DNA from: Lineus longissimus
Taxonomy: Eukaryota; Nemertea; Pilidiophora; Heteronemertea; Lineidae
Reading direction: 5' to 3'
Length of the DNA: 64,000 bases
NCBI RefSeq assembly: GCF_910592395.1
Contig: NC_088316.1
Span: 12,212,001-12,276,000 of the forward strand
The first letter of the stretch is position 1. Every line of letters begins with the position of its first letter. The position numbers were made by a program, and so were the translations under genes. Below the pieces are notes generated by a model. That model was not told where the DNA came from and made no database searches. It saw only the letters and a list, made by a program, of their open reading frames with translations. Below are positions 1 through 64,000 of this stretch, one piece after another.

Positions 1-220
1 GTCACATTTTTGTAACACATTAGCAAATTTTGAGCCAATTAACACCCTTTACAAGGAAAATCACATAAATAATGAAATCAAACGAGGGATTTTTCAAACC
101 CTAAACCAAAAAAAAGAGTTTAGAAAGTTTGATTGCAACAATAAACAAATTTGGAACGAATTTGCTTAAGTGGTCAGAGAGAAAATTCAATCGTTTCAAA
201 TTGTATTAGTTTATTCCCCC

Positions 221-1153
221 ATGAAAATTAGAACCGAGTGTGGGTTTCCTGTAGAGGGAACCATTACAATAGTAGTTAAGAATACAAATGATATAGAGAT
301 AAAAAAGGACGGTACAGACTTAGGTTTCCAAACCAATGGAGGGGAGGGGGAAGAGGAAGTAGACTTCGACTTCTTGGGTGAGGTGTCTGCAGACTCTGAG
401 TCTGAAGACGAGTCGGGTGTGTCAGATGTTGTGGGTTTGGGGAAGAGAAGCGCAACCAGCGCGGAGGGGGAGGCAGGGGGTCAACCGGAAAAGAAGAAAA
501 GACTGACCGAGTGTAATTTATCTGAGTCCAGCAGCGATGATAATGGCCCGTGTGAAAACGAAAATGGGGGATGTGACCCGACAAGACGCATCTCGAGAGT
601 CACTAAACCCCCAACTGGGAAAAAATCCCCTACAATCACCCGAGTTGATAGCGCACATGGAATAAATTCAGTGGCCACATTTTTCGACGAACGGGACAAA
701 ATGTCCAAACTAAATGAAAATCAAAATCTCTCCCATGAAGAGAGAATGTTTCAAAAGAAACACTTGGAAAAGTGTCGATGTCATGGGGGAAAAGACAAAG
801 AAACTATGATCAACGATTATCAAAAGATTTGTTCGGTAAAAACAATTCAGTTTGAAACAAGAGAAAAAACCGTTGGTTTATTAGCAAGAGAATCAAATAT
901 ACGTCAAAACTGGGTAAAAGGGGCCGAGAGTCTTGTGAATCAGTTACAAAAATTAACACACGCGATGGGTAAATTCGAAACGAAACAAACCTGCGATTCG
1001 TTAATAAAACCATTTTTCGATAAAGAAATAGCGCACGGAGAATGCAAACGGTGCACTCTCCATTGCTTGCCTTTGTTGGCAAGCAACATTAAAATGCCAG
1101 TAGGACGTCCGGTAAATCAAAAAAAAAAAAAAAAAAAAAATCGGATTAAATAG
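221..1153 (+). CDS. Unrecognised acidic, probably nuclear protein (virus-like context)
   Basis: The open frame runs from about 170, and the first ATG is at 221, giving about 310 residues. I do not recognise the family. What can be seen: a short N-terminal beta-rich stretch, then a long acidic Ser/Glu/Asp tract (roughly residues 40-75), a basic PEKKKR nuclear-localisation-like motif, a Ser/Asp-rich segment, and a C-terminal half with scattered Cys/His (CRCHGG, CKRCTLHC). The frame runs into 22 consecutive A's at 1119-1140, so the true C-terminus is uncertain. Two features suggest compact, intronless viral-type coding DNA: there is no intron signal, and dUTPase-like and coiled-coil ORFs lie on the other side of a large insertion (18621 onward). 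That origin is inference. Confidence 0.5.
   Translation: MKIRTECGFPVEGTITIVVKNTNDIEIKKDGTDLGFQTNGGEGEEEVDFDFLGEVSADSESEDESGVSDVVGLGKRSATSAEGEAGGQPEKKKRLTECNLSESSSDDNGPCENENGGCDPTRRISRVTKPPTGKKSPTITRVDSAHGINSVATFFDERDKMSKLNENQNLSHEERMFQKKHLEKCRCHGGKDKETMINDYQKICSVKTIQFETREKTVGLLARESNIRQNWVKGAESLVNQLQKLTHAMGKFETKQTCDSLIKPFFDKEIAHGECKRCTLHCLPLLASNIKMPVGRPVNQKKKKKKNRIK
1119..1140 (+). repeat. Poly-A run of 22 inside the reading frame
   Basis: Twenty-two consecutive A's near the 3' end of the acidic-protein frame. Runs of this length slip during replication and sequencing, so the reading frame downstream cannot be trusted. Confidence 0.9.
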
Positions 1154-1959
1154 AGATACTGGTATGAAACCACAAAGTAGAATTCCCTATTCAACTAGAA
1201 AATGAAACGGCCAGGGGCCATTGTGCTCACCGTATAGATATTTGGTGCTTTGGAATTCATCCAGGTTAAGAAACATTGTACATGTATAGTATATAGGTCA
1301 AACCAAAGTCGGTATGACATGTGATGTATCGTTGCTTGGAGTAAGTACCATTATGTAACCATAAGAATATCATCAGAAACAAGTCACTAATAAACGAGAT
1401 ATTGCACTTTTTACCAATTTTAGTTTTGGCCTCTTGGTGGCCAAGTTGAGTACCAGATCAGATCGAAATTCGGTGTCCAAGGTGACATGACGTAGGGAGT
1501 CATGTGCACCAAATTTCAAGTTCATAGCTATAGTGATTAAGAAACGTGCCATCAAACGACCAATCTCATATGATATGTGATGTATCCCTGCTAGGAGAAC
1601 CTACCATAAAAATGTTATTGAAAACGAATCACTAATAAGCGAGATATCACACTTTCTAGGTTTTCACTTTTGGCCCCCTGGTGGCCAAGTCGAGAATCAA
1701 ACCGGACTGAAATTCAGGGTCAGAGGTAAGCTGACCTAGAGGGTCCTTTGTACAAAGTCTCAAGTTCATAGCCTTAGGGGTTAACAAACGTGCTACAGTT
1801 ACGCTAAAATGGCCAATTTAAGCCGTTTGACCTCTGCGACCTTGAAAAGAACATCAAATCAAAAACCCGTATCATATGTGATGTATCCTTGCTAAGAGTA
1901 TCTACCATAACATTTTTACCGAAAACTAATCAGTAATAAGCGAGATATGGCACTATTAA

Positions 1960-2160
1960 AGGGGCTGTCCACCTAAGAGCCAAAGTGACGGTTTGTGAGC
2001 TATTTGAAAACGGTAACACCTATGACTTTCATACTTTCAGCAATGATACTTTGATCAAAAACATTAATTATGGTATTATTTGTGATTTTTTATAACATTT
2101 TTTTTTGAAAAAAATGACTTTTATAGCCTTTAAAATGCAGGAAATAATATGATTAAGTAG
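1960..2160 (+). repeat. Left terminal inverted repeat of the TTAA transposon
   Basis: This matches the reverse complement of 17285-17486 over about 200 bp with scattered differences. Shared blocks include GAGCCAAAGTGACGGTTTG, TTTCATACTTTCAGCAATG and TTTGATCAAAAACATTAAT. The T-rich stretch and TTTAAAATGCAGG / TTTAAAATACAGG near the inner edge are also shared. Confidence 0.85.
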
Positions 2161-2547
2161 AATTCAAGGTGGTAAATAGATTTGGGTACATGTTACGCAC
2201 AAGATAGCTTAAAGATTAATTCCATTCATGTATGCAAATAGGCAAAAGCAGCTGCTGAAAGTAGTGAGAAACCATGAAAAAATGTGCCAGAGCCGAGGAC
2301 AAAATAATTGAAGTGTGACTGAATCCAGGGAAGGACCTACCACAATAAGTCCTTGATTGGAAGGTTCGATTCCCATTTGGGGGACATGGCTAGCTATGCA
2401 TGTCAATGCATTGCTGGCATAGCAGTGTTAGAATGATCACCCAGGTGAAACCTTGTATAATCTAATAAAAGTGCCTTGGCTTTTCAATGACTAGTGGACA
2501 AAGGTCGTTGGCATGCAGGTGGTCACAAAAGAAGTAATGTCATTATT
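2161..2547. other. Transposon interior without visible coding exon
   Basis: No convincing exon. There is a B-box-like GGTTCGATTCCC at about 2362-2373 with no matching A box or cloverleaf. This is subterminal DNA of the TTAA transposon. Confidence 0.5.
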
Positions 2548-3410
2548 GGTGTGTTCACACTGGATGCGAATTGAAACCGTATTCCGTAGAGCGCTCTCCG
2601 GAATACGAATTGGTTAATCCAGTTTCAGAACGGTCGCGTCACACTGGCCCGAATACGCATTCAAATCGGTTTAAAACGCGCCACACTAATGCGTACTAAC
2701 GACGCGCCATCTATTATCATTATTATTATTATTTATTAACCTCCCATATGGGAGAATAAAATTTACAAGTACAAAACATATAAGTATATAATATCACAGT
2801 ATCACACAGTCATTATTAACAAGTTAAAATCGCGAAAGGTGCTTGACCATTTCCATCTCCCGGCCATGCCTATTGCCAAAGTTCGAGTCAACACCACCGT
2901 CGCTAAATGCGGAGAATCCCGGCCTCGCCCTCGAAAACGAGGCCAAAACCGGGGAAAACCCCGCCGCAACGATGTTGTTGACCAGCGTACCTTTGACCAA
3001 CGAACCGGCGGCAACATACCTTGCCAGGAAATGAAAATGCAAGTCACGTGCAAGGGAGTTGATTTTTCCCTATTCTATGGCATAACAAAAACGATTTGAG
3101 TTAATGAATTTAAATACATCAGTTAACTAGTTCGGAGCACTAGTTCCCGCGGTCAAAGGTCACTTTCCATGCGCCGGGCGCATGCGCAGTGCGATCGAAA
3201 ACCTTAATTCGTATCAAGCGCGTCACACTTGAAATCTCAATACGGTTTCGTTGATTCGGATTAGCTGATTCGCATTCAATTCGGTTTAAGAACCGTGTTG
3301 GTTAAAGCGGATTGAGATCGGTATGAACCGAATTGAGTGTGACGCCCCAATACCTATCAACGTTTTTAATTCGAATTCAATTCGTGTTAAAACCCCAGTG
3401 TGACCACGGC
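2548..3410. mobile_element. MITE-like element with inverted termini
   Basis: The left end reads GGTGTGTTCACACTGG...CGAATTGAA. The right end is its approximate inverse complement, finishing CCAGTGTGACCACGGC at 3410. The inner flanks repeat GAATTGAA / TTCAATTCG motifs several times on both sides. There is no transposase frame, and no clear target duplication could be called. Confidence 0.6.
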
Positions 3411-3643
3411 ATATGACTTATGGTGCAGGGCCCATATTCATAAACGTACTTAAGTCAAAGTATGACACCTATCTACCTACTTAACTCAAGTATCATACTT
3501 AAGTGGAATTCAATATCCTACTTATCCAAAGTATGATACTCAAATTCCTACTTATATTTAAGACACCTCCAGACCTGTCTTAACTTTGAGTAGGTTGGGT
3601 GTTCGCTATAAAAAAATCAATTTAGACTCTACATTGGTGGAGA

Positions 3644-4684
3644 ATGGCTGTGTTTATGATCGCTGCGCTAGAAGAACTGGAAGGACAACGTGCTATGCGG
3701 CGAGAGAGGGTATTTCGGGACCGTGTCCATCCGTTGGACATCTATAACGATGTGGAACTTTATCAACGATATCGTTTCGATAACCATTTTGGAACTGATT
3801 GATGTGGTAGGTGATGAACTTGAGCCACAGACGTTGAGGAATCATGCTCTACCAAGTTCACTAAAACTACTTGCTGCCCTTCGATTTTATGCTTCCGGGT
3901 CATTTCAAATGGTCACAGGTGATACAGTGCACGTATCACAACCAACAATGTGTAGAGTGATTTCCCAAGTGACCCATGCACTGCTTCCTCTGTTGCCAAG
4001 AGCCGTGGAATTTCCAAGTATTGCAAATATTCCGAACATTGTCGCCGAGTTTCATGATATTGCGAACTTTCCCTGTGTTGTTGGTTTGGTCGACGGCACA
4101 CACATTTGGATTCAAGGCCCTAGCCAGCACGAGTGGCGCTACGTCAACCGGAAGAACTATTACTCAATAAATACCCAAGTCGTGATGGTGCTAGATGTCG
4201 ATTCATCAACGTGGTAGCAAAATGGCCAGGAAGTACCCACGACTCTGTGATTCTTAGGGAAAGTGCACTTCCACGAGTTTTTGAGGAACGAGCAGCAGAC
4301 GAATTGCTTTTGGGAGATAGTGGGTACCCACTGAGACCATGGCTCATGACACCTTTCCTCAATCCTAACACTGCCCAACAACGTGCCTACAACAGAGCTC
4401 ATAAGAGAACAAGATGTTTGGTGGAAAGAGGCATTGGACAATGGAAAAGAAGATTCCACTGTCTCCACGGCAAATTGAGATACAACCCGAGAAAATCATG
4501 TGAGATAATTGGCGTGTGTGCACTTCTACACAATATTGCCATCAACAGAGGGCTGCCCGATTTTGACGAACAACCAATCGAACTGCGACCGCAACCCGAT
4601 GTTGATCCAGAAAACGTAGTTCCCTTACCTGACAGAGCATACGGGGTTGGGAGAAGAAATCAATTGGTAAATGTCCACTTCTAA
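3644..4684 (+). pseudogene. Harbinger transposase (HARBI1-like), two frameshifts
   Basis: The ATG at 3644 opens a typical Harbinger N-terminus (RRERVFRDR, then LDIYNDVELYQRYRF). The frame then shifts near 3800 and again near 4195, so three frames are needed to read the protein. The helix-turn-helix region (LKLLAALRFYASGSFQ...VSQPTMCRVI) is recognisable. The catalytic DDE triad is still visible: GLVDGTHI (first D), LLLGDSGYP (second D) and LVERGIGQWKRR (E). The normal role is DNA cleavage and strand transfer at the element ends, working with the partner Myb-like protein. With two frameshifts this copy should be dead, and any mobility would depend on another copy. The domains are in the right order and the length is close to the family norm of about 350 residues. 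Confidence 0.88.
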
Positions 4685-4726
4685 TGATCAAGGTGAGTTT
4701 AGTTTAGTCAAGATATACATTTTGTT

Positions 4727-4732
4727 TTTATT
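4727..4732 (-). promoter_or_regulatory. Poly(A) signal of the Harbinger Myb-like gene
   Basis: AATAAA on the minus strand, about 20 bases beyond the stop codon at 4750. Confidence 0.6.
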
Positions 4733-4749
4733 TTCACAAAAGTTACACA

Positions 4750-5800
4750 TCAAAGATTGGTTAGAGAGTAATCGTATGGTCGGTTATTGCTCATATCATA
4801 ATTGCCAACTTCATCTCGTTCAAGCTTTCTCTTCTTAAGTTGCAACACTTCAATTTCTAAAACAAGTTTAGTTTTCTCCAATTTAAGCTTTTCGATTTCT
4901 AATGTGGACCTCGTCTTCTCGAGATCCAAAAGCTCTGCGTGGCTGGCTGCTCGGGCTGTAGCTTCTTCATTGAAACTGGCTTTTTGTTTCTTCGTAGCTG
5001 ACTCCACGTCTGGCAAAGGGGGACAAGGATCCGGAATTGCAGACGGTGTAAGACTCCTTCTCGTTGTAAGAAGTTGACTGCATGCTTGCGATTGCTGTTC
5101 ACGAATGGAATCCGTACTGTAAAATAAACAATGGTTGCGATTACCGTACAGGTAAATGTACACGTAAATGTAAATTGACTATTTCTTTGAATCAGGATTG
5201 ATTGCAGCCAGTATTTGGACTGATTGCAGTACATGTACTTGCCTTGAACTACTACTTCCACTTGCCGTAGATGTACTTGTAGTGGGAGTATTTGAGACAA
5301 CAGCCGGCGTGTTTTCAATGCCACCTTCTATCCCTGTGAGTGTTGGGTCATCTTCACCCAAAATTGCCAACACTTTCTGCGAAATCAGTGACGGTTCAAC
5401 TGGTGCCGGTCCTCCTCCTAAAGGATAAATGCAAATAATTGAATACAGCATGATAAAAAAACTGTTGTTAAAATTATTTTTTGTTGTATTAAATGTTAAA
5501 CTTGAAAGTTATTTTGCTCTCACCTGTTTTAGCTAGCTCTTTACGATATTTCCTGTATTCATCCTTTGCATTTGAACACAAATTCTGCCAATTCTTGAGA
5601 TAGTCAGCATCGGACCTCGTAACCGACGGATTTCGCCTATTCATGGCGGAGGTGATATTCTGCCACGCATCATGTTTCTTCTTATTTGAAATATTGGCAC
5701 TGAACTTTCCCGTCACTACATTAAATACATTCTCATATTCCTCGCAAAGTCGATATTTTTCACCTTCCGAAAAATTTGGCTTGCGCTTAGCCTTGTCCAT
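4750..5800 (-). CDS. Harbinger-encoded Myb/SANT-like DNA-binding protein
   Basis: Three exons can be read on the minus strand: 5524-5800, 5239-5417 and about 4750-5094, giving about 266 residues. The ATG at 5800 opens MDKAKRKPNFSEGEK. It is followed by a Myb/SANT-like (MADF-type) trihelical region, residues about 8-85, with the spaced W/L residues NVVTGKF, WQNI and LKNWQNLC. The middle exon is Ser/Thr/Pro-rich. The last exon is a basic/leucine-rich coiled coil (ELLDLEKTRSTLEIEKLKLE and onward). The first donor (CAG|GTGAGA) and second acceptor (TTTAG|GAGG) are good; the last acceptor (GAACAG|CAA) is chosen by frame and is less certain. In Harbinger elements this partner binds the transposase and the subterminal repeats. 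Unlike the transposase, this frame has no visible break. Confidence 0.8.
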
Positions 5801-6216
5801 GCTGAATAGATAGGACTATGAAGAATGTGCATACCATCCGAGGCCTTCCCATGCAATTTAGACCGCCCCAATACCTTCCCAAACCACAAAAATGAGCAAC
5901 ATAATCTATGAAATGCGATCACCAACCCTGGGAATGTCTCGGAAAAACGTTTAAGCATGATGCCTAAATATAGGTATCATACTTAACAATGTATGACACT
6001 AAGGACGGTTTATGAATTCCAACATAAGTATCATGACTATTAAAGTATGACACATAGAGTTTAGGTGACTTATCTTAGGAATTTTTATGAATATGGGCCC
6101 AGGGGTTGAAAGAAACAGAATATAATGCAAATTGCCTTGGCAAGAAGTGTGCACAACCATAAAATGTGTTAATTAGGCCCTCTTTGCATTGTAGGTCTGA
6201 TTTTCAAGGGGCAAAG

Positions 6217-9200
6217 ATGGTTTCTTATCTTTGTGACCAATGTGGCTTATTCATAGAGTCCCATTACAAGAACTTTGTGCGACATCAACGATACCACTGT
6301 GGGGGGAAAGGTAGTATTCCGATTTACTGCATAAAATGTTTGCATCAATTCTCCAGGAAGGATAGACTATTGAAGCATGTGTGTCCATTCAGCTACCAGG
6401 AGGAATTGTCATTATCTGCACCCATATTACAACTTCGCAGGCCAAAAAATGCTGCTCTTTTGTCTCTAGCACTGAGGAAAAACTCGTTTCAAGAGAAAGT
6501 TACTATTTGTGAGGCAGGACATTGGGCACTAGGAGGAATATGGCCTTTGACATTTGTGGAAGACCACATTAACACTACTGCATTGAAGAAATTAGGGGAC
6601 ATATCCTTAGTTAATGGATACAAAGAAATTCTTTCGTATCTGAGTTCCAATGCCTTGCGTATTCATGAGAATATCTGTGTTTTTGACGAGGTGGAGGGAA
6701 AGTCCTTGTATCTGCAACCTCCATGGACAGTCCCATCGCAGAGAAATAACTTCCATGGACTGAATTTCGCTGCCATTGCCAATTCTGTGGAAATCAGTAA
6801 ATCATCTACCGTAAGTATTCGAAAGTATTTCTATGTTGCATTGTTGATAGTGGGATGATAGCCTAAAGATGGTAAATATGATACAGGTAAATGAAACGGC
6901 CAGGGGCCATTGTGCTCACCGTATACATCTTTTAGTAGGCAGGATCATGCTTAGTTTAGAGGTGAATCAGGTGAACACAATCAGGCATGAAGACTTTTTT
7001 TAGATGTGTATTGATGTCAAGTAATAAGACAGGGGAGTATATATAAGTTTATGATCCAACCAATAATTGTCTATGACATCAACAAGATCAATATCGTGTG
7101 ATTGCTAAGAGTCCCTGCAATAAAAAATTCATCGAAAAAAAGTCATTAATAAGCAAGATATTGCACGTCCTACTTTTTCAGTTTTGACCCCCTGGTGGCC
7201 AAATCAAGAATCAGATGAGGCCAAAATTCGATGTCAGAGATTATCTGATGTAGGGGGTTACATGTACCAACTTTCAAGTCCATAGCTTCAGCAGTTAAGA
7301 AACGTGCCATAGTTACACTCTAATGGCCAATTTACGCCATTTGACCTCTGTGACCTAGAAAAGGAGGTCAAATCCAAAAATCGTAGGACATGTGGTGTAT
7401 CCTTGCTAGAAGTCCCTGCCATAAAAATTTTATCGAAAACAATTCACTCAAATAAGCAAGATATTGCACTTCTTCCTTTTTCCATTATGGCCCCCTGGTG
7501 GCCGAATAAAGAATCAGATCAGGCCAAAATTCGGCATCAAAGGTTATCTGATGTAGGGGGTTATATGCACCAAGTTTCAAGTTCATAGCTTTACTGGTTA
7601 AGAAACGTGCCATAGTTTACACTCCAACGGCCAATTTACGCCAATTTGACCTACTTTTCAAGGTCGCAGAGGTCACCTCTGCGACCTTGAAAAGTAGGTC
7701 AAATTGAAAACCCGTAAGACATGTGATGTATTCTTCCTAAGAGTACCTACCATAAAAATTTTATCGAAAACAAGTCACTTAATATAAGCGAGATATCACA
7801 CTTTTTAGATATCCACTTTTGGCCCCCTGGTGGCAAAGTTGAGAATCAGATCAAACTGAAATTCAGCACCAGAGGCTATGTGATATAGGGGGTTATATGT
7901 ACCAAGTTTCAAGTTCATAGCTTTAGTGGTTAAGAAACGTGCCATAGTTTACACTCTAACGGCCAATTTAAGCCATATGACCTCTGTGAACTTGAAAAGT
8001 AGGTCAAATTAAAAACCCGTATAATATAAGATGAATATTTGCTATGAGTACCTACAACACAAGTTTCATCGAAAACAAGTCACTAATAAGCGAGATATCA
8101 CACTTTTTAGATATCAACATTTGGCCCCCTGGTGGCCAAGTTGAGAATCAGATTGGACCGAAATTCAGTGTCAGAGGTCACCTGACCTAGGGGGTGCTGT
8201 GTACAAAGTTTTAAGTTCATAGCCCTAGCGGTTAAGAAACGTGCCACTGTTTTTTAAATAGGATACGACGACGGACGACGACGACGGACGATGGACACTG
8301 CGGTATTACATAAGACTCCCCTACGGTGAGCCAAAAATCAAGAAAATGTAAGATACAAGTCAGAAAAGACAAAAGGGAAAAGATAAAAAATAATAAAATA
8401 AAAAAATATTTTTGGCCGTCCCTGACCGGGGTTTGAACTCACAACCTTTGGATTGCCACAACACGAAAAACACAAAACATGCAATTTCGGCCATATCTGT
8501 GTCTGCGTTGTGACCTCTGTGACCTCGACAAGTAGGTCAAATTAAAAACCCATATGATATATGATGTATCCTTGCTATGAGTACCTACCACAAAAGTTTT
8601 ATCGAAAACAAGTCATCAATCAGCGAATAATCACACTTTTTAGATATCCACATTCAGCCCCCTGGTGGCCAAGTTGAGAATCAGATCAGACCGAAATTCA
8701 GCACCAGAGGTTATCTGGTATAGGGGGTTATATGTACTAAGTTTCAAGTTCATAGCTGTGGAGGTTGAAAAACGTGCCATAGTTACACTGAAACAGCCAA
8801 TTTACGCCATTTGACCTCTGTGACCTTGAAAAGTAGATCAAATTAAAAACCCGTATGATATATGATGTATCCTTGCTATGAGTACCTACCACAAAAATTT
8901 CATTCCAAACAAGTCATTAATAAGCGAGATATCACACTTTTTAGATATCTACATTCAGCCCCCTGGTGGCCAAATTAAGAATCAGATCGGACCGAAATTT
9001 AGTGTCACAGGTCATCTGACCAAGGGAGTCCTGTGTACAAAGTTACAAGTTCATAGGCTTAGCGGTTAAGAAACGTGCCACTGTTTTTGAAACAGGATAC
9101 GACGACGACGACGGACGACGACGACGACAGACGACGACGGACGACGGACACTGCGGTATTGTAAAGACTCCCCTACGGTGAGCCAAAAAGGTATCAATAA

Positions 9201-12200
9201 CAATTTGTATAAGTTTGGTACCAGTACAAGTAAAAAAGGTACATGCATAGGAAAATTAGGTACATAATGATCCCTCCCCCAATTATCATGGTATCTCTTT
9301 TTTGGCTTGTTCTCTGCAGTCTGATGGTGCTTCTTGGCGGTGCATCTCTAGCTGGTATCTTCGCTTAGTTACCCCATATCATTTTAGGAGCATTAGCGTC
9401 TAAGTATTTGAGAAGCTCATGGGAGGGGGGCACCTCTTTTAAGTTGTGTAGCACATCACCACACCAAAGATATGTGTTAGAACCTACAAAAACTCATGGC
9501 TGATGCATAGTCCTACATGCATCATTTATTTTGCTCACTCTACCGAACAGTAGGAAAGGGTAGAGCAGATATACTCCCTGTTATCTATCAGAGCCGTGAT
9601 ATTTCTAGGCTAGGAAAGGGGTAGAGTAGATATATTCCGTCTGTTGCCCAGCAAATAGTAGTTGCCAGAATATCAAGAAGAGTTGAGACATTTCTAACCT
9701 AGGAAAGTGGGTAAAGGCCAATCTAATACCCGACACCCGTTGGTAATCAACCCATTTCTGACCGTGCCTAAGTGGGGGGGGGGGGGGGGGGGGGTGGAGG
9801 CGGCTACCCAGAACATGGCATGGATTACCTATGTGAGTGATGTGTATTTCATACTGAATATTTGTGACCTATGAATTCGGCGAAAAACCCAGACAACAGA
9901 AGCAATGGACATATTCATGGCCGAAACCAGAGATTTGATGGGTAATTTAACATTTACACCAATAATATTCCTCCGTCCAAGCTGATCATGGGAATTAGAT
10001 AATGCATGCATGCACCCATAAGCTGCTAGGACTAGGAGTAAAATGCACTGCTCACAGGAGGAAAGAAATAATACCTATGTACCAAATGTACTAATTTTTC
10101 CAGTCAGTGCTATATATCTCCAATTTTTAGTTGAATCATTTTTTTATTATGGGTATTTCACAAGTCTACAAAACATAGATTTCTCCATGACCCCCTCCCC
10201 CTTCCCTAAAGTCTTCAGATCAACATTTTGAAAAATCATGGAAAAAGTCTACAGCAGGTGTTACCCCCTCCCTCCTAGTCTATAGGGGTGGAATTCACCA
10301 AGGCATTTTATCTCGCGTGTAACTAGAGAGCGATTATCATATAAACGCAGTATAAAATGCAGTTGTACGCGGACGAATAAACGGCTGTTTAAACAGTGAT
10401 TCAGAACACCCGATCATCGACATTTTATACGCTCGCGGACAAACCAGCTTAATCGCTCAAAAAACGCCTGTTTAATCATTGTTCTCTCGAGCACGTAATG
10501 AAATCACGTAACTCGCAGTATAAAGATGTACGCCCGCGTACAACAGGTGGACAAATCGGATAGCTAGGCAAGTCAGATGACTTTAGTTTTTCGAGAGATT
10601 TGCATCAAAATAGCCCTTGGCACATTTTCACAGTGCTGTTATTTGATGATGAGGTCATAATGAATAAGGACTGACTGAGATGCTGCTCCTTGAAGACCTG
10701 TATTAACAGTTACATCACTAAGTCGCTGAGATAAACATACCCTCCAGGGCTGTCTAACTTTTCTTTTGTTCGAAAAACGCTTGCTATCCGCACGCCAGAT
10801 AATCACCCGTTCTGAATTGCTGTTTAGCTACACGTCTGCGATGATCGCGCGTTTTAGCATATTTGTACGCGTACATCTCCTAAACGGCGGATAAAATGTC
10901 TTGGTGAATTCCAGCCAAAATGTCTTGGTGAATTCCAGCCTAGATGTTTCGCAATTTATAAATGTAATGTAATGCAAATACCGTATTTATATAGCGCCCG
11001 TTTCAAGCAAAATACTCGTTCACAGGGCACTTTACAGAGTAAAAAAGATCACACCTGACAAAACAGCTTTGTCTTTTTAAAACAGACCACGAAATTCATA
11101 TAGGGTCTCGGCTGCCTGGATGTTGGTCGGCAGCTATTTCCAGAGCGCTGGGCCCGAATGGCCAAATGCCCGCTCGTCGTATGTTCTTGTAGACATGTAA
11201 AAAATGATGAAAATGTTGAACCACCCCTTCCAGTCTTTACTGGACTGGTGAAGAACTTATAAACAAAAATTGCCCGGATATGACACTCTCCTTTCAAAAC
11301 AAACAATTTTTGAGGGTGTCTGATGAGGTTTATGGTTTTCTGATGGATGTAATCTCATACCACCAGCACATAACCTATACAACCTACATACATAAGGAGA
11401 GAGGACCAGCTGACAATTTATGCGACTGTAAGGAAGAAGACCCCCCCCCCGGCGGCCACTGTATCTGTCGGATTTCAATCATGGTATCCAATATTCATAT
11501 CCGGATTCCCAAACTGTGAGGGCAACATAAAGCTGCTTTCATGCCTGTCCTGTGGAAAATTACCCTAGTAAGCAGTAAGACACCTGACTTAAAATGGCAG
11601 CTGATCGGCCATGGGTAGATGTGAATAAGCACTCCCAAGGCCAACATTTGACAATGTTCTGAGTGCACCTCTGGACAACATTTATTAGCCCAAGTTAAAT
11701 TAAGTGTAAGGTAAACGACCCCCCCCCCCCACCCACCCCTGAAAAGCCCCTGTGTGTGTATCCGTCACTGAATCACTCATGTCTCCTTCAACAGATTCCA
11801 ACCGTACCGGTACATGATTTTTCAACATCGCCATCACTGCCCACATCATCAGCATTAGACTTGGATAACTCCTTCAGTCCGGAGACAGTCAAGGTAAGTC
11901 ATGCATGCCATGTCTTCTAGTACAAGCACATGTTATCCATGTTGAATGATGTCACTGGAAAACCATAAATACTGTCATCTATGGAGCGACTAAGTTGCAA
12001 GAAGTTGCTCTCATGCCCACTCACACACTATCAAATAAGAATGCACTGACGAATCATATATACCCTTAGTGCCAGAACATGCATGTGGAAAGCCCCATCA
12101 TGGTTTCTTTCAAATGGCAATTAAAACCACTCCATGAATGACTGATTTTGGCCTGTTTTTCTCTTACAGCGTTCACCATCTCCTATGACATACTTGGACA

Positions 12201-13141
12201 CAGCTGGAAAGGAATATGAATGGAATGATACTCAGATAGCAAGAGACTGCAGAGATTGCATGGCACAAGTGGGTGATACATGTGACGGACGGAGTGATGT
12301 GCAGTGCAAGACGGAGACAGCCAGTTACAGTGGAGATCGCATGGGAGAAGAGGAGTACGAAGGATGGAGTGGTGTGCTGGGCGAGACGGAGACAGCCAGT
12401 GTCAGTGGAGATCGCAAGGGAGAAGAGGAGTACGATGGACGGAGTGATGTGCAGTGCGACACGGAGACAGCCAGTGAGAGTGGAGATCGCATGGGAGAAG
12501 AGGAGTACGATGGATGGAGTGATGGGCAGTGCGAGACGGAGACAGCCAGTGTCAGTGGAGATCGCAAGGGAGAAGAGGAGTACGATGGATGGAGTGATGG
12601 GCAGGGTGAGACGGAGACAGCCAGTTACAGTGGAGATCGCAAGGGAGAAGAGGAGTACGATGGACGGAGTGATGGGCAGGGTGAGACAGAGACAGCCAGT
12701 GAGAGTGGAGATCGCATGGGAGAAGAGGAGTACCGGTACGATGGATGGAGTGGTGTGAAGGGTGAGACAGAGACAGCCAGTTACAGTGGAGATCGCATGG
12801 GAGAAGCAGGCGATGCATATGATCTGCAGTGCGACACAGAGGCAGCCAGTGACAGTGGAGATTGCATGGAACAAGCAGGCGATTCATATGATCTGCAGTG
12901 CGACACGAAGGCAGCCAGTGACAGTGGAGATTGCATGGGACAAGCAGGCGATGCATATGATCTGCAGTGCGACACGGAGGCAGCCAGTGACAGTGGAGAT
13001 TGCATGGAACAAGCAGGCGATGCATATAGTCACAATAGAGATTGCACGAGAGAAGCTGGTGAGGAGTATGTCTATGGACAGAGTGATCCACAGTATGACA
13101 GAGAGTACCCTAGACATCAATGGCCCATAACAGAGCGATAA
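6217..13141 (+). CDS. N-terminal part of transposon protein: C2H2 finger and acidic tandem repeats
   Basis: Three exons in phase 0: 6217-6810 (donor ACC|GTAAGT), 11795-11893 (acceptor AACAG|ATT, donor AAG|GTAAGT) and 12170-13141 (acceptor TTACAG|CGT), about 554 residues. Exon 1 carries two zinc-finger-like units: CDQCG...H..RYHC and CIKCLHQFSRKDRLLKHVC. Exon 2 is Ser/Pro-rich. Exon 3 has a tandem repeat of about seven 25-residue acidic units (GEEEYDG.SD...ETETAS) and then four 23-residue units (LQCDTEAASDSGDCM). The frame closes at TAA 13139-13141. The very next codons in the same frame lead into the DDE/USP region, so the stop probably splits what was one protein. The 5-kb first intron contains the nested insertions. 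The finger and acidic segment may mediate DNA binding and protein contacts (inference). Confidence 0.6.
6891..8336 (+). mobile_element. Family-A element copy inside an intron
   Basis: Begins ATGAAACGGCCAGGGGCC...GCTCACCGTATA at 6891. Ends with a GACGACGG microsatellite and CTACGGTGAGCCAAAA near 8336. Four to five degenerate ~300-bp units lie between, each with GGCCCCCTGGTGGC. It lies in the first intron of the finger/DDE/USP gene. No clean target duplication is visible. Confidence 0.75.
8340..8505 (-). repeat. tRNA-derived SINE-like fragment
   Basis: On the minus strand, GAGTTCAAACCCCGGTCAGGG at about 8423-8443 has the form of a pol III B box plus acceptor arm. It is followed by an A/T-rich tail at 8345-8410. 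It sits between two family-A pieces, as a secondary insertion would. The A box is not clear. Confidence 0.4.
8506..9190 (+). mobile_element. Truncated family-A copy
   Basis: Two ~300-bp units followed by a long GAC/GACGG microsatellite (9099-9147) and the terminal CTCCCCTACGGTGAGCC ending near 9186. The GAAACGGCC terminus is missing. Confidence 0.7.
9191..10284. other. Intron DNA without recognised features
   Basis: No exon or repeat family recognised, apart from two short repeats of a TAGGAAAG.GGTAGAG motif (9551-9630) and an uninterrupted G tract at about 9773-9794. It lies in the first intron of the transposon gene. Confidence 0.5.
10285..10940. mobile_element. MITE with inverted termini, right end duplicated
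   Basis: The left end GGGGTGGAATTCACCAAGG matches the inverse of the right end CTTGGTGAATTCCAGCC. The right-most 24 bp are tandemly duplicated (10893-10916 and 10917-10940). TA precedes the left end and follows the right end, a possible 2-bp duplication. The interior is GC-rich with paired GCGTAC / CGCTCGCGG motifs and no frame. Confidence 0.7.
10960..11320 (-). repeat. SINE-like repeat
   Basis: On the minus strand the segment ends in a GGGCGCTATATAAATACGGTATT-type tail (10980-11005), a common 3' motif of invertebrate SINEs. The body shows no coding potential. Assignment is by resemblance only. Confidence 0.35.
12290..13060 (+). repeat. Coding minisatellite, 75-bp then 69-bp units
   Basis: About seven 75-bp units and four 69-bp units in frame with the transposon protein. 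The sharply biased sequence also gives long open frames in antisense and shifted frames, which are artefacts. Unit variation is mostly at second and third codon positions (YSGDR/VSGDR/ESGDR). Confidence 0.9.
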
Positions 13142-13168
13142 TCTCTATTGTGTAGCCGGAAACCTTGG

Positions 13169-16021
13169 ATGATGACAAAAGTTCAGATCAGAAATAGCAC
13201 TGGATTAAGTGTTGAAAACTTTTGGCATCTCGTGTGGAGACACAGGGATTCAGTACAACGAGTTGGATCATTGGATGTTGCAGCAAAGGTGCTACTATTT
13301 CGATGCAAAATGAGAGCGAATGATGAGTTCCGAGACTTGTCAAAGGATTTTCAGATAACACCTTCCATGGCACATAGGATATTTTGGACACAACTTACCT
13401 ACAATCTCCTACATTGTTCATCGATTCCCGGGCTGTTCTGGGAGACGGACACCACAGAGGAAGAGCGCCAGGCTTTTTTTAACACCATCAAAGAACATGA
13501 GTCACCCTTCCACAAACAACAGCTGTCATTTTTTGCAGATCCAGCGGGAAATGATAGAGTAGGAGTTGGACTATCATTAGATTCAAAAAAAGTCAGAGTC
13601 CAAGGGTCAAGTGACTATGATATCCAAAAAACCCTGTACTATTCGAAAAAAGGGGGTCACTGTGTGACAATCACAACACTTGTGGACACACGGGGATATG
13701 TAGTGGCATCTTTCCCTATTGGAGCTGGATGCAGTCCACGATGTGGTGATAGTCAGCTTGCGGGACTGGAGCTCGCACGAGAAAACCAAACAGGATTCAA
13801 GTCGATCCTTATTGGGACAGAAGAACATTTCATAGTCCTGTCGGTTGATAGAGGTTACGTATTCCGCCCGCATAATCTTAATTCCCCTAATGTGGTAGAT
13901 TTTAAGCAATGGTGTATGGACCATGGCTGTCGCATTATTTGGCCCTCTGGTGGTGATGACCCAATTCTACAAGTTGTGGACGACAAAATCAAGATGATTG
14001 ACTCTGTCAATAATACTTTACTCACTGGCAACAGTCGCGCAGTAGTTGGCAAATTAAGGTTTGCAGTGGAAGCATTACATGGAGCAATCAGTGATGAAAA
14101 AATCTTCGACATGGTCCCTCATCAGTTCCTTGCACCGTTGAGCGAGACCTTCTGCAGGAAGTACGATTTTCCTATGGAGCACAAGAACGCAACAAGATTG
14201 TCCTTGATATGGTTAGCGGCAATTAACATTTACAATGAGTACCACCCGAAGTTCGAACTGAAATTCGCTGATGAAGAAAAGCAGATCAGGTTCGCGGAAG
14301 TTGTCAAGCTCCGCTTGAACAAGGACAACTTCCTGGAGGATCCACATACAGACTTGCCTGATATTACCCGCTTTCCAAGAACTCGATCTACCACATGGAA
14401 TAGTGTTCCAGCGTCTGATATCAGGGAACTGAGCAGACAACTGAATCTGCCACAAATCGGTAATGAAACTAGTGATATTCTTCTGGAGATGCCCCTTGGA
14501 CCATATCATCTAAAAAGGGCAATTCAATACATCGGGCATTTGAGACAGACAGAGGTGCACTCAGGAGAACATGGAGAACACTGTATCATATCAGACTTAT
14601 GGGACTTGATGACAGACCGCCCACAATCAACGCGGATATACTACAAGATTGTTCGAGATCAACCAAGAGGTTGGGACGCTAGCAAGTATTTCCCATGGCC
14701 GGTCGAAGGGATGACTTTTCTAACCATGAAGTTGCCATCAGCAAACAAGACGAACACAAATCCAGCCAACTTGAAAACTCCCTTAGTTGCTTTCATGAAA
14801 GAGCCACACGACTACCTTGGATTCACAGGACTGCTCCAACGTCTGTGTGGATGGAGGTGTGGATCAGGCTCCAACAACGCCGACAGTGGGTCACGTGTCC
14901 TATGTTCGGATTCGCATGTTCTTGCTTTGCTGATATTTGTTTGTGGGGGAGCTATGAGATACCGGCCAGTTATTCGAAGAGCACAACTGAGTGACCCTAG
15001 GCTTCCACTGGCACTGCAGCCGAGTTACTGTGGTTATGTAAGATCCCTACAGGGAAACACGAGGAGGAACACAACGAGAGGTGACAGGTTCCATCCGTAT
15101 TCCCGACCACCAGCCGATGACAACATAACTCATGGTCCTGAAGAAAGGGCACCAGATGTTGACATAACCATGAGAACTGAAACACCAGGCACAGACCCTC
15201 ATGATGGAGCAGCTTCAGAATTCATGGGGCTATTGAATGATGGCATGACTTGCTATTGTATAAGCATCCTACAAGTGCTGAAACATGTGGACATTAGTAA
15301 CCACATCCGTCTAGAAAACAACATAGATCGAACACTTCAAAGGCTGTGCGGAAAGATGTGTAGAGGTGCAGAACCGTTCTCAGTAATCCCACTTGTTGAG
15401 GCTGTGAACCAGTACATTGATGGAGAGGGATTTCACATTCCTGAATTCCAGGATGCAGCTGAGTTTCTGTGTGCTATCCTCCAAAGGTTGTCGGTGGAAG
15501 GAGGATATCTAACAACTTGGCCTGCAGACATTATGTGTCCTTTAGGGCACCAGACTCAACAGATTGTTGGCACAAGGGGTGTCTTGCGTCTTAATGCCCC
15601 TGTTACTGATGTATTCTCAATAAATGAGCTCTACATACAGCATTTCCAGGGATTAGGTTTCAATGAAATGCCATGCAACTTTGAGAATCGAAACCGCTTT
15701 TGTGGAAGACTAGGACATGGAATTCAAACTTGTGTGCAAGGGCAAATATCCATAATAGAACTGAATCGTAGACCTGATGATCATACTGTCCACATCAAAA
15801 ACATGGCTGTGATTGAAGAAGCAGAAGACTTAAATGACCAGGTCGTAACTGCTGTTGTGTGCCACTGTGGGAATACCTGGAATGATGGACACTGGATTGT
15901 CTATCTGAGGGACCAAGAGAATGTATGGTGGAAACTGAATGACCACCATCCAGCAAGAAGAGTCTCACCATGGACTGAGCAAGGAGAGGCACTGTCAATC
16001 AATATGATATTTTTCAAATGA
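13169..16021 (+). CDS. DDE-transposase-like domain fused to a ubiquitin-specific protease (USP) domain
   Basis: This frame opens right after the TAA at 13139-13141; the first ATG is 13169, giving about 950 residues. The N-terminal third has a helix-turn-helix (LSKDFQITPSMAHRIFW) and an RNase H-like transposase core: LSLDSKKVRVQ as first Asp, VLSVDRGY as second Asp, and further acidic residues in a helical region. This resembles the DDE_4 group. The C-terminal ~270 residues are a peptidase C19 (USP) domain: Cys box GLLNDGMTCYCISILQ, QQDAQEF-like FQDAAEFLCAIL, His box NDGHWIVYLRD and LNDHHPARRV, with FY-like FFK at the very end. The nucleophile Cys, the His and a polar third residue are all present, so the fold could be active. 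USPs remove ubiquitin from proteins. It lies within the TTAA-flanked terminal repeats. Confidence 0.8.
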   Translation: MMTKVQIRNSTGLSVENFWHLVWRHRDSVQRVGSLDVAAKVLLFRCKMRANDEFRDLSKDFQITPSMAHRIFWTQLTYNLLHCSSIPGLFWETDTTEEERQAFFNTIKEHESPFHKQQLSFFADPAGNDRVGVGLSLDSKKVRVQGSSDYDIQKTLYYSKKGGHCVTITTLVDTRGYVVASFPIGAGCSPRCGDSQLAGLELARENQTGFKSILIGTEEHFIVLSVDRGYVFRPHNLNSPNVVDFKQWCMDHGCRIIWPSGGDDPILQVVDDKIKMIDSVNNTLLTGNSRAVVGKLRFAVEALHGAISDEKIFDMVPHQFLAPLSETFCRKYDFPMEHKNATRLSLIWLAAINIYNEYHPKFELKFADEEKQIRFAEVVKLRLNKDNFLEDPHTDLPDITRFPRTRSTTWNSVPASDIRELSRQLNLPQIGNETSDILLEMPLGPYHLKRAIQYIGHLRQTEVHSGEHGEHCIISDLWDLMTDRPQSTRIYYKIVRDQPRGWDASKYFPWPVEGMTFLTMKLPSANKTNTNPANLKTPLVAFMKEPHDYLGFTGLLQRLCGWRCGSGSNNADSGSRVLCSDSHVLALLIFVCGGAMRYRPVIRRAQLSDPRLPLALQPSYCGYVRSLQGNTRRNTTRGDRFHPYSRPPADDNITHGPEERAPDVDITMRTETPGTDPHDGAASEFMGLLNDGMTCYCISILQVLKHVDISNHIRLENNIDRTLQRLCGKMCRGAEPFSVIPLVEAVNQYIDGEGFHIPEFQDAAEFLCAILQRLSVEGGYLTTWPADIMCPLGHQTQQIVGTRGVLRLNAPVTDVFSINELYIQHFQGLGFNEMPCNFENRNRFCGRLGHGIQTCVQGQISIIELNRRPDDHTVHIKNMAVIEEAEDLNDQVVTAVVCHCGNTWNDGHWIVYLRDQENVWWKLNDHHPARRVSPWTEQGEALSINMIFFK

Positions 16022-16100
16022 AACTGATACCAATAGAGTCTGTGACAGCTTGGCCAATGGATCCGAAGGATGCTATGAGGATTATCAAAATTCTTGTTAA

Positions 16101-16426
16101 CCTCCCCAGAGGAAACTGGTGCTCAATGACAATGGATTCCCGGAATGAACCGATGCTCTGCAGAATAACTTCGATTCTATGGACCTCCCCAGAGGGAACT
16201 GATGCTATGTGGATTATCTTGATTCTATCGACCTCCCCAGAGGGAACTGATGCTATGTGGATTATCTTGATGTTATTGACCTCCCCAGAGGGAACTGATG
16301 CTATGTGGATTATCTTGATTCTATTGATCTCCCCAGAGGGAACTGATGCTATGTGGATTATCTTGATTCTATCGACCTCCCCAGAGGGAACTGATGCTAA
16401 GTGGATTATCTTGATTCTATCGACCA
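16101..16426 (+). repeat. 48-bp tandem repeat after the DDE/USP frame
   Basis: Five near-identical 48-bp units (CTCCCCAGAGGGAACTGATG and following) plus one diverged unit, immediately 3' of the stop and before the AATAAA, i.e. in the putative 3' UTR. Because 48 is a multiple of 3, it yields spurious 16-residue repeat frames on both strands. Confidence 0.9.
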
Positions 16427-16452
16427 GCATGAGTGCAATCTATCATTGCTGT

Positions 16453-16458
16453 AATAAA
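16453..16458 (+). promoter_or_regulatory. Poly(A) signal of the DDE/USP gene
   Basis: AATAAA about 430 bases after the stop codon, following the tandem repeat. Confidence 0.55.
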
Positions 16459-17284
16459 CGATGCATAGGGCTAAGTTAGTGGATGCAAAAGGTATGGTGA
16501 ATTTTCAAAGAATTTCTGTTCTAACTGACTAACAGGGTAATTAAAAGCTCACACGAAAAGCCGGAAAATGCTGCTGATCCACTTTGAAGAAAACATTACA
16601 CCAACGAAGTGCCCATTGATTTGGTTAATCGCTTGAAAGCTGTGGAAACAAGCAACCAACCATTCGCTGCTGCAGCGAGACATCACCCTGACGTCATGTG
16701 GTTTAATCAGTCCAGGTCAGCAATGATGTCATAAAGCAATACATCCGATGCTGACATTGATTGATATGCGAAAGATAGTTGCCTAGACCAAAAGTCCCCT
16801 TTAATTTATTTTACGGTCTTTGAATTGGGAGCATTGGGTACTTTCAAGTAGGCCTACACTTGAAGTAGATGGAATATTTTTATAAACACCCTGTAGATGT
16901 TATTGTGCATAAACGTAGCAAATGTAGAATCTGTGGCAACCTATCGGTGAAAAAGTGTTAAAAAATGAGAGATTTCCACCAGGAAAACCAAACAATGTAA
17001 TACAATCTAATACATGGACCGCAATAAAGAATGGCCTGACACCCCTACACTTGAGTAGTTTGTCCCACATGGCTCAGTCATGCCAGTAGTATAATCCCTT
17101 ACTAGCAATACAAAGGAAAGTCTAACAATAGCTCAGTGAATGTAAACAGGTTGATTTTACTCTGATTTTGATAAAAGTAGGTTCGATAATTCACTTATAG
17201 TGAGCCCAGTTTTCGAAAACCTTTAATTATTTTTCATTTATCATCAAGAAATGTTAATTCCAACTAGTATTCTAAAAACATTGC
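16459..17284. other. Transposon 3' subterminal DNA
   Basis: No coding sequence or repeat family recognised between the poly(A) signal and the right terminal repeat. Confidence 0.5.
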
Positions 17285-17486
17285 AACCATACTATTGTTA
17301 TTTCCTGTATTTTAAAGGCGATGAAGGTATTTTTTTTCAAAAAAACATGAAATAAAAAAATCATGAATGATACCATAATTAATGTTTTTGATCAAAGTAT
17401 CATTGCTGAAAGTATGAAAGTCATAGATTTTACCATTTTCAAATAGCTCACAAACCGTCACTTTGGCTCTTAGGTGGACAGCCCCT
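17285..17486 (-). repeat. Right terminal inverted repeat of the TTAA transposon
   Basis: Inverse complement of 1960-2160, ending GGACAGCCCCT. The following TTTT occupies the place of the TTAA duplication. Confidence 0.85.
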
Positions 17487-18629
17487 TTTTTGTTTTGGCC
17501 CCCTGGTGGCCCAGTTAAGAATCAGACCAGACCGAAAATCAGTGTCACAGGTCATCTGACCTAGGGAGTCATGTGTACCAGGTTTAAAGTTCATAGCTTT
17601 AGTGGTTAAGAAACGTGCCATAGTTACACACAAACGGCCAATTCACACCATTTGACCTCTGTGACCTTGAAAATAAGGTCAAATCAAAAACCGTAGGATA
17701 TGTGATGTATCCTTGCTCTGAGTACCTACCATAAAAATAGAATTGAAAACAAGTTACTATTATTAAGCGAGATATTGCACTTTATACTTTTTTTTGTTTT
17801 GGCCCCCTGGTGGCCAAGTCGAGAATCAGATCAGACTGAAATTCGGTGGATGTAGGGAATCAGGTGCACCAAATTTCAAGTTCATAATCATAGCTTTATT
17901 GGTTGAGAAACGTGCCCCAGTTACACTCAAACGGCAAATTTACGCCATTTGACCTCTGTGACCTTGAAAAGTAGGTCAAATCAAAAACACGTATGATATG
18001 TGATATACCCTTGCTAGGAAAACCTACCATAAAAATTTCATCAAAAACAAATCACTAATAAGTGAGATATCACACTTTTTAGATTTCCACTTTTGGCCCC
18101 CTGGTGGCAAAGTTAGGAATCAGATCGAACCAAAATTCAGCACCAGAGGCTATGTGATATAGGGGGTTATATGTACTAAGTTTCAAGTTCATAGCTTTAG
18201 TGGTTAAGAAACGTGCCATAGTTTACACTCTAATGGCCAATTTACGCCATATGACCTCTGTGACCTTGAAAACAAGGTCAAATTAAAAACCCGTATAATA
18301 TAAAATGTATATTTGCTATGAGTACCTACAACAAAAGTTTTATCGAAAACAAGTCACTAATAAGCGAGATATCACACTTTTTAGATATCGACATTTGGCC
18401 CCCTGGTGCCCAAACAGAGAATCAGATCGGAACGAAAATCAGTGTCAGAGGTCAGCTGACCTAGGGCATTTTGTGTACAAAGTTTCAAGTTCATAGCCCT
18501 AGCAGTTAAGAAACGTGCCACTGTTAGGATATGACGACGACGACGACAACGACGACGACAACGACGACGACGACGAAGGACACAGCGCTATCATATAGAC
18601 TCCCCTTACGGTGAGCCAAAAACTAGAAA

Positions 18630-18808
18630 TATATGATCCAAGGGCACATGCTGATAACATGCGAAATAAAGAAAAATGGAACGTTCCCGGCGAGGCCGTG
18701 ACAAAAACTATTTTTCAAAAGAAGAGAATGACTTCGTTAAAAAACAATTCGAAGGGGTTGACAGGAAAAATTTTAAAAAATGTGCAAGGCTTGGTTAATT
18801 CATTGTAA
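18630..18808 (+). CDS. Basic C-terminal ORF fragment, unrecognised
   Basis: An open frame starts right at the edge of the family-A insertion and encodes about 59 basic residues (WNVPGEAVTKTIFQKKRM, then TGKILKNVQGLVNSL) before a stop at 18808. It may be the displaced 3' part of a gene interrupted by the insertion, but the 22-A run on the other side makes the frame relationship uncertain. Function unknown. Confidence 0.35.
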
Positions 18809-19002
18809 AAACTTTTAGATGGGTGTCTGGGGGTTTTTTTGTTGTTGAATTGGTTAGAAGGCGTGGTAGATAGAAATTGGTTTCCTGTACCCACTTCGTT
18901 GGTTTTTCTCAAGTTTTCAAGTGATGTATAATGTATACAAAACATCTTTTGCCTCGGCAATAAGAAGATGAATTTATTCTCCTTTCTAATAGGAATTGAA
19001 AT

Positions 19003-19200
19003 ATGGAAACGGCTGCGAAGAGGATAGTATCTTTGTGCGAAGAAAGAGATACACTTCAAAACGAATCCGATATAGGACGTCATAAAATTAAATTGGCACG
19101 AAAAGACATGGACGCTTGTTCTCGACGTTGCGAATTTTTTGAGGCCGCACTTGATCAAGCTGAAGGTGAAAAAAAAGGAGGGGAGTGGGGGTATTATTAG
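19003..19200 (+). CDS. Short coiled-coil ORF, overlaps the dUTPase-like ORF
   Basis: The ATG at 19003 follows an acceptor-like TTCTAATAG. It encodes 65 residues of heptad-like sequence (AAKRIVSLCEERDTLQ, then ARKDMDACSRRCEFFEAAL), predicted to be a coiled coil. The frame ends just after an A8 run at about 19169-19176. The next domain is open in another frame across the same run. A one-base slip there would join the two, so this may be the N-terminal half of one gene. Family not recognised. Confidence 0.4.
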   Translation: METAAKRIVSLCEERDTLQNESDIGRHKIKLARKDMDACSRRCEFFEAALDQAEGEKKGGEWGYY

Positions 19201-19600
19201 AATAGATGGTGCATGTAAAGCGGAGAATAAGCTAGAAATTAGCTTTAAAAAAGAAAGTTTTGCGTACACCCCCTCGTACAGTTCGAGGGGGATGGTTGGA
19301 ATCTACGTGGGGTATATGCAGGACATTGAACCCCAAACGATGCGTCCGGTGGGCACTGGGTTAAGTTTTTTTCTTGGTGAAGGTGTTGTTGGTTATTTTT
19401 TCCCCGATATGGGGGAATTACAATATTACGACAAGGTTATCGTAAGTCCCCGTCAATTCAGGGGGGAAGACCACGATATATCAATATCCGTTTACAATTT
19501 AGAAGATGAGAAGATTACTTTTTTTCCGGGTCAGAAATTGGGGGACATACACATCTACACGATTCCGCAAGAAGTGGTCATGATTAATATCGCGCCATAA
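19170..19600 (+). CDS. dUTPase-like fold protein, probably non-catalytic
   Basis: Open to a stop at 19600; about 140 residues remain after the A8 run. The pattern recalls the trimeric dUTPase superfamily: an IRIDGACKAENKLEISF opening strand, SSRG at the place of motif 2, GTGLSFFLGEGVVGYFF centrally, DISISVYNLED, then FFPGQKLGDIHIY like the F-x-x-G-x-K strand near the end. The canonical Asp of motif 3 and the motif 1 DAGYDL are not evident, so enzyme activity is doubtful. dUTPase-like proteins are common in large DNA viruses, which fits the compact, intronless neighbourhood. It has no ATG of its own in a good position. Assignment is by pattern, not by search. Confidence 0.45.
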
Positions 19601-19952
19601 AAAAAGTTTGGTTGTTATTATAAATGTTATTACCGAGGCTAAAGTTGGTTTGCTTTCTACAACATTTAGTTTAGAAAGGAGATTCGTTGTATATCTTAGC
19701 TAATCTAGTTGAAAAAGGACCTGTGATGCGTTCACAAGTAATTGTATGTATAATGTTTTAGTTTAGAACCGAGTAGAAATAGACTTATAATTCTGTTTAC
19801 TTTCAATGAAGAAAAGAGAAGAATTAGTTAAAGTGAAAATAGGTATCACACGGTGATTAAATTCAATAGTTCTGCGAAAAGTAAGGATATTTTTTCTTAA
19901 GTCACGATGTAAAATTGATAGAAATGAAATAAATAATAAGAGAGGACGAGAC

Positions 19953-20320
19953 CTCCATTCGCGTAATGTGTTTGACACATCTTTTTGATATAATTAAAGT
20001 GTGCCAATCAGCATTGCGTCTGTGTGGAAGGTTTTGTAAACAACGATTACATTTGCACGTGGAAGGAGCCAGGGTATAAAACCAAGAAGAAAAGAGGATG
20101 AGGATACAACCCCCATTTGCGTAAAAGCGTTTGACATATCTTTTTGAAATAATTAAAGTGTGGCAAACATCGTTGCGTCTGTGGAAGGTTTTGTAATTTG
20201 CGTAAAAGTGTTTGACATATTTTTTTGAATTAATTAAAGTGTGCCAAACATCATTGCGTCTGTGGAAGGTTTTGTAAACAACCGTTACATCTGCACATGG
20301 AAGGAGTCGGGGTACTCAAC
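19953..20320 (+). repeat. Triplicated ~75-125 bp promoter-like repeat
   Basis: Three copies begin near 19953, 20110 and 20194. They share TTTGACA(T/C)AT(C/T)TTTTTGA, AATTAAAGTGTG(C/G)CAA, TTGCGTCTG and GGAAGGTTTTGTAA. Copies one and three continue with a GTTACAT.TGCAC.TGGAAGGAG block. In copy one this is followed by TATAAA at 20075-20080. The layout suggests duplicated upstream sequences of short transcription units, or a small tandem duplication. Confidence 0.6.
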
Positions 20321-20459
20321 GCTGAAAAGGGAGATACCAATCCATAAAGAAGGTTTGATCCGAAAAAAGGAGTGACCTGGATAATGTAGAGATTTGACTT
20401 ATCTTAGATTGAAAGAATAGATCCCATCCATGTGATTTGGTTTCTCACGTTTCCCTTTC

Positions 20460-20780
20460 TCACGTTTCCGCTTTCTCACGTTTTCGTTCAGTCCTGGTGT
20501 ATCCCAGAAGTTTGTCTGTTGAAGTTGTCACCCTTTTCCTTGCTAACATACCGTTGGATAGGACATTCCTATTCCTTCTAAACATCCTTTGCGTTAATAA
20601 TACTTTGCTCGCGATGATTTCTTCAGTAGTTGGCATGATGTGTGTAAAATCTCCTGCAAGAAAAGAAATTAATATGAAATATGTAGTGATATTTCTACTC
20701 GTTATAGGCCCCAGATCCCGTCTGGGGACTATATTGTTATCACTGGAATTCTCGAAACTGTTATTTTCTTCCACCAACAC
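20460..20780 (-). CDS. Hypothetical small ORF
   Basis: A 106-residue minus-strand frame, basic in its C-terminal half (KVLLTQRMFRRNRNVL, then ARKRVTTSTDKLLGYTRTER). A polypyrimidine plus CAG acceptor-like site occurs inside it near 20656, so it may be an exon. No family recognised; the opposite strand is also open. Confidence 0.2.
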   Translation of the reverse strand: MLVEENNSFENSSDNNIVPRRDLGPITSRNITTYFILISFLAGDFTHIMPTTEEIIASKVLLTQRMFRRNRNVLSNGMLARKRVTTSTDKLLGYTRTERKREKAET

Positions 20781-20844
20781 ATTTATTGCGGTAGTCCAGC
20801 AAAACGGCTAAATAAACCAGAAATCAATCACCCTTACACCACCA

Positions 20845-21180
20845 AACCCAATTCCATCTATGGACTATCGCGAAAGTATTTGTAAAATCCTGAGTATTTC
20901 GATACTTTTGAAGCATTTTTGCTGAGATATCGTCTGATCGTCTTCTCCCAACATGCCGAAGCTGCGATTCAATCTGACATGCGCTGTGACATGGGCAGAG
21001 GCGAGACGCTGATACATTAGCATAAGCTCCGCCCCGTCATAATGACGTCATTATTCTCAGGAGTTGGTCGAGCGATGGGACAATGGAGGTATTATAAAGA
21101 AACCCAATTCGATTCATGGACTATCGCAAAATGATTTTTCAAAACTCAGAATATTTCGATGCTTTAGATGCGTTTTTATG
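20845..21180 (+). repeat. Direct repeat pair of about 85 bp
   Basis: 20845-20930 and 21103-21175 share AAACCCAATTC, CATGGACTATCGC-like, AATATTTCGAT and TTTTGA.GC.TTTTT blocks at about 75-80% similarity by eye. A GC box and a TGACGTCA lie between them (about 21030-21050). Function unknown. Confidence 0.45.
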
Positions 21181-21443
21181 ACTCCAGCTCCTCCCTCTGA
21201 GAGTTGGAGTTCGTATTGTTTTCGCTCAGATTTCTCGTCCAATCACGTGACCTCTCCAACACTCGATAATGCACTCTATTCGTCCACGTTTTAGGCCAAT
21301 CTTCGGCATGAACATGAAATCTAATAAGCGCAGTACTTGAATCTGATGTTTCTCTTGCCTTGAAAACATTCCTGGGTAAAATCCATTGAGATTAGCCGAG
21401 TTAATCTACTTTTTCCGTGCTTGAAATCTCTGCCGCTGAATTC

Positions 21444-21543
21444 TATAAATAGAAACTATTAACATCGCGGCAGTGTGGTTCCCATTGTGCGCCCTCCCAC
21501 TTCACACCATGTCTGGAAGTTTTACGGAGAGGGAGGGCGTGCG
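21444..21543 (+). promoter_or_regulatory. TATA promoter-like segment with a possible mini first exon
   Basis: TATAAATAG at 21444-21452 is followed 57 bp later by ATG (21509). A 35-nt open stretch then ends at a strong donor GCG|GTAAGA (21543/21544). A CRE-like TGACGTCA lies at about 21563. It could start a spliced transcript, but I could not find a convincing next exon. Confidence 0.3.
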
Positions 21544-21789
21544 GTAAGAAGAATGGCCAAAATGACGTCACGTTTTCCTGGCAATGCCTCTTGCCAGACC
21601 AGTCAAGCATTGGGAAAGCATCTTTAATTCAGACAACGTTAGAACTAAAGTAAAAGCAGATTTCACCACTAACCAGTCAAATCGGAATACGACGGCGCAA
21701 AATGTTCTCGCTTTCTACTCTGTTGACATGACGACTACCTGGGGACTATCAAATTTGCTACCAGCAAATTTCGGAATTCTAGTTTGATA

Positions 21790-23739
21790 ACGAATTTTCA
21801 AAGAATATTCAAACGGTACTGTATTAAGTTTGATCTTAGCTTAATAATGGCGAGAGGAGTGTGTTTTCGGTCAGTGAGAGAGACCTTTTTTATTCAAGTA
21901 TGAATTGAATGGTAATGATCTTAACTTTAGATCCCGAGAGCGTGTGGTTGGTTTTGAAGTTTTCCTTCGATAAATTCATGTTTTTTACTTGGTTCTTAAT
22001 CCTGAAAAAAAAAAGAAGTTTAATTTAGATCATGAGAAGTTTCAGGGCTAAAACACAAACTGAAGTTAGATTTTTACGAGTTTCATTCTTCTAACTTGGT
22101 AACAGTCAAAATTAAAGATCGCTTTAACCCCATTCACAGTTGAACACGTTAATATAAACTAATTCGCTAGAATAAAATATCTTCTACTTACCCTTAATAA
22201 TTTTTTCATCCGTAGACAAAGGGTTGGAACATAAGCCAATGCAATCTACGTTCGATCCGCGTGCTGGGTCCACCTGGTGTATGCGCTAGTTTGTGGAGGC
22301 ATCATACCCGTTACCAGACTTCTGAATGCTTTTCTAATTGGGTTATAGGATGGTGATTGGTCAGAATTTGTTCATAATTTTACCTCACGCACTTGACGAT
22401 CCCCTTATTGTCGTGGCTCCGATGAGATAAAACTTAGAAAAAACATCCTATTCTTCCCATTTTTACGGTAAATTGAATACTGAGTAGTTTTTGGAAAATC
22501 CTTCCCGGGGATTTCTTTGTCATAATAATGGGTGAATGAGGGTGGAATGTTTTTATTGCGTGACAGGGTCTCCATCGGGGCGCCAGTTAATGTTAAAAAG
22601 GGTTTGAACCCTTGGCAACATAATAGGAAATGGCGTGGGGTAAAGATGTTATTGTTCACCTATTGATGACTGGGAATTGTAGGGACAACATTCAGACTTT
22701 AGAATCGTGAAAAAGACATAAGACCGAATTGTTCGAGAGTGGGGTATACGTGAAAACAAGTTTTATAGATTATGCAAGAAATTTTATATTTAGCAATTCT
22801 CAGCTCATAAAAAAGCCTAGGAATTGAAAACGTATGCGTCCTAGGTTGTCTATGGGGGGGTCCTAGTTAAGTACATTATCTAGGTCTTAAGGGGATATAG
22901 ATATTTAGGGGGACGCACGGGGTAAAAAAGTACGCGATCTAGAAATAATCTAGACGCAAGGGCCCAAAGCGCCGCGTAGCGGCAAAAATCAAAGCAGGCG
23001 AAACATTTATAACGGGTCACCGTCACTTATTATTGGACTTATAGCGCATTTACGGGGTTGCAACTATTTTGCTTTATAGTGTCACCAGGAAAGAAAAGCA
23101 TGCGACCTAACGCCGATCAATTTGTATAAAGTGATAATTGGAAGGTAAATAGTAGGAAATATCAATAAAATAATCATTCCATGTCGTCTTTTGAGGGCAT
23201 TTTTGATTGTAAAAAATATATGTGTACGTCACCGGAGTCTCTGCAATGATAATTTTATCACAGCAGTCTCGCGCAAGTAGAAGTTCTTTACCTATTAGTT
23301 CTTCACTTATTAGTCTCAATGTCTGGCGCAAAGCCAGACGTTTTCCATTACGATTTCACTACGATGTTTGACAAGAGGGTCAATTCACAGTAATTTACCA
23401 CTTTCAGTCCCAGGTGCATTTTTCCTGCTTAAATTACCTGACAAAAGAAAATATCATGTTTTTTATGAGCATTTATGTACAGCACATATATCTGACAGTT
23501 CAACCTAGTAATTATTTTTTGGAGGAAATTTTTTAGACATTTTTTGAGTCGATATATTGCAAATTATCACTGTCCCTGTTATCACGGTCATAACATCAAA
23601 TGCACATTTCCTCCAAAATATCATCAAAATTATAATGATCATTGTGTGTTCTTGTGTTAAAATATCTTTTGCAAACTCACACACTATGGAATTCCTTTCT
23701 AATATCAGTAAAATATAATTATTAGCACATTTTGCCCTG
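21790..23739. other. Region without recognised gene
   Basis: No family recognised. Short frames exist on the minus strand (22405-22659 and 23107-23331, the latter containing LRLISEELIGKELLLARDC), but nothing supports them beyond openness. A short GC hairpin (GCCGC.GTA.GCGGC) lies near 22972-22984. Confidence 0.35.
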
Positions 23740-24592
23740 TCCCCAGGTTTGCATGTCATTCCTGTTACCAAATAGGGTTTTACCTTAATTGGAAATCTGA
23801 CAGCTTTCATTGGTGTGACAAACGGCCCAAAGGGGCCTCTAGTGCATGATTCTTGGAGGGAAATTCAAAATGGTGGCATGTTGCAAGGACTTTCATGAAC
23901 TTGGTGAGTAACTGTGCTAAATTGCCGTAGTATGCTTATTCAGAGTCACTACTGTTACCTTCTTTTGAGTAATATATTGTAGTTTACGGAGAAAACTGAA
24001 TTAGGTTTATTAGGTACTGGGATGAAGTTATAAATGAGGTCAAAATAGCTACATCCAGGCCATGGTTTTTAGTGCAGTGACACACATAATGGAGTCTCGT
24101 CATTCCTGTTACCGTCATTACTGTTAACACAGCCGTGGTAACATGGGTAACAGGACTGACCAGTGTAGTAACAGGAATGACATTCTGTGTTAGAAAGGAC
24201 CCAAAATTAATCGTATTTCATTGATGCGGCCATAATTCGCTTTTACATGTAACTACTAACAAGACGTTAGGCCTATAGGCCGCTTACGCTGCCTAGGGGC
24301 GTATTTTGCTATCCTAGCCAAGTTGCCTGGTGAACTGTATAAGGAAACACTTTGGTGGGGCTGTACCACACTATCTGTACCCTGTACCTTGTGCCACAAA
24401 TATCAAGGCCAGTAGACTCGCACCTAGGCCTACAGTACTTCATGTAGCAGTCACATATATGACAGTGCCACCTGGGTCCTGGCCTATTGTATGTTGTTAC
24501 AGGTAGTATTTTGCTGTACAAAATTGAAGATGTTGATATGTTTCAGGTTTCGTTTTCAGGTTTAATGGTCGTGTTTTATTTAGGACTGCACC

Positions 24593-27500
24593 ATGCCACC
24601 AAAATCACGGGCGCAGATACAGCGGGAGTACAGAAACAGAAGAGACCAAGATCCAACTAGAAGACAAGTGTACCTGGAGCAAGAAAAACAACGATATCAA
24701 ACACAGCTACAAACAGGGAAGAAAAAGAGAATTGGTGAGAAGACAAAACGTGAACAACGCCATACAAGAAGAATCTGGAAAAAGGCACAGCACAAATGCA
24801 GGGCTGCAAAAAAGGAAGCACCTCTCACACCCCCTCTAACACCAGAGGAAGCCGCTTCAAGTAACAGGTATTTTATTTCTGAGCATCTCTCTTAAACCTG
24901 CACAGACTCTCATTAACTTTTAATCAAATGTTAAATGTAGGCCTGACTACAAATTATAAATGTCCAAGACACCTTTGGCTTTAGAATACCCCTTTGCATT
25001 TTTTTTCAGAAAACGAGGCAGGAAGATGGTGAGACGTGATCGTGCGGCCTGCTACCGCAGACTTGGTTCATTAGCTTCCAAAGTAAAAAAAGCTGAACAG
25101 AAGGCTGAGAAGTATAAAAAGAGGTTCCAGCGCTTACAGGATAAAGTCCAGAAAGATGTGCCGAAATCCCCAAGAACTATACACAAAAAGCTACTCGTAA
25201 AGTTCCCCCTTCATAGCCAGGCCAGGAAGAAGCTTCAATTTGCCTTGACAGTTTCCGAGGAACTCAAGAAGAAGTACCGTACATCAGAAAATGAAAGAAT
25301 GAAGAGAATCATTGCAAGAACTGTCTATTCGAAGATAGTTAAAAAGTACCGCCTGCAAAAATACTACCAGGAATGCCTCGGTTTTCGGCCCAGGAATATA
25401 AAAAACACAGAAAGCAGGAAAAAAAGGAAAGACAGTCTGTCTCCGGCACTGATTCAGGCCGTCCATGAATTCTACGTAAGAGACGATGTCTCTCGGATTA
25501 CAACTGGGAAAAAAATGACCGTCACCCACAAGAAACAGCGGGAGCAGCGACGAATTCTTTCTGATACGCTCAGTAATCTCCACTCGAAATTTCTCTCTGA
25601 GCACCCAGACAAGCAGTTGCAATATACAGCGTTTACCAAGCTTCGTCCTTTTTGGGTCATGCCTCCGAAGGAATCCGATCGGAAGACCTGTCAGTGCAAG
25701 AGACATGAGAACCTCGAATTTCTAGCTCAGAAGTTGAAGTACATTGGAGCATTGGAATCAAGTGACGTGGAGGAACTAGCAAGGTCTCTGAGCTGCGACC
25801 CAGATTCCATTTATTGCATGTATGGTCAATGTGATAGATGCAAAGAAAATGAAGTTCCCATTCTGCATCACGGCCTAGCTGATGACACTGCAGTCACATA
25901 CCTAAACTGGGTCAGCGAGAAAAATGACAATGGTTCAACGATAATGAAAAAGCAGTTGATTAACTCAACTATGTCAGTTGCTATTGAAGTACTTCAGGAT
26001 AGTATCAAGCTGTTCAAAAGACACGTCTTCAACATTAGGAATCAATTCAGGGAATACAGACGAATAAGACAGAATATGCAGGAAAAAGAATGCTTGATCC
26101 ACATAGATTTCTCTGAAAATTACACCAATCAGTATGCCGATGAAGTACAAACAATGCATTTCGGAGGTTCTCACGAGCAGACCACTCTTCACACGGGCTG
26201 CCTCTATGTAGGTCAAAATGTCACCAAGGCATTCTGCACCATCTCTGATTCAAGACAAAAAGATCCAGCTGCAATTTGGACCTACCTAGAACCGGTCTTT
26301 GAATGGGTCAACAAGGACTATCCACTGGTAGACACGGTCCATTTCTTCAGTGATGGGCCCACAACCCAATACCGTCAGAAGAAAAACTTCTACCTGTTCA
26401 GCACGAGGCTAGAGAAATTTGTTGGAGCAACTTGGCACTTTTTCGAGGCCTCCCATGGAAAAGGTGCCCCAGATGGAGTAGGAGGAGTACTAAAAAGAAC
26501 AGGAGACAGACTACTGAAAGAAGGAAAAGATGTGCAAAGCCCACGCATATTTTATGATTTAATGAAGGAAGCTACCACTGTGAAGTTGTTCTTTGTAGAG
26601 GCGAGTAGAGTACAGGAGGCTTCAAAGATGTTACAGCCAATAGAGAAGCATCTGAAAAGTTTGCCAGGTAAGCTAAATTGATACTCAAGAGTCCCCCCCC
26701 CCCCCAGCTCATCTATGCTGTGTGGAAAAGTGTAATATTTCATTTCAATGGTATTCTAGTACATCCCCTTGACCCCCATTTGGTACATTTCCTTTTCTGA
26801 GCTGATGAATGATAGGGACACTTATCTGTGGTCATCTTTTCCAGGAACTATGACTATGCACCAGATTGTGAGATTGTCACATGCATCAATTTTCTACAGA
26901 GATGCAACTTGTATGTGCAGCATGGGATTTTGTGAGTGCATGACCGGAAAGACGGCAACATTCCAAGACATGCCAGATGTTAACAACAACACTCTGGATG
27001 AATCGGTTGAAGAGCATCAAGTGTTGTCTGTTACAGCCAATACTAGTACTCAGTCTAAGGTAAGTTGCCAGAATGAACTAGGATACATTGTATAGAAATA
27101 ATTCACACATGTGTGCTAACATTCCCTCTCATAGTCTTAAAAGGCTAGGCCTAACTGTTTTTTCCAAATCTGATTTCTAGACCCCTGCCTTGCTGCAAGA
27201 AGGTGAAAGTGTGCCAGTGTCCATTCCGCCACCGGTGCCAGGTACCAGTGAGTCTGAGGTAAGTAATGCTGGAATGAAAAGTACTATTAGCATCTCCCCT
27301 CACAGTATTGCCAATAATGTTGTTTATCATATGGCTGAAACTTGCAATAGACAATACTGTAGGCTTACGTAGATTTATTTCATTCATTTTACAGGTACCT
27401 GTACCCATCACTACATCTGCTTCAAATAGTACGGCTTTGCAGGAGGGGCCAGGACCATTGCAAGACATCTTAATCCCTGTCACTTCAAGTGATGACCATC

Positions 27501-27778
27501 TCCTCAATGCGTGGTGCATTGTCATCTACCATTTTGATGGTAAACCATACCCAGGGGTTATCAAGGCCTATGACGAAATTGGTGTGGAGGTCAAATGCAT
27601 GTCAAAAATTGGCAAAAACCGCTTCTTCTGGCCGATTTTTGACGACGTAGTCCGGTACTCCTATGACGACATCATTACCCTCATCAGCGAACCAAGGAAA
27701 ATAACGGAGAGGCGAGATCATTTCATGGTCAATCCTGTTGTGTGGGAACTTGTTGCGGACTACATTGACAGTGAATGA
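24593..27778 (+). CDS. DDE-type transposase of unassigned superfamily, five exons, apparently intact
   Basis: Exons 24593-24867, 25010-26667, 26845-27059, 27181-27258 and 27395-27778 all have GT-AG borders and compatible phases (2,1,0,0), giving 869 residues. The start ATG (GCACCATGCC) is in good context. The N-terminus is Arg/Lys/Gln-rich (SRAQIQREYRNRRDQD), followed by a coiled coil (LASKVKKAEQKAEKYKKRF). A Cys-rich cluster follows (CQCKRHE, CMYGQCDRCKE). The putative RNase H core has HIDFSENYTNQY with FGGSHEQ, then TVHFFSDGPTTQY and FEASHGKGAPDGVGG. The C-terminal exon encodes a small domain with YPGVIKAYDEIGVEVKCM, NRFFWP and YDDIITLI that looks like an SH3/Tudor-type barrel. This protein type recurs in invertebrate genomes as multicopy genes. 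No stop or frameshift is seen, so it may be active. Confidence 0.8.
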
Positions 27779-27920
27779 CACTTTGCCATAAACATGAAGT
27801 TTGAGAAGTGATCAATGGGCAAGAATAAGGTTTTTGCTGTTCCGAGGGCTATTTTTCCTGTTTTGTAGGCAGTGCCCAAGTAGTTGATTCAATTTAGCAT
27901 ACCGTAATCTACGTTTTTTT

Positions 27921-28650
27921 GGGGTATTGGTAAACAGAGAACTCAACAAATGAAGAACTGGAGAACTCAAATTATCGATTAGTTTTGCCTAAAATGGTAC
28001 TTACTAAAGAACAACTTGTAAATATTTAACTTATTGTCCTTTCTTTTTGGAGTCCCAATGATACAGAGTCCCTTCACCATTATGATTGGTGTGTAAGGAG
28101 ATGTAGTCCCAGTGAAGCAGAGTCCCTTCACTATCATGATCGGTGTATAGGCTAAATAGCGTTGTAGTTCCAAAATAGTAGAATATATATTGTAACTTCA
28201 GTAAAATTATTCATTTGGAAGTAAAGATATGAAATATAGAAAAGTACATGTACAAAATATCAGTATGCACCATTTCAATCAAATTCACATACATGTATTA
28301 ACAAAACTTTCTACAGTGTCAGATCAAAGGCATTGAGCTTACACACCGATCATGATAGTGAAGGAACTGTGCTTCACTTGGAATACAAAAGGAAAGGACA
28401 ACAAGTAAAAAATTTACGAGTTGTTCTTATGTATAGTATAATAGCAGCAGTGTTCATCTTGCCTACTTGCTGCTATAGCCACATGCATCCATATTAGCTG
28501 CAAAACTATTGCCAAATGTTACATAAATCTACCTGAGCAGGCCCAGCTTAATACACTGCTGATAATAGTAAGTACCATTTTAGGCAAAACTAATCGATCA
28601 TTTGAGTTCTCTAGTTCTTCGTTTGTTGAGTTCTCTGTTTACCAATACCC
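27921..28650. mobile_element. MITE with ~110-bp inverted termini in the transposase 3' UTR
   Basis: GGGGTATTGGTAAACAGAGA at 27921 matches the inverse of TCTCTGTTTACCAATACCC ending at 28650. The arms continue through GAGAACTCAA, CGATTAGTTTTGCCTAAAAT and GGTACTTACT (27911-28010 against 28566-28660). A second inner inverted pair (about 28035-28150 against 28335-28420) carries TCATGATCGGTGT / ACACCGATCATGA. Runs of T flank both ends. Confidence 0.8.
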
Positions 28651-29024
28651 TTTTTTTGTGGTATGACTGGTAGTGGTAGAGATTGGGTGTTGATGTTATT
28701 GAGTTATTGTGTTGGAAATTTGGAGCCATGATGTTTTGGCCATGTTTTATGGCCATTGTTAAGTTTGAGGTTTGTACAAGTTAAATAATTAGTCATTACT
28801 GTTACCGGTTGTCATTACCGTTACCTCTGTGTCATTGCTGTTACCAAGGTATTTGGGTGATTTCTCGCAAAATGAATCAAAATTCTGCAGGTTTTATGAC
28901 ATTGTTATTTTCATCCATTACTATGGTAAATATTTCTGATTGTATTTTTTCTTTTATTTTGGAAGCCTCTGTAAGAAGCTCAATAGAACAAAGTCCATTG
29001 TACACCATTGTGTAGCATTTGTGC

Positions 29025-29030
29025 AATAAA
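29025..29030 (+). promoter_or_regulatory. Poly(A) signal of the transposase gene
   Basis: AATAAA followed by a GT-rich stretch (CTGTTTTTGAG), the first good signal 3' of the transposase stop apart from the MITE. Confidence 0.45.
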
Positions 29031-29208
29031 ACTGTTTTTGAGACAAATCGGCTGGCTTCTTTTTTGATAACCGCCTTATTCTTTTAATAGGGACAATATT
29101 CCAACATTAATCAGTGATGATGATTCTCCTAAACTGTCTACATAATATTTATTGTGAAGGCGACTTGTCCAGTAACAGGAATGACTGCATAAACCTTAGT
29201 ACAAGGTA

Positions 29209-29790
29209 ACAAGAGGCCCAAGGGCCTGGCGCTCAGCTGAGTTGTTGCTGCGTTGTTCGTATATATTACATTACTCGTCAAACTCTACTAAACTAAGGAC
29301 TCAAAGCCTAAGGATAATAGCTTCTGGATGTGTAACAGTGAATTGCGGTAGACTGGCGCAATCTACTTCAAGCAAGCTCCACCCTTGCAATGTGTGCGCA
29401 AACAGATAACCTAACCTATATTGGACCATCAATTCTACACACAGCAACATGATTCATCCTCAGCTGTTACCATGATGATGATGATGATGATCCTTTTCGC
29501 AAATTGGTCGTCTTCTGTCTTTCTTCCATACTTCAGTGCCACCGGATGTAGTCTGCCCTTGTGGAGGGATCCTTTCAGCACCGGGACACAAGAATCCATG
29601 CGAATTGAATCACATGGAGAGACTAGCCCAATCACCCGCTTTTGGCTGGGTAGAAATGGGTAAATCTCGCAGACTGGACCTTAAACTCTACTGCCGACGT
29701 GTGAGGCCGGTCTGACAGATGAGTAAGTGGGGTCCACCTAATGCAGAAGGCACCAGTTTCCCTAACTAAAAGGGTAACATTATTGCCTAA
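29209..29790. repeat. Transposon end, GAGGCCCAAGGGCC type
   Basis: ACAAGAGGCCCAAGGGCCT followed by GCGCTCAGCTGAG is a terminal motif of a widespread invertebrate repeat. A fragment ending in CAGCTGAGCTAAAA occurs at 32690-32964. The two may be ends of one element later filled by insertions, or separate copies. No gene seen; a GAT microsatellite is at 29472-29491. Confidence 0.4.
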
Positions 29791-30138
29791 AGGCCTGTGT
29801 ACACTAGTAAAATATTAGCAACATTTTTACATTTCCAGTTGCAACAAATGTTGCAAAAATGTTGCGTAGTGTGTACAGAGCAAAACGCGTCTTACAACAT
29901 GTTGTAAAATTGTTGCAAATTAAATGCAATGCAATTCTTTGTTGCATGTTGTAAAAATGTTGCAAACTCTTCAGCCAATCAGAAATAGGATTTGCATCAT
30001 GTGATCTACCGGAGTTCATGTGACTTGAACAAGAAGCAGGTATAGCAACTCTCAAGTGAGTGTCTTGCTTCGTAGGGTGATGAAACCTTTTCTAGAAGTT
30101 TTTGTATGACGGCTTGTCAGTCAGCCGCAACTCCTTTA

Positions 30139-31147
30139 GGCTGCGTATCCATAGGCTGTTCCGTGCCCTGCACAACATTCCCTTTTTACCGCCTGGCGCG
30201 CCACACGGACAATGAACCTTCGTTGGTGTTATTGATCGTTCCCATAGGTTATGCCGTGTCACATTGCGGGCATATATGCACTGTGGATTGGGAATATAGG
30301 CCCATATTGGGATTGAACATGTCCATTCTTTTGCGAGGGAACAACACGGAAGCAATGTCTGAGGCGAAATTAATTCAAGAGGTTCATCAACGGGAACTAC
30401 TCTGGGACCCCGAAACTGATGATTATCATAACAAGCACGAACCTGTAATTTGTTGCTTAAAAGTCAGGTTTTATATACATGTACATGTCAATTTGATGTT
30501 GCAAGTGAAAATACAAGTTACTTGTATTTTCATTTTCAATATTCATAAGAAATTGTCTTCTGAAATAATGACAGCGTGCGGATAAACGCGATTGACTGCT
30601 GCGAAATGAGGACTACAAAGGCCTACATGACCAAAAAGGAATATCCAATGGAGACGCAGGGCATAAGCCGCACTTACACCACCTGAAAATGGACCACCAA
30701 TCTTGGTTCGGGAACCAATGCCGCACCATCGAAAATCCACCAAGCGCTTACACCAGCGCTGCAGCTAGTTATAAAATCCGGCTACAGATGGCGCGCAAAC
30801 AATAAGCAGAACGCAGAAAGCCTTGGCAGAAAGCGCCATTTTGAAAGCGCCGCCTGGAGCCGAACCATCTAACTAGCTAATTGCCGATCCATTTGCGCGT
30901 ACACCACGACAAAGCCGAGCTTTTAACAAGCCAAGCGATTTGGACCATCAAGCTTGGTGGGACAAATTCGCTCGGCAATTTGTATCGGCAATGGATTGCC
31001 GAACCAATTTGTCGCGGCAATGTGGTGGTGTAAGTGCAATTGGTCCACCAATATATCGTGGTGTAAGCGCAGCTATAGTGCCAGGTCACAAGGCTGTTAC
31101 GCCATAACGCCACACTACACAAGGGCATACCCTATGGATACGCGGCC
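30139..31147 (+). mobile_element. Short Harbinger-type element with TTA duplication and MADF exon
   Basis: The ends GGCTGCGTATCCATAGG and CCTATGGATACGCGGCC are inverse, flanked by TTA at 30136-30138 and 31148-31150. A 3-bp TTA/TAA-type duplication and an encoded MADF/Myb-like partner fit PIF/Harbinger. No transposase is left. The interior 30660-31080 has its own inverted motifs (GCTTACACC / GGTGTAAGC). Confidence 0.7.
30355..30444 (+). CDS. MADF-domain first exon (partial)
   Basis: ATG at 30355, then about 30 residues: AKLIQEVHQRELLWDPETDD followed by YHNK. This is the conserved start of a MADF DNA-binding domain (L-I-x-x-V-x-x-x-x-x-L-W-D then Y-x-N). A donor-like CCT|GTAATTT follows at 30444/30445. 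No next exon was found before the element ends, so the gene is a remnant of a Harbinger accessory gene. Confidence 0.5.
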
Positions 31148-31643
31148 TTAACAGGCAGTGGTATGCCCCATCATCCACCCTCATTTTGATCCAGGGCCTG
31201 GTCCATATTCTCTTTGGTTATTTCGCCGCCTCTTCCGTCTCTCAACAATGACAGCTAAAATTGCTGCAGAAGCACTCAAAACACATCTTCTCTCCTTGGA
31301 ATCATCCATTTTCCCTCCAAAATACCTATTTCCCTTTGTTCCCACTAAAAAGTTTGCAACAATTTACCAACATGTTGTAAAAATGTTGCTAATTTGTTGC
31401 TAGTGAACAGAGGGCCTTGAAGGGCTTGTTGCAAAATTGTTGTAAAAATGTTGGTAAAATGTTGGTAAAATGTTGGTAAAATGTTGCTAATATTTTACTA
31501 GTGTACACCCTGCTTAAGTCAAGTGAAACTCTTAACAAACCTTAGCAGAATGCCACCATTGAAATGTTGATAATAATGATAGCAAGTAAAAACTTTAAAC
31601 AGATAGACTTGATTTTTTTAACCAACTGCCACATGTGGTTTTC

Positions 31644-31649
31644 TTTATT
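31644..31649 (-). promoter_or_regulatory. Poly(A) signal of the 60-residue gene
   Basis: AATAAA on the minus strand, 45 bases 3' of the TAG at 31694. Confidence 0.55.
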
Positions 31650-31693
31650 TAGTAAATTTTGAGGTAAGTATTACAGAATGAAATACTTGAATA

Positions 31694-32474
31694 CTAGAAT
31701 TGCCTGGCTCTTCTGATGATTGCACTGGTGAACACCGAAGTCGATGGGATGTGCAAAGTCATAGCTCGATCCTCTCTCTTGGTCATCTTTGAGATGTGGT
31801 CACCAAATATGTTCAAATGCAGCTGCAGATCATTCCTGTCCTGCAAAACATGATGAGGAGATAACATTTTAATTTTGATAGAATAGGTAAGCTAGCCAAG
31901 TTTTATATCAAAATACAAGGCCAACAACAACTGATAAGGCGCTAGGGCCGAATGATCAAGGAAGTTCATTGATATGATTGGGAATACATTGTGATAAGAG
32001 TGATGAATCGGCCCCGTTTGAAGCATTGTGCTATGTACAGTGTGCAAGTGTCAGTGTGTATCAGCTATCGCATTTATTGTTTGTTGACATTTCAAATCGC
32101 TGGAGTCGATCCTCAATTACACTGTTTATGTACATTGGCAACCTTACCCGATGATATCAGAACGATGTTTATTATTGTCTTGTTTATTCACATTAGTTCT
32201 GCTATGTGACAAGAGTTATTTGTTGAGAAATCCATGATTTAAAGCCGGACTTTGACATCGTTTCTCAGACCAACCAAGCTGCATTTCGCAGATCGTTTTT
32301 CAACGATCGTCGACGAACTATTTCAAATTAATCACATCCAATTAAACAATCCAAGCCTTCCCTAATGTCATCAACATGCAATAACACAAGCAGCCAAATA
32401 TTATCGCCTATGAAATTGTGAATTTAATGAGAACTTACCTCTGAATTGACAGAACGCGATCTATTCCATAGCAT
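31694..32474 (-). CDS. Tiny two-exon gene, 60-residue protein of unknown function
   Basis: Minus strand. Exon 1 32439-32474 (ATG, 12 codons) ends at a perfect donor GAG|GTAAGT. Exon 2 31694-31840 begins after TTTTGCAG and runs 48 codons to TAG; phase 0 throughout. An AATAAA follows about 45 bases after the stop (31644-31649). The protein begins MLWNRSRSVNSE and continues DRNDLQLHLNIFGDHISKMT, ending FTSAIIRRARQF: basic, no signal peptide or membrane segment. Upstream DNA is GC-richer and has a CACGTG-like E box and CG-rich motifs, as expected for a promoter. Splice sites, frame and poly(A) signal agree, so this is probably a real small gene rather than noise. I do not recognise the family. 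Confidence 0.55.
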
Positions 32475-32689
32475 GGTCTCCTTACGTCTGAACTGCGCAG
32501 ACTCGAGACGTGACGTTCGCTGCACGTGTGATTGGACGTGGGATAACTCGCGCGAAATTTAAAATGCTCTTCTTGGAGGGTGCTCACTAAATTGCGCCAG
32601 TAACACCACCTGGTGAGAAATTCATGAACTACGCCTATTGATAATGAAAGAGAAAGCTTTGCTCTATAAAATTAGATCTGATTCATGAT

Positions 32690-32874
32690 CCCCAACTGAG
32701 AAATCAGCTGCTGGAAAAGTTTTTGGAAAATTTCGCTCGGTGCCACCTAGTGGCCAAACCGCTCATCCTGCCGGACCCACATTTGGTCTATTCAGGAGTC
32801 CTGAAGGGTCTCAACGCCTCAGAGGGAAAATCTATCGCCTATCCGCCATAGTTTTGAAACGTGCCTGTTTAACG

Positions 32875-32905
<31 letters not shown>

Positions 32906-32964
32906 GGACACTCATTCTACCATTTACTCATATGAATAGCTCAGCTTTTCAGCTGAGCTAAAAA
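32690..32964. repeat. Transposon end with GACA microsatellite
   Basis: Contains GTGCCACCTAGTGGCC, a (GACA)n run at 32876-32906 and the terminal GCTCAGCTTTTCAGCTGAGC palindrome. Same family style as 29209. Confidence 0.5.
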
Positions 32965-33401
32965 TGAACCAAAAAATAATAAATATTATTACAAACTCCA
33001 CTGCTGGACCATTTATTAATATTTCTGTAACCACATCTTTACAACCAAACTTTGTTTTGCATACCCCAGTGTAATGACATGGCTCTGACTGACCATTGAC
33101 AAAGTGGTCAATTACTGTGAAATGACCCAAGAAGGAGCAGTGTGCGAGATGTGCTAATGAGCAGAGTTCCCTCGCTTGAGTTTCGGAAGAATGTTCCATA
33201 TCGCGCTAAGCTGACCACTGCTGACCATGACAGGCATGCATCGGACTGATACAGGTTGGAACTGAACATTGAATATGCTGGTGGTGACGCTTTCTGATGA
33301 GAAGTTGGTCGTGACGGATGCAGTATTGGACTTGTCCACAGCATCGTTCAATCATTGCTCTCTGAGCTGCCTTGATTCTGCACTTACCCAAGATCAAATG
33401 C

Positions 33402-33465
33402 CTGTTGACTGTGTTTTAAGAGAGACTGGCGCCATGCCTAGTCTCTCTTAAAGCACAGTCAACAG
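33402..33465. repeat. Imperfect hairpin, 26-bp arms
   Basis: Arms 33402-33427 and 33440-33465 are inverse with one mismatch, around a 12-bp loop containing GGCGCC. Confidence 0.85.
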
Positions 33466-33572
33466 ACACCAACCCCCTCAGACTCAGAAACCACAAACGC
33501 CCAACCCTTCCTGCTACCTACTTCTGGATCTAAAAAGTGTAGTGTCTAGGGTTAAAAGGGCTTAAGACCTAG

Positions 33573-33622
33573 AAATGCACTTACAAGGCCTAGTATATAT
33601 TACTGGCCTTGTAAGTGCATTT
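33573..33622. repeat. Perfect hairpin, 18-bp arms
   Basis: AAATGCACTTACAAGGCC at 33573-33590 is exactly inverse to 33605-33622, around an AT-rich 14-bp loop. It lies at the downstream edge of the possible exon 33623-33802. Confidence 0.9.
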
Positions 33623-33802
33623 ATATATACTACTTTCTTCTGGTGTCAGCAGACCAACGCTTGATTCAGTATCGTACTGTGCATACTCTTTAGGTGAGGA
33701 AGGGTTGTCCATCATTTTTCTTACCAGTGGTAAGATGTTGACTCCAACCAAAGAATGCCTCTTCTTCAGGGTGGTTGGAAAAACCATTTTCTGAAAACAC
33801 AA
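33623..33802 (-). CDS. Possible coding exon, unrecognised
   Basis: On the minus strand a good acceptor (TGTGTTTTCAG) precedes AAAATGG, and the ATG at 33789 opens about 50 residues of protein-like composition (KKRHSLVGVNILPLVRKMMD, then EYAQYDTESSVGLLTPEES). The frame then runs into the hairpin. No partner exon could be joined with confidence. It may belong to the same minus-strand transcription region as the 60-residue gene. Confidence 0.3.
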
Positions 33803-35180
33803 ATTATAACCTATAGCGGGAAATCGTACTAAGTGTCCCCAAAATCAAATGTCCTGCATAAGGCACACCCCTCTTTCTATAAAGGTAGTGAAACATGAGG
33901 ACTAAGCTCGGGAATTTATAGTGTTATGAAAAGAAAGCGATCCTACGATCCAAGAAAGCCTAATCTGCCCATTGCAGGCCTTTTGCACGCATGAGTACCC
34001 ATCCGCCATCTTGCACAATAACGCGTATTAAACTACAACCACCAACGCTGTTCCGCGCCAATAATTCCACAGAACTGCCTGCACTTTCTGTCACTGTTTT
34101 CAAGTTGAAACAGCGAAGTTTTTTAAGTTTAGAACTTGGCGCCTTGAGTAGATTCGCGCCTTTTGATGTCACGTGACGACGCCATCTCGAGCACGCTTTT
34201 GCCCGATTCTCTTGAGAGACAGAGTCGTATTCCGGGACCAGTCCGCCCTTCTTTCCCGTTTATTCATTGTTATCAAAGCTACTGACGGAGGCAACAGAGG
34301 TAAATGAATAATATGATAGAAATCACTACGGACCGCAGGTGGTCTTAATCAGGTGTTTTATGAGGTGCCTTGAGCATAGCCTGAAGCGAATTGGTTTCTA
34401 ATTGCAACGACAGATGGCAGCACCTTCCGGAACCGGAATTGAAGTGACAGAATGTAAACACGAAACAAAATTGCCAGAAATAGATTTCTGTACACTTTAC
34501 TACACCTTTATGGTACTTTAATGACATTTACTTGCTCTGTACTTAGGCCCAGTCAAGGTAATTAGTGAATACGAAGAATATTCAAGTGTTTATACTAGCG
34601 GATTTCTGCTGTAATGGCTGCAGTACACAAGGTTGTGTACTCGGATCACATGCATTGTGTGTGTTGTTCAATGTATCAATGTATAGACCATCCCTTGGTA
34701 ATTTAGAGGGATGTTAGGTAATCCTTGAGACTGTCAAATAGTTCCTTGGACTTTGAAGTGAATTAGGCTACAGGTCATGCCCAAATTTTCCATGACAGTT
34801 TCGTCCTTTCAGCTAGGCTCCCTGTAGATTTCCTTTCTTTTGTATCCTTGGTATCTGGCTGTGTTGCATTTTACTTATCTTCCCTATATTTTTGTATCTT
34901 TCAGTTTTTACGTGATCTGTGGAATGACGTAAATAATAAACCATGTAAACGAAATGAGAATTGTTAAGTTACTGGGCTGATGCCGCCACACTTTCTATTT
35001 TGCCCCGGTAGAATGAAATAGGCCCTAGCAGCCCGGATATAAAATAACCACCCAAATCATGCAACATCTAGAGGTCGACAATACCCTACACAGCAGATGA
35101 AGAGCAAAAATTATGGGCATCAGTTTACCAGGACTAGACCCCTTATGTTTTTGGTCCACCCAGGGTGTAAACAAACTGCC
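33803..35180. other. Repeat-poor DNA, possible promoter zone
   Basis: 33960-34230 is GC-richer with CACGTG and CpG motifs, promoter-like for the minus strand. 34345-34550 and 34600-35030 hold nothing I recognise. Confidence 0.3.
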
Positions 35181-35668
35181 TATACTACAATCAAGATGTA
35201 CAGACCGGGGGAGCTGGCGGTACGTACCCATAAGTCTTTGCGGTAGTCTCGCGCGTACCGGATATAACCCATCAAGCTTTTCTCCTTCAGAGAAATACTG
35301 CGTTGCGCTAGGCTGTGAACAAAATTAACGTTCGACCAATGAGAAAGCCACATTACCCTGCATACGAGGTTGGACGCGTGATCACTTAGTGACAAGTAAA
35401 ATAGAATCAGACCACATGTTTCTATATGTCAGAATGCTGCCGTTTGCGCTGTAGTACACGTGTGTTGTCCAAATTTTCGATTTCAAGCAAGTTTAAGGCC
35501 AACCTCGTGTCCACCAGACTAATGCATAATTGGCAGTTGAGCGCAACGCAGTATTTCTCTGAAGGAGAAAAGCTTGATGGGTTATATCCGGTACGCGCGA
35601 GACTACCGCAAAGACTTATGGGTACGTACCGCCAGCTCCCCCGGTCTGTACATCTTGATTGTAGTATA
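35181..35668. repeat. Perfect inverted repeat, 129-bp arms
   Basis: 35181-35309 is the exact inverse complement of 35540-35668, as far as I can read base by base. The spacer is 230 bp. No coding content. Perfect arm identity implies recent formation, gene conversion, or an assembly fold-back. Confidence 0.9.
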
Positions 35669-36095
35669 TTGTTCTCAGGTAGAAAACCAAAAATATCTGG
35701 AAAACAGATCGACGACACCCACTTTTTCCTCATGAGTTCAGTTAAAAAATCATTCTAGCAATATACACATAGAAGGGCCTACCTGCCACGTTTCGATAGA
35801 TGTTTCACACTATAAGACCAACAGGGCAAACGTGCATACAACTAACTATACAAAACATAATGCATAGCATAGACCGACTAGCCCTAGGCACAACACGTCC
35901 CGCAATATCTGAGTTTGAGACCCACCAACCTCCAAAAATTGGCCCTCCTGCCAATTAAAATGGCCCCTCACGCCATCAACTATCAAACGGCCCAACAATG
36001 CCCAGGAAATGTGGCCCCTCTCGCCAAAAGAAAATAAATACTTTACCTAAAAATCGGGAAAATAATGAACCGGAGACGAAACCGGGGACGTGGCT

Positions 36096-36347
36096 TTAAT
36101 ACTTGACTTGCCAAACTCAGCTCGACGCCGAACTGCAGCGCCACTCGCGGACAAAGATAGAACAACTCGACATTTTTTTCACCGGTTTTCTCGCTGCGCA
36201 TGCGTACCAGCGGAAATCAACAAAAGATGACGCTGGTACGCATGCGCAGCGAGAAAACCGGTGAAAAAAATGTCGAGTTGTTCTATCTTTGTCCGCGAGT
36301 GGCGCTGCAGTTCGGCGTCGAGCTGAGTTTGGCAAGTCAAGTATTAA
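36096..36347. repeat. Near-perfect palindrome, 117-bp arms with 18-bp loop
   Basis: 36096-36212 and 36231-36347 are exact inverse complements around a loop at 36213-36230. A transcript would form a very long hairpin. The open frames across it are an artefact of symmetry. Confidence 0.95.
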
Positions 36348-37071
36348 TACACGGCGGCGTCTAAGATCGAAATGGCCGAGAGAAATGTATTCTCGCGAGA
36401 TCTCGCTTAGGGTGGAAACTGACTCTAACACTTTCCGAGCAACTTAAAAACTCGGCAGAAGTGTAGAATCCCCCGTCGGAAGTTCCTCCGCTTTTTTTTC
36501 AGGAGTGAATCGGTTGTATAGTCAAGTTAGTTCGTCGATTGGTCGGATGGTCGAGCGGTCGATTGGTCGGGTAGTGACGTCACCCAGAGCGGATGACGTC
36601 ATTCGGGCCCGCTTGACGTCACTTCGCACACCAGGGAGTCGTCTTTGTGACGTCGTCACGTCACGTCGCCTCGTCACGTCAGCGAACAGTCTCCGGCGGA
36701 ATTCCGGCCTGACTTTACAATCCGGTGGTCCATTTCGGACTGCAGGGAAGTTTATTCTCTGCATTATTTCCGATGTATTTGTCTATCTACTAATAGAACT
36801 TCGAGCTCCTGTGTCGTGCCAGAAAACTGTTAGACGATTGGGCCTACCATTTATTAGAATATAGCCCCGATCTGCGCCCCGACTCGATAGAGTACAAAGA
36901 CAAGCAGGAGAACGCTGCATGGTGGATTGAATCCATAGCTGATAGTAATTATCATCTCGCGACCAGTCCAGATAGGAGACTGACGCCAATAAACATGTTG
37001 AGACCGGAGCGACGGGGTTTCCACTACCGGTACTTTCAGGTTAGCACGCTGCCGGTCACCTGACAACTTGA

Positions 37072-37325
37072 CCACCCGACCAATCGACCAATCCGCCCCT
37101 CGGCCTCATCCCCTACCGACCAATCGACCACCCGACCAATCGACCACCCGACCAATCGACCACCCGACCAATCGACCACCCGACCACCCGACCACCCGAC
37201 CAATCCACCATCCGACCAATCCACCACCCGACCAATCCACCACCCGACCAATCCACCACCCGACCAATCGACCATCCGACCAATCGATCAATCCACCTCG
37301 ATCATCCCTACCAATCGACCACCCC
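37072..37325. repeat. 16-bp satellite (CGACCACCCGACCAAT units)
   Basis: About 15 units of a 16-bp repeat with CGACC/CCACC variants. The inverse motif (CGATTGGTCGG) appears at 36536-36574, so the pair may mark the ends of one element. The Pro/Thr/Asn-rich and Trp/Gly-rich frames here are repeat artefacts. Confidence 0.9.
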
Positions 37326-37379
37326 TCATCCCCTATTATAATAACTCCATGCCCCTACGGCTCTGCTATTCAGTGCAAT

Positions 37380-37580
37380 TGATTCCGGGACTACTTTTTA
37401 TATTTTTTATTTTCATTTTTATTTTTTACTGCGCTACTTTTGACGGGGGATTCTACACTCCTTCCAAAAACTCTTATCTTCCGAGAGCATTTTGGAGTGA
37501 GAGCGCTTTTGAACATTGTATTCAGTGGGAAAGGCGCTATGTTAAAGATATAATTTCTTTCATTCATTCATAGGGTGGCA
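37380..37580 (+). repeat. SINE-like 3' end
   Basis: AGCGCTTTTGAACATTG, then GGCGCTATGTTAAAGATA followed by a CATT-rich tail, resembling invertebrate SINE tails. No tRNA-like head found. Confidence 0.3.
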
Positions 37581-38094
37581 CTCCACAACGATGTCAAGGG
37601 TAGCGTCAAATAGGCCCCCGGCAACCAACACAAAGGCATTGATTCAGTTCCTGCTTAGGCAACCATACATCACAGGCACCATAATCTATACATTTCTGGG
37701 TTCGTCTGAATCCAGAGAAGAATTCAACGGCATTTTCATTGCATTTAATTCGTAAGTGCACCGATATATGGCGCCACATTTGACACCACTTGGATCCTGA
37801 AAATGGTAAAGAATTTACCAAGAAATGGCACGATGTGTGCGATCTTCAAACGGGCCTAAATCGATTCAAAATGAATGATTTGGGAATTACATTATCACCA
37901 GCAGATGGCTAAATGCATCTGGTTTCATTATTTGATGTGAAAACATGGGGTCATGTAGGTTATTTTTCGCTATATGGCCTAGAATTTGAACGAGCATAAT
38001 TGACACTCGCACAACTACGCCCAACCTCGCGGAGCAGATGGAAGGTATGTTACATATTGAGGCCAAACTGAGGCTTGAGACCCGCTTCAAATGG

Positions 38095-40000
38095 CACACA
38101 GATGCTAGCCTCATAAAATCACCAAAGATCGCTCTGCACATGGAAGTTATGACCAGGGCGTCAAAGTAAATACTATTTGGATCAGGATGGACCCATTCAT
38201 GAACATGGAAACAGCCTGCGTCTCAATAACTACATTTCTTTGGGGGGGGGGGTAGGGGGACAAAACATCCCCACTGTGTAGTGCCACCTAGACCACGCGA
38301 CGCGGCGTGGCCTCGGACACCTTTGTTTTAGATGACCCGTTGATATCTCGCTGATGTCAGACCTGCCCTGACCCGATTGTCATTAAATGCAATCGATGCA
38401 GTGTATGCATTCTTGGTTGACTTTTGCCTAACCTCAGCCCTGCCACTGCGGTAATTACTTAACTGCAGCTATGCGGGTAACACTGATCAGAATGAATTTG
38501 CATAAGAAACTTGGAGGGTTAACTCATCATTCAGATTCCAAGGTTTTGTTGAGGGATCTCGGTGATAAGCCGATATTGAAACATTTCAAGTTCCTAAATT
38601 AAAATTCAATTTAGATAAAAACGGAATATTCTTGGAATGTTCATGTCGTTGAGATGAGAGACGATTTTCTCCTGTGTTTAGATCCTTTTCTTACTGCAAA
38701 TGACTGTAAGCTTGATGTCAAACAGAGTTGCATGTCCGTCAGGGGGGAGATTATCAAAATTAGGAGGTAAAGTCAAAGGGAGGGACCAGCCGTTCATCGT
38801 CCATTCCGGCCATATACCGTATCTTTATCTCAATGCATGGTTATTACACTGTGGAGACACGGATTCAGAATTTGTCATTGTGTCATTGAGCCAATCCTAC
38901 TCAAGAGTTTGTTGGTTCACACATGATGGCCTGATAAAATCGCCAAAGCATCCTCTGTACATGGAAACTAAGATCATGGCGTTAAAGTAAGTAGTAGAAC
39001 ACAACACGATAGACCCACTCATGGCCATGGAAACGGCCGGCGGCATCTAAAGAACTATTCTTTTAGGGGGATACGAAGTGGCGAGTTGTATCCACTGGCT
39101 AATGAGACCCAAACCTAGAGGCTAAGGTCTCATTAGGGAGTTGGTTTTTTTATTCATGCGCCCCCCCCCCCCCCCCCGCTCACAGTAGTTCCTAAAATCA
39201 TTGATTTCTCGGTCCTCACAGTATGTCAATGTTGATTCAGCAGTTGTTTTGGCAAAGACATGTTTTTTTTGGAGTTTCTGAAACCTAGAGCGCTACTCAA
39301 TAGGCGGCTAACAAGAAACTACGCATTTTTACTGTTGTTGCCGACGTATGTGTACACTGAACTTGGGATGTGTGTCGGCCCCGTGTTGAAATGCCGTCCA
39401 GTGCCAGTTGGTGCGTTTTTCGCTGATTTGTGCAAAATTCAACATATCTCAAAAGTTCAATGGTTGACCCTCGATTTTTTTTTGATTTTTGTGTAGCGTT
39501 AGCAACTGTCTTTCATGAGAGAATGGTCACTGTAAGAATTATTCGGAAGAAATGTATAATATTTTGAGTTTTTCGTAATTGTCCGGCCAAATTGGCAATA
39601 TTGCCATTTCGGATGGTGAACAGAGCTAGGAATGCGACGCTTATGATTTATTTAAAGAAATAAAATGCCCGATTTAACATCCTGCAGAATCAGGGGAATC
39701 GGACGTTTCCAATGATATACGACACAAATGGGTTGTCCTCATGCATTCACTTTGGAAACGCATTTTAAAATAGATGTTACGTCCTGTTAAATGGGTCACG
39801 TCATCATCGCGTACATTTGGGAAAAACTCCCTAACGAGACCTAACAAACTGAGTCCCAAGTTCACAGAAGAAAAATCGCCAAACGCATCATTTGTACATG
39901 GAAACTAAGACCATGACGTTAAAGTGAATGGTTTTTGGAACACGATAGGCCCATTCATATGTCCGTTCGGAGAAGGGGGCCGTATAAAATGGGGGGGGGG
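38095..40000 (+). repeat. Three dispersed copies of a ~115-bp repeat
   Basis: Copies at about 38105-38220, 38930-39050 and 39865-39965 share AAAATC(A/G)CCAAA, TGTACATGGAAACTAAGA, CATG.CGTTAAAGT and AGGCCCATTCAT-type blocks. Each is followed by a G-run (38243, absent in copy two, 39991). No coding potential. Confidence 0.6.
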
Positions 40001-40173
40001 GGGGGGTATATACAAAGTAGACCTCTCGTCTCCACTGGCAAATGAGACCTAAGGAATGACGTCAAGTTTACCTTTTGGGTTTTCCCAGTTTTCTCTTTCT
40101 CCTAGTTCTTGTTTGTCATATCAGAAAGCGATCACGGCTCCGCACCCCGATTTTCAACAAGATAGTGTAATAT

Positions 40174-40400
40174 TCAGAGTCGAAAAAGGTAAAGTGCAGT
40201 ATGTACTTCATCTTGGCTGATAGTGTTCTCATGAGAAATAAGCGTTGCTTCATCAATAACTTCCCTTATTAACTGATCGTCTTCCCCACCATTTTTGCCC
40301 GTACACTCAACACTGGCCACAGTCTTCCTGCATGAATGTCTATACACTACAGCCTTGTTCTTGCAATTTTGCCTTTTGTGTGTAGCTATGGCACGTTGGT
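40174..40400 (-). other. Protein-like open stretch, unassigned
   Basis: A minus-strand frame with charged, protein-like composition (NCKNKAVVYRHSCRKTVASV, then EDDQLIREVIDEATLIS). No start, splice partner or family could be identified. Upstream it runs into C-rich repeats. Confidence 0.2.
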
Positions 40401-41309
40401 ATGAACTTGAAATTTGGTACACATGACTCCCTACGTCATAAATTAAAGAGTAAGCTCTAGTGAACTCACACAACTGTTTGACATGGGGGAGCCCCCCCCC
40501 AAACCCCGTCCTTCTGACATATTTAGCCAGTACATCCCCCAAACCCCCTCCCCGTTCTCTGAGAGTGACATGTTTTAGCCACTACATTGGGGGAAGGCCC
40601 CCTAACCCCCCCCCCCCATTGGACTCTAAAAATAGAATTCCTTGGAGATGCTGAACCATAAGGCCCCATAAAGAAATAGTCCCCACCCGCCCCGGTAGCT
40701 GTCTCATATCTGCTGACAGATGCAGCTCTTTGTGGTGAAATAATAATTGAATTTTCCACTTGCTGGCCTAGATATTTGTGTATGTTTCTTCACCAGTTAG
40801 TTAACAACGAATTTTTGTAGCTTGTATATTTTTAATTGTTTTAAACGCGTTTTTTTGGATTCGTTTGGCGCCAAAATCAAGATTGGCAAATTTACAATCC
40901 TGACACTAGATGTGCTGATGTCGTTCTGGCACGGTAGATGCTAAATCGGATAGCCAGGTGGTACGGGAACTCCTGCACCCTGACCACATGACCTACATCA
41001 AGGAATTCCTCTATGGGTCAAGTTTGGCAGAGTTACCAGAAATCACGTGAAGGCCCCCCCCCCCCCAATAATTGCGTCACGAGGAAGGAAACAATGGGAT
41101 GGGATTCACATCCGACGTCGTAACTGTGGGTGCGTCATAAATGCAGGATCGGCCAACGCGTGGCCCATATGGAATGCGACAAAACTGTACCGGAACAAGA
41201 ATTGTAATGGGTCTGCACAAATCTTTTCAGATTCGATGGACATGATGGATATGTGCATTTTGTTTACACTTTACATACAGTGTATACGTAACCATTAGAC
41301 TCACCACGT

Positions 41310-41700
41310 TGTGTGAATTATAACCTTTGACACCGAATTTCGGTCCGATCTGATTCTCGACTTGGCCACCAGGGGGCCAAAACTAAAAAAGGTAAAAAGT
41401 GCAATTGCTCGCTTATTAGTGACTTGTTCTCGATGATATTTAAGGTATGTACTCCAAGCAAGGATACATCACATATCCTACAGGTTTTTGATTGGACCTT
41501 TCTTTCAAGATCACAGAGGTCAATTGACTGGCGTAAATTGGCTGTTTGACTTTGAGTGTAAATGGCACGTTTCTTAACCACTAAGGCTAACAACTTGAAA
41601 CTTGGTACACATGACCCTCTAGGTCAGATAACCTCTGATACTGAATTTCGGTCCAATATGATCCTTGACTTGGCCACCAGGGAGCCAAAACTGAAAAGGT
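41310..41700 (-). repeat. Family-A units, inverted
   Basis: Two units on the minus strand (TTGGCCACCAGGGGGCCAAAA at 41361; second at 41671) without terminal motifs. Confidence 0.75.
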
Positions 41701-43739
41701 TCTCGAGCATTTTCACGCATTAGCTTTGGTCCTAAATCACATGAAAACGCGTATTTTTGGATTTACCAAAAAGAAAAAAATTTTAAATCACGGTTTTTAG
41801 TGATTTGGGGCTCTGGTTTGAAATATTTTTTAAGGTGTGGCCTCAAGTGCTTGGAGCAAATCCTGTGCTAATTACTGACTTTTATTCATTGATAAAATAA
41901 ATGAGGTGAGTTCTTGTAGAAAGAGGTGATCCCAGCCTTTCCAGTGGTGAACAGCACCAGTTGGTCATTCTTTGATAAGTGCCTTGACTTATGCGTGAGT
42001 CTACTGTACATGTAGACACCGGGCACCTGAACATATTAAGAAAACTGAGGTCAATATGACCTACTTTTAAGGTGTACGTAGGTCAGGTCATGAAATCCAA
42101 TGTCTGCACTTTGTGATCTTCAAAATTACATCATTGATTGATATGATGTGATCAAGCTTAACATAGAGCTTAACATTTTGACCTTGACCTAGTTTCCAAG
42201 GTCAGAAAGGTCAAACTCTAAAATTTCACTGAAAGTGGCACGTTTTGACACTTATATTCTCTTTGTCACAGATTCTTCGAATCTTAGAGTTATACCTACA
42301 TTGGGTATCTGTACATGTTGACCCAATTTGTGTCAATTGTGGCCTAAGACTTAGTTTTCGAGTTCAAATATCAATTTAACCTCCTTGTCCCATTTCATCT
42401 ACTACTAAATGTTTCCCAGGTGAGTAAAATGCCCCCAGGGACATTTCATTATCTATTTTTTGAGTCAATAGGCATGTGCAGGGAAATGTGCATGTATACG
42501 AACATCATCCTGATTTACCCCTGATTTCCTCAAAATGTTATGTATGACATTGAACAAAATTGAATAATATCTGCATCAAAGTTGCAGTACCCCTAACCCT
42601 AACCCACCCCCAGATTCTGGTGGTGACGCAGCATGTGACATAGGGGTGTTACTAGGGTCTACGGTGCATCCATATTGAAATGCTGATCAAGCAGTCCCCG
42701 GATAAGGAGGTTGACGATTCTGATGAAAGAGACACCTAAAGACAGTGAGAGTAGCTTAAATCCGGGTTGAATATATTTTCAATACAGCAAACCTGATGCC
42801 GATTGTGTTTTAAATGACGTAGGTGCTTTGGCTCGATATTCAAAAAGGGTTATGGGGAGCCGTATTCATCAACCATGGGAGTCAGCCTCGCTCGGTTAAC
42901 TGACCGGGATATACGGTCATGGGAGCTATAATATTAAAATGTATAAAGTGTCTGTGAACTTCCCTTGCAATATGTTTCGATGGTGATCTACGCACAACAT
43001 GTAGGTTACAGGCCTATGCCCTATTATAGACAATGCATAGCTATACACTAATCGTACATGTTGTAGATGGATATGACTCATCGCTATACCATGTAAGCTT
43101 ATACATAAAACACATACAGATTAAAACTGACCTGGTTAGTTTGCATTTACAACTACACAAGGGAGCGAACCCGCCCTTCTGACCAGGCCCGAGAGTGCGC
43201 GATGAGGCGAGTCTCGGGTGAGTTCAGATAAAGTTCGTTCAGATGAGAAAAGTCATCTTTACATGGTGTTTTTTAACTGAACTGGTCTCGATCCCGATCA
43301 AACATGCATTGTGTAAAGAGGCCTTCTATTTCTGGAACATCTTGAGTATAAATCAAAGTATTGAGGATGACAGTCACTGGTGCTTGTTATTGACTCGGTG
43401 ACTAACATATGGCCTGGAAAGCGAGGTCTATCTATATATCCCGGTTACATGACATGACACCATTTTCCCGATCAACTTTCATTTTGATGAGTCAGTAGTT
43501 TGCGACACTACCAAGTCTTCTTCAGGACTGTACCAGAGAAATCTTCTTCATGACTGCACCAGAGGTAAGCCTATACTGTGAGGATTATGAAGTTTAGTTT
43601 TTACTTCAGTACTATTCTAATCGCCCCTTTAAGGCAGCAGCAGACGGGCCTGCATCGTTTTAAAAAATATATCTTTTGCTTTCCAGACAGTAACAGGGCC
43701 GGTGTTGGACTTATAAGGGTTTCACACCCTTGTCACTGG
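41701..43739. other. Degenerate repeat and unassigned DNA
   Basis: 42020-42270 holds TTGACCTTGACC...AAGGTCA units related to 52840-53170. The remainder has no recognised gene. A possible untranslated exon of the TIR-STING gene ends at a donor GAG|GTAAGC at 43564/43565; this is speculative. Confidence 0.35.
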
Positions 43740-43769
43740 GGGACAGGAATCCAGGTAATTTAGACAAAA

Positions 43770-43928
43770 GTAAATTGGACAATGGTAATCTAACCAAGGT
43801 AAATTAGACAATGGTAATCTAGACGATGGTCATTTTAGACAATGGTAATCTAGACAATGGTCATTTTAGACAATGGTAAATTAGACAATGGTAAACTAGA
43901 TACAAAGATAAGTAAATTAGACAATGGA
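43770..43928 (+). repeat. Tandem repeat of ACAATGGTAATCTAG type
   Basis: About eight degenerate 15-25-bp units built on TTAGACAATGGTAA / TAGACAATGGTCATTT. Confidence 0.85.
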
Positions 43929-44553
43929 GTACTATCTTATTAGGAAAGATATTCTCTTTGGGAGTTGGCATGATCTTAGCCTTAAGTTTTACTTGGTCAC
44001 AACACTATGTTCGTAACCAGAAGTGTCGATAATAGGAATGGGCGGCTTTAATATTACTTCATCATGTTTGTTCTTCTTCTAGTTCATCAGTTGACTATTT
44101 TGCTGTCACATGTTCAGTGCTTTGTCAATTTCATTTCAGCTCTTAGATGGTAGAAAAACGTGTTATTTGTTATTTTTAGTACGCACAAGTCCTGACGTGA
44201 AAAACCTTTCCCGCCAAGTGAGTGCACACCAAGATCTGAGTTCACGTTGGTCACCCTGCTATTATGACGCAACGTCATTTCCATTATCGTCGCAGTAGTG
44301 GGGTAATCGAGTGCCATCAGCGTGACGTCATCGTGTAGGTTTTTCATCACCGTGCATCGATCCATACAAAAACAATATTTCTGAAACAAATTGGGCACAC
44401 TGCAACTGAGGCCCCCTGGACACACCTCTGTTGTAGATAAGCAACCTGAGACAACATTGTTTCCTGAATTGCACCAAATATAGTTTGGCTGTTGAACCTT
44501 AGTCCTTTGTTAGTGCAATACAAATGTATGTGTTGTTTTTAATTCTGCTTCAG

Positions 44554-44612
44554 AATCTGAATGACTTGGACTTGATTGTGCTGCACCGCTGATTTCCCGA
44601 TATTTGATCACC
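44554..44612 (+). promoter_or_regulatory. 5' UTR segment of the TIR-STING gene
   Basis: The polypyrimidine-CAG acceptor at 44541-44553 shows that the first coding exon carries spliced 5' UTR, so the promoter lies further upstream. A TGACGTCA (CRE-like) occurs at 44323-44330. Confidence 0.5.
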
Positions 44613-47600
44613 ATGGCAAATGTTGAGGTAGGTCATATCACAATATTCACAAGTGAGTTTTGACTAGCTTGTCTGTGGATCGTGAATTCTGTGTTTATAG
44701 TACCTCATGTACATATATCTTGCAGTCTTTTCTTAAACAGTGGTGAAATTGTAATTTAGGTAACTTTCTTGGTCAAAACCCCCCCCCCCCCCAATCACAA
44801 CTATTTTTGCTTATGCAGAGAATATCATTGACAAATTAATGGCTTAATTCGTTACTTTTTAGAACCTTGCTGATGACATTCAAAGGATGAATATTCAGGT
44901 ATGTACACTAATGCAAATTATGATGAACACGGGTCTTCTTCAAACTCACCAACTCGTATCTAGACACTTTATTTACCGGTACCTCACTACAAATCTACTC
45001 TTTTCTACTCAAATTCTGCACAAATTCTCTAAAGTCAAAGAACACGCCGTTCCGTTCTCACGTGCCGCTACCTCGACAAGTCCCAATTAAAGCGGCTGTC
45101 ACCTTCAACTTCTATATGGCATGGCGCGCGGCCACCACAAAATTACAAATTACAAATCATATTGCATCTTAACATGATCTTCAATTTCATGTTTAAAATG
45201 TTTATTTTGGTTCGTTCAGTTTGGCTTGTTTCATTTGGCTCGTCTCAACTTTTGTATACTATCCTGAGCAAATGTGCGCCTAACAGTACACCACTCAATA
45301 GAGGGCAGTATGAGGCCACAGTTCGATGTCGTCTGATAAATGCCAGTTTTGAAAAATATTCAGAAAATAAAAACCCGGCTTTGTAAAAACATTCTCGGTC
45401 CCGTCAAAGATATATACATGTATCAAGATTGGTGGAGATCTGCCCATCGGTTTAAGAGAACATGATAAACTATTTATGATTGGCGCGAGCGCCGTTTTTG
45501 AAAGTGTTCTAAGGTTTGCTCTGTGGTTGGCTCATGGTAAGGAATCCCACTAGAGAATACCGGTGCCGGTCTAACCCAATCTTATCTCCAACTTGTACTA
45601 ATGAATATCAAAATCGACAGGAAAAAGAAATTCTTGCCTTCCTCTTTTTTTAGGAAGGGGATTGTTTCTTCATACATGAATATGAAGGAGATGATGAGGG
45701 AGACAGGGAAAGCAGATTTCTTGAAGCTGTAAAAAAGACATTGGAGGAAGATGGATTTAAACTAACCCTGAGTAGATGGAAGCCTACACCAGGGGAACCG
45801 GAATGCAAGGTTCTGGAGAAAATTCTGACCCTGGATCATGCCAAGTTAATTCTTGCCTTCCCTGAGAAATATCTCTGTGAGGAAAAGCTGGTGGCAACCA
45901 TTGATAAGGTAATTCATTTCTACTGAAATCTTAATGCTATCTTGGCAGGCTAAATATTAGGTGTGATTTAACAAATTTTGTATGAGTATTATTTATTATA
46001 ATCTCACCCCTAATGAAAGGGCCAGTCAGCTTTGGCTTATGAGACACTCTAATCTTTTCTTCCAAACTCCTATCTCTAATGCCAGGCGCCTGGTGAGAAG
46101 GCAGTTTCTAATCTAGCCTATTATATTTAACTTCCTTGCGGCTAACAAACCGGCCACATCAGTAAGAGGTTACCAGCGGGCCTCGGACTTTCAACCTTCT
46201 GTAGAATGAGTGACACACCTGAAACTTCTGTGGTGTGGTGACCTAGTGTAGGGGAGGCTCCCTAGCGATTTTGGGCCCAACCCTAATACCAAAATGGCCG
46301 CCAGGCCGCCATCTTTGTTTTCGCATTCCGCCCCATAACTCAAGAACCAATTGAGTGACAGACCTGAAACTTCAGTGGTGTAATGACCTAGTGTAGGGGA
46401 GGTTCCCTATCGATTTTTGGCCCAACCCTAAATCCAACATGTCCACCAAGCCGCCATCTTTGTTTTCTCATTGAAGCTCACTTTAACTTGCCGGTTTGTC
46501 AGTGCCTATTTAGTCTCCCTCTAGGAGGCATCTTAGGATTGTTCGTTTACAATCTATGTTGCAGATCCTGAAGCGAGGGCTACACTTCATTACAGTCATA
46601 ATGTACAGCGACAAGTTTCTGGAACTTCCTGCTGAGTTGAGGGAGTTTGATATGAGGAGAGTGGAAGTGGACAGAAAGTGGATGGAAGCAGATGACGCCG
46701 AAATGGATAAGATTGCCCTGACAGCGAGTGATCTTCATCCATTTATCAGAGGTGCGAGATGGTGTTGTTGATGATGGAGTAGGCTCAATGCATTGTGGCT
46801 ACACACCACTAATAGATTTTAAGCCATTTTCCTTTAGACATCAACTGCAACAACTTTTTCCCAATATCTCACTCAAACCTAATATTTGCAGGGCAGAAAG
46901 ACCTCACCCAGGGCAAAAATCCACAGAATTTTTGATTGATTTATATGGTCATGACCATGATAATTTCAGGGTTTGGGGGTCTGAAGTTTTTGGGGTCATT
47001 TTTGTCTTAATTTAAAGCCTCAGCGGGTTATTTGATCCCCAAATCCACGCCGGTGAACACATGAGGCTCAAAGTTCATCAGAATGTTCGCCAGAAACAAC
47101 TTTAATTCATGATATGAGAGATTACTTCATTCTGATTGCAAAGATAGCACCGTTAAGTCAAATTACTACTGGATTGAATAGGCATGTTGTTTTTCTGATG
47201 GTGACATTGTTAATCTCTTCACACTGTGGATTCATTGCTTACTGATCTCTTTCAGATGAACCTGAAACAGTTGATCTAGCATTTCTGAACTCGGGGATTG
47301 GTCTTGCTTCGTCCTATCATTTTGGTTATCTCCAGATGATCCTCATGCCTGATAAAAAGGTTTCAGGTAAGTGTAGTTAAGCTTGGTTATTTATTCTAAA
47401 ACACCAGAGTGGGAATATTTTATTTTCATAATGGACAATGTATGTAGCCTCGTTTTCACCACAGAGGTTTGGATGAGACAACCCAAATCGCTTGCGTTGG
47501 TGCAAAATGTGGATGCAATTCAAAACCAATTCAAACCACGTTGTCCGTTGGCAAGGCACGTTTTGTAACTGCTGGAGCTATCGACTTGAAACCTGGTTCA

Positions 47601-50600
47601 TACGTTCCCCTATATAATGACACATGGGAAACCAAATTTCGGTCTGGTTTGATTCCTGATTTTGCCACCAGATGGCCAAAACCAAAAACACAAAAAGTGC
47701 TATATCTCCCGAACTGTGACATGTAGGTACTGTGAAAGGTAGGTACTGGGACACATAGATAGGCCTTCTGGGACACATAGGTACTGGGACATGTAGGTAC
47801 ATGGACACTAGGTATAGACCCGTCAGATTTGCCTCCCCTTCCCACTCTTTGAAAAAATATCTTTTTCCTTGTTACATGTATTTTTGCGGGCTCCTTGACA
47901 CATCACAAATCTGTACAGTAGTCTCTTTAGGAATTCTGTTTCAAGTCAACACTCAAGTGATGAGTGACAGAGTGACAGTGACACTGTCTGCCATGACTTT
48001 AGTAAACAGGTAAACAGGATAAGTCATGACTTATCCTGTTTCTTTTTTGACAATTACAAAATAGTAACTTATTTCATTTCGTTACTGATCACTCTAATTC
48101 CACTTTGTATTAAAATACTGCAGGTTTTGAAGACAGAATCAGGAAGTCGGAATGGAGAAAGAATCACCCTGAAATTCTAGACAAGAACATTTCTAAGAAG
48201 ATGATCATTGTGTTTCCGCAGGACTGCAGGGAACCAAAAGAGATGAGTACTGATCCTAAAATAAAGCCCAATGATCGTATAACGTTCTATGAAAACAAAG
48301 TGCCAGTGCTTAGGGCAGGGATCGATAGGAAATATGACTTTGACTTCCGGCAAATCAGATCAAAAAATGGTGAAGAGGTCAGTACAGTCAAGAATTATTG
48401 ATAAAGACTAGTCTACGTGAGTTCTTGGTGCAATGCATTAACCAGAAGGTGTCAGAATGTATTTGACACACTAACTGTTGTTATTGGGTGAAGACTTCTT
48501 GGAAGCTGCCAGTGACAGAAATCAATTCCGAAGGTCCCTCGCCCTTTTGATAGCTTAAACCATCATGTTGCACAAAAGAAGGAAGAAGAAGATGTAATTG
48601 CAAAAATCTATTCATAGTGATGTAGAGGCCATGTAGAATTAGTGGAATGAGCGGAATAAGCAGAATGAGCTGATTCTGGGCTTCGATCACCTGGAAAAGC
48701 CAGTACTTGTCGCGATGATCGTCGCCATGCCTGAACTCTGAAGACAAAAGGAGGTATGGTAATACAGCGCCTCACACGGCTACCGAATGAACTAAACTGT
48801 CCCTACAGACCAGTTTTCATGACCTCATTGCGAGTCATGGCTTAACGACTGTAAAAAGCGATTTAAAAATAATCTTTGTGGTGTATCGAACAAATTAAAA
48901 CTTAATTCCGCTCTTTCCGCTAATTCTACATGGCCTGATGTAGATTAAAATTTCCCACTTTTAATGCATTGTGTCTGACATCAAGGGAGTTTCCAAATCA
49001 CAATTGTTTTCAGAGTGATGTCATTTTATCATTTTCTACGTGATGGCTGCTGTTAAAATGAGCTGTGTGTGGCATGATTAGTGCTGGCATGATAAGCTCA
49101 CCGTAGGGGAGTCTATATGACACCACAGTGTCCGTCGTCGTCGTTGTCTGTATCCTGTTTCAAAAACAGTGGCACGTTTCTTCACAGCTAGGGCTATGAA
49201 CTTGAAACTTTGTACACATGACCCCTTAGGTTAGGTGACCTTTGACAGTGACTGTCAGTCTGATCTGATTCTCGACTTGGCCACCAGGGGGCCAAAAGTT
49301 AAAACCTAAAAAGTGCGATATCTTGCTTATTAGTAACTCATTTTTGATAACATTTTTACGACAAGTACTCCTAGCAAGATATCGAACACCGAATTTCAGT
49401 CTGATCTGATTCTCGAATTGGGCACCAGGGGGCCAAAACTGAAGAGATAAAAATAGCAATATTTTGCTTATTAGTGACTTGTTTTCAATAATATTTCTCT
49501 GGTAGGTACTCCAAGCAAGGATACATCACATGTCATAGAGGTTTTCGATTTGACATACTTTTCAAGGTCACAGTGGTCAAATTGTACGAATTGGCTGTTT
49601 GAGTCTAAATGTGGCACGTTACTTAACTGCTAAAGCTGTTGAGGTGAAACGTGGTACACATGACCTTCTAGGTCTGATTCCCAACTTGGCCACCAGGGGG
49701 CCAAAAGCGGAAACCAAAAAAAGTGTGATATCAAAAGTGAGAGTGGTCATTATTAGCTGCGTGTTAAGCACTTGACAGATTGGTCATGTCAAAGAAATTT
49801 CACTGATTCATTCAGGAAAGTTTCCTCCGTAATGTTCTACAAATATTTTGAGGACAGGTGCATCAAAAATCAGATGCCATAAAATCATGCTGACTTACAT
49901 GTGAGAAAGTATGTTTTTCTGACATGTTTACCAGGTGCGGCATTCGGCTTGGTACAAACGTTGACATCATTTTTTTTCCCAGATGACGACGTCATCCCAG
50001 GCCACGTGAATGAATGACGAATTCTGCGATTTTCGCAGTGATATAACTCATTGTATTGTTTAACATTATAAAGATGTCAAATTAGAAAATGTTGAAAATG
50101 TCAGTTCATCTTTAACCTCTTGAATCCCAAAACTTGAAAATCCCGGGATCCCAGGGTGGTCACGTGGTTGCGAAATTGGGTCTGACTTTCACGATGTATA
50201 GCACCCGCGTACAACCGCCAAAGTCCGGTAACGAGGCGCCATCCACCCAGGCATGCTCTAACTGACCCTACTGTACATCAAACACGCTAAAACAAGCAAT
50301 AAACTAGCGTCCAAGCTCAAGGGAATAAAAATATCACTGAGACTGACCTGTCGGTCGTTGAGAAAAAACGTTATTTCAAAATGACCGACTGGTCGGTCAC
50401 CGGGATTCAAGAGGTTAAGCCAGTAATGTGAGAGTGTTATGCATGACACATGTATGTCTTTCTCTCCAGTCTTTCTATGGTGTGGTCTACTTCTTCAACA
50501 TTGTTCAGGCCTTGACCGAAATGAGGGATGATCCTAACAAGGACTTCTGTAATCTATCTGAGGAAACAATGAAGAAAGAAGGCAAATACTGTTTCGAGAA

Positions 50601-53600
50601 GTTGAGGCTCTTTCTGAAACACACTTCACCAAAGATTCCTGAGGAGACCTATGAACTGATTGAACACAATCCTGAAAAGATGCCAGGTGGTAGGTTTTTT
50701 TCGGATCTCAAAATGAAATTTTTTTAATGCTTTGTCAGTAGTCTTGCACACTGTTGCACAGTAGTAGACCAATTAGTATGGTTTTTTTTTAAAAACTTTT
50801 TGGCTCACCGTAAGGGGAGTCTATACGATAGCACTGTGTCCGTCGTTGTCGTCGTCCGTCGTATCCTGTTTCAGAAACTGTGGCACATTTCTTAACCGCT
50901 AGGGCTATGAACTTGAAACTTTGTACACAGCACCCCCTAGGTCAGGTGACCTCTGACACTGAATTCCGGTCCGATCTGATTCTCAACTTGGCCACCAGGG
51001 GGCCAATGGTCGATATCTAAAAAGTGTGATATCTCCCTTATTAGTGACTTGTTTTTGATGAAACTTTTGTTGTAGGTACTCATAGCAAATATACATCTTA
51101 TATAATACGGGTTTTTAATTTGACCTACTTTTCAAGGTCACAGAGGTCATATGGCGTAAATTGGCCGTTAGAGTGTAAACTATGGCACGTTTCTTAACCA
51201 CTAAAGCTATGAACTTGAAACTTGGTACGTATAACCCCCTATATCACATTGCCTCTGGTGCTGAATTTCAGTTTGATTTGATTCTCAACTTTGCCACCAG
51301 GGGGCCAAAAGTGGAAATCTAAAAAGTGTGATATCTCGCTTATAAGTGACTTGTTTTCGATAAAATTTTTATGGTAGGTACCCTTAGGAAGAATACATCA
51401 CATATCGTACGGGTTTTCAATTTGACCGACTTTTCAAGGTCACAGAGGTGATATGGCGTAAATTGGCCGTTAGAGTGTAAACTATGGCACGTTTCTTAAC
51501 CAGTAAAGCTATGAACTGGAAACTTGGTGCATATAACCCCCTACATCAGATAACCTCTGATGCCGAATTTTGGCTCGATCTGATTCTTTATTCGGCCACC
51601 AGGGGGCCATAATGGAAAAAGTAAGAAGTGCAATATCTTGCTTATTTTTAATGATTCGTTTTCAATAACATTTTTATGGTAGGTTCTCCTAGCAAGGATA
51701 CATCACATATCATATGAGTTTTTGATCTGACCTGCTTTTCAAGGTCACAGAGGTCAAATGGCGAAAAATTGGTCGTTTTATTGTAACTATGGCACGTTTC
51801 TTAACCACTAAAGCTTTGAACTTGAAATTTGATACACATGACTCCCTACGTCATGTAACCTCGGACACCGAATTTCGATCTGATCTGGTACTCAACTCGG
51901 CCACCAGGAGGCCAAAACTAAAATAGGTAAAAAGTGCAATATCTCGTTTATTATTGACTTGTTTTTGATGATATTCTTATGGTACTTACTCCAAGCAATG
52001 ATACATCACATGTCATACCGACTTTGGTTTGACCTATATACTATACATGTACAATGTTTCTTAATCTGGATGAATTACAAAGCACCAGATATCTATACGG
52101 TGAGCACAATGGCCACTGGCCATTTCATTATTAAATCTTTTAATTTAATTACAATGATTAGATTGTTCGAACATGATTCTTTAAGTGTGGCAATGTTTAT
52201 CTGTGGTCACTTGACTTGTTTTTGATGTGAGAGGGTCATTGTTTTAACTTACCTCACTCATTGTTTTTTTAACCATTTGAGTTGTTTTGATGGACCTGGT
52301 TGCTGTGATATCTTTAAACAGGTTGCCTAGGCAGGCCAGGTGTAGTTTTTTAGGCTTTTGACCAGCTTGTGACAGTGAAAGTTTTGTGGTCAACATGTTG
52401 CCTCGGCAAAGTACTGCATATAAAATGGTTGAAGGCAAAAGGCAGACCGTCACTTGAAAAAAACTTGAAATGGATGGTGAATGGGACTTCAGGGATGGTG
52501 TCTGGTCTGAGTGCGTGACAATACATAGCGTGTACGTGTGTCAGTCAAAGATGTGACACACTGCACATTGTCAGATGTGTTTAATGGTCTGGCTACATGA
52601 AAAGAAAAAAAGGAGAACGTGCTGTTTATACATGCCCCTGTAGCTGTTGTCAAGAAAGTGAAATGTCAACTTTCCCGCAAATTCTTCTTGGTAAACGAAC
52701 TTCAATTTCCTGCGGAATTACGTCCGACAAAATGAACCAATCAAAACTGAAAATGTATGATTGGTCAATTTACTTTCTTTGTGTGATCTTCAAATGTATG
52801 TCATTGACTAATCTGAACAAGTTTAACATTGTGCTGGGATTTTGACCTTGACCTTAATTCCAAGGTCACAGAGGTCAAACTCTAAAATTTCACCGATACT
52901 GACACGCTTTGTCATTATTTGTCCCAGACTCTTAAAATTCGATTTTGTAGACACCTAATAGTCATCTCCATACGTTGACAAATATTCAGGTCAATGTGAC
53001 CTATTTTTCAGGTGTAAAGAGGTCAAGGTCATAAAATTTTGTGTGGGCCACATCTCAAGAAACATTTTTAATGTGCAGTGATCTTCAAATGTATATCATT
53101 ATTTGATCAAGCTTAACATAGTGGTTGGAAAATTTTGACCTTGACCTTATTTCCAAGGTCACAGAGGTGAAACTAGGTGTAACCTTAACGATCCTTCTTC
53201 CTTTCATTGACAACAGGTGAGCACATGGCCCCTGGCCATTCCATTTTTCAGTCAATTTTAAAGATTAAAAAAGCTTTTATGTATCAAACGCAACTGTTTT
53301 GTTCCCATAAGCAGCAAAATGTTGTACCTTTCTTCTTTTTTAGTGGGCAAGAAATTTTCCAAATACATAAACATAACAGCTAAACCCTAAGGGTCATGAG
53401 GGCAAGCTTGATAACATTGAATTCTATGAAACATGATTCATGGCGATATGAATAAAAACTAGCAAATGCTTTTCTCTAAAAATCAATGTACATTTACAAT
53501 AGGCCTTTCAGTACAAAATTGAAGTAAAAGAATTTGCTAGTCTTTATTAATATCACCCGATGCTGATAGGGCTAAGCCAGTGAGGGCAAATAAACGTGAT

Positions 53601-56600
53601 GCAAACAAGGTGCTTAACTCCAACTGATCAAAATCGGTCTTTATTGCCAACAGCACCTTCCATGCGGAAACTCTTCGATCTGCATTCATGCCAGCCCAGT
53701 ATTATTCCAAGACTCTCCATTTTTAAGTCTAAAGCCTCATCATGATGCACGTCCCTTATTTTTCAGAGAATGCTCTTGCTGACAAAATCTTTGACTGCCT
53801 CAAGAGAGGTCCAACCTTAGCTGATCCCCCTAAAGATGCCACTAAAGCAGGCGAAAGGGAAACCTCAGATACGAAGGCTCGTGACCGTAAGACCAATGTT
53901 CTGTGCTCTATAGAGTCCCTCTCTAGCCAGAAGATGCCGGAAGATGTAAAAGCATTCATACAGAGCGATGAAATCAAGCGAGATGAGTGTATTCCTGGAA
54001 TGGCGGAAATCGACTATTACACGAAGCTGATTGAGAAGTCTAGTAGACTGTTCATGGTCTTGACAGATGAATTTGTGGAATCTGAATGTTTCGAATTCGT
54101 GTTCTACTCTGTTTTGAATCAGGTTTTTGAAAAGAACGATAGGAGGTAAGATATCCTTTTCAATGAATGAAAAGAGGGCTTCCAAAGTCACCAACAATGT
54201 GAACATTACGGCAAGTCTGCACTAGAGATCTAAAGATTATTACTACCTGATATCCTTCACATTTCCGTTATCAGTATTAATTACGGCTCATTCTACCAGT
54301 TGCCAGCATGAGGTCCATTGATTTGCTTGGCAGTGGCAGCACACCAGTAAGCAATTTTGTTTACTCCCAGACCAAAGGTAGATTACGTAAGATTGCTACA
54401 ACTGCTATCAGAGTAATCAGGATTATGAAGAAAACTCAGAAAGAAGGACGTCAGAGATAAAATGTTATTGGTGAAAGTTTCTCTAGTGGACTTGGCATAA
54501 TGAATTTTTCAACAATCTCTTAAGTCGCTTACCACGTACAAAAAATTGGCTTCGGTTTCGACAAACTCTGCTTGACTGGACACCTCCAGCTGCGGGACCA
54601 GAAAGCCTGGAAAACTGTTGCGCTAAACATCATTCTAGACAACCTTAGGAGTGGTGTAATCCGTAGACAAAGCTGGTTCAAGATTTTTTGGTATAACATG
54701 TTGATATAATCCAATGTCTTATTTCAGGTTCTTGGTAGTTCTTGACTGCCTCCAGAACATGATGGGCCACCCAAAGGCACTTGAACTACGTTTGTTCTTC
54801 TCCTATATTAGCGTCAAGGATTGTAATTGGGAGGACAAGGTCAAGAAAGAGCTTAGAGGTCAGTCAAAAAACTAGTAGTCGAAAACGAAGTATACCTGGT
54901 AGTCTATCTAAAACTTCCTCTGATGATTGATATTAAAGGGAACTGGAACCGCCGAGCGATTTATTCAACTTTTCGACTTTCACCGCCCGAGAAAGTCAAA
55001 CTTTCAACTTCCTATTCGAGTTCAGATTTGTAGCTCCGCCCCCAGTGCCCGAGCATGCGCAGTTCAATTTTTTATTATTGAGAATCATGTGAGAATCACG
55101 TGAGTCATGCGATCTTTCATTCATGAGTTTTCGTAGTAAATTCCATAGTAGTGACGTCACTCAATGATTGACAGCTAGGCGCCATGTTTCATTCATGCCT
55201 CGTTCTGAACACCCGATACGCGGGAAATGAAAACGAGGTCATACGAACTGGCTTGGCGGTTTCAGTTCCCTTTAATGGGTAGAGCAGGCACATGTTTGCT
55301 GGTCTGAAACACTAAGAAGGAGAAATGCCCTGCTTGATGTCTGCATGTAGGAGCCTGTGCAACCTCCTCGACAAGACATAGACTCACAGGGCAGCAGTTT
55401 ATTTGTCATAACCGTGCAAGAACCTCCAGGTGATCCAAATTGATTCACCACTTGGCCACCAGGGGGCCAAATTTTGAAAACTTGAAAAGTGCTAATACTA
55501 GTATTAGTAGTCCTTTGCTGCCAATTTGCCTGAATTCCATTTCATGAGTGCCTCTAAGTGCAACGCGTAAAATTCCAGGCTACATTCCTGAAATTTGTCA
55601 ACATCTAAAAAATAAATACTGAAAGCCACCAAAGTTTCCCATTAGTAATCCATATGAAGTACTGAACATGATGAAGGTCTCTTAAAAAATGTTGAAAAGA
55701 ACTTAATGAGAAGAAAGTTTTTCAGAAACAGTTCTTATAACCCTAAAGGACAGTTGGCAGCTCTAAACATGTCACCCACATCCTCAATTTGACTTTTCTT
55801 TCAAAGTCACACATGTCAAATCGACTTAAATTGTCCGTTAGGTTTTTGTAACTAATAATACAACTCTCAGTTGAAGTTAAACCGGTGAGCACAATTGCCC
55901 TTAACCATTTCATGAATTCCACTTATTATTTAATTTGGTCCTTTACAGGTGACAAGTTACCTGTGACAAGTGACCTGCAGTTCCTAAACATGGGAACTGG
56001 CTTCGCTATGAGTTGGTACTACAGATACTTGAAATTTAGGATGCCAGGTAAGTGTTATTTGGCTAGGGTGAGGCTAACCGCAGCCAGAAGGGGTTGTTCA
56101 TCACCAACGCTCTGATTTTTCGGATCAGATCTGGTGTGTTGGGCTGGGTAGCCGTTGGGCTGTTGCTCTGGCATAACACCCTCATGAGAAGAGAATAGGA
56201 AGATGACTTGAAGAAGACATGTGACGCGTTTTAGCAAAACCAGTCGCATGTCGCACATAAGATGAGCCTAGATGACACAAGGAGATAATAGAAGAAATTG
56301 ATGTCGTCAGATTACACAAAAAGCCGACAATAGTGAAATGAACAAACAGTCCGTCTCAACCTGCCAAGCTCAGAGCGACATGCGACTGGTTTTGCTGGAA
56401 CGAGTCACACATGGTAGTGTCGAAAGCTAGTCTCAATAAAATTGTATGTCGATTTACAAAAAATGGTGTTATTTTATACATAACACCATCATATACAATG
56501 TGTTTTAGTCAGTTTTGCTTAAAGTAAAAAGACCTGCCCAAGGTCACTGACATTTAGTCAATGTCAGTTGTGAACCAACATTTTCTAGTTTAGAACTGTG

Positions 56601-58570
56601 GCATAAACCACTAGGCAGAAACCATGTTCGAAATGAATGTCGTTTTTTTTAATTCCATCAATTACAGTAATTGTTGACTTGTTCCGCAATTGTGAATTCT
56701 TGATGGAACAGTTTCAAGCGGGAAGGATGTCGCACAAGACGTTTATCCTACAACCACATTCTTGTCTCGTTCCCGAGTCGGTGACAAATGCCGATTCAAA
56801 AATCCAGAAAATTGAAAACAAGGACATCAAAATGCCGAAAATCATGAAAGCAACACGAAACTATACTCCAACTCTATATAAAATTACAGACGAAAATGGC
56901 ACTGAGGTGAGGGTTCTCTTTACGGCAGTAGTTGCGCTTCCACCTTGTAAATCCCCGTGTTTTTGCCCTTCCATCTTTGAATTGCCGAGCTTAAATCTGT
57001 AGTTCCTTAGCACGGCGACAGATGGCGCGTTCGATTTCTGTAATTGCTGTCCCTACGGCGCATGCGGGATTCACACTTTCTAACCTCCATCATTTACAAA
57101 ACACAGGAGAGGTACTAACTGCAGCGGCACCTGTCGCCGCATCACAACGGGTGTCGAAAAACCCAGGGATTTTGGATAGGTGGAATTAAGAGTAGTAATA
57201 TTGCACATTATGTGGACCAGGCACTTAATGGTTATGCAAAGGGTAACTAAAAAGAATTGGATACCATTTCACCCGATTAAACATGTTTTCCTTGCTTTAA
57301 ATTGGTCAATCTCTACGTACTTTAGTTGTTCATATGTTTAAGAATCAACTACAATTGGCACCTTAGCATTGCAACTAGCATCGGCTTGTGGCTAAAATCT
57401 TCAGTATAAAGATATATTAAGGCCTATTAATATCGAAATTATTCCTTTCCAGTATTATGCTTTCCTGGAATTCAATACCCAGGCTGATACAATGCACAGA
57501 ATGTGTGATCGTGGCTTGCTGACCAATTCAGTCATGTTGACAGAATGGGAGAGATTCTTCAACAAACTGAAGATGCTCATTTGCCATAAGAAGGAACCAA
57601 TGCAGTTGAGAGAGAGGCTGACAACTATTGAATACGATGGTGATTATTTATTCTTAAATTTTGGTGCATTGTGTTTTGTCCCAACGAAACTCATCCAGGG
57701 GCCTGAAAGATTTTTGACGCGAGGGAAGTTTTTTTCAACGCTGATTTTGAAGGACTAGCATCGAAGCAATGCCTGGTCGATTTTTTTAGCATATTTCCTG
57801 AGATTTCAGAAGATAACAGTTTATGGGGATTTACAGAACCAAATTCTATCTTTTGGGAGATATTTCCGAAATTGAATTTCAAGCAAATTTTATATGCAAA
57901 CTCAATTTCAGGAATACATTCCTCATCAGATTGTGCCCTAACTATGGCTGCTTTTACCCCATTCAGGTTTTCTATTGCTTGTGGGTTGTCTTCCTGGACT
58001 CATGCATGAAGAGGGATTCAAATATGGATATTTGAGTCCGGTATTTTTTTTTGGCGGCTGCATACAATTTGTACACCTTGTTTGTGCCTGCATGTGCTTA
58101 GGCAAGGCGGTATTGGAAATGTTGACAATTTTCTTTGAAATCGCAAACCACAAAGAATATGAAACTTTGTGTGAAATTCATGCATCCGCTGGAGATAATA
58201 TGCACCAAATCTGGATCCAAAATCTCAATAAAAAAATGGACCAAAATGGCAAAAATTTATTTTTGATACTGTCTATCCCCAATTGGATTTGACGTAGTTC
58301 CACATGCAACTATAATCTTTGAACAACAGCACATTTTTTCGTCAATTAGTTACCTCCTTTTAGGCCATGATCGGGATTGTAAACTTTTTCCCAAAACAGG
58401 ACCCCCCATATTCAATGTGCGTCGGCTATTTTGCAGATGAAAACATGAAAGCACCTGGAGAACTGTCCAAATTGGTGATGCGCTATGTCAAGGATGAAAT
58501 AAAGAAAGAAAATGGAAATTTACCAAAGTCAATCGAGACTGGTGCTACCATACACAAATGGGAACAATAG
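44613..58570 (+). CDS. Double TIR-STING protein (TIR-STING-TIR-STING), 13 coding exons
   Basis: Exons: 44613-44627, 44863-44898, 45654-45908, 46565-46751, 47256-47366, 48124-48377, 50470-50686, 53767-54145, 54728-54858, 55949-56047, 56668-56906, 57453-57639, 58437-58570. All have GT-AG borders with matching phases, giving about 747 residues. The ATG lies in CACCATGG context; the acceptor TTCAG at 44553 starts its exon, so a 5' untranslated exon lies upstream. Domains: TIR-like residues about 18-165, STING about 166-358, TIR-like about 359-528, STING about 529-747. No signal peptide or membrane helices are visible, unlike vertebrate STING. STING binds cyclic dinucleotides and TIR domains signal or cleave NAD+. 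TIR-STING fusions are known from bacteria and oyster; two fused units are unusual. Exon 7 could instead end at 50689. A split into two genes is the alternative. Confidence 0.8.
45654..46751 (+). other. TIR-like domain 1 (exons 3-4)
   Basis: Two exons. The strand-helix pattern matches TIR: DCFFIHEYEGDDEGDRESRF (betaA and the following loop), FLEAVKKTLEEDGFKLTL (alphaA-betaB), CKVLEKILTLDHAKLILAFP (alphaB-betaC), then YLCEEKLVATID where the NADase glutamate helix would sit, and LHFITVIMYSDKFLELP (betaD). Glutamates are present in the alphaC position, but the usual W-C-x-x-E spacing is not kept, so catalysis is uncertain. It precedes STING domain 1 directly, as in other TIR-STING proteins. Confidence 0.65.
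46140..46510 (+). repeat. Intronic element with duplicated ~125-bp unit
   Basis: Two direct copies (about 46205-46325 and 46350-46470) share GAGTGACA..CCTGAAACTTC, GACCTAGTGTAGGGGAGG and GCCGCCATCTTTGTTTTC. The pair is bracketed by AACAAACCGGC and its inverse GCCGGTTTGT. Intron between exons 3 and 4 of the TIR-STING gene. Confidence 0.75.
48012..48041. repeat. Perfect 30-bp palindrome without loop
   Basis: The 15-bp half AAACAGGATAAGTCA is followed immediately by its exact inverse, centred on TCATGA. It lies in the intron 83 bp before exon 6 of the TIR-STING gene. Confidence 0.9.
49092..49735 (-). mobile_element. Family-A element, inverted, truncated
   Basis: Begins with GCTCACCGTAGGGGAGTC and a GTCGTCGTCG microsatellite; three units follow. 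The GAAACGGCC terminus is missing. Inside the intron between exons 6 and 7. Confidence 0.75.
50804..52131 (-). mobile_element. Family-A element, inverted, full-length
   Basis: Both termini present: GGCTCACCGTAAGGGGAGTC near 50805 and ACGGTGAGCACAATGGCC...GGCCATTTCATT near 52131. Four ~300-bp units lie between. Each unit has CAAGGTCACAGAGGTCA, that is, AGGTCA direct repeats spaced by 3 bp. It lies in the intron separating the two TIR-STING halves. Confidence 0.85.
52840..53253 (-). repeat. Related repeat with GGTGAGCACATGGCCCC terminus
   Basis: Two TTGACCTTGACC...CCAAGGTCACAGAGGT units and the terminal AGGTGAGCACATGGCCCCTGG end, without the CCCCTGGTGGCC core. It is a sister family to A, related to 42040-42270. 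Confidence 0.65.
53767..54858 (+). other. TIR-like domain 2 (exons 8-9)
   Basis: ALADKIFDCLKRG looks like alphaA, then a polar insertion of about 50 residues. This is followed by the characteristic DECIPGMAEIDYYTKLIEKS (BB-loop to alphaB), SRLFMVLTDEFVESECFEF (betaC-alphaC, Glu present) and RRFLVVLDCLQN (betaD). The first strand (betaA) is not encoded in these exons. Either it is lost, or a small phase 1-1 exon lies unseen in the 3-kb repeat-filled intron 50687-53766. The RFFLVV junction between exons 8 and 9 is phase 2, unlike the phase 0 junction in TIR domain 1. Confidence 0.65.
54937..55271. mobile_element. MITE with TTAA duplications
   Basis: The termini AGGGAACTGGAACCGCC and GGCGGTTTCAGTTCCCT are inverse, flanked by TTAA at 54933-54936 and 55272-55275. 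335 bp, no frame. The TTAA specificity matches that inferred for the 15.5-kb transposon, but the terminal sequences differ. Intron after exon 9. Confidence 0.9.
55440..55915 (-). repeat. Degenerate family-A remnant
   Basis: CTTGGCCACCAGGGGGCCAA at 55452 and the terminal CCGGTGAGCACAATTGCCC...CATTTCAT at 55882-55915. The middle is degenerate. Confidence 0.6.
55949..58570 (+). other. STING domain 2 (exons 10-13)
   Basis: GTGFAMSWYYRYLKFRMP matches the STING ligand helix; the Ser162 and Tyr167 positions are kept, but Tyr163 is Trp and Gly166 is Arg. FILQPHSCLVPESVTNAD is the core strand. ATRNYTPTLYKITDENG keeps the Arg238 and Tyr240 positions. YYAFLEFNTQADTM aligns with VLEYATPLQTL and keeps the Glu260 and Thr263 positions, with Gln for Pro264. 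The last exon (58437, acceptor TTTTGCAG) encodes DENMKAPGELSKLVMRYV, matching the final helix of STING. The stop at 58570 leaves no long interferon-signalling tail. Confidence 0.85.
56205..56425. repeat. Intronic inverted repeat (~40-bp arms)
   Basis: AGCAAAACCAGTCGCATGTCG at about 56233 is inverse to CGACATGCGACTGGTTTTGCT at 56376; the arms extend to ACATGTGACGCG / CGAGTCACACATG. MITE-like, between exons 10 and 11. Confidence 0.8.
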
Positions 58571-58734
58571 AAAATGATTGTGCAGAGAAGTGAAAGGTAA
58601 AACACTCGCGGTAGGAGAGAACGTGATTGACTGTCTAGGCAACAAAGAAGTCACTGTTAGCTCTGCATTTTAAAAAAATTATATGACCCAGGGACTTTAC
58701 ACTAAGGCCTACTCTGTCGTGTCAATACGTCCTG

Positions 58735-58740
58735 AATAAA
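58735..58740 (+). promoter_or_regulatory. Poly(A) signal of the TIR-STING gene
   Basis: AATAAA 165 bases after the stop, followed by a GT-rich element (GTTGTTGTGTATTG), which supports 58570 as the true end of the gene. Confidence 0.7.
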
Positions 58741-60165
58741 GGTTACTACAATGTTGTTGTGTATTGATTGATATTCAAATATCATATATGCCAGATTTCA
58801 GAGAATTTGCACGCAAAATAACTTCACTATGGTAACGTTTATTCCTTGATTCTATTTACTCCAGCCACAAGAAACTTAAACGTTGTGGACCTTTAGAATA
58901 TTACCCAAACATCACCTTTTAGAAGAACGATCAGCTAAACCTTATGGCAGCTTTTTTAGCTCAGCTGACAAAGTCAGCGAAGCTGGTAATATTACTAAGG
59001 GAATGGTGTCCGTCCTTCCTGCCATCCTGCCATCCTTCCATGTCAATTTTGGGCATTTTGTAACCGTAAGACCTAGGCACTTTGTTAACGCTGCTAAATT
59101 AGGAGTAGCCCAAGGGGAACTCAGAAACCAAAAATCAGCGCGATCCGACCTACATTCGGCGAATGAGGTCATCGGGAAGTTTAAACTTCTTTCCTTTATA
59201 CCTCGGGCCACAGAGGAAATATTGTTTTTTAAATCTGGCCGAATATTTTTTAATAATTTTTCATTTTGACTTGTAATGGAATTAGTTTAGTTTTCACCGC
59301 CAGTTGGCGCTACAGGCACATTTGACAGATTTTTGACAATTCAAAAGCCCGGGTTATGACGTATAGTTGCGCAGTTGTATTCTGCGCATTGAATTGGCCA
59401 GGGAACCAGACTATATTTCAGCATACCCACTGTGACCAGTGTAAAGATGGTAGATTGATTTTGCAACAAGTAACCAATTTTCTGCTAAAAAGTAGTCAAG
59501 TAGGCGATATTATCACTAGTTCCTTTCAGTGGGTAGTCATAAGGTCTTAAGGGAATACTTTCAGAAATTAGTTCTTGAAAATTTGGCCACAATTCTGTGA
59601 AAACGATATCGGAAGTGCACGCTCTGTTCGCGATGTATTTTGAAGTGGAGAATTCCCACAGTATGTGCAGTGAATCGGCATGATTCTGTTTTCATATTAG
59701 TTTTTAGTACCACGATTCTTACATGAGTAAAAAGTAGACGTTTTAAGCAACACAATAATGTTACTCCCATAAAAATTGATTGCAAATTGACGGAGCTACG
59801 GCATTCTGTTCGGCAATTGTCAGCGCTGATAAAATACATTGCTAATGCATGCCAAATGGCACACTTTAAAAAGCGTTCATTGGACAACGTAGGGAATCAC
59901 CAGAAATGACGTCATCGCTGGTCTAAATCTTCTATATAATAATATTAGAAGGGGGACGAATAAAGTCACATTTAGAGGCGTTGGATCGCCTTGAAATTTT
60001 GCATGAATGGTGGTGACACCTTACCCTGATGCAACGTCTTGGTTTTATTCAAAAATTTACTTCAGCGGAGCAGAAATGAGGGATTTTTAATCGGACACTG
60101 TCAATTCTCCTTACCACTCACAGAAGCCAAGCCATTGCTGTTAAGTTATGCAGGGGCTTAATCAA
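58741..60165. other. Intergenic repeat DNA
   Basis: Contains a transposon-end motif at 58955 (TTTTTAGCTCAGCTGACAAA). No supported gene; open frames at 58883-59269 (+) and 59561-59887 (-) have no splice or domain support. Confidence 0.4.
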
Positions 60166-60323
60166 TTACCTTCTTCTTCTTCTTCTTCTTCTTGATTGAG
60201 ATCCTCCCGTTATGCGAGAAACCCTGCTATTACGGCAGGTAGAGTTCTTGAATATTACGAAAAAGTTCACAGATAAGGGAATGAAATTCCCACGAATAGA
60301 TAAGCCATATAGTTCATCATACG

Positions 60324-62795
60324 TTAGAAGTCTTGCAGAAGCTGGTCCCTCTTTACGACGAGCAGATGGCACAGGGAGCTGCAGAGCTTATTAGAGATGC
60401 TTATGCTTGCTTTAGATTCAAGTTTAATCATATTGTCAATATTATCAATAGTTAAGTGGTTGCTGTTGCTAGTGTAGTTGTTGTTGTTGTTATAGTGTAT
60501 GCCATTCAGTGTATGCTTGTCTACTTTATAGCCCCAACCGTTTATGATTGCAGAGCATTTCTCCCCCCCAGACCGTGGCGGCCGCTTGCCTTCGTTATTG
60601 TAGACTCCACACAGTTCCTGGGTCAGCGGTTCTCGCTCGCTGTTGAGTGCAGGACAGTCAACCAGGAAGTGGGCCATGTCTTCCTCCTCTCTTTTACATA
60701 GGGGACAGCTGGTGTTCAGTTCCTTCCCATATCTTGCTCTGTCTGTCTGGACCGCGGACCTGCCAACCATTATTCTCGCTCTGGAGGTAGCTGCTAAGGT
60801 CAGGTGTGCCCTCCCTCCGCAGGCTAGCCACATGGGGTGTGGTTTACCCATCCATGATGTGCCGACGATCAACCATTTCAGAGTGCTTTTCCCCTGTGCC
60901 TCCTTTGCGAGCAGACCGTGCCAGTGTTCTGATACTACCATAGATGTATGGCCTTTCCACGCCAGCTTTGGCCATGGGTACTGGAGGGCCCGATGGATAT
61001 CAATTCCATACCTTTCCCCTATTGAGGCTATCCCACTGAACCAGCTTTTTGAGCTATCTTCTTTGATCGCAAGTTGCCTCATGGCAACCTGCCGTAGAGG
61101 GTTGGATGTGGGCAAGCGGGTAATGGCCCCAAATAGCGAGAGCTGTCTCAGATGGATGCTGGCTTGTATTGGTTTTGTTCCAGATAGAAGATGAACGGCA
61201 GCTACGGCGGTGTTCTCAGAGAGGCCCTGGATGAGGTGAATGGTCTTACGGTGGAAGAGGTTGAGTTTTGTCAGTTGTGCGGTTGTTGGAATTGTTGTCT
61301 CTAAACCATGGATTAATCTAGGTAGTATAAAAGTGTCATATAGCTTGAGGGACGCTGGCGGATCAAGGCCGTTATGACCATGAAAGCCAACCCCCATCAG
61401 GGCATACGCGGTTCTTCTTGCTAGCTTGATTCTTGGTTCAATATCTGGGCAGGGTTTTCCCGCCTGCCATTGGAGGCCGAGATGGGCGAACTCATCTGTT
61501 TTCGTTACCTCACGATCCTCTAAATACCATCTGGTGTCTTTGCTTGTGTCTGACTTCGGCTGGTGGTGCGGGCACACCACTGACTTGATAGGGTGGAGTT
61601 CATATAAGTTTGTGACAGAGTGCACGCTACATACTGTCATCATTGCTTGTAGCTCTGTGGGCAGTGTTGAGAGGAGCAGCAGATCATCCGCACATCCGGG
61701 GGTACCAATATATACTGGACCTATGTGCATACCAAGTCTGGCTTCTGCTAGCGATGTGGCCAGGTCGTTTGCATAGAGCTTGTAGAGTGTTGGTGACATA
61801 ATTGCCCCCTGTCTCACCCCCTGGGCTACCGTGAACTCTCTACTGTCGTGGCCAAGCCATCTGATCGTCTCTGTGCTTGTCTCGTATAGGTCATCCACCA
61901 GGCACCAAAGCGACCGTCGCATTGGGGTGTTGTGCAGTTTTATCTTCAGCCTCGCATGGGAAACCACATCGAAAGCTTTCCTTGCATCCAGGGAGCAGAT
62001 GAAGAGGCTCTCTTTTCTCTCTTTTGATTCTGCAATGGCCTCTGTCACCAGCAGGGAAGCCATGGCCGGTGAGCGTCCTTTGGTGAAACCATACTGTAGG
62101 CCACTTTGCTGCTGGTTAATGTCCTCAGCACAGTGTTTGAGACATATGTGTTCGAGCAATTTACCGAAGATGGAGGTGATGGTTATGCCCCTATAGTTGT
62201 CCATGATTAGTGAGTCTTTTCCCTTTTTGGCTATTGGAATCTTGTAGGCTGATTTGATCGCCCTAGGTGCCCTCCTCCGTTTCAGGATAGTGTTGAAGAT
62301 GCCGGTCAGGTGTTCTAGTGCTATTTGTGAGCAAGATAGCAGTTTTAGGTGCTCAGCTTTATAACCTTCCTTGTCAGCTGCTTTCTTGCTACTTAGCATG
62401 TTTATAGCATCCTTCACGCTTTCTGTGTTGATGAAGAGGTGGTCCTCTTCCGCCTTTGCGTTCTCTCGTATATGGTCTAAGATGTACTCGAGGTGAGGTT
62501 CGGCTGTCTTAGGTGTCGCAAGTCGTTCGTAGTTCTTGGCCCATTCGCTTCTAACGATGTCGGCATCTGTTGTTACCTGGCCGTTCACTCTGATAGGGCT
62601 GGCACCCGTTTTTTCTTGTCTTTGTTTTGCTACAATCTTATAGAATAGGGCATCGTTATTGGAGGAGGCAGCTGAGATTTGCTGCAGGAGTTCATCTCGG
62701 TCGGCAGCGCCTTCTCGTCGCTGGATCTGTCTGATGCGCCTTGAGTCCTTTTTCTTGTTCAGCCAAGTTTGGTGCGAAACCTCTCGGGCTGCCTG
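60324..62795 (-). pseudogene. LINE reverse transcriptase region
   Basis: Open from a frameshift near 62795 to the stop at 60324, about 820 residues. RT motifs run in order: KKAADKEGYKAEHLK, YKIPIAKKGKDS with DNYRGITITSIFGKLLE, QYGFTKGRSPAMASLL, SLDARKAFDVV (first catalytic Asp), AQGVRQGAIMSPTLYKLYAN, and GCADDLLLLS (the usual F/YADD is CADD here). A C-terminal CCHC-like knuckle CPLCKREEEDMAHFLVDC follows. Its role would be target-primed reverse transcription. The clade is not assigned. The RT frame itself has no break, but it is out of frame with the endonuclease, so this copy is likely dead. Confidence 0.88.
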
Positions 62796-63690
62796 CCTCT
62801 TTCCATAGGTAGAGGCTTGTCTTTGATGCCTTCACCGCTTCTGCCAGTAGTGGAGACCATTTCTTAGGTTGGCATCTACTCTGCTGGGCTCTTACTGTCT
62901 TGTAGGGTACTGATGTGAGGGTAGCCATGTTGATTGCCTCCTGCAGGGCAAGCATCGCTTCCTCTGGGTCTCTATCGGTGGTGGGTTGCTGACGGAGCCT
63001 ATCTTCCAAAGCACTGCAGAACACGTTCGGGTCAGCCTCTGTGAAGTCGTATATTTTCCTACTGAGTTGCTTCTCCCGTACTACCTCCTTTGATGGCTTT
63101 ACGGGCAGTAGAGGTACCGTGGTTGATGCTAAAAGTGGTAGGTGCTTTGAAGAGTTGAGCGATGTATCATCTTCAATAACGGCTGGAGTAGACCAGGCTG
63201 AGTTTGTACCTGGGTGGGCTCGGAAACATATGTGATCGATTCTTGAACTGTGGCCGAGGTGAGGGTTGATGTATGTCGACTCTCCTGTCCCCGTGTCACT
63301 CAGGGATAGCTCATTCATTAGTGCAATGAATCGTCTTTCCTTTGGCCCCTTGCGGTGGACGTGATCTTCATTTAGATTTCCTGCAATGATGATTTCGTGA
63401 TCTTGACCAAATTTCGTAACCAACTCATAAAGTTTGTCCGTGTCCTCCATGAAGGCTCCAAAAGCCATGGTGCTTGTGCCGGATGGGAGGTAACAATTTA
63501 TTATGCACATTGGTCGCGCAGGTAAGTGGCACAGTGTTACGAGAATTCTCTCGTTCCCCTCATCATTGATCTTTCTGATGTAGGGGCTGAGCCATGGGGC
63601 CCATAGTGTTGCTACACCACCTCTCCCCGCACTGTGCCGCATGTTCCCATCCTCCTGGGGCGTTTCACCTGCACTCCCTGCGGGGTGAAT
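62795..63690 (-). pseudogene. LINE AP-endonuclease region, 5'-truncated and frameshifted
   Basis: GRGGVATLWAP, then VTLCHLPARPMCIINCYLP, IIIAGNLNEDH (in place of GDFN), and SSRIDHICF with KHLPLLAS (in place of SDH), that is, the C-terminal two-thirds of an exonuclease-endonuclease-phosphatase domain. A one-base shift near 62795 (after LYLWK) moves translation into the RT frame. Confidence 0.8.
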
Positions 63691-64000
63691 ACATTACCTT
63701 TTGAACAGCTGGCTGTAGGGGGATGATTGGAACAGCCGGTATACCTGCTGACCTGCTGAACCCAGATAAATGTTATTTTCAATCCACGATTGCAGGTCAC
63801 CTGATTTTCGAGATTTCGCGGGAAATTGTAAACAAACGCATGTGTGCAGTTCAAATGTAAACAAAAATGTATTTTTGGTACTTTTGGTTGCTGGACTTGG
63901 GTTTTCCCGCAGTTAGGAGCTGGGGTCAAATTGGCGGTCTATTGTTTATGGGTGCTGTTTAAGTCAGAGGTAGCCCTTGATTATGAAGGGATTTTCAAAT
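63691..64000. other. Flank of the LINE
   Basis: No gene recognised. The minus-strand open frame across 63612-63929 has no domain support. Confidence 0.3.

Follow-up and report, generated by a model that had tools for sequence, protein, structure and literature searches.

Does one gene of the ribbon worm Lineus longissimus encode two complete TIR-STING units in a single chain, or have two neighboring genes been joined by gene prediction, and, if the chain is real, how would such a receptor work? The question is raised by LOC135493862, which occupies positions 44613–58570 on the + strand of the 64,000-nucleotide stretch of genomic DNA analyzed here (the window, in whose coordinates all positions are given). 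Animal transmembrane STING, exemplified by human TMEM173, is a homodimer with membrane helices and without a TIR domain; STING has been studied as a symmetric homodimer, and its natural ligands include some that lack symmetry. The reading that we favor, and whose prospects we consider evenly balanced, is that of a single gene for a soluble, membrane-free, single-chain tandem TIR-STING receptor that would be asymmetric and would signal by TIR scaffolding, with a mechanism that we infer from the features described below.

Gene structure of LOC135493862

As originally proposed, 13 exons can be spliced from the window into a single open frame whose first stop is the TAG at 58568–58570, with GT-AG borders in all 12 introns. 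The NCBI model has the same exon coordinates, and splicing of the window sequence with an exon 7 end at 50686 yields a 747-residue protein identical to isoform X2 of LOC135493862, a public entry named only “uncharacterized” that may itself be a prediction. An in-frame stop lies upstream of the start codon (44562), and a candidate poly(A) signal, AATAAA, lies 3′ of the stop codon (58735–58740). Overlapping donors at the end of exon 7 (GTGGTAGGT, 50687–50695) also permit an end three bases later, at 50689, which gives a protein of 748 residues; the 747- and 748-residue isoforms would differ by one glycine.

All exons lie on the + strand. In the spliced model, exon 1 (44613–44627), with the start codon in CACCATGG context, and exon 2 (44863–44898) precede exons 3 (45654–45908) and 4 (46565–46751), which encode the first and second parts of a TIR-like domain (TIR1), each assigned with TIR_2 matches below the cut-off. 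STING1 begins with a stem helix in exon 5 (47256–47366), matched by STING_LBD and with the same phases as exon 10; its core, with the R232, R238, and Y240 equivalents identified from STING_LBD and a pocket alignment, is encoded by exon 6 (48124–48377), and it continues through exon 7 (50470–50686, alternative end 50689; NCBI isoform X2 uses 50686). Exon 8 (53767–54145) is assigned, with approximate borders, to a probable last helix of STING1 (to ~53807), a linker (to ~53906), and the first part of the second TIR-like domain (TIR2), the second part of which, in exon 9 (54728–54858), is placed by alignment with the oyster TIR-STING protein 6wt6. The remaining four exons are assigned from STING_LBD to STING2 and encode its stem helix (exon 10, 55949–56047), its core with the R238 and Y240 equivalents (exon 11, 56668–56906), the region of the E260, T263, and T267 equivalents (exon 12, 57453–57639), and the last helix and stop codon (exon 13, 58437–58570), the pocket alignment being used for exons 11 and 12 and the spliced model for exon 13. 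The chain is thus predicted to have the order TIR(-like)-STING-TIR(-like)-STING, as had been claimed, and we refer to its two TIR-STING portions as units 1 and 2. It had also been described as free of membrane helices, and no sign of one is found in the 747-residue chain by Kyte–Doolittle analysis in 19-residue windows (highest mean, 1.14).

The window holds several repeats and open frames outside the coding exons. Tandem arrays with a unit of ~302 bases, containing the motif GGCCACCAGGGGGCC or its complement, are found at 50875–52018 (in intron 7), 17493–18520, and 7102–8246. A 959-residue open frame at 13142–16021 has a weak match to a transposase helix-turn-helix (19.8 bits, cut-off 27) and a match to a ubiquitin hydrolase domain (UCH, E 3e-12), and from its sequence is possibly a transposon with a captured deubiquitinase; just before it, ~10 copies of a 75-base repeat (12287–13007) lie in an open frame spanning 12146–13141. 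Two overlapping open frames are present at 3672–4684, the second of which matches DDE_Tnp_4 (DDE transposase, E 7e-29), the first having no profile match at E 0.001. Finally, two long open frames on the − strand (60324–63693) resemble, by reading of the sequence, a LINE endonuclease and reverse transcriptase.

Two STING domains and a paralogue with the same layout

Both of the cyclic-dinucleotide-binding STING domains that had been claimed are recovered by profile search, with scores well above the curated cut-off of 27 bits for Pfam STING_LBD (PF15009). STING1 scores 52.7 bits (E 4.2e-14) with unit 1 alone and 55.4 bits (E 6.3e-15) when the start of exon 8 is added, STING2 scores 70.9 bits (E 1.1e-19) with unit 2 alone, and the whole chain scores 124.6 bits (E 3.9e-36). 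In sequence searches of the PDB with either unit, STING entries are found throughout the best 60 matches listed. The best match of unit 2 is oyster TIR-STING 6wt6, which aligns over residues 66–359 (E 9.6e-15), starting in the interior of the TIR domain and continuing through the whole of STING, and which supports the proposed relation to the oyster proteins; the match of unit 1 to 6wt6 spans STING only. Judged by this alignment, which runs from TIR into STING, and by the lack of a membrane helix, unit 2 is of the animal TIR-STING type.

A protein search (7991 scored candidates) returned one other protein, LOC135496214, which is 690 residues long, is encoded on another contig, and has the same predicted domain order. 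It contains two STING_LBD stretches when scored whole, with unit 1 alone above the cut-off. Unit 1 of LOC135493862 matches unit 1 of this paralogue at 37% (E 1e-49), and unit 2 matches unit 2, also at 37% (E 2e-73); within LOC135493862, units 1 and 2 align well over STING only, at 27%. Since the two genes match unit by unit at about 37%, the tandem would predate the split of the genes; most simply, the gene was copied after the tandem had formed. Gene prediction accordingly has the join between units at two loci in the same genome.

TIR-like domains without a catalytic glutamate

The TIR assignments are the weaker element of the model. Against a Pfam TIR_2 cut-off of 28 bits, unit 1 scores 13.2, unit 2 scores 15.0, and the whole chain scores 24.5 bits, all below the cut-off. 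Of the two TIR-like domains in the original prediction, the second holds up through its alignment with oyster TIR-STING, and neither reaches its profile threshold. The label of TIR1, for which no profile's cut-off was reached, derives from its place before STING, a predicted alternation of strands and helices, and subthreshold matches. This alternation is clearest in a low-confidence model of the paralogue (strands 8–12, 34–37, 63–69, and 92–97, with helices between); the profile scan of the paralogue lists no TIR family.

Profiles were also built from the two genes. For TIR2, four of four PDB matches are Toll-like receptors (E 0.07 to 1.5), and a weak profile–profile alignment with the oyster TIR falls in the right place (E 0.078 over 36 columns). 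Comparable assignments for TIR1 were set aside: its four PDB matches are all triosephosphate isomerases at chance level (best E 0.3), its profile–profile alignment with the oyster proteins lies in the wrong domain (E 0.039 over 20 columns), and the comparison of TIR1 with TIR2 gives E 0.32. A single weak alignment running from TIR into STING connects unit 2 of LOC135493862 with unit 1 of the paralogue (19.7%, E 3e-5).

The catalytic column was located by a W-x-x-x-E mark in helix C, which we take to contain the catalytic glutamate of TIR domains. In this column, the TIR2 domains of the two genes have V and I, versus E in six of six oyster proteins; the TIR1 domains have I in both genes, in an alignment that is less certain. 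With that reservation for TIR1, the four TIR domains of both genes are, as aligned, without the catalytic glutamate. The column bears directly on the idea that LOC135493862 encodes a ligand-switched TIR NADase like bacterial TIR-STING, with which it has the TIR-STING order in common: because glutamate is absent from this position in all four domains, again with an uncertain alignment for TIR1, an NADase role is unlikely, and we consider a receptor working in the bacterial manner very improbable. We infer a scaffolding role for these domains.

The join lies probably inside exon 8

The original prediction set the join between the units at the boundary of exons 7 and 8; it probably lies inside exon 8, the first residues of which fit the last helix of STING1. 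The intron between these exons was dropped as the unit border on the full-chain model, which has a helix at residues 359–371 where STING2 has its last helix, and tests of exon 8 followed. The AlphaFold full-chain models are of low quality (mean pLDDT 48.2 and 43.5, from 7-row alignments); structure prediction, which had been suggested as a check, contributed this helix in a model of low confidence (mean pLDDT 48.2).

When the start of exon 8 is added, the Pfam match of unit 1, which otherwise ends at position 160 of the 182-position profile, continues to position 176. We also scored unit 1 against a profile that combines unit 2 of the two genes with other STINGs, with shuffled tails as the control: the addition raises the score from 58.8 to 63.3 bits for LOC135493862 and from 46.4 to 49.6 bits for the paralogue, the real score being reached by 2 of 500 and 1 of 500 shuffled tails, respectively, in a test with small margins, a reference that includes unit 2 of both genes, and a shuffling scheme that leaves a generic amphipathic helix possible. 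For the gene pair, none of 150 shuffled tails reaches the real score, by a narrow margin (119.75 versus 119.63 for the best shuffled tail). For the paralogue by itself, the Pfam match stops short of the last helix. A join inside exon 8 is supported but not proven.

The intron layout permits a further comparison. In STING2, intron 12 falls between the last helix and the remainder of the domain, and the phases of introns 4, 5, 6, and 7, around and inside STING1 (1, 1, 0, 1), equal those of introns 9, 10, 11, and 12 of STING2. The paired introns are close, not always in the same column: introns 6 and 11 are one alignment column apart; introns 5 and 10 are five columns apart, across a gap; introns 7 and 12, in the same phase, are seven columns apart (5 and 6 residues); and introns 4 and 9 fall 9 versus 11 residues before a shared FLN. 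If the join inside exon 8 is right, one uninterrupted exon would encode the end of STING1, the linker, and the start of TIR2.

It is at this junction that the alternative of two neighboring TIR-STING genes, each encoding an ordinary homodimer and joined by gene prediction, must be weighed. Intron 7 is the longest intron (3077 bases) and contains AATAAA at 53451 and 53589, and an in-frame ATGATG (53742–53747) directly 5′ of exon 8 would permit a separate downstream start. However, exon 8 appears to hold the last helix of STING1 followed by TIR2, such that separate genes would leave unit 1 cut short and unit 2 with an orphan helix, and the same join is predicted in the second gene on another contig. 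Moreover, neither a last exon for unit 1 nor first exons for unit 2 were detected within intron 7 (best E 0.24), in a search of limited sensitivity by which short exons are easily missed. We regard a merger of two genes as improbable, an estimate that we raised slightly because introns 7 and 12 are seven columns apart and the last-helix margin is narrow.

Pocket residues are divided between unlike halves

We aligned the pockets of the four Lineus STING domains with human STING, five oyster-type proteins, and one other solved STING, at positions that we take to be the ligand contacts of the human protein. Human positions 162 (S), 167 (Y), 238 (R), and 240 (Y) are kept in all four Lineus domains, which in this respect and in the ligand-binding domain itself resemble human TMEM173. 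At other positions the two halves differ, and they do so in the same way in both genes. Unit 1 keeps Y163, G166, and the 232 arginine and is changed at 260, 263, and 267, with N at 263 in both genes; unit 2 keeps E260, T263, and T267 and has P at 242 and K or D at 232, in a loop that is hard to align. Identity of pocket positions between the genes is 8/13 for the unit 1 pair and 9/14 for the unit 2 pair, compared with 70/168 and 82/195 overall, the pocket counts being small. The oyster proteins also differ from the human protein, with G at 263 in two of five and G at 162 in four of five, and therefore single residue changes say little; the division of the pocket between the halves, shared by both genes, is suggestive and not proof.

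Without the E260, T263, and T267 equivalents in unit 1, and with K or D at 232 in unit 2, ligand binding could have been lost. These changes, together with four TIR domains that are without the catalytic glutamate, give some weight to a degenerate regulator, in which ligand binding would have been lost from one half or both, leaving a protein that would restrain other STING or TIR signaling as a decoy or brake. Retention of the S162, Y167, R238, and Y240 positions in all four domains argues against this, as does the identity between the genes, which is higher at pocket positions than elsewhere, on small counts, and we consider such a regulator unlikely. Because the pocket residues are divided between the halves and all four TIR domains are without the catalytic glutamate, the sequence does not point to a simple symmetric dimer assembled in advance; the halves are unequal copies.

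A model for an asymmetric single-chain receptor

In the single-chain receptor that we favor, STING1 and STING2 would form a V-shaped pseudo-dimer by folding onto each other within one chain, and one cyclic dinucleotide would be bound between two nonequivalent half-pockets. Closure would then bring TIR1 and TIR2 together, and the paired TIR domains would serve as a seed or scaffold recruiting TIR adaptors or further chains; NAD+ would not be destroyed, since the catalytic glutamate is absent. More tentatively, the receptor may be asymmetric by construction, with two diverged STING halves forming one unlike-sided pocket that would accept a mixed dinucleotide (such as 2′3′-cGAMP or 2′3′-cUA) in one fixed orientation, and with nonenzymatic tandem TIR domains as the assembly seed.

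The chains might instead pair with other chains, as STING1–STING1, STING2–STING2, or crosswise, such that the tandem would be a linker for receptor chains or filaments. Two sensor units would give each chain a valency of two, and bacterial TIR-STING is described, in the available portion of its report, as forming filaments of parallel stacked dimers (PMC9402430). A complementary pocket split within one chain, common to both genes, would on the other hand be used most simply by a STING1–STING2 pair, which could still form across two chains. We consider pairing between chains possible, if somewhat doubtful.

Relation to known TIR-STING proteins

The oyster (Crassostrea gigas) TIR-STING proteins (PDB 6wt6 and 6wt7) have one TIR and one STING domain per chain, versus two of each in Lineus, and glutamate is present at the catalytic position in six of six oyster proteins compared, unlike in the Lineus TIR domains. 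A STING domain is likewise fused to a TIR domain in the annelid Capitella teleta, a member of another lophotrochozoan phylum; this comparison is by description, and the accessible part of the source makes no mention of a tandem (PMC6723221). Bacterial SfSTING (PDB 7un8) resembles the Lineus protein in its TIR-STING order and is described, in the text available, as undergoing ligand-driven assembly; it differs in having one unit per chain and an active NADase with catalytic E84 (PMC9402430). Animal TIR-STING proteins have been proposed to have arisen independently, and eukaryotic TIR-STING fusions are called rare, in the available sections of a further report (PMC10732462).

The exact domain order had been thought undescribed, and this view stands among the literature matches listed, drawn mostly from non-subscription sources, in whose titles and abstract openings no tandem STING is found; the protein sequence is publicly available under the label “uncharacterized.” In the excerpts retrieved, the phrase “two STING domains” is used for the dimer or for two separate proteins, and a search for Lineus longissimus together with STING, which covered mostly non-subscription papers, found none. 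As far as the accessible parts of these sources extend, this kind of fusion is known from oyster and Capitella, and what Lineus would add is the tandem layout.

With LOC135493862, the lophotrochozoan TIR-STING proteins, represented by oyster and Capitella, would gain a ribbon worm member of unusual layout. As a natural single-chain receptor with unlike halves, it would allow the contribution of each side to be tested without engineered heterodimers and, if the asymmetric-by-construction reading is true, would be an exception to the rule by which STING forms a symmetric homodimer.
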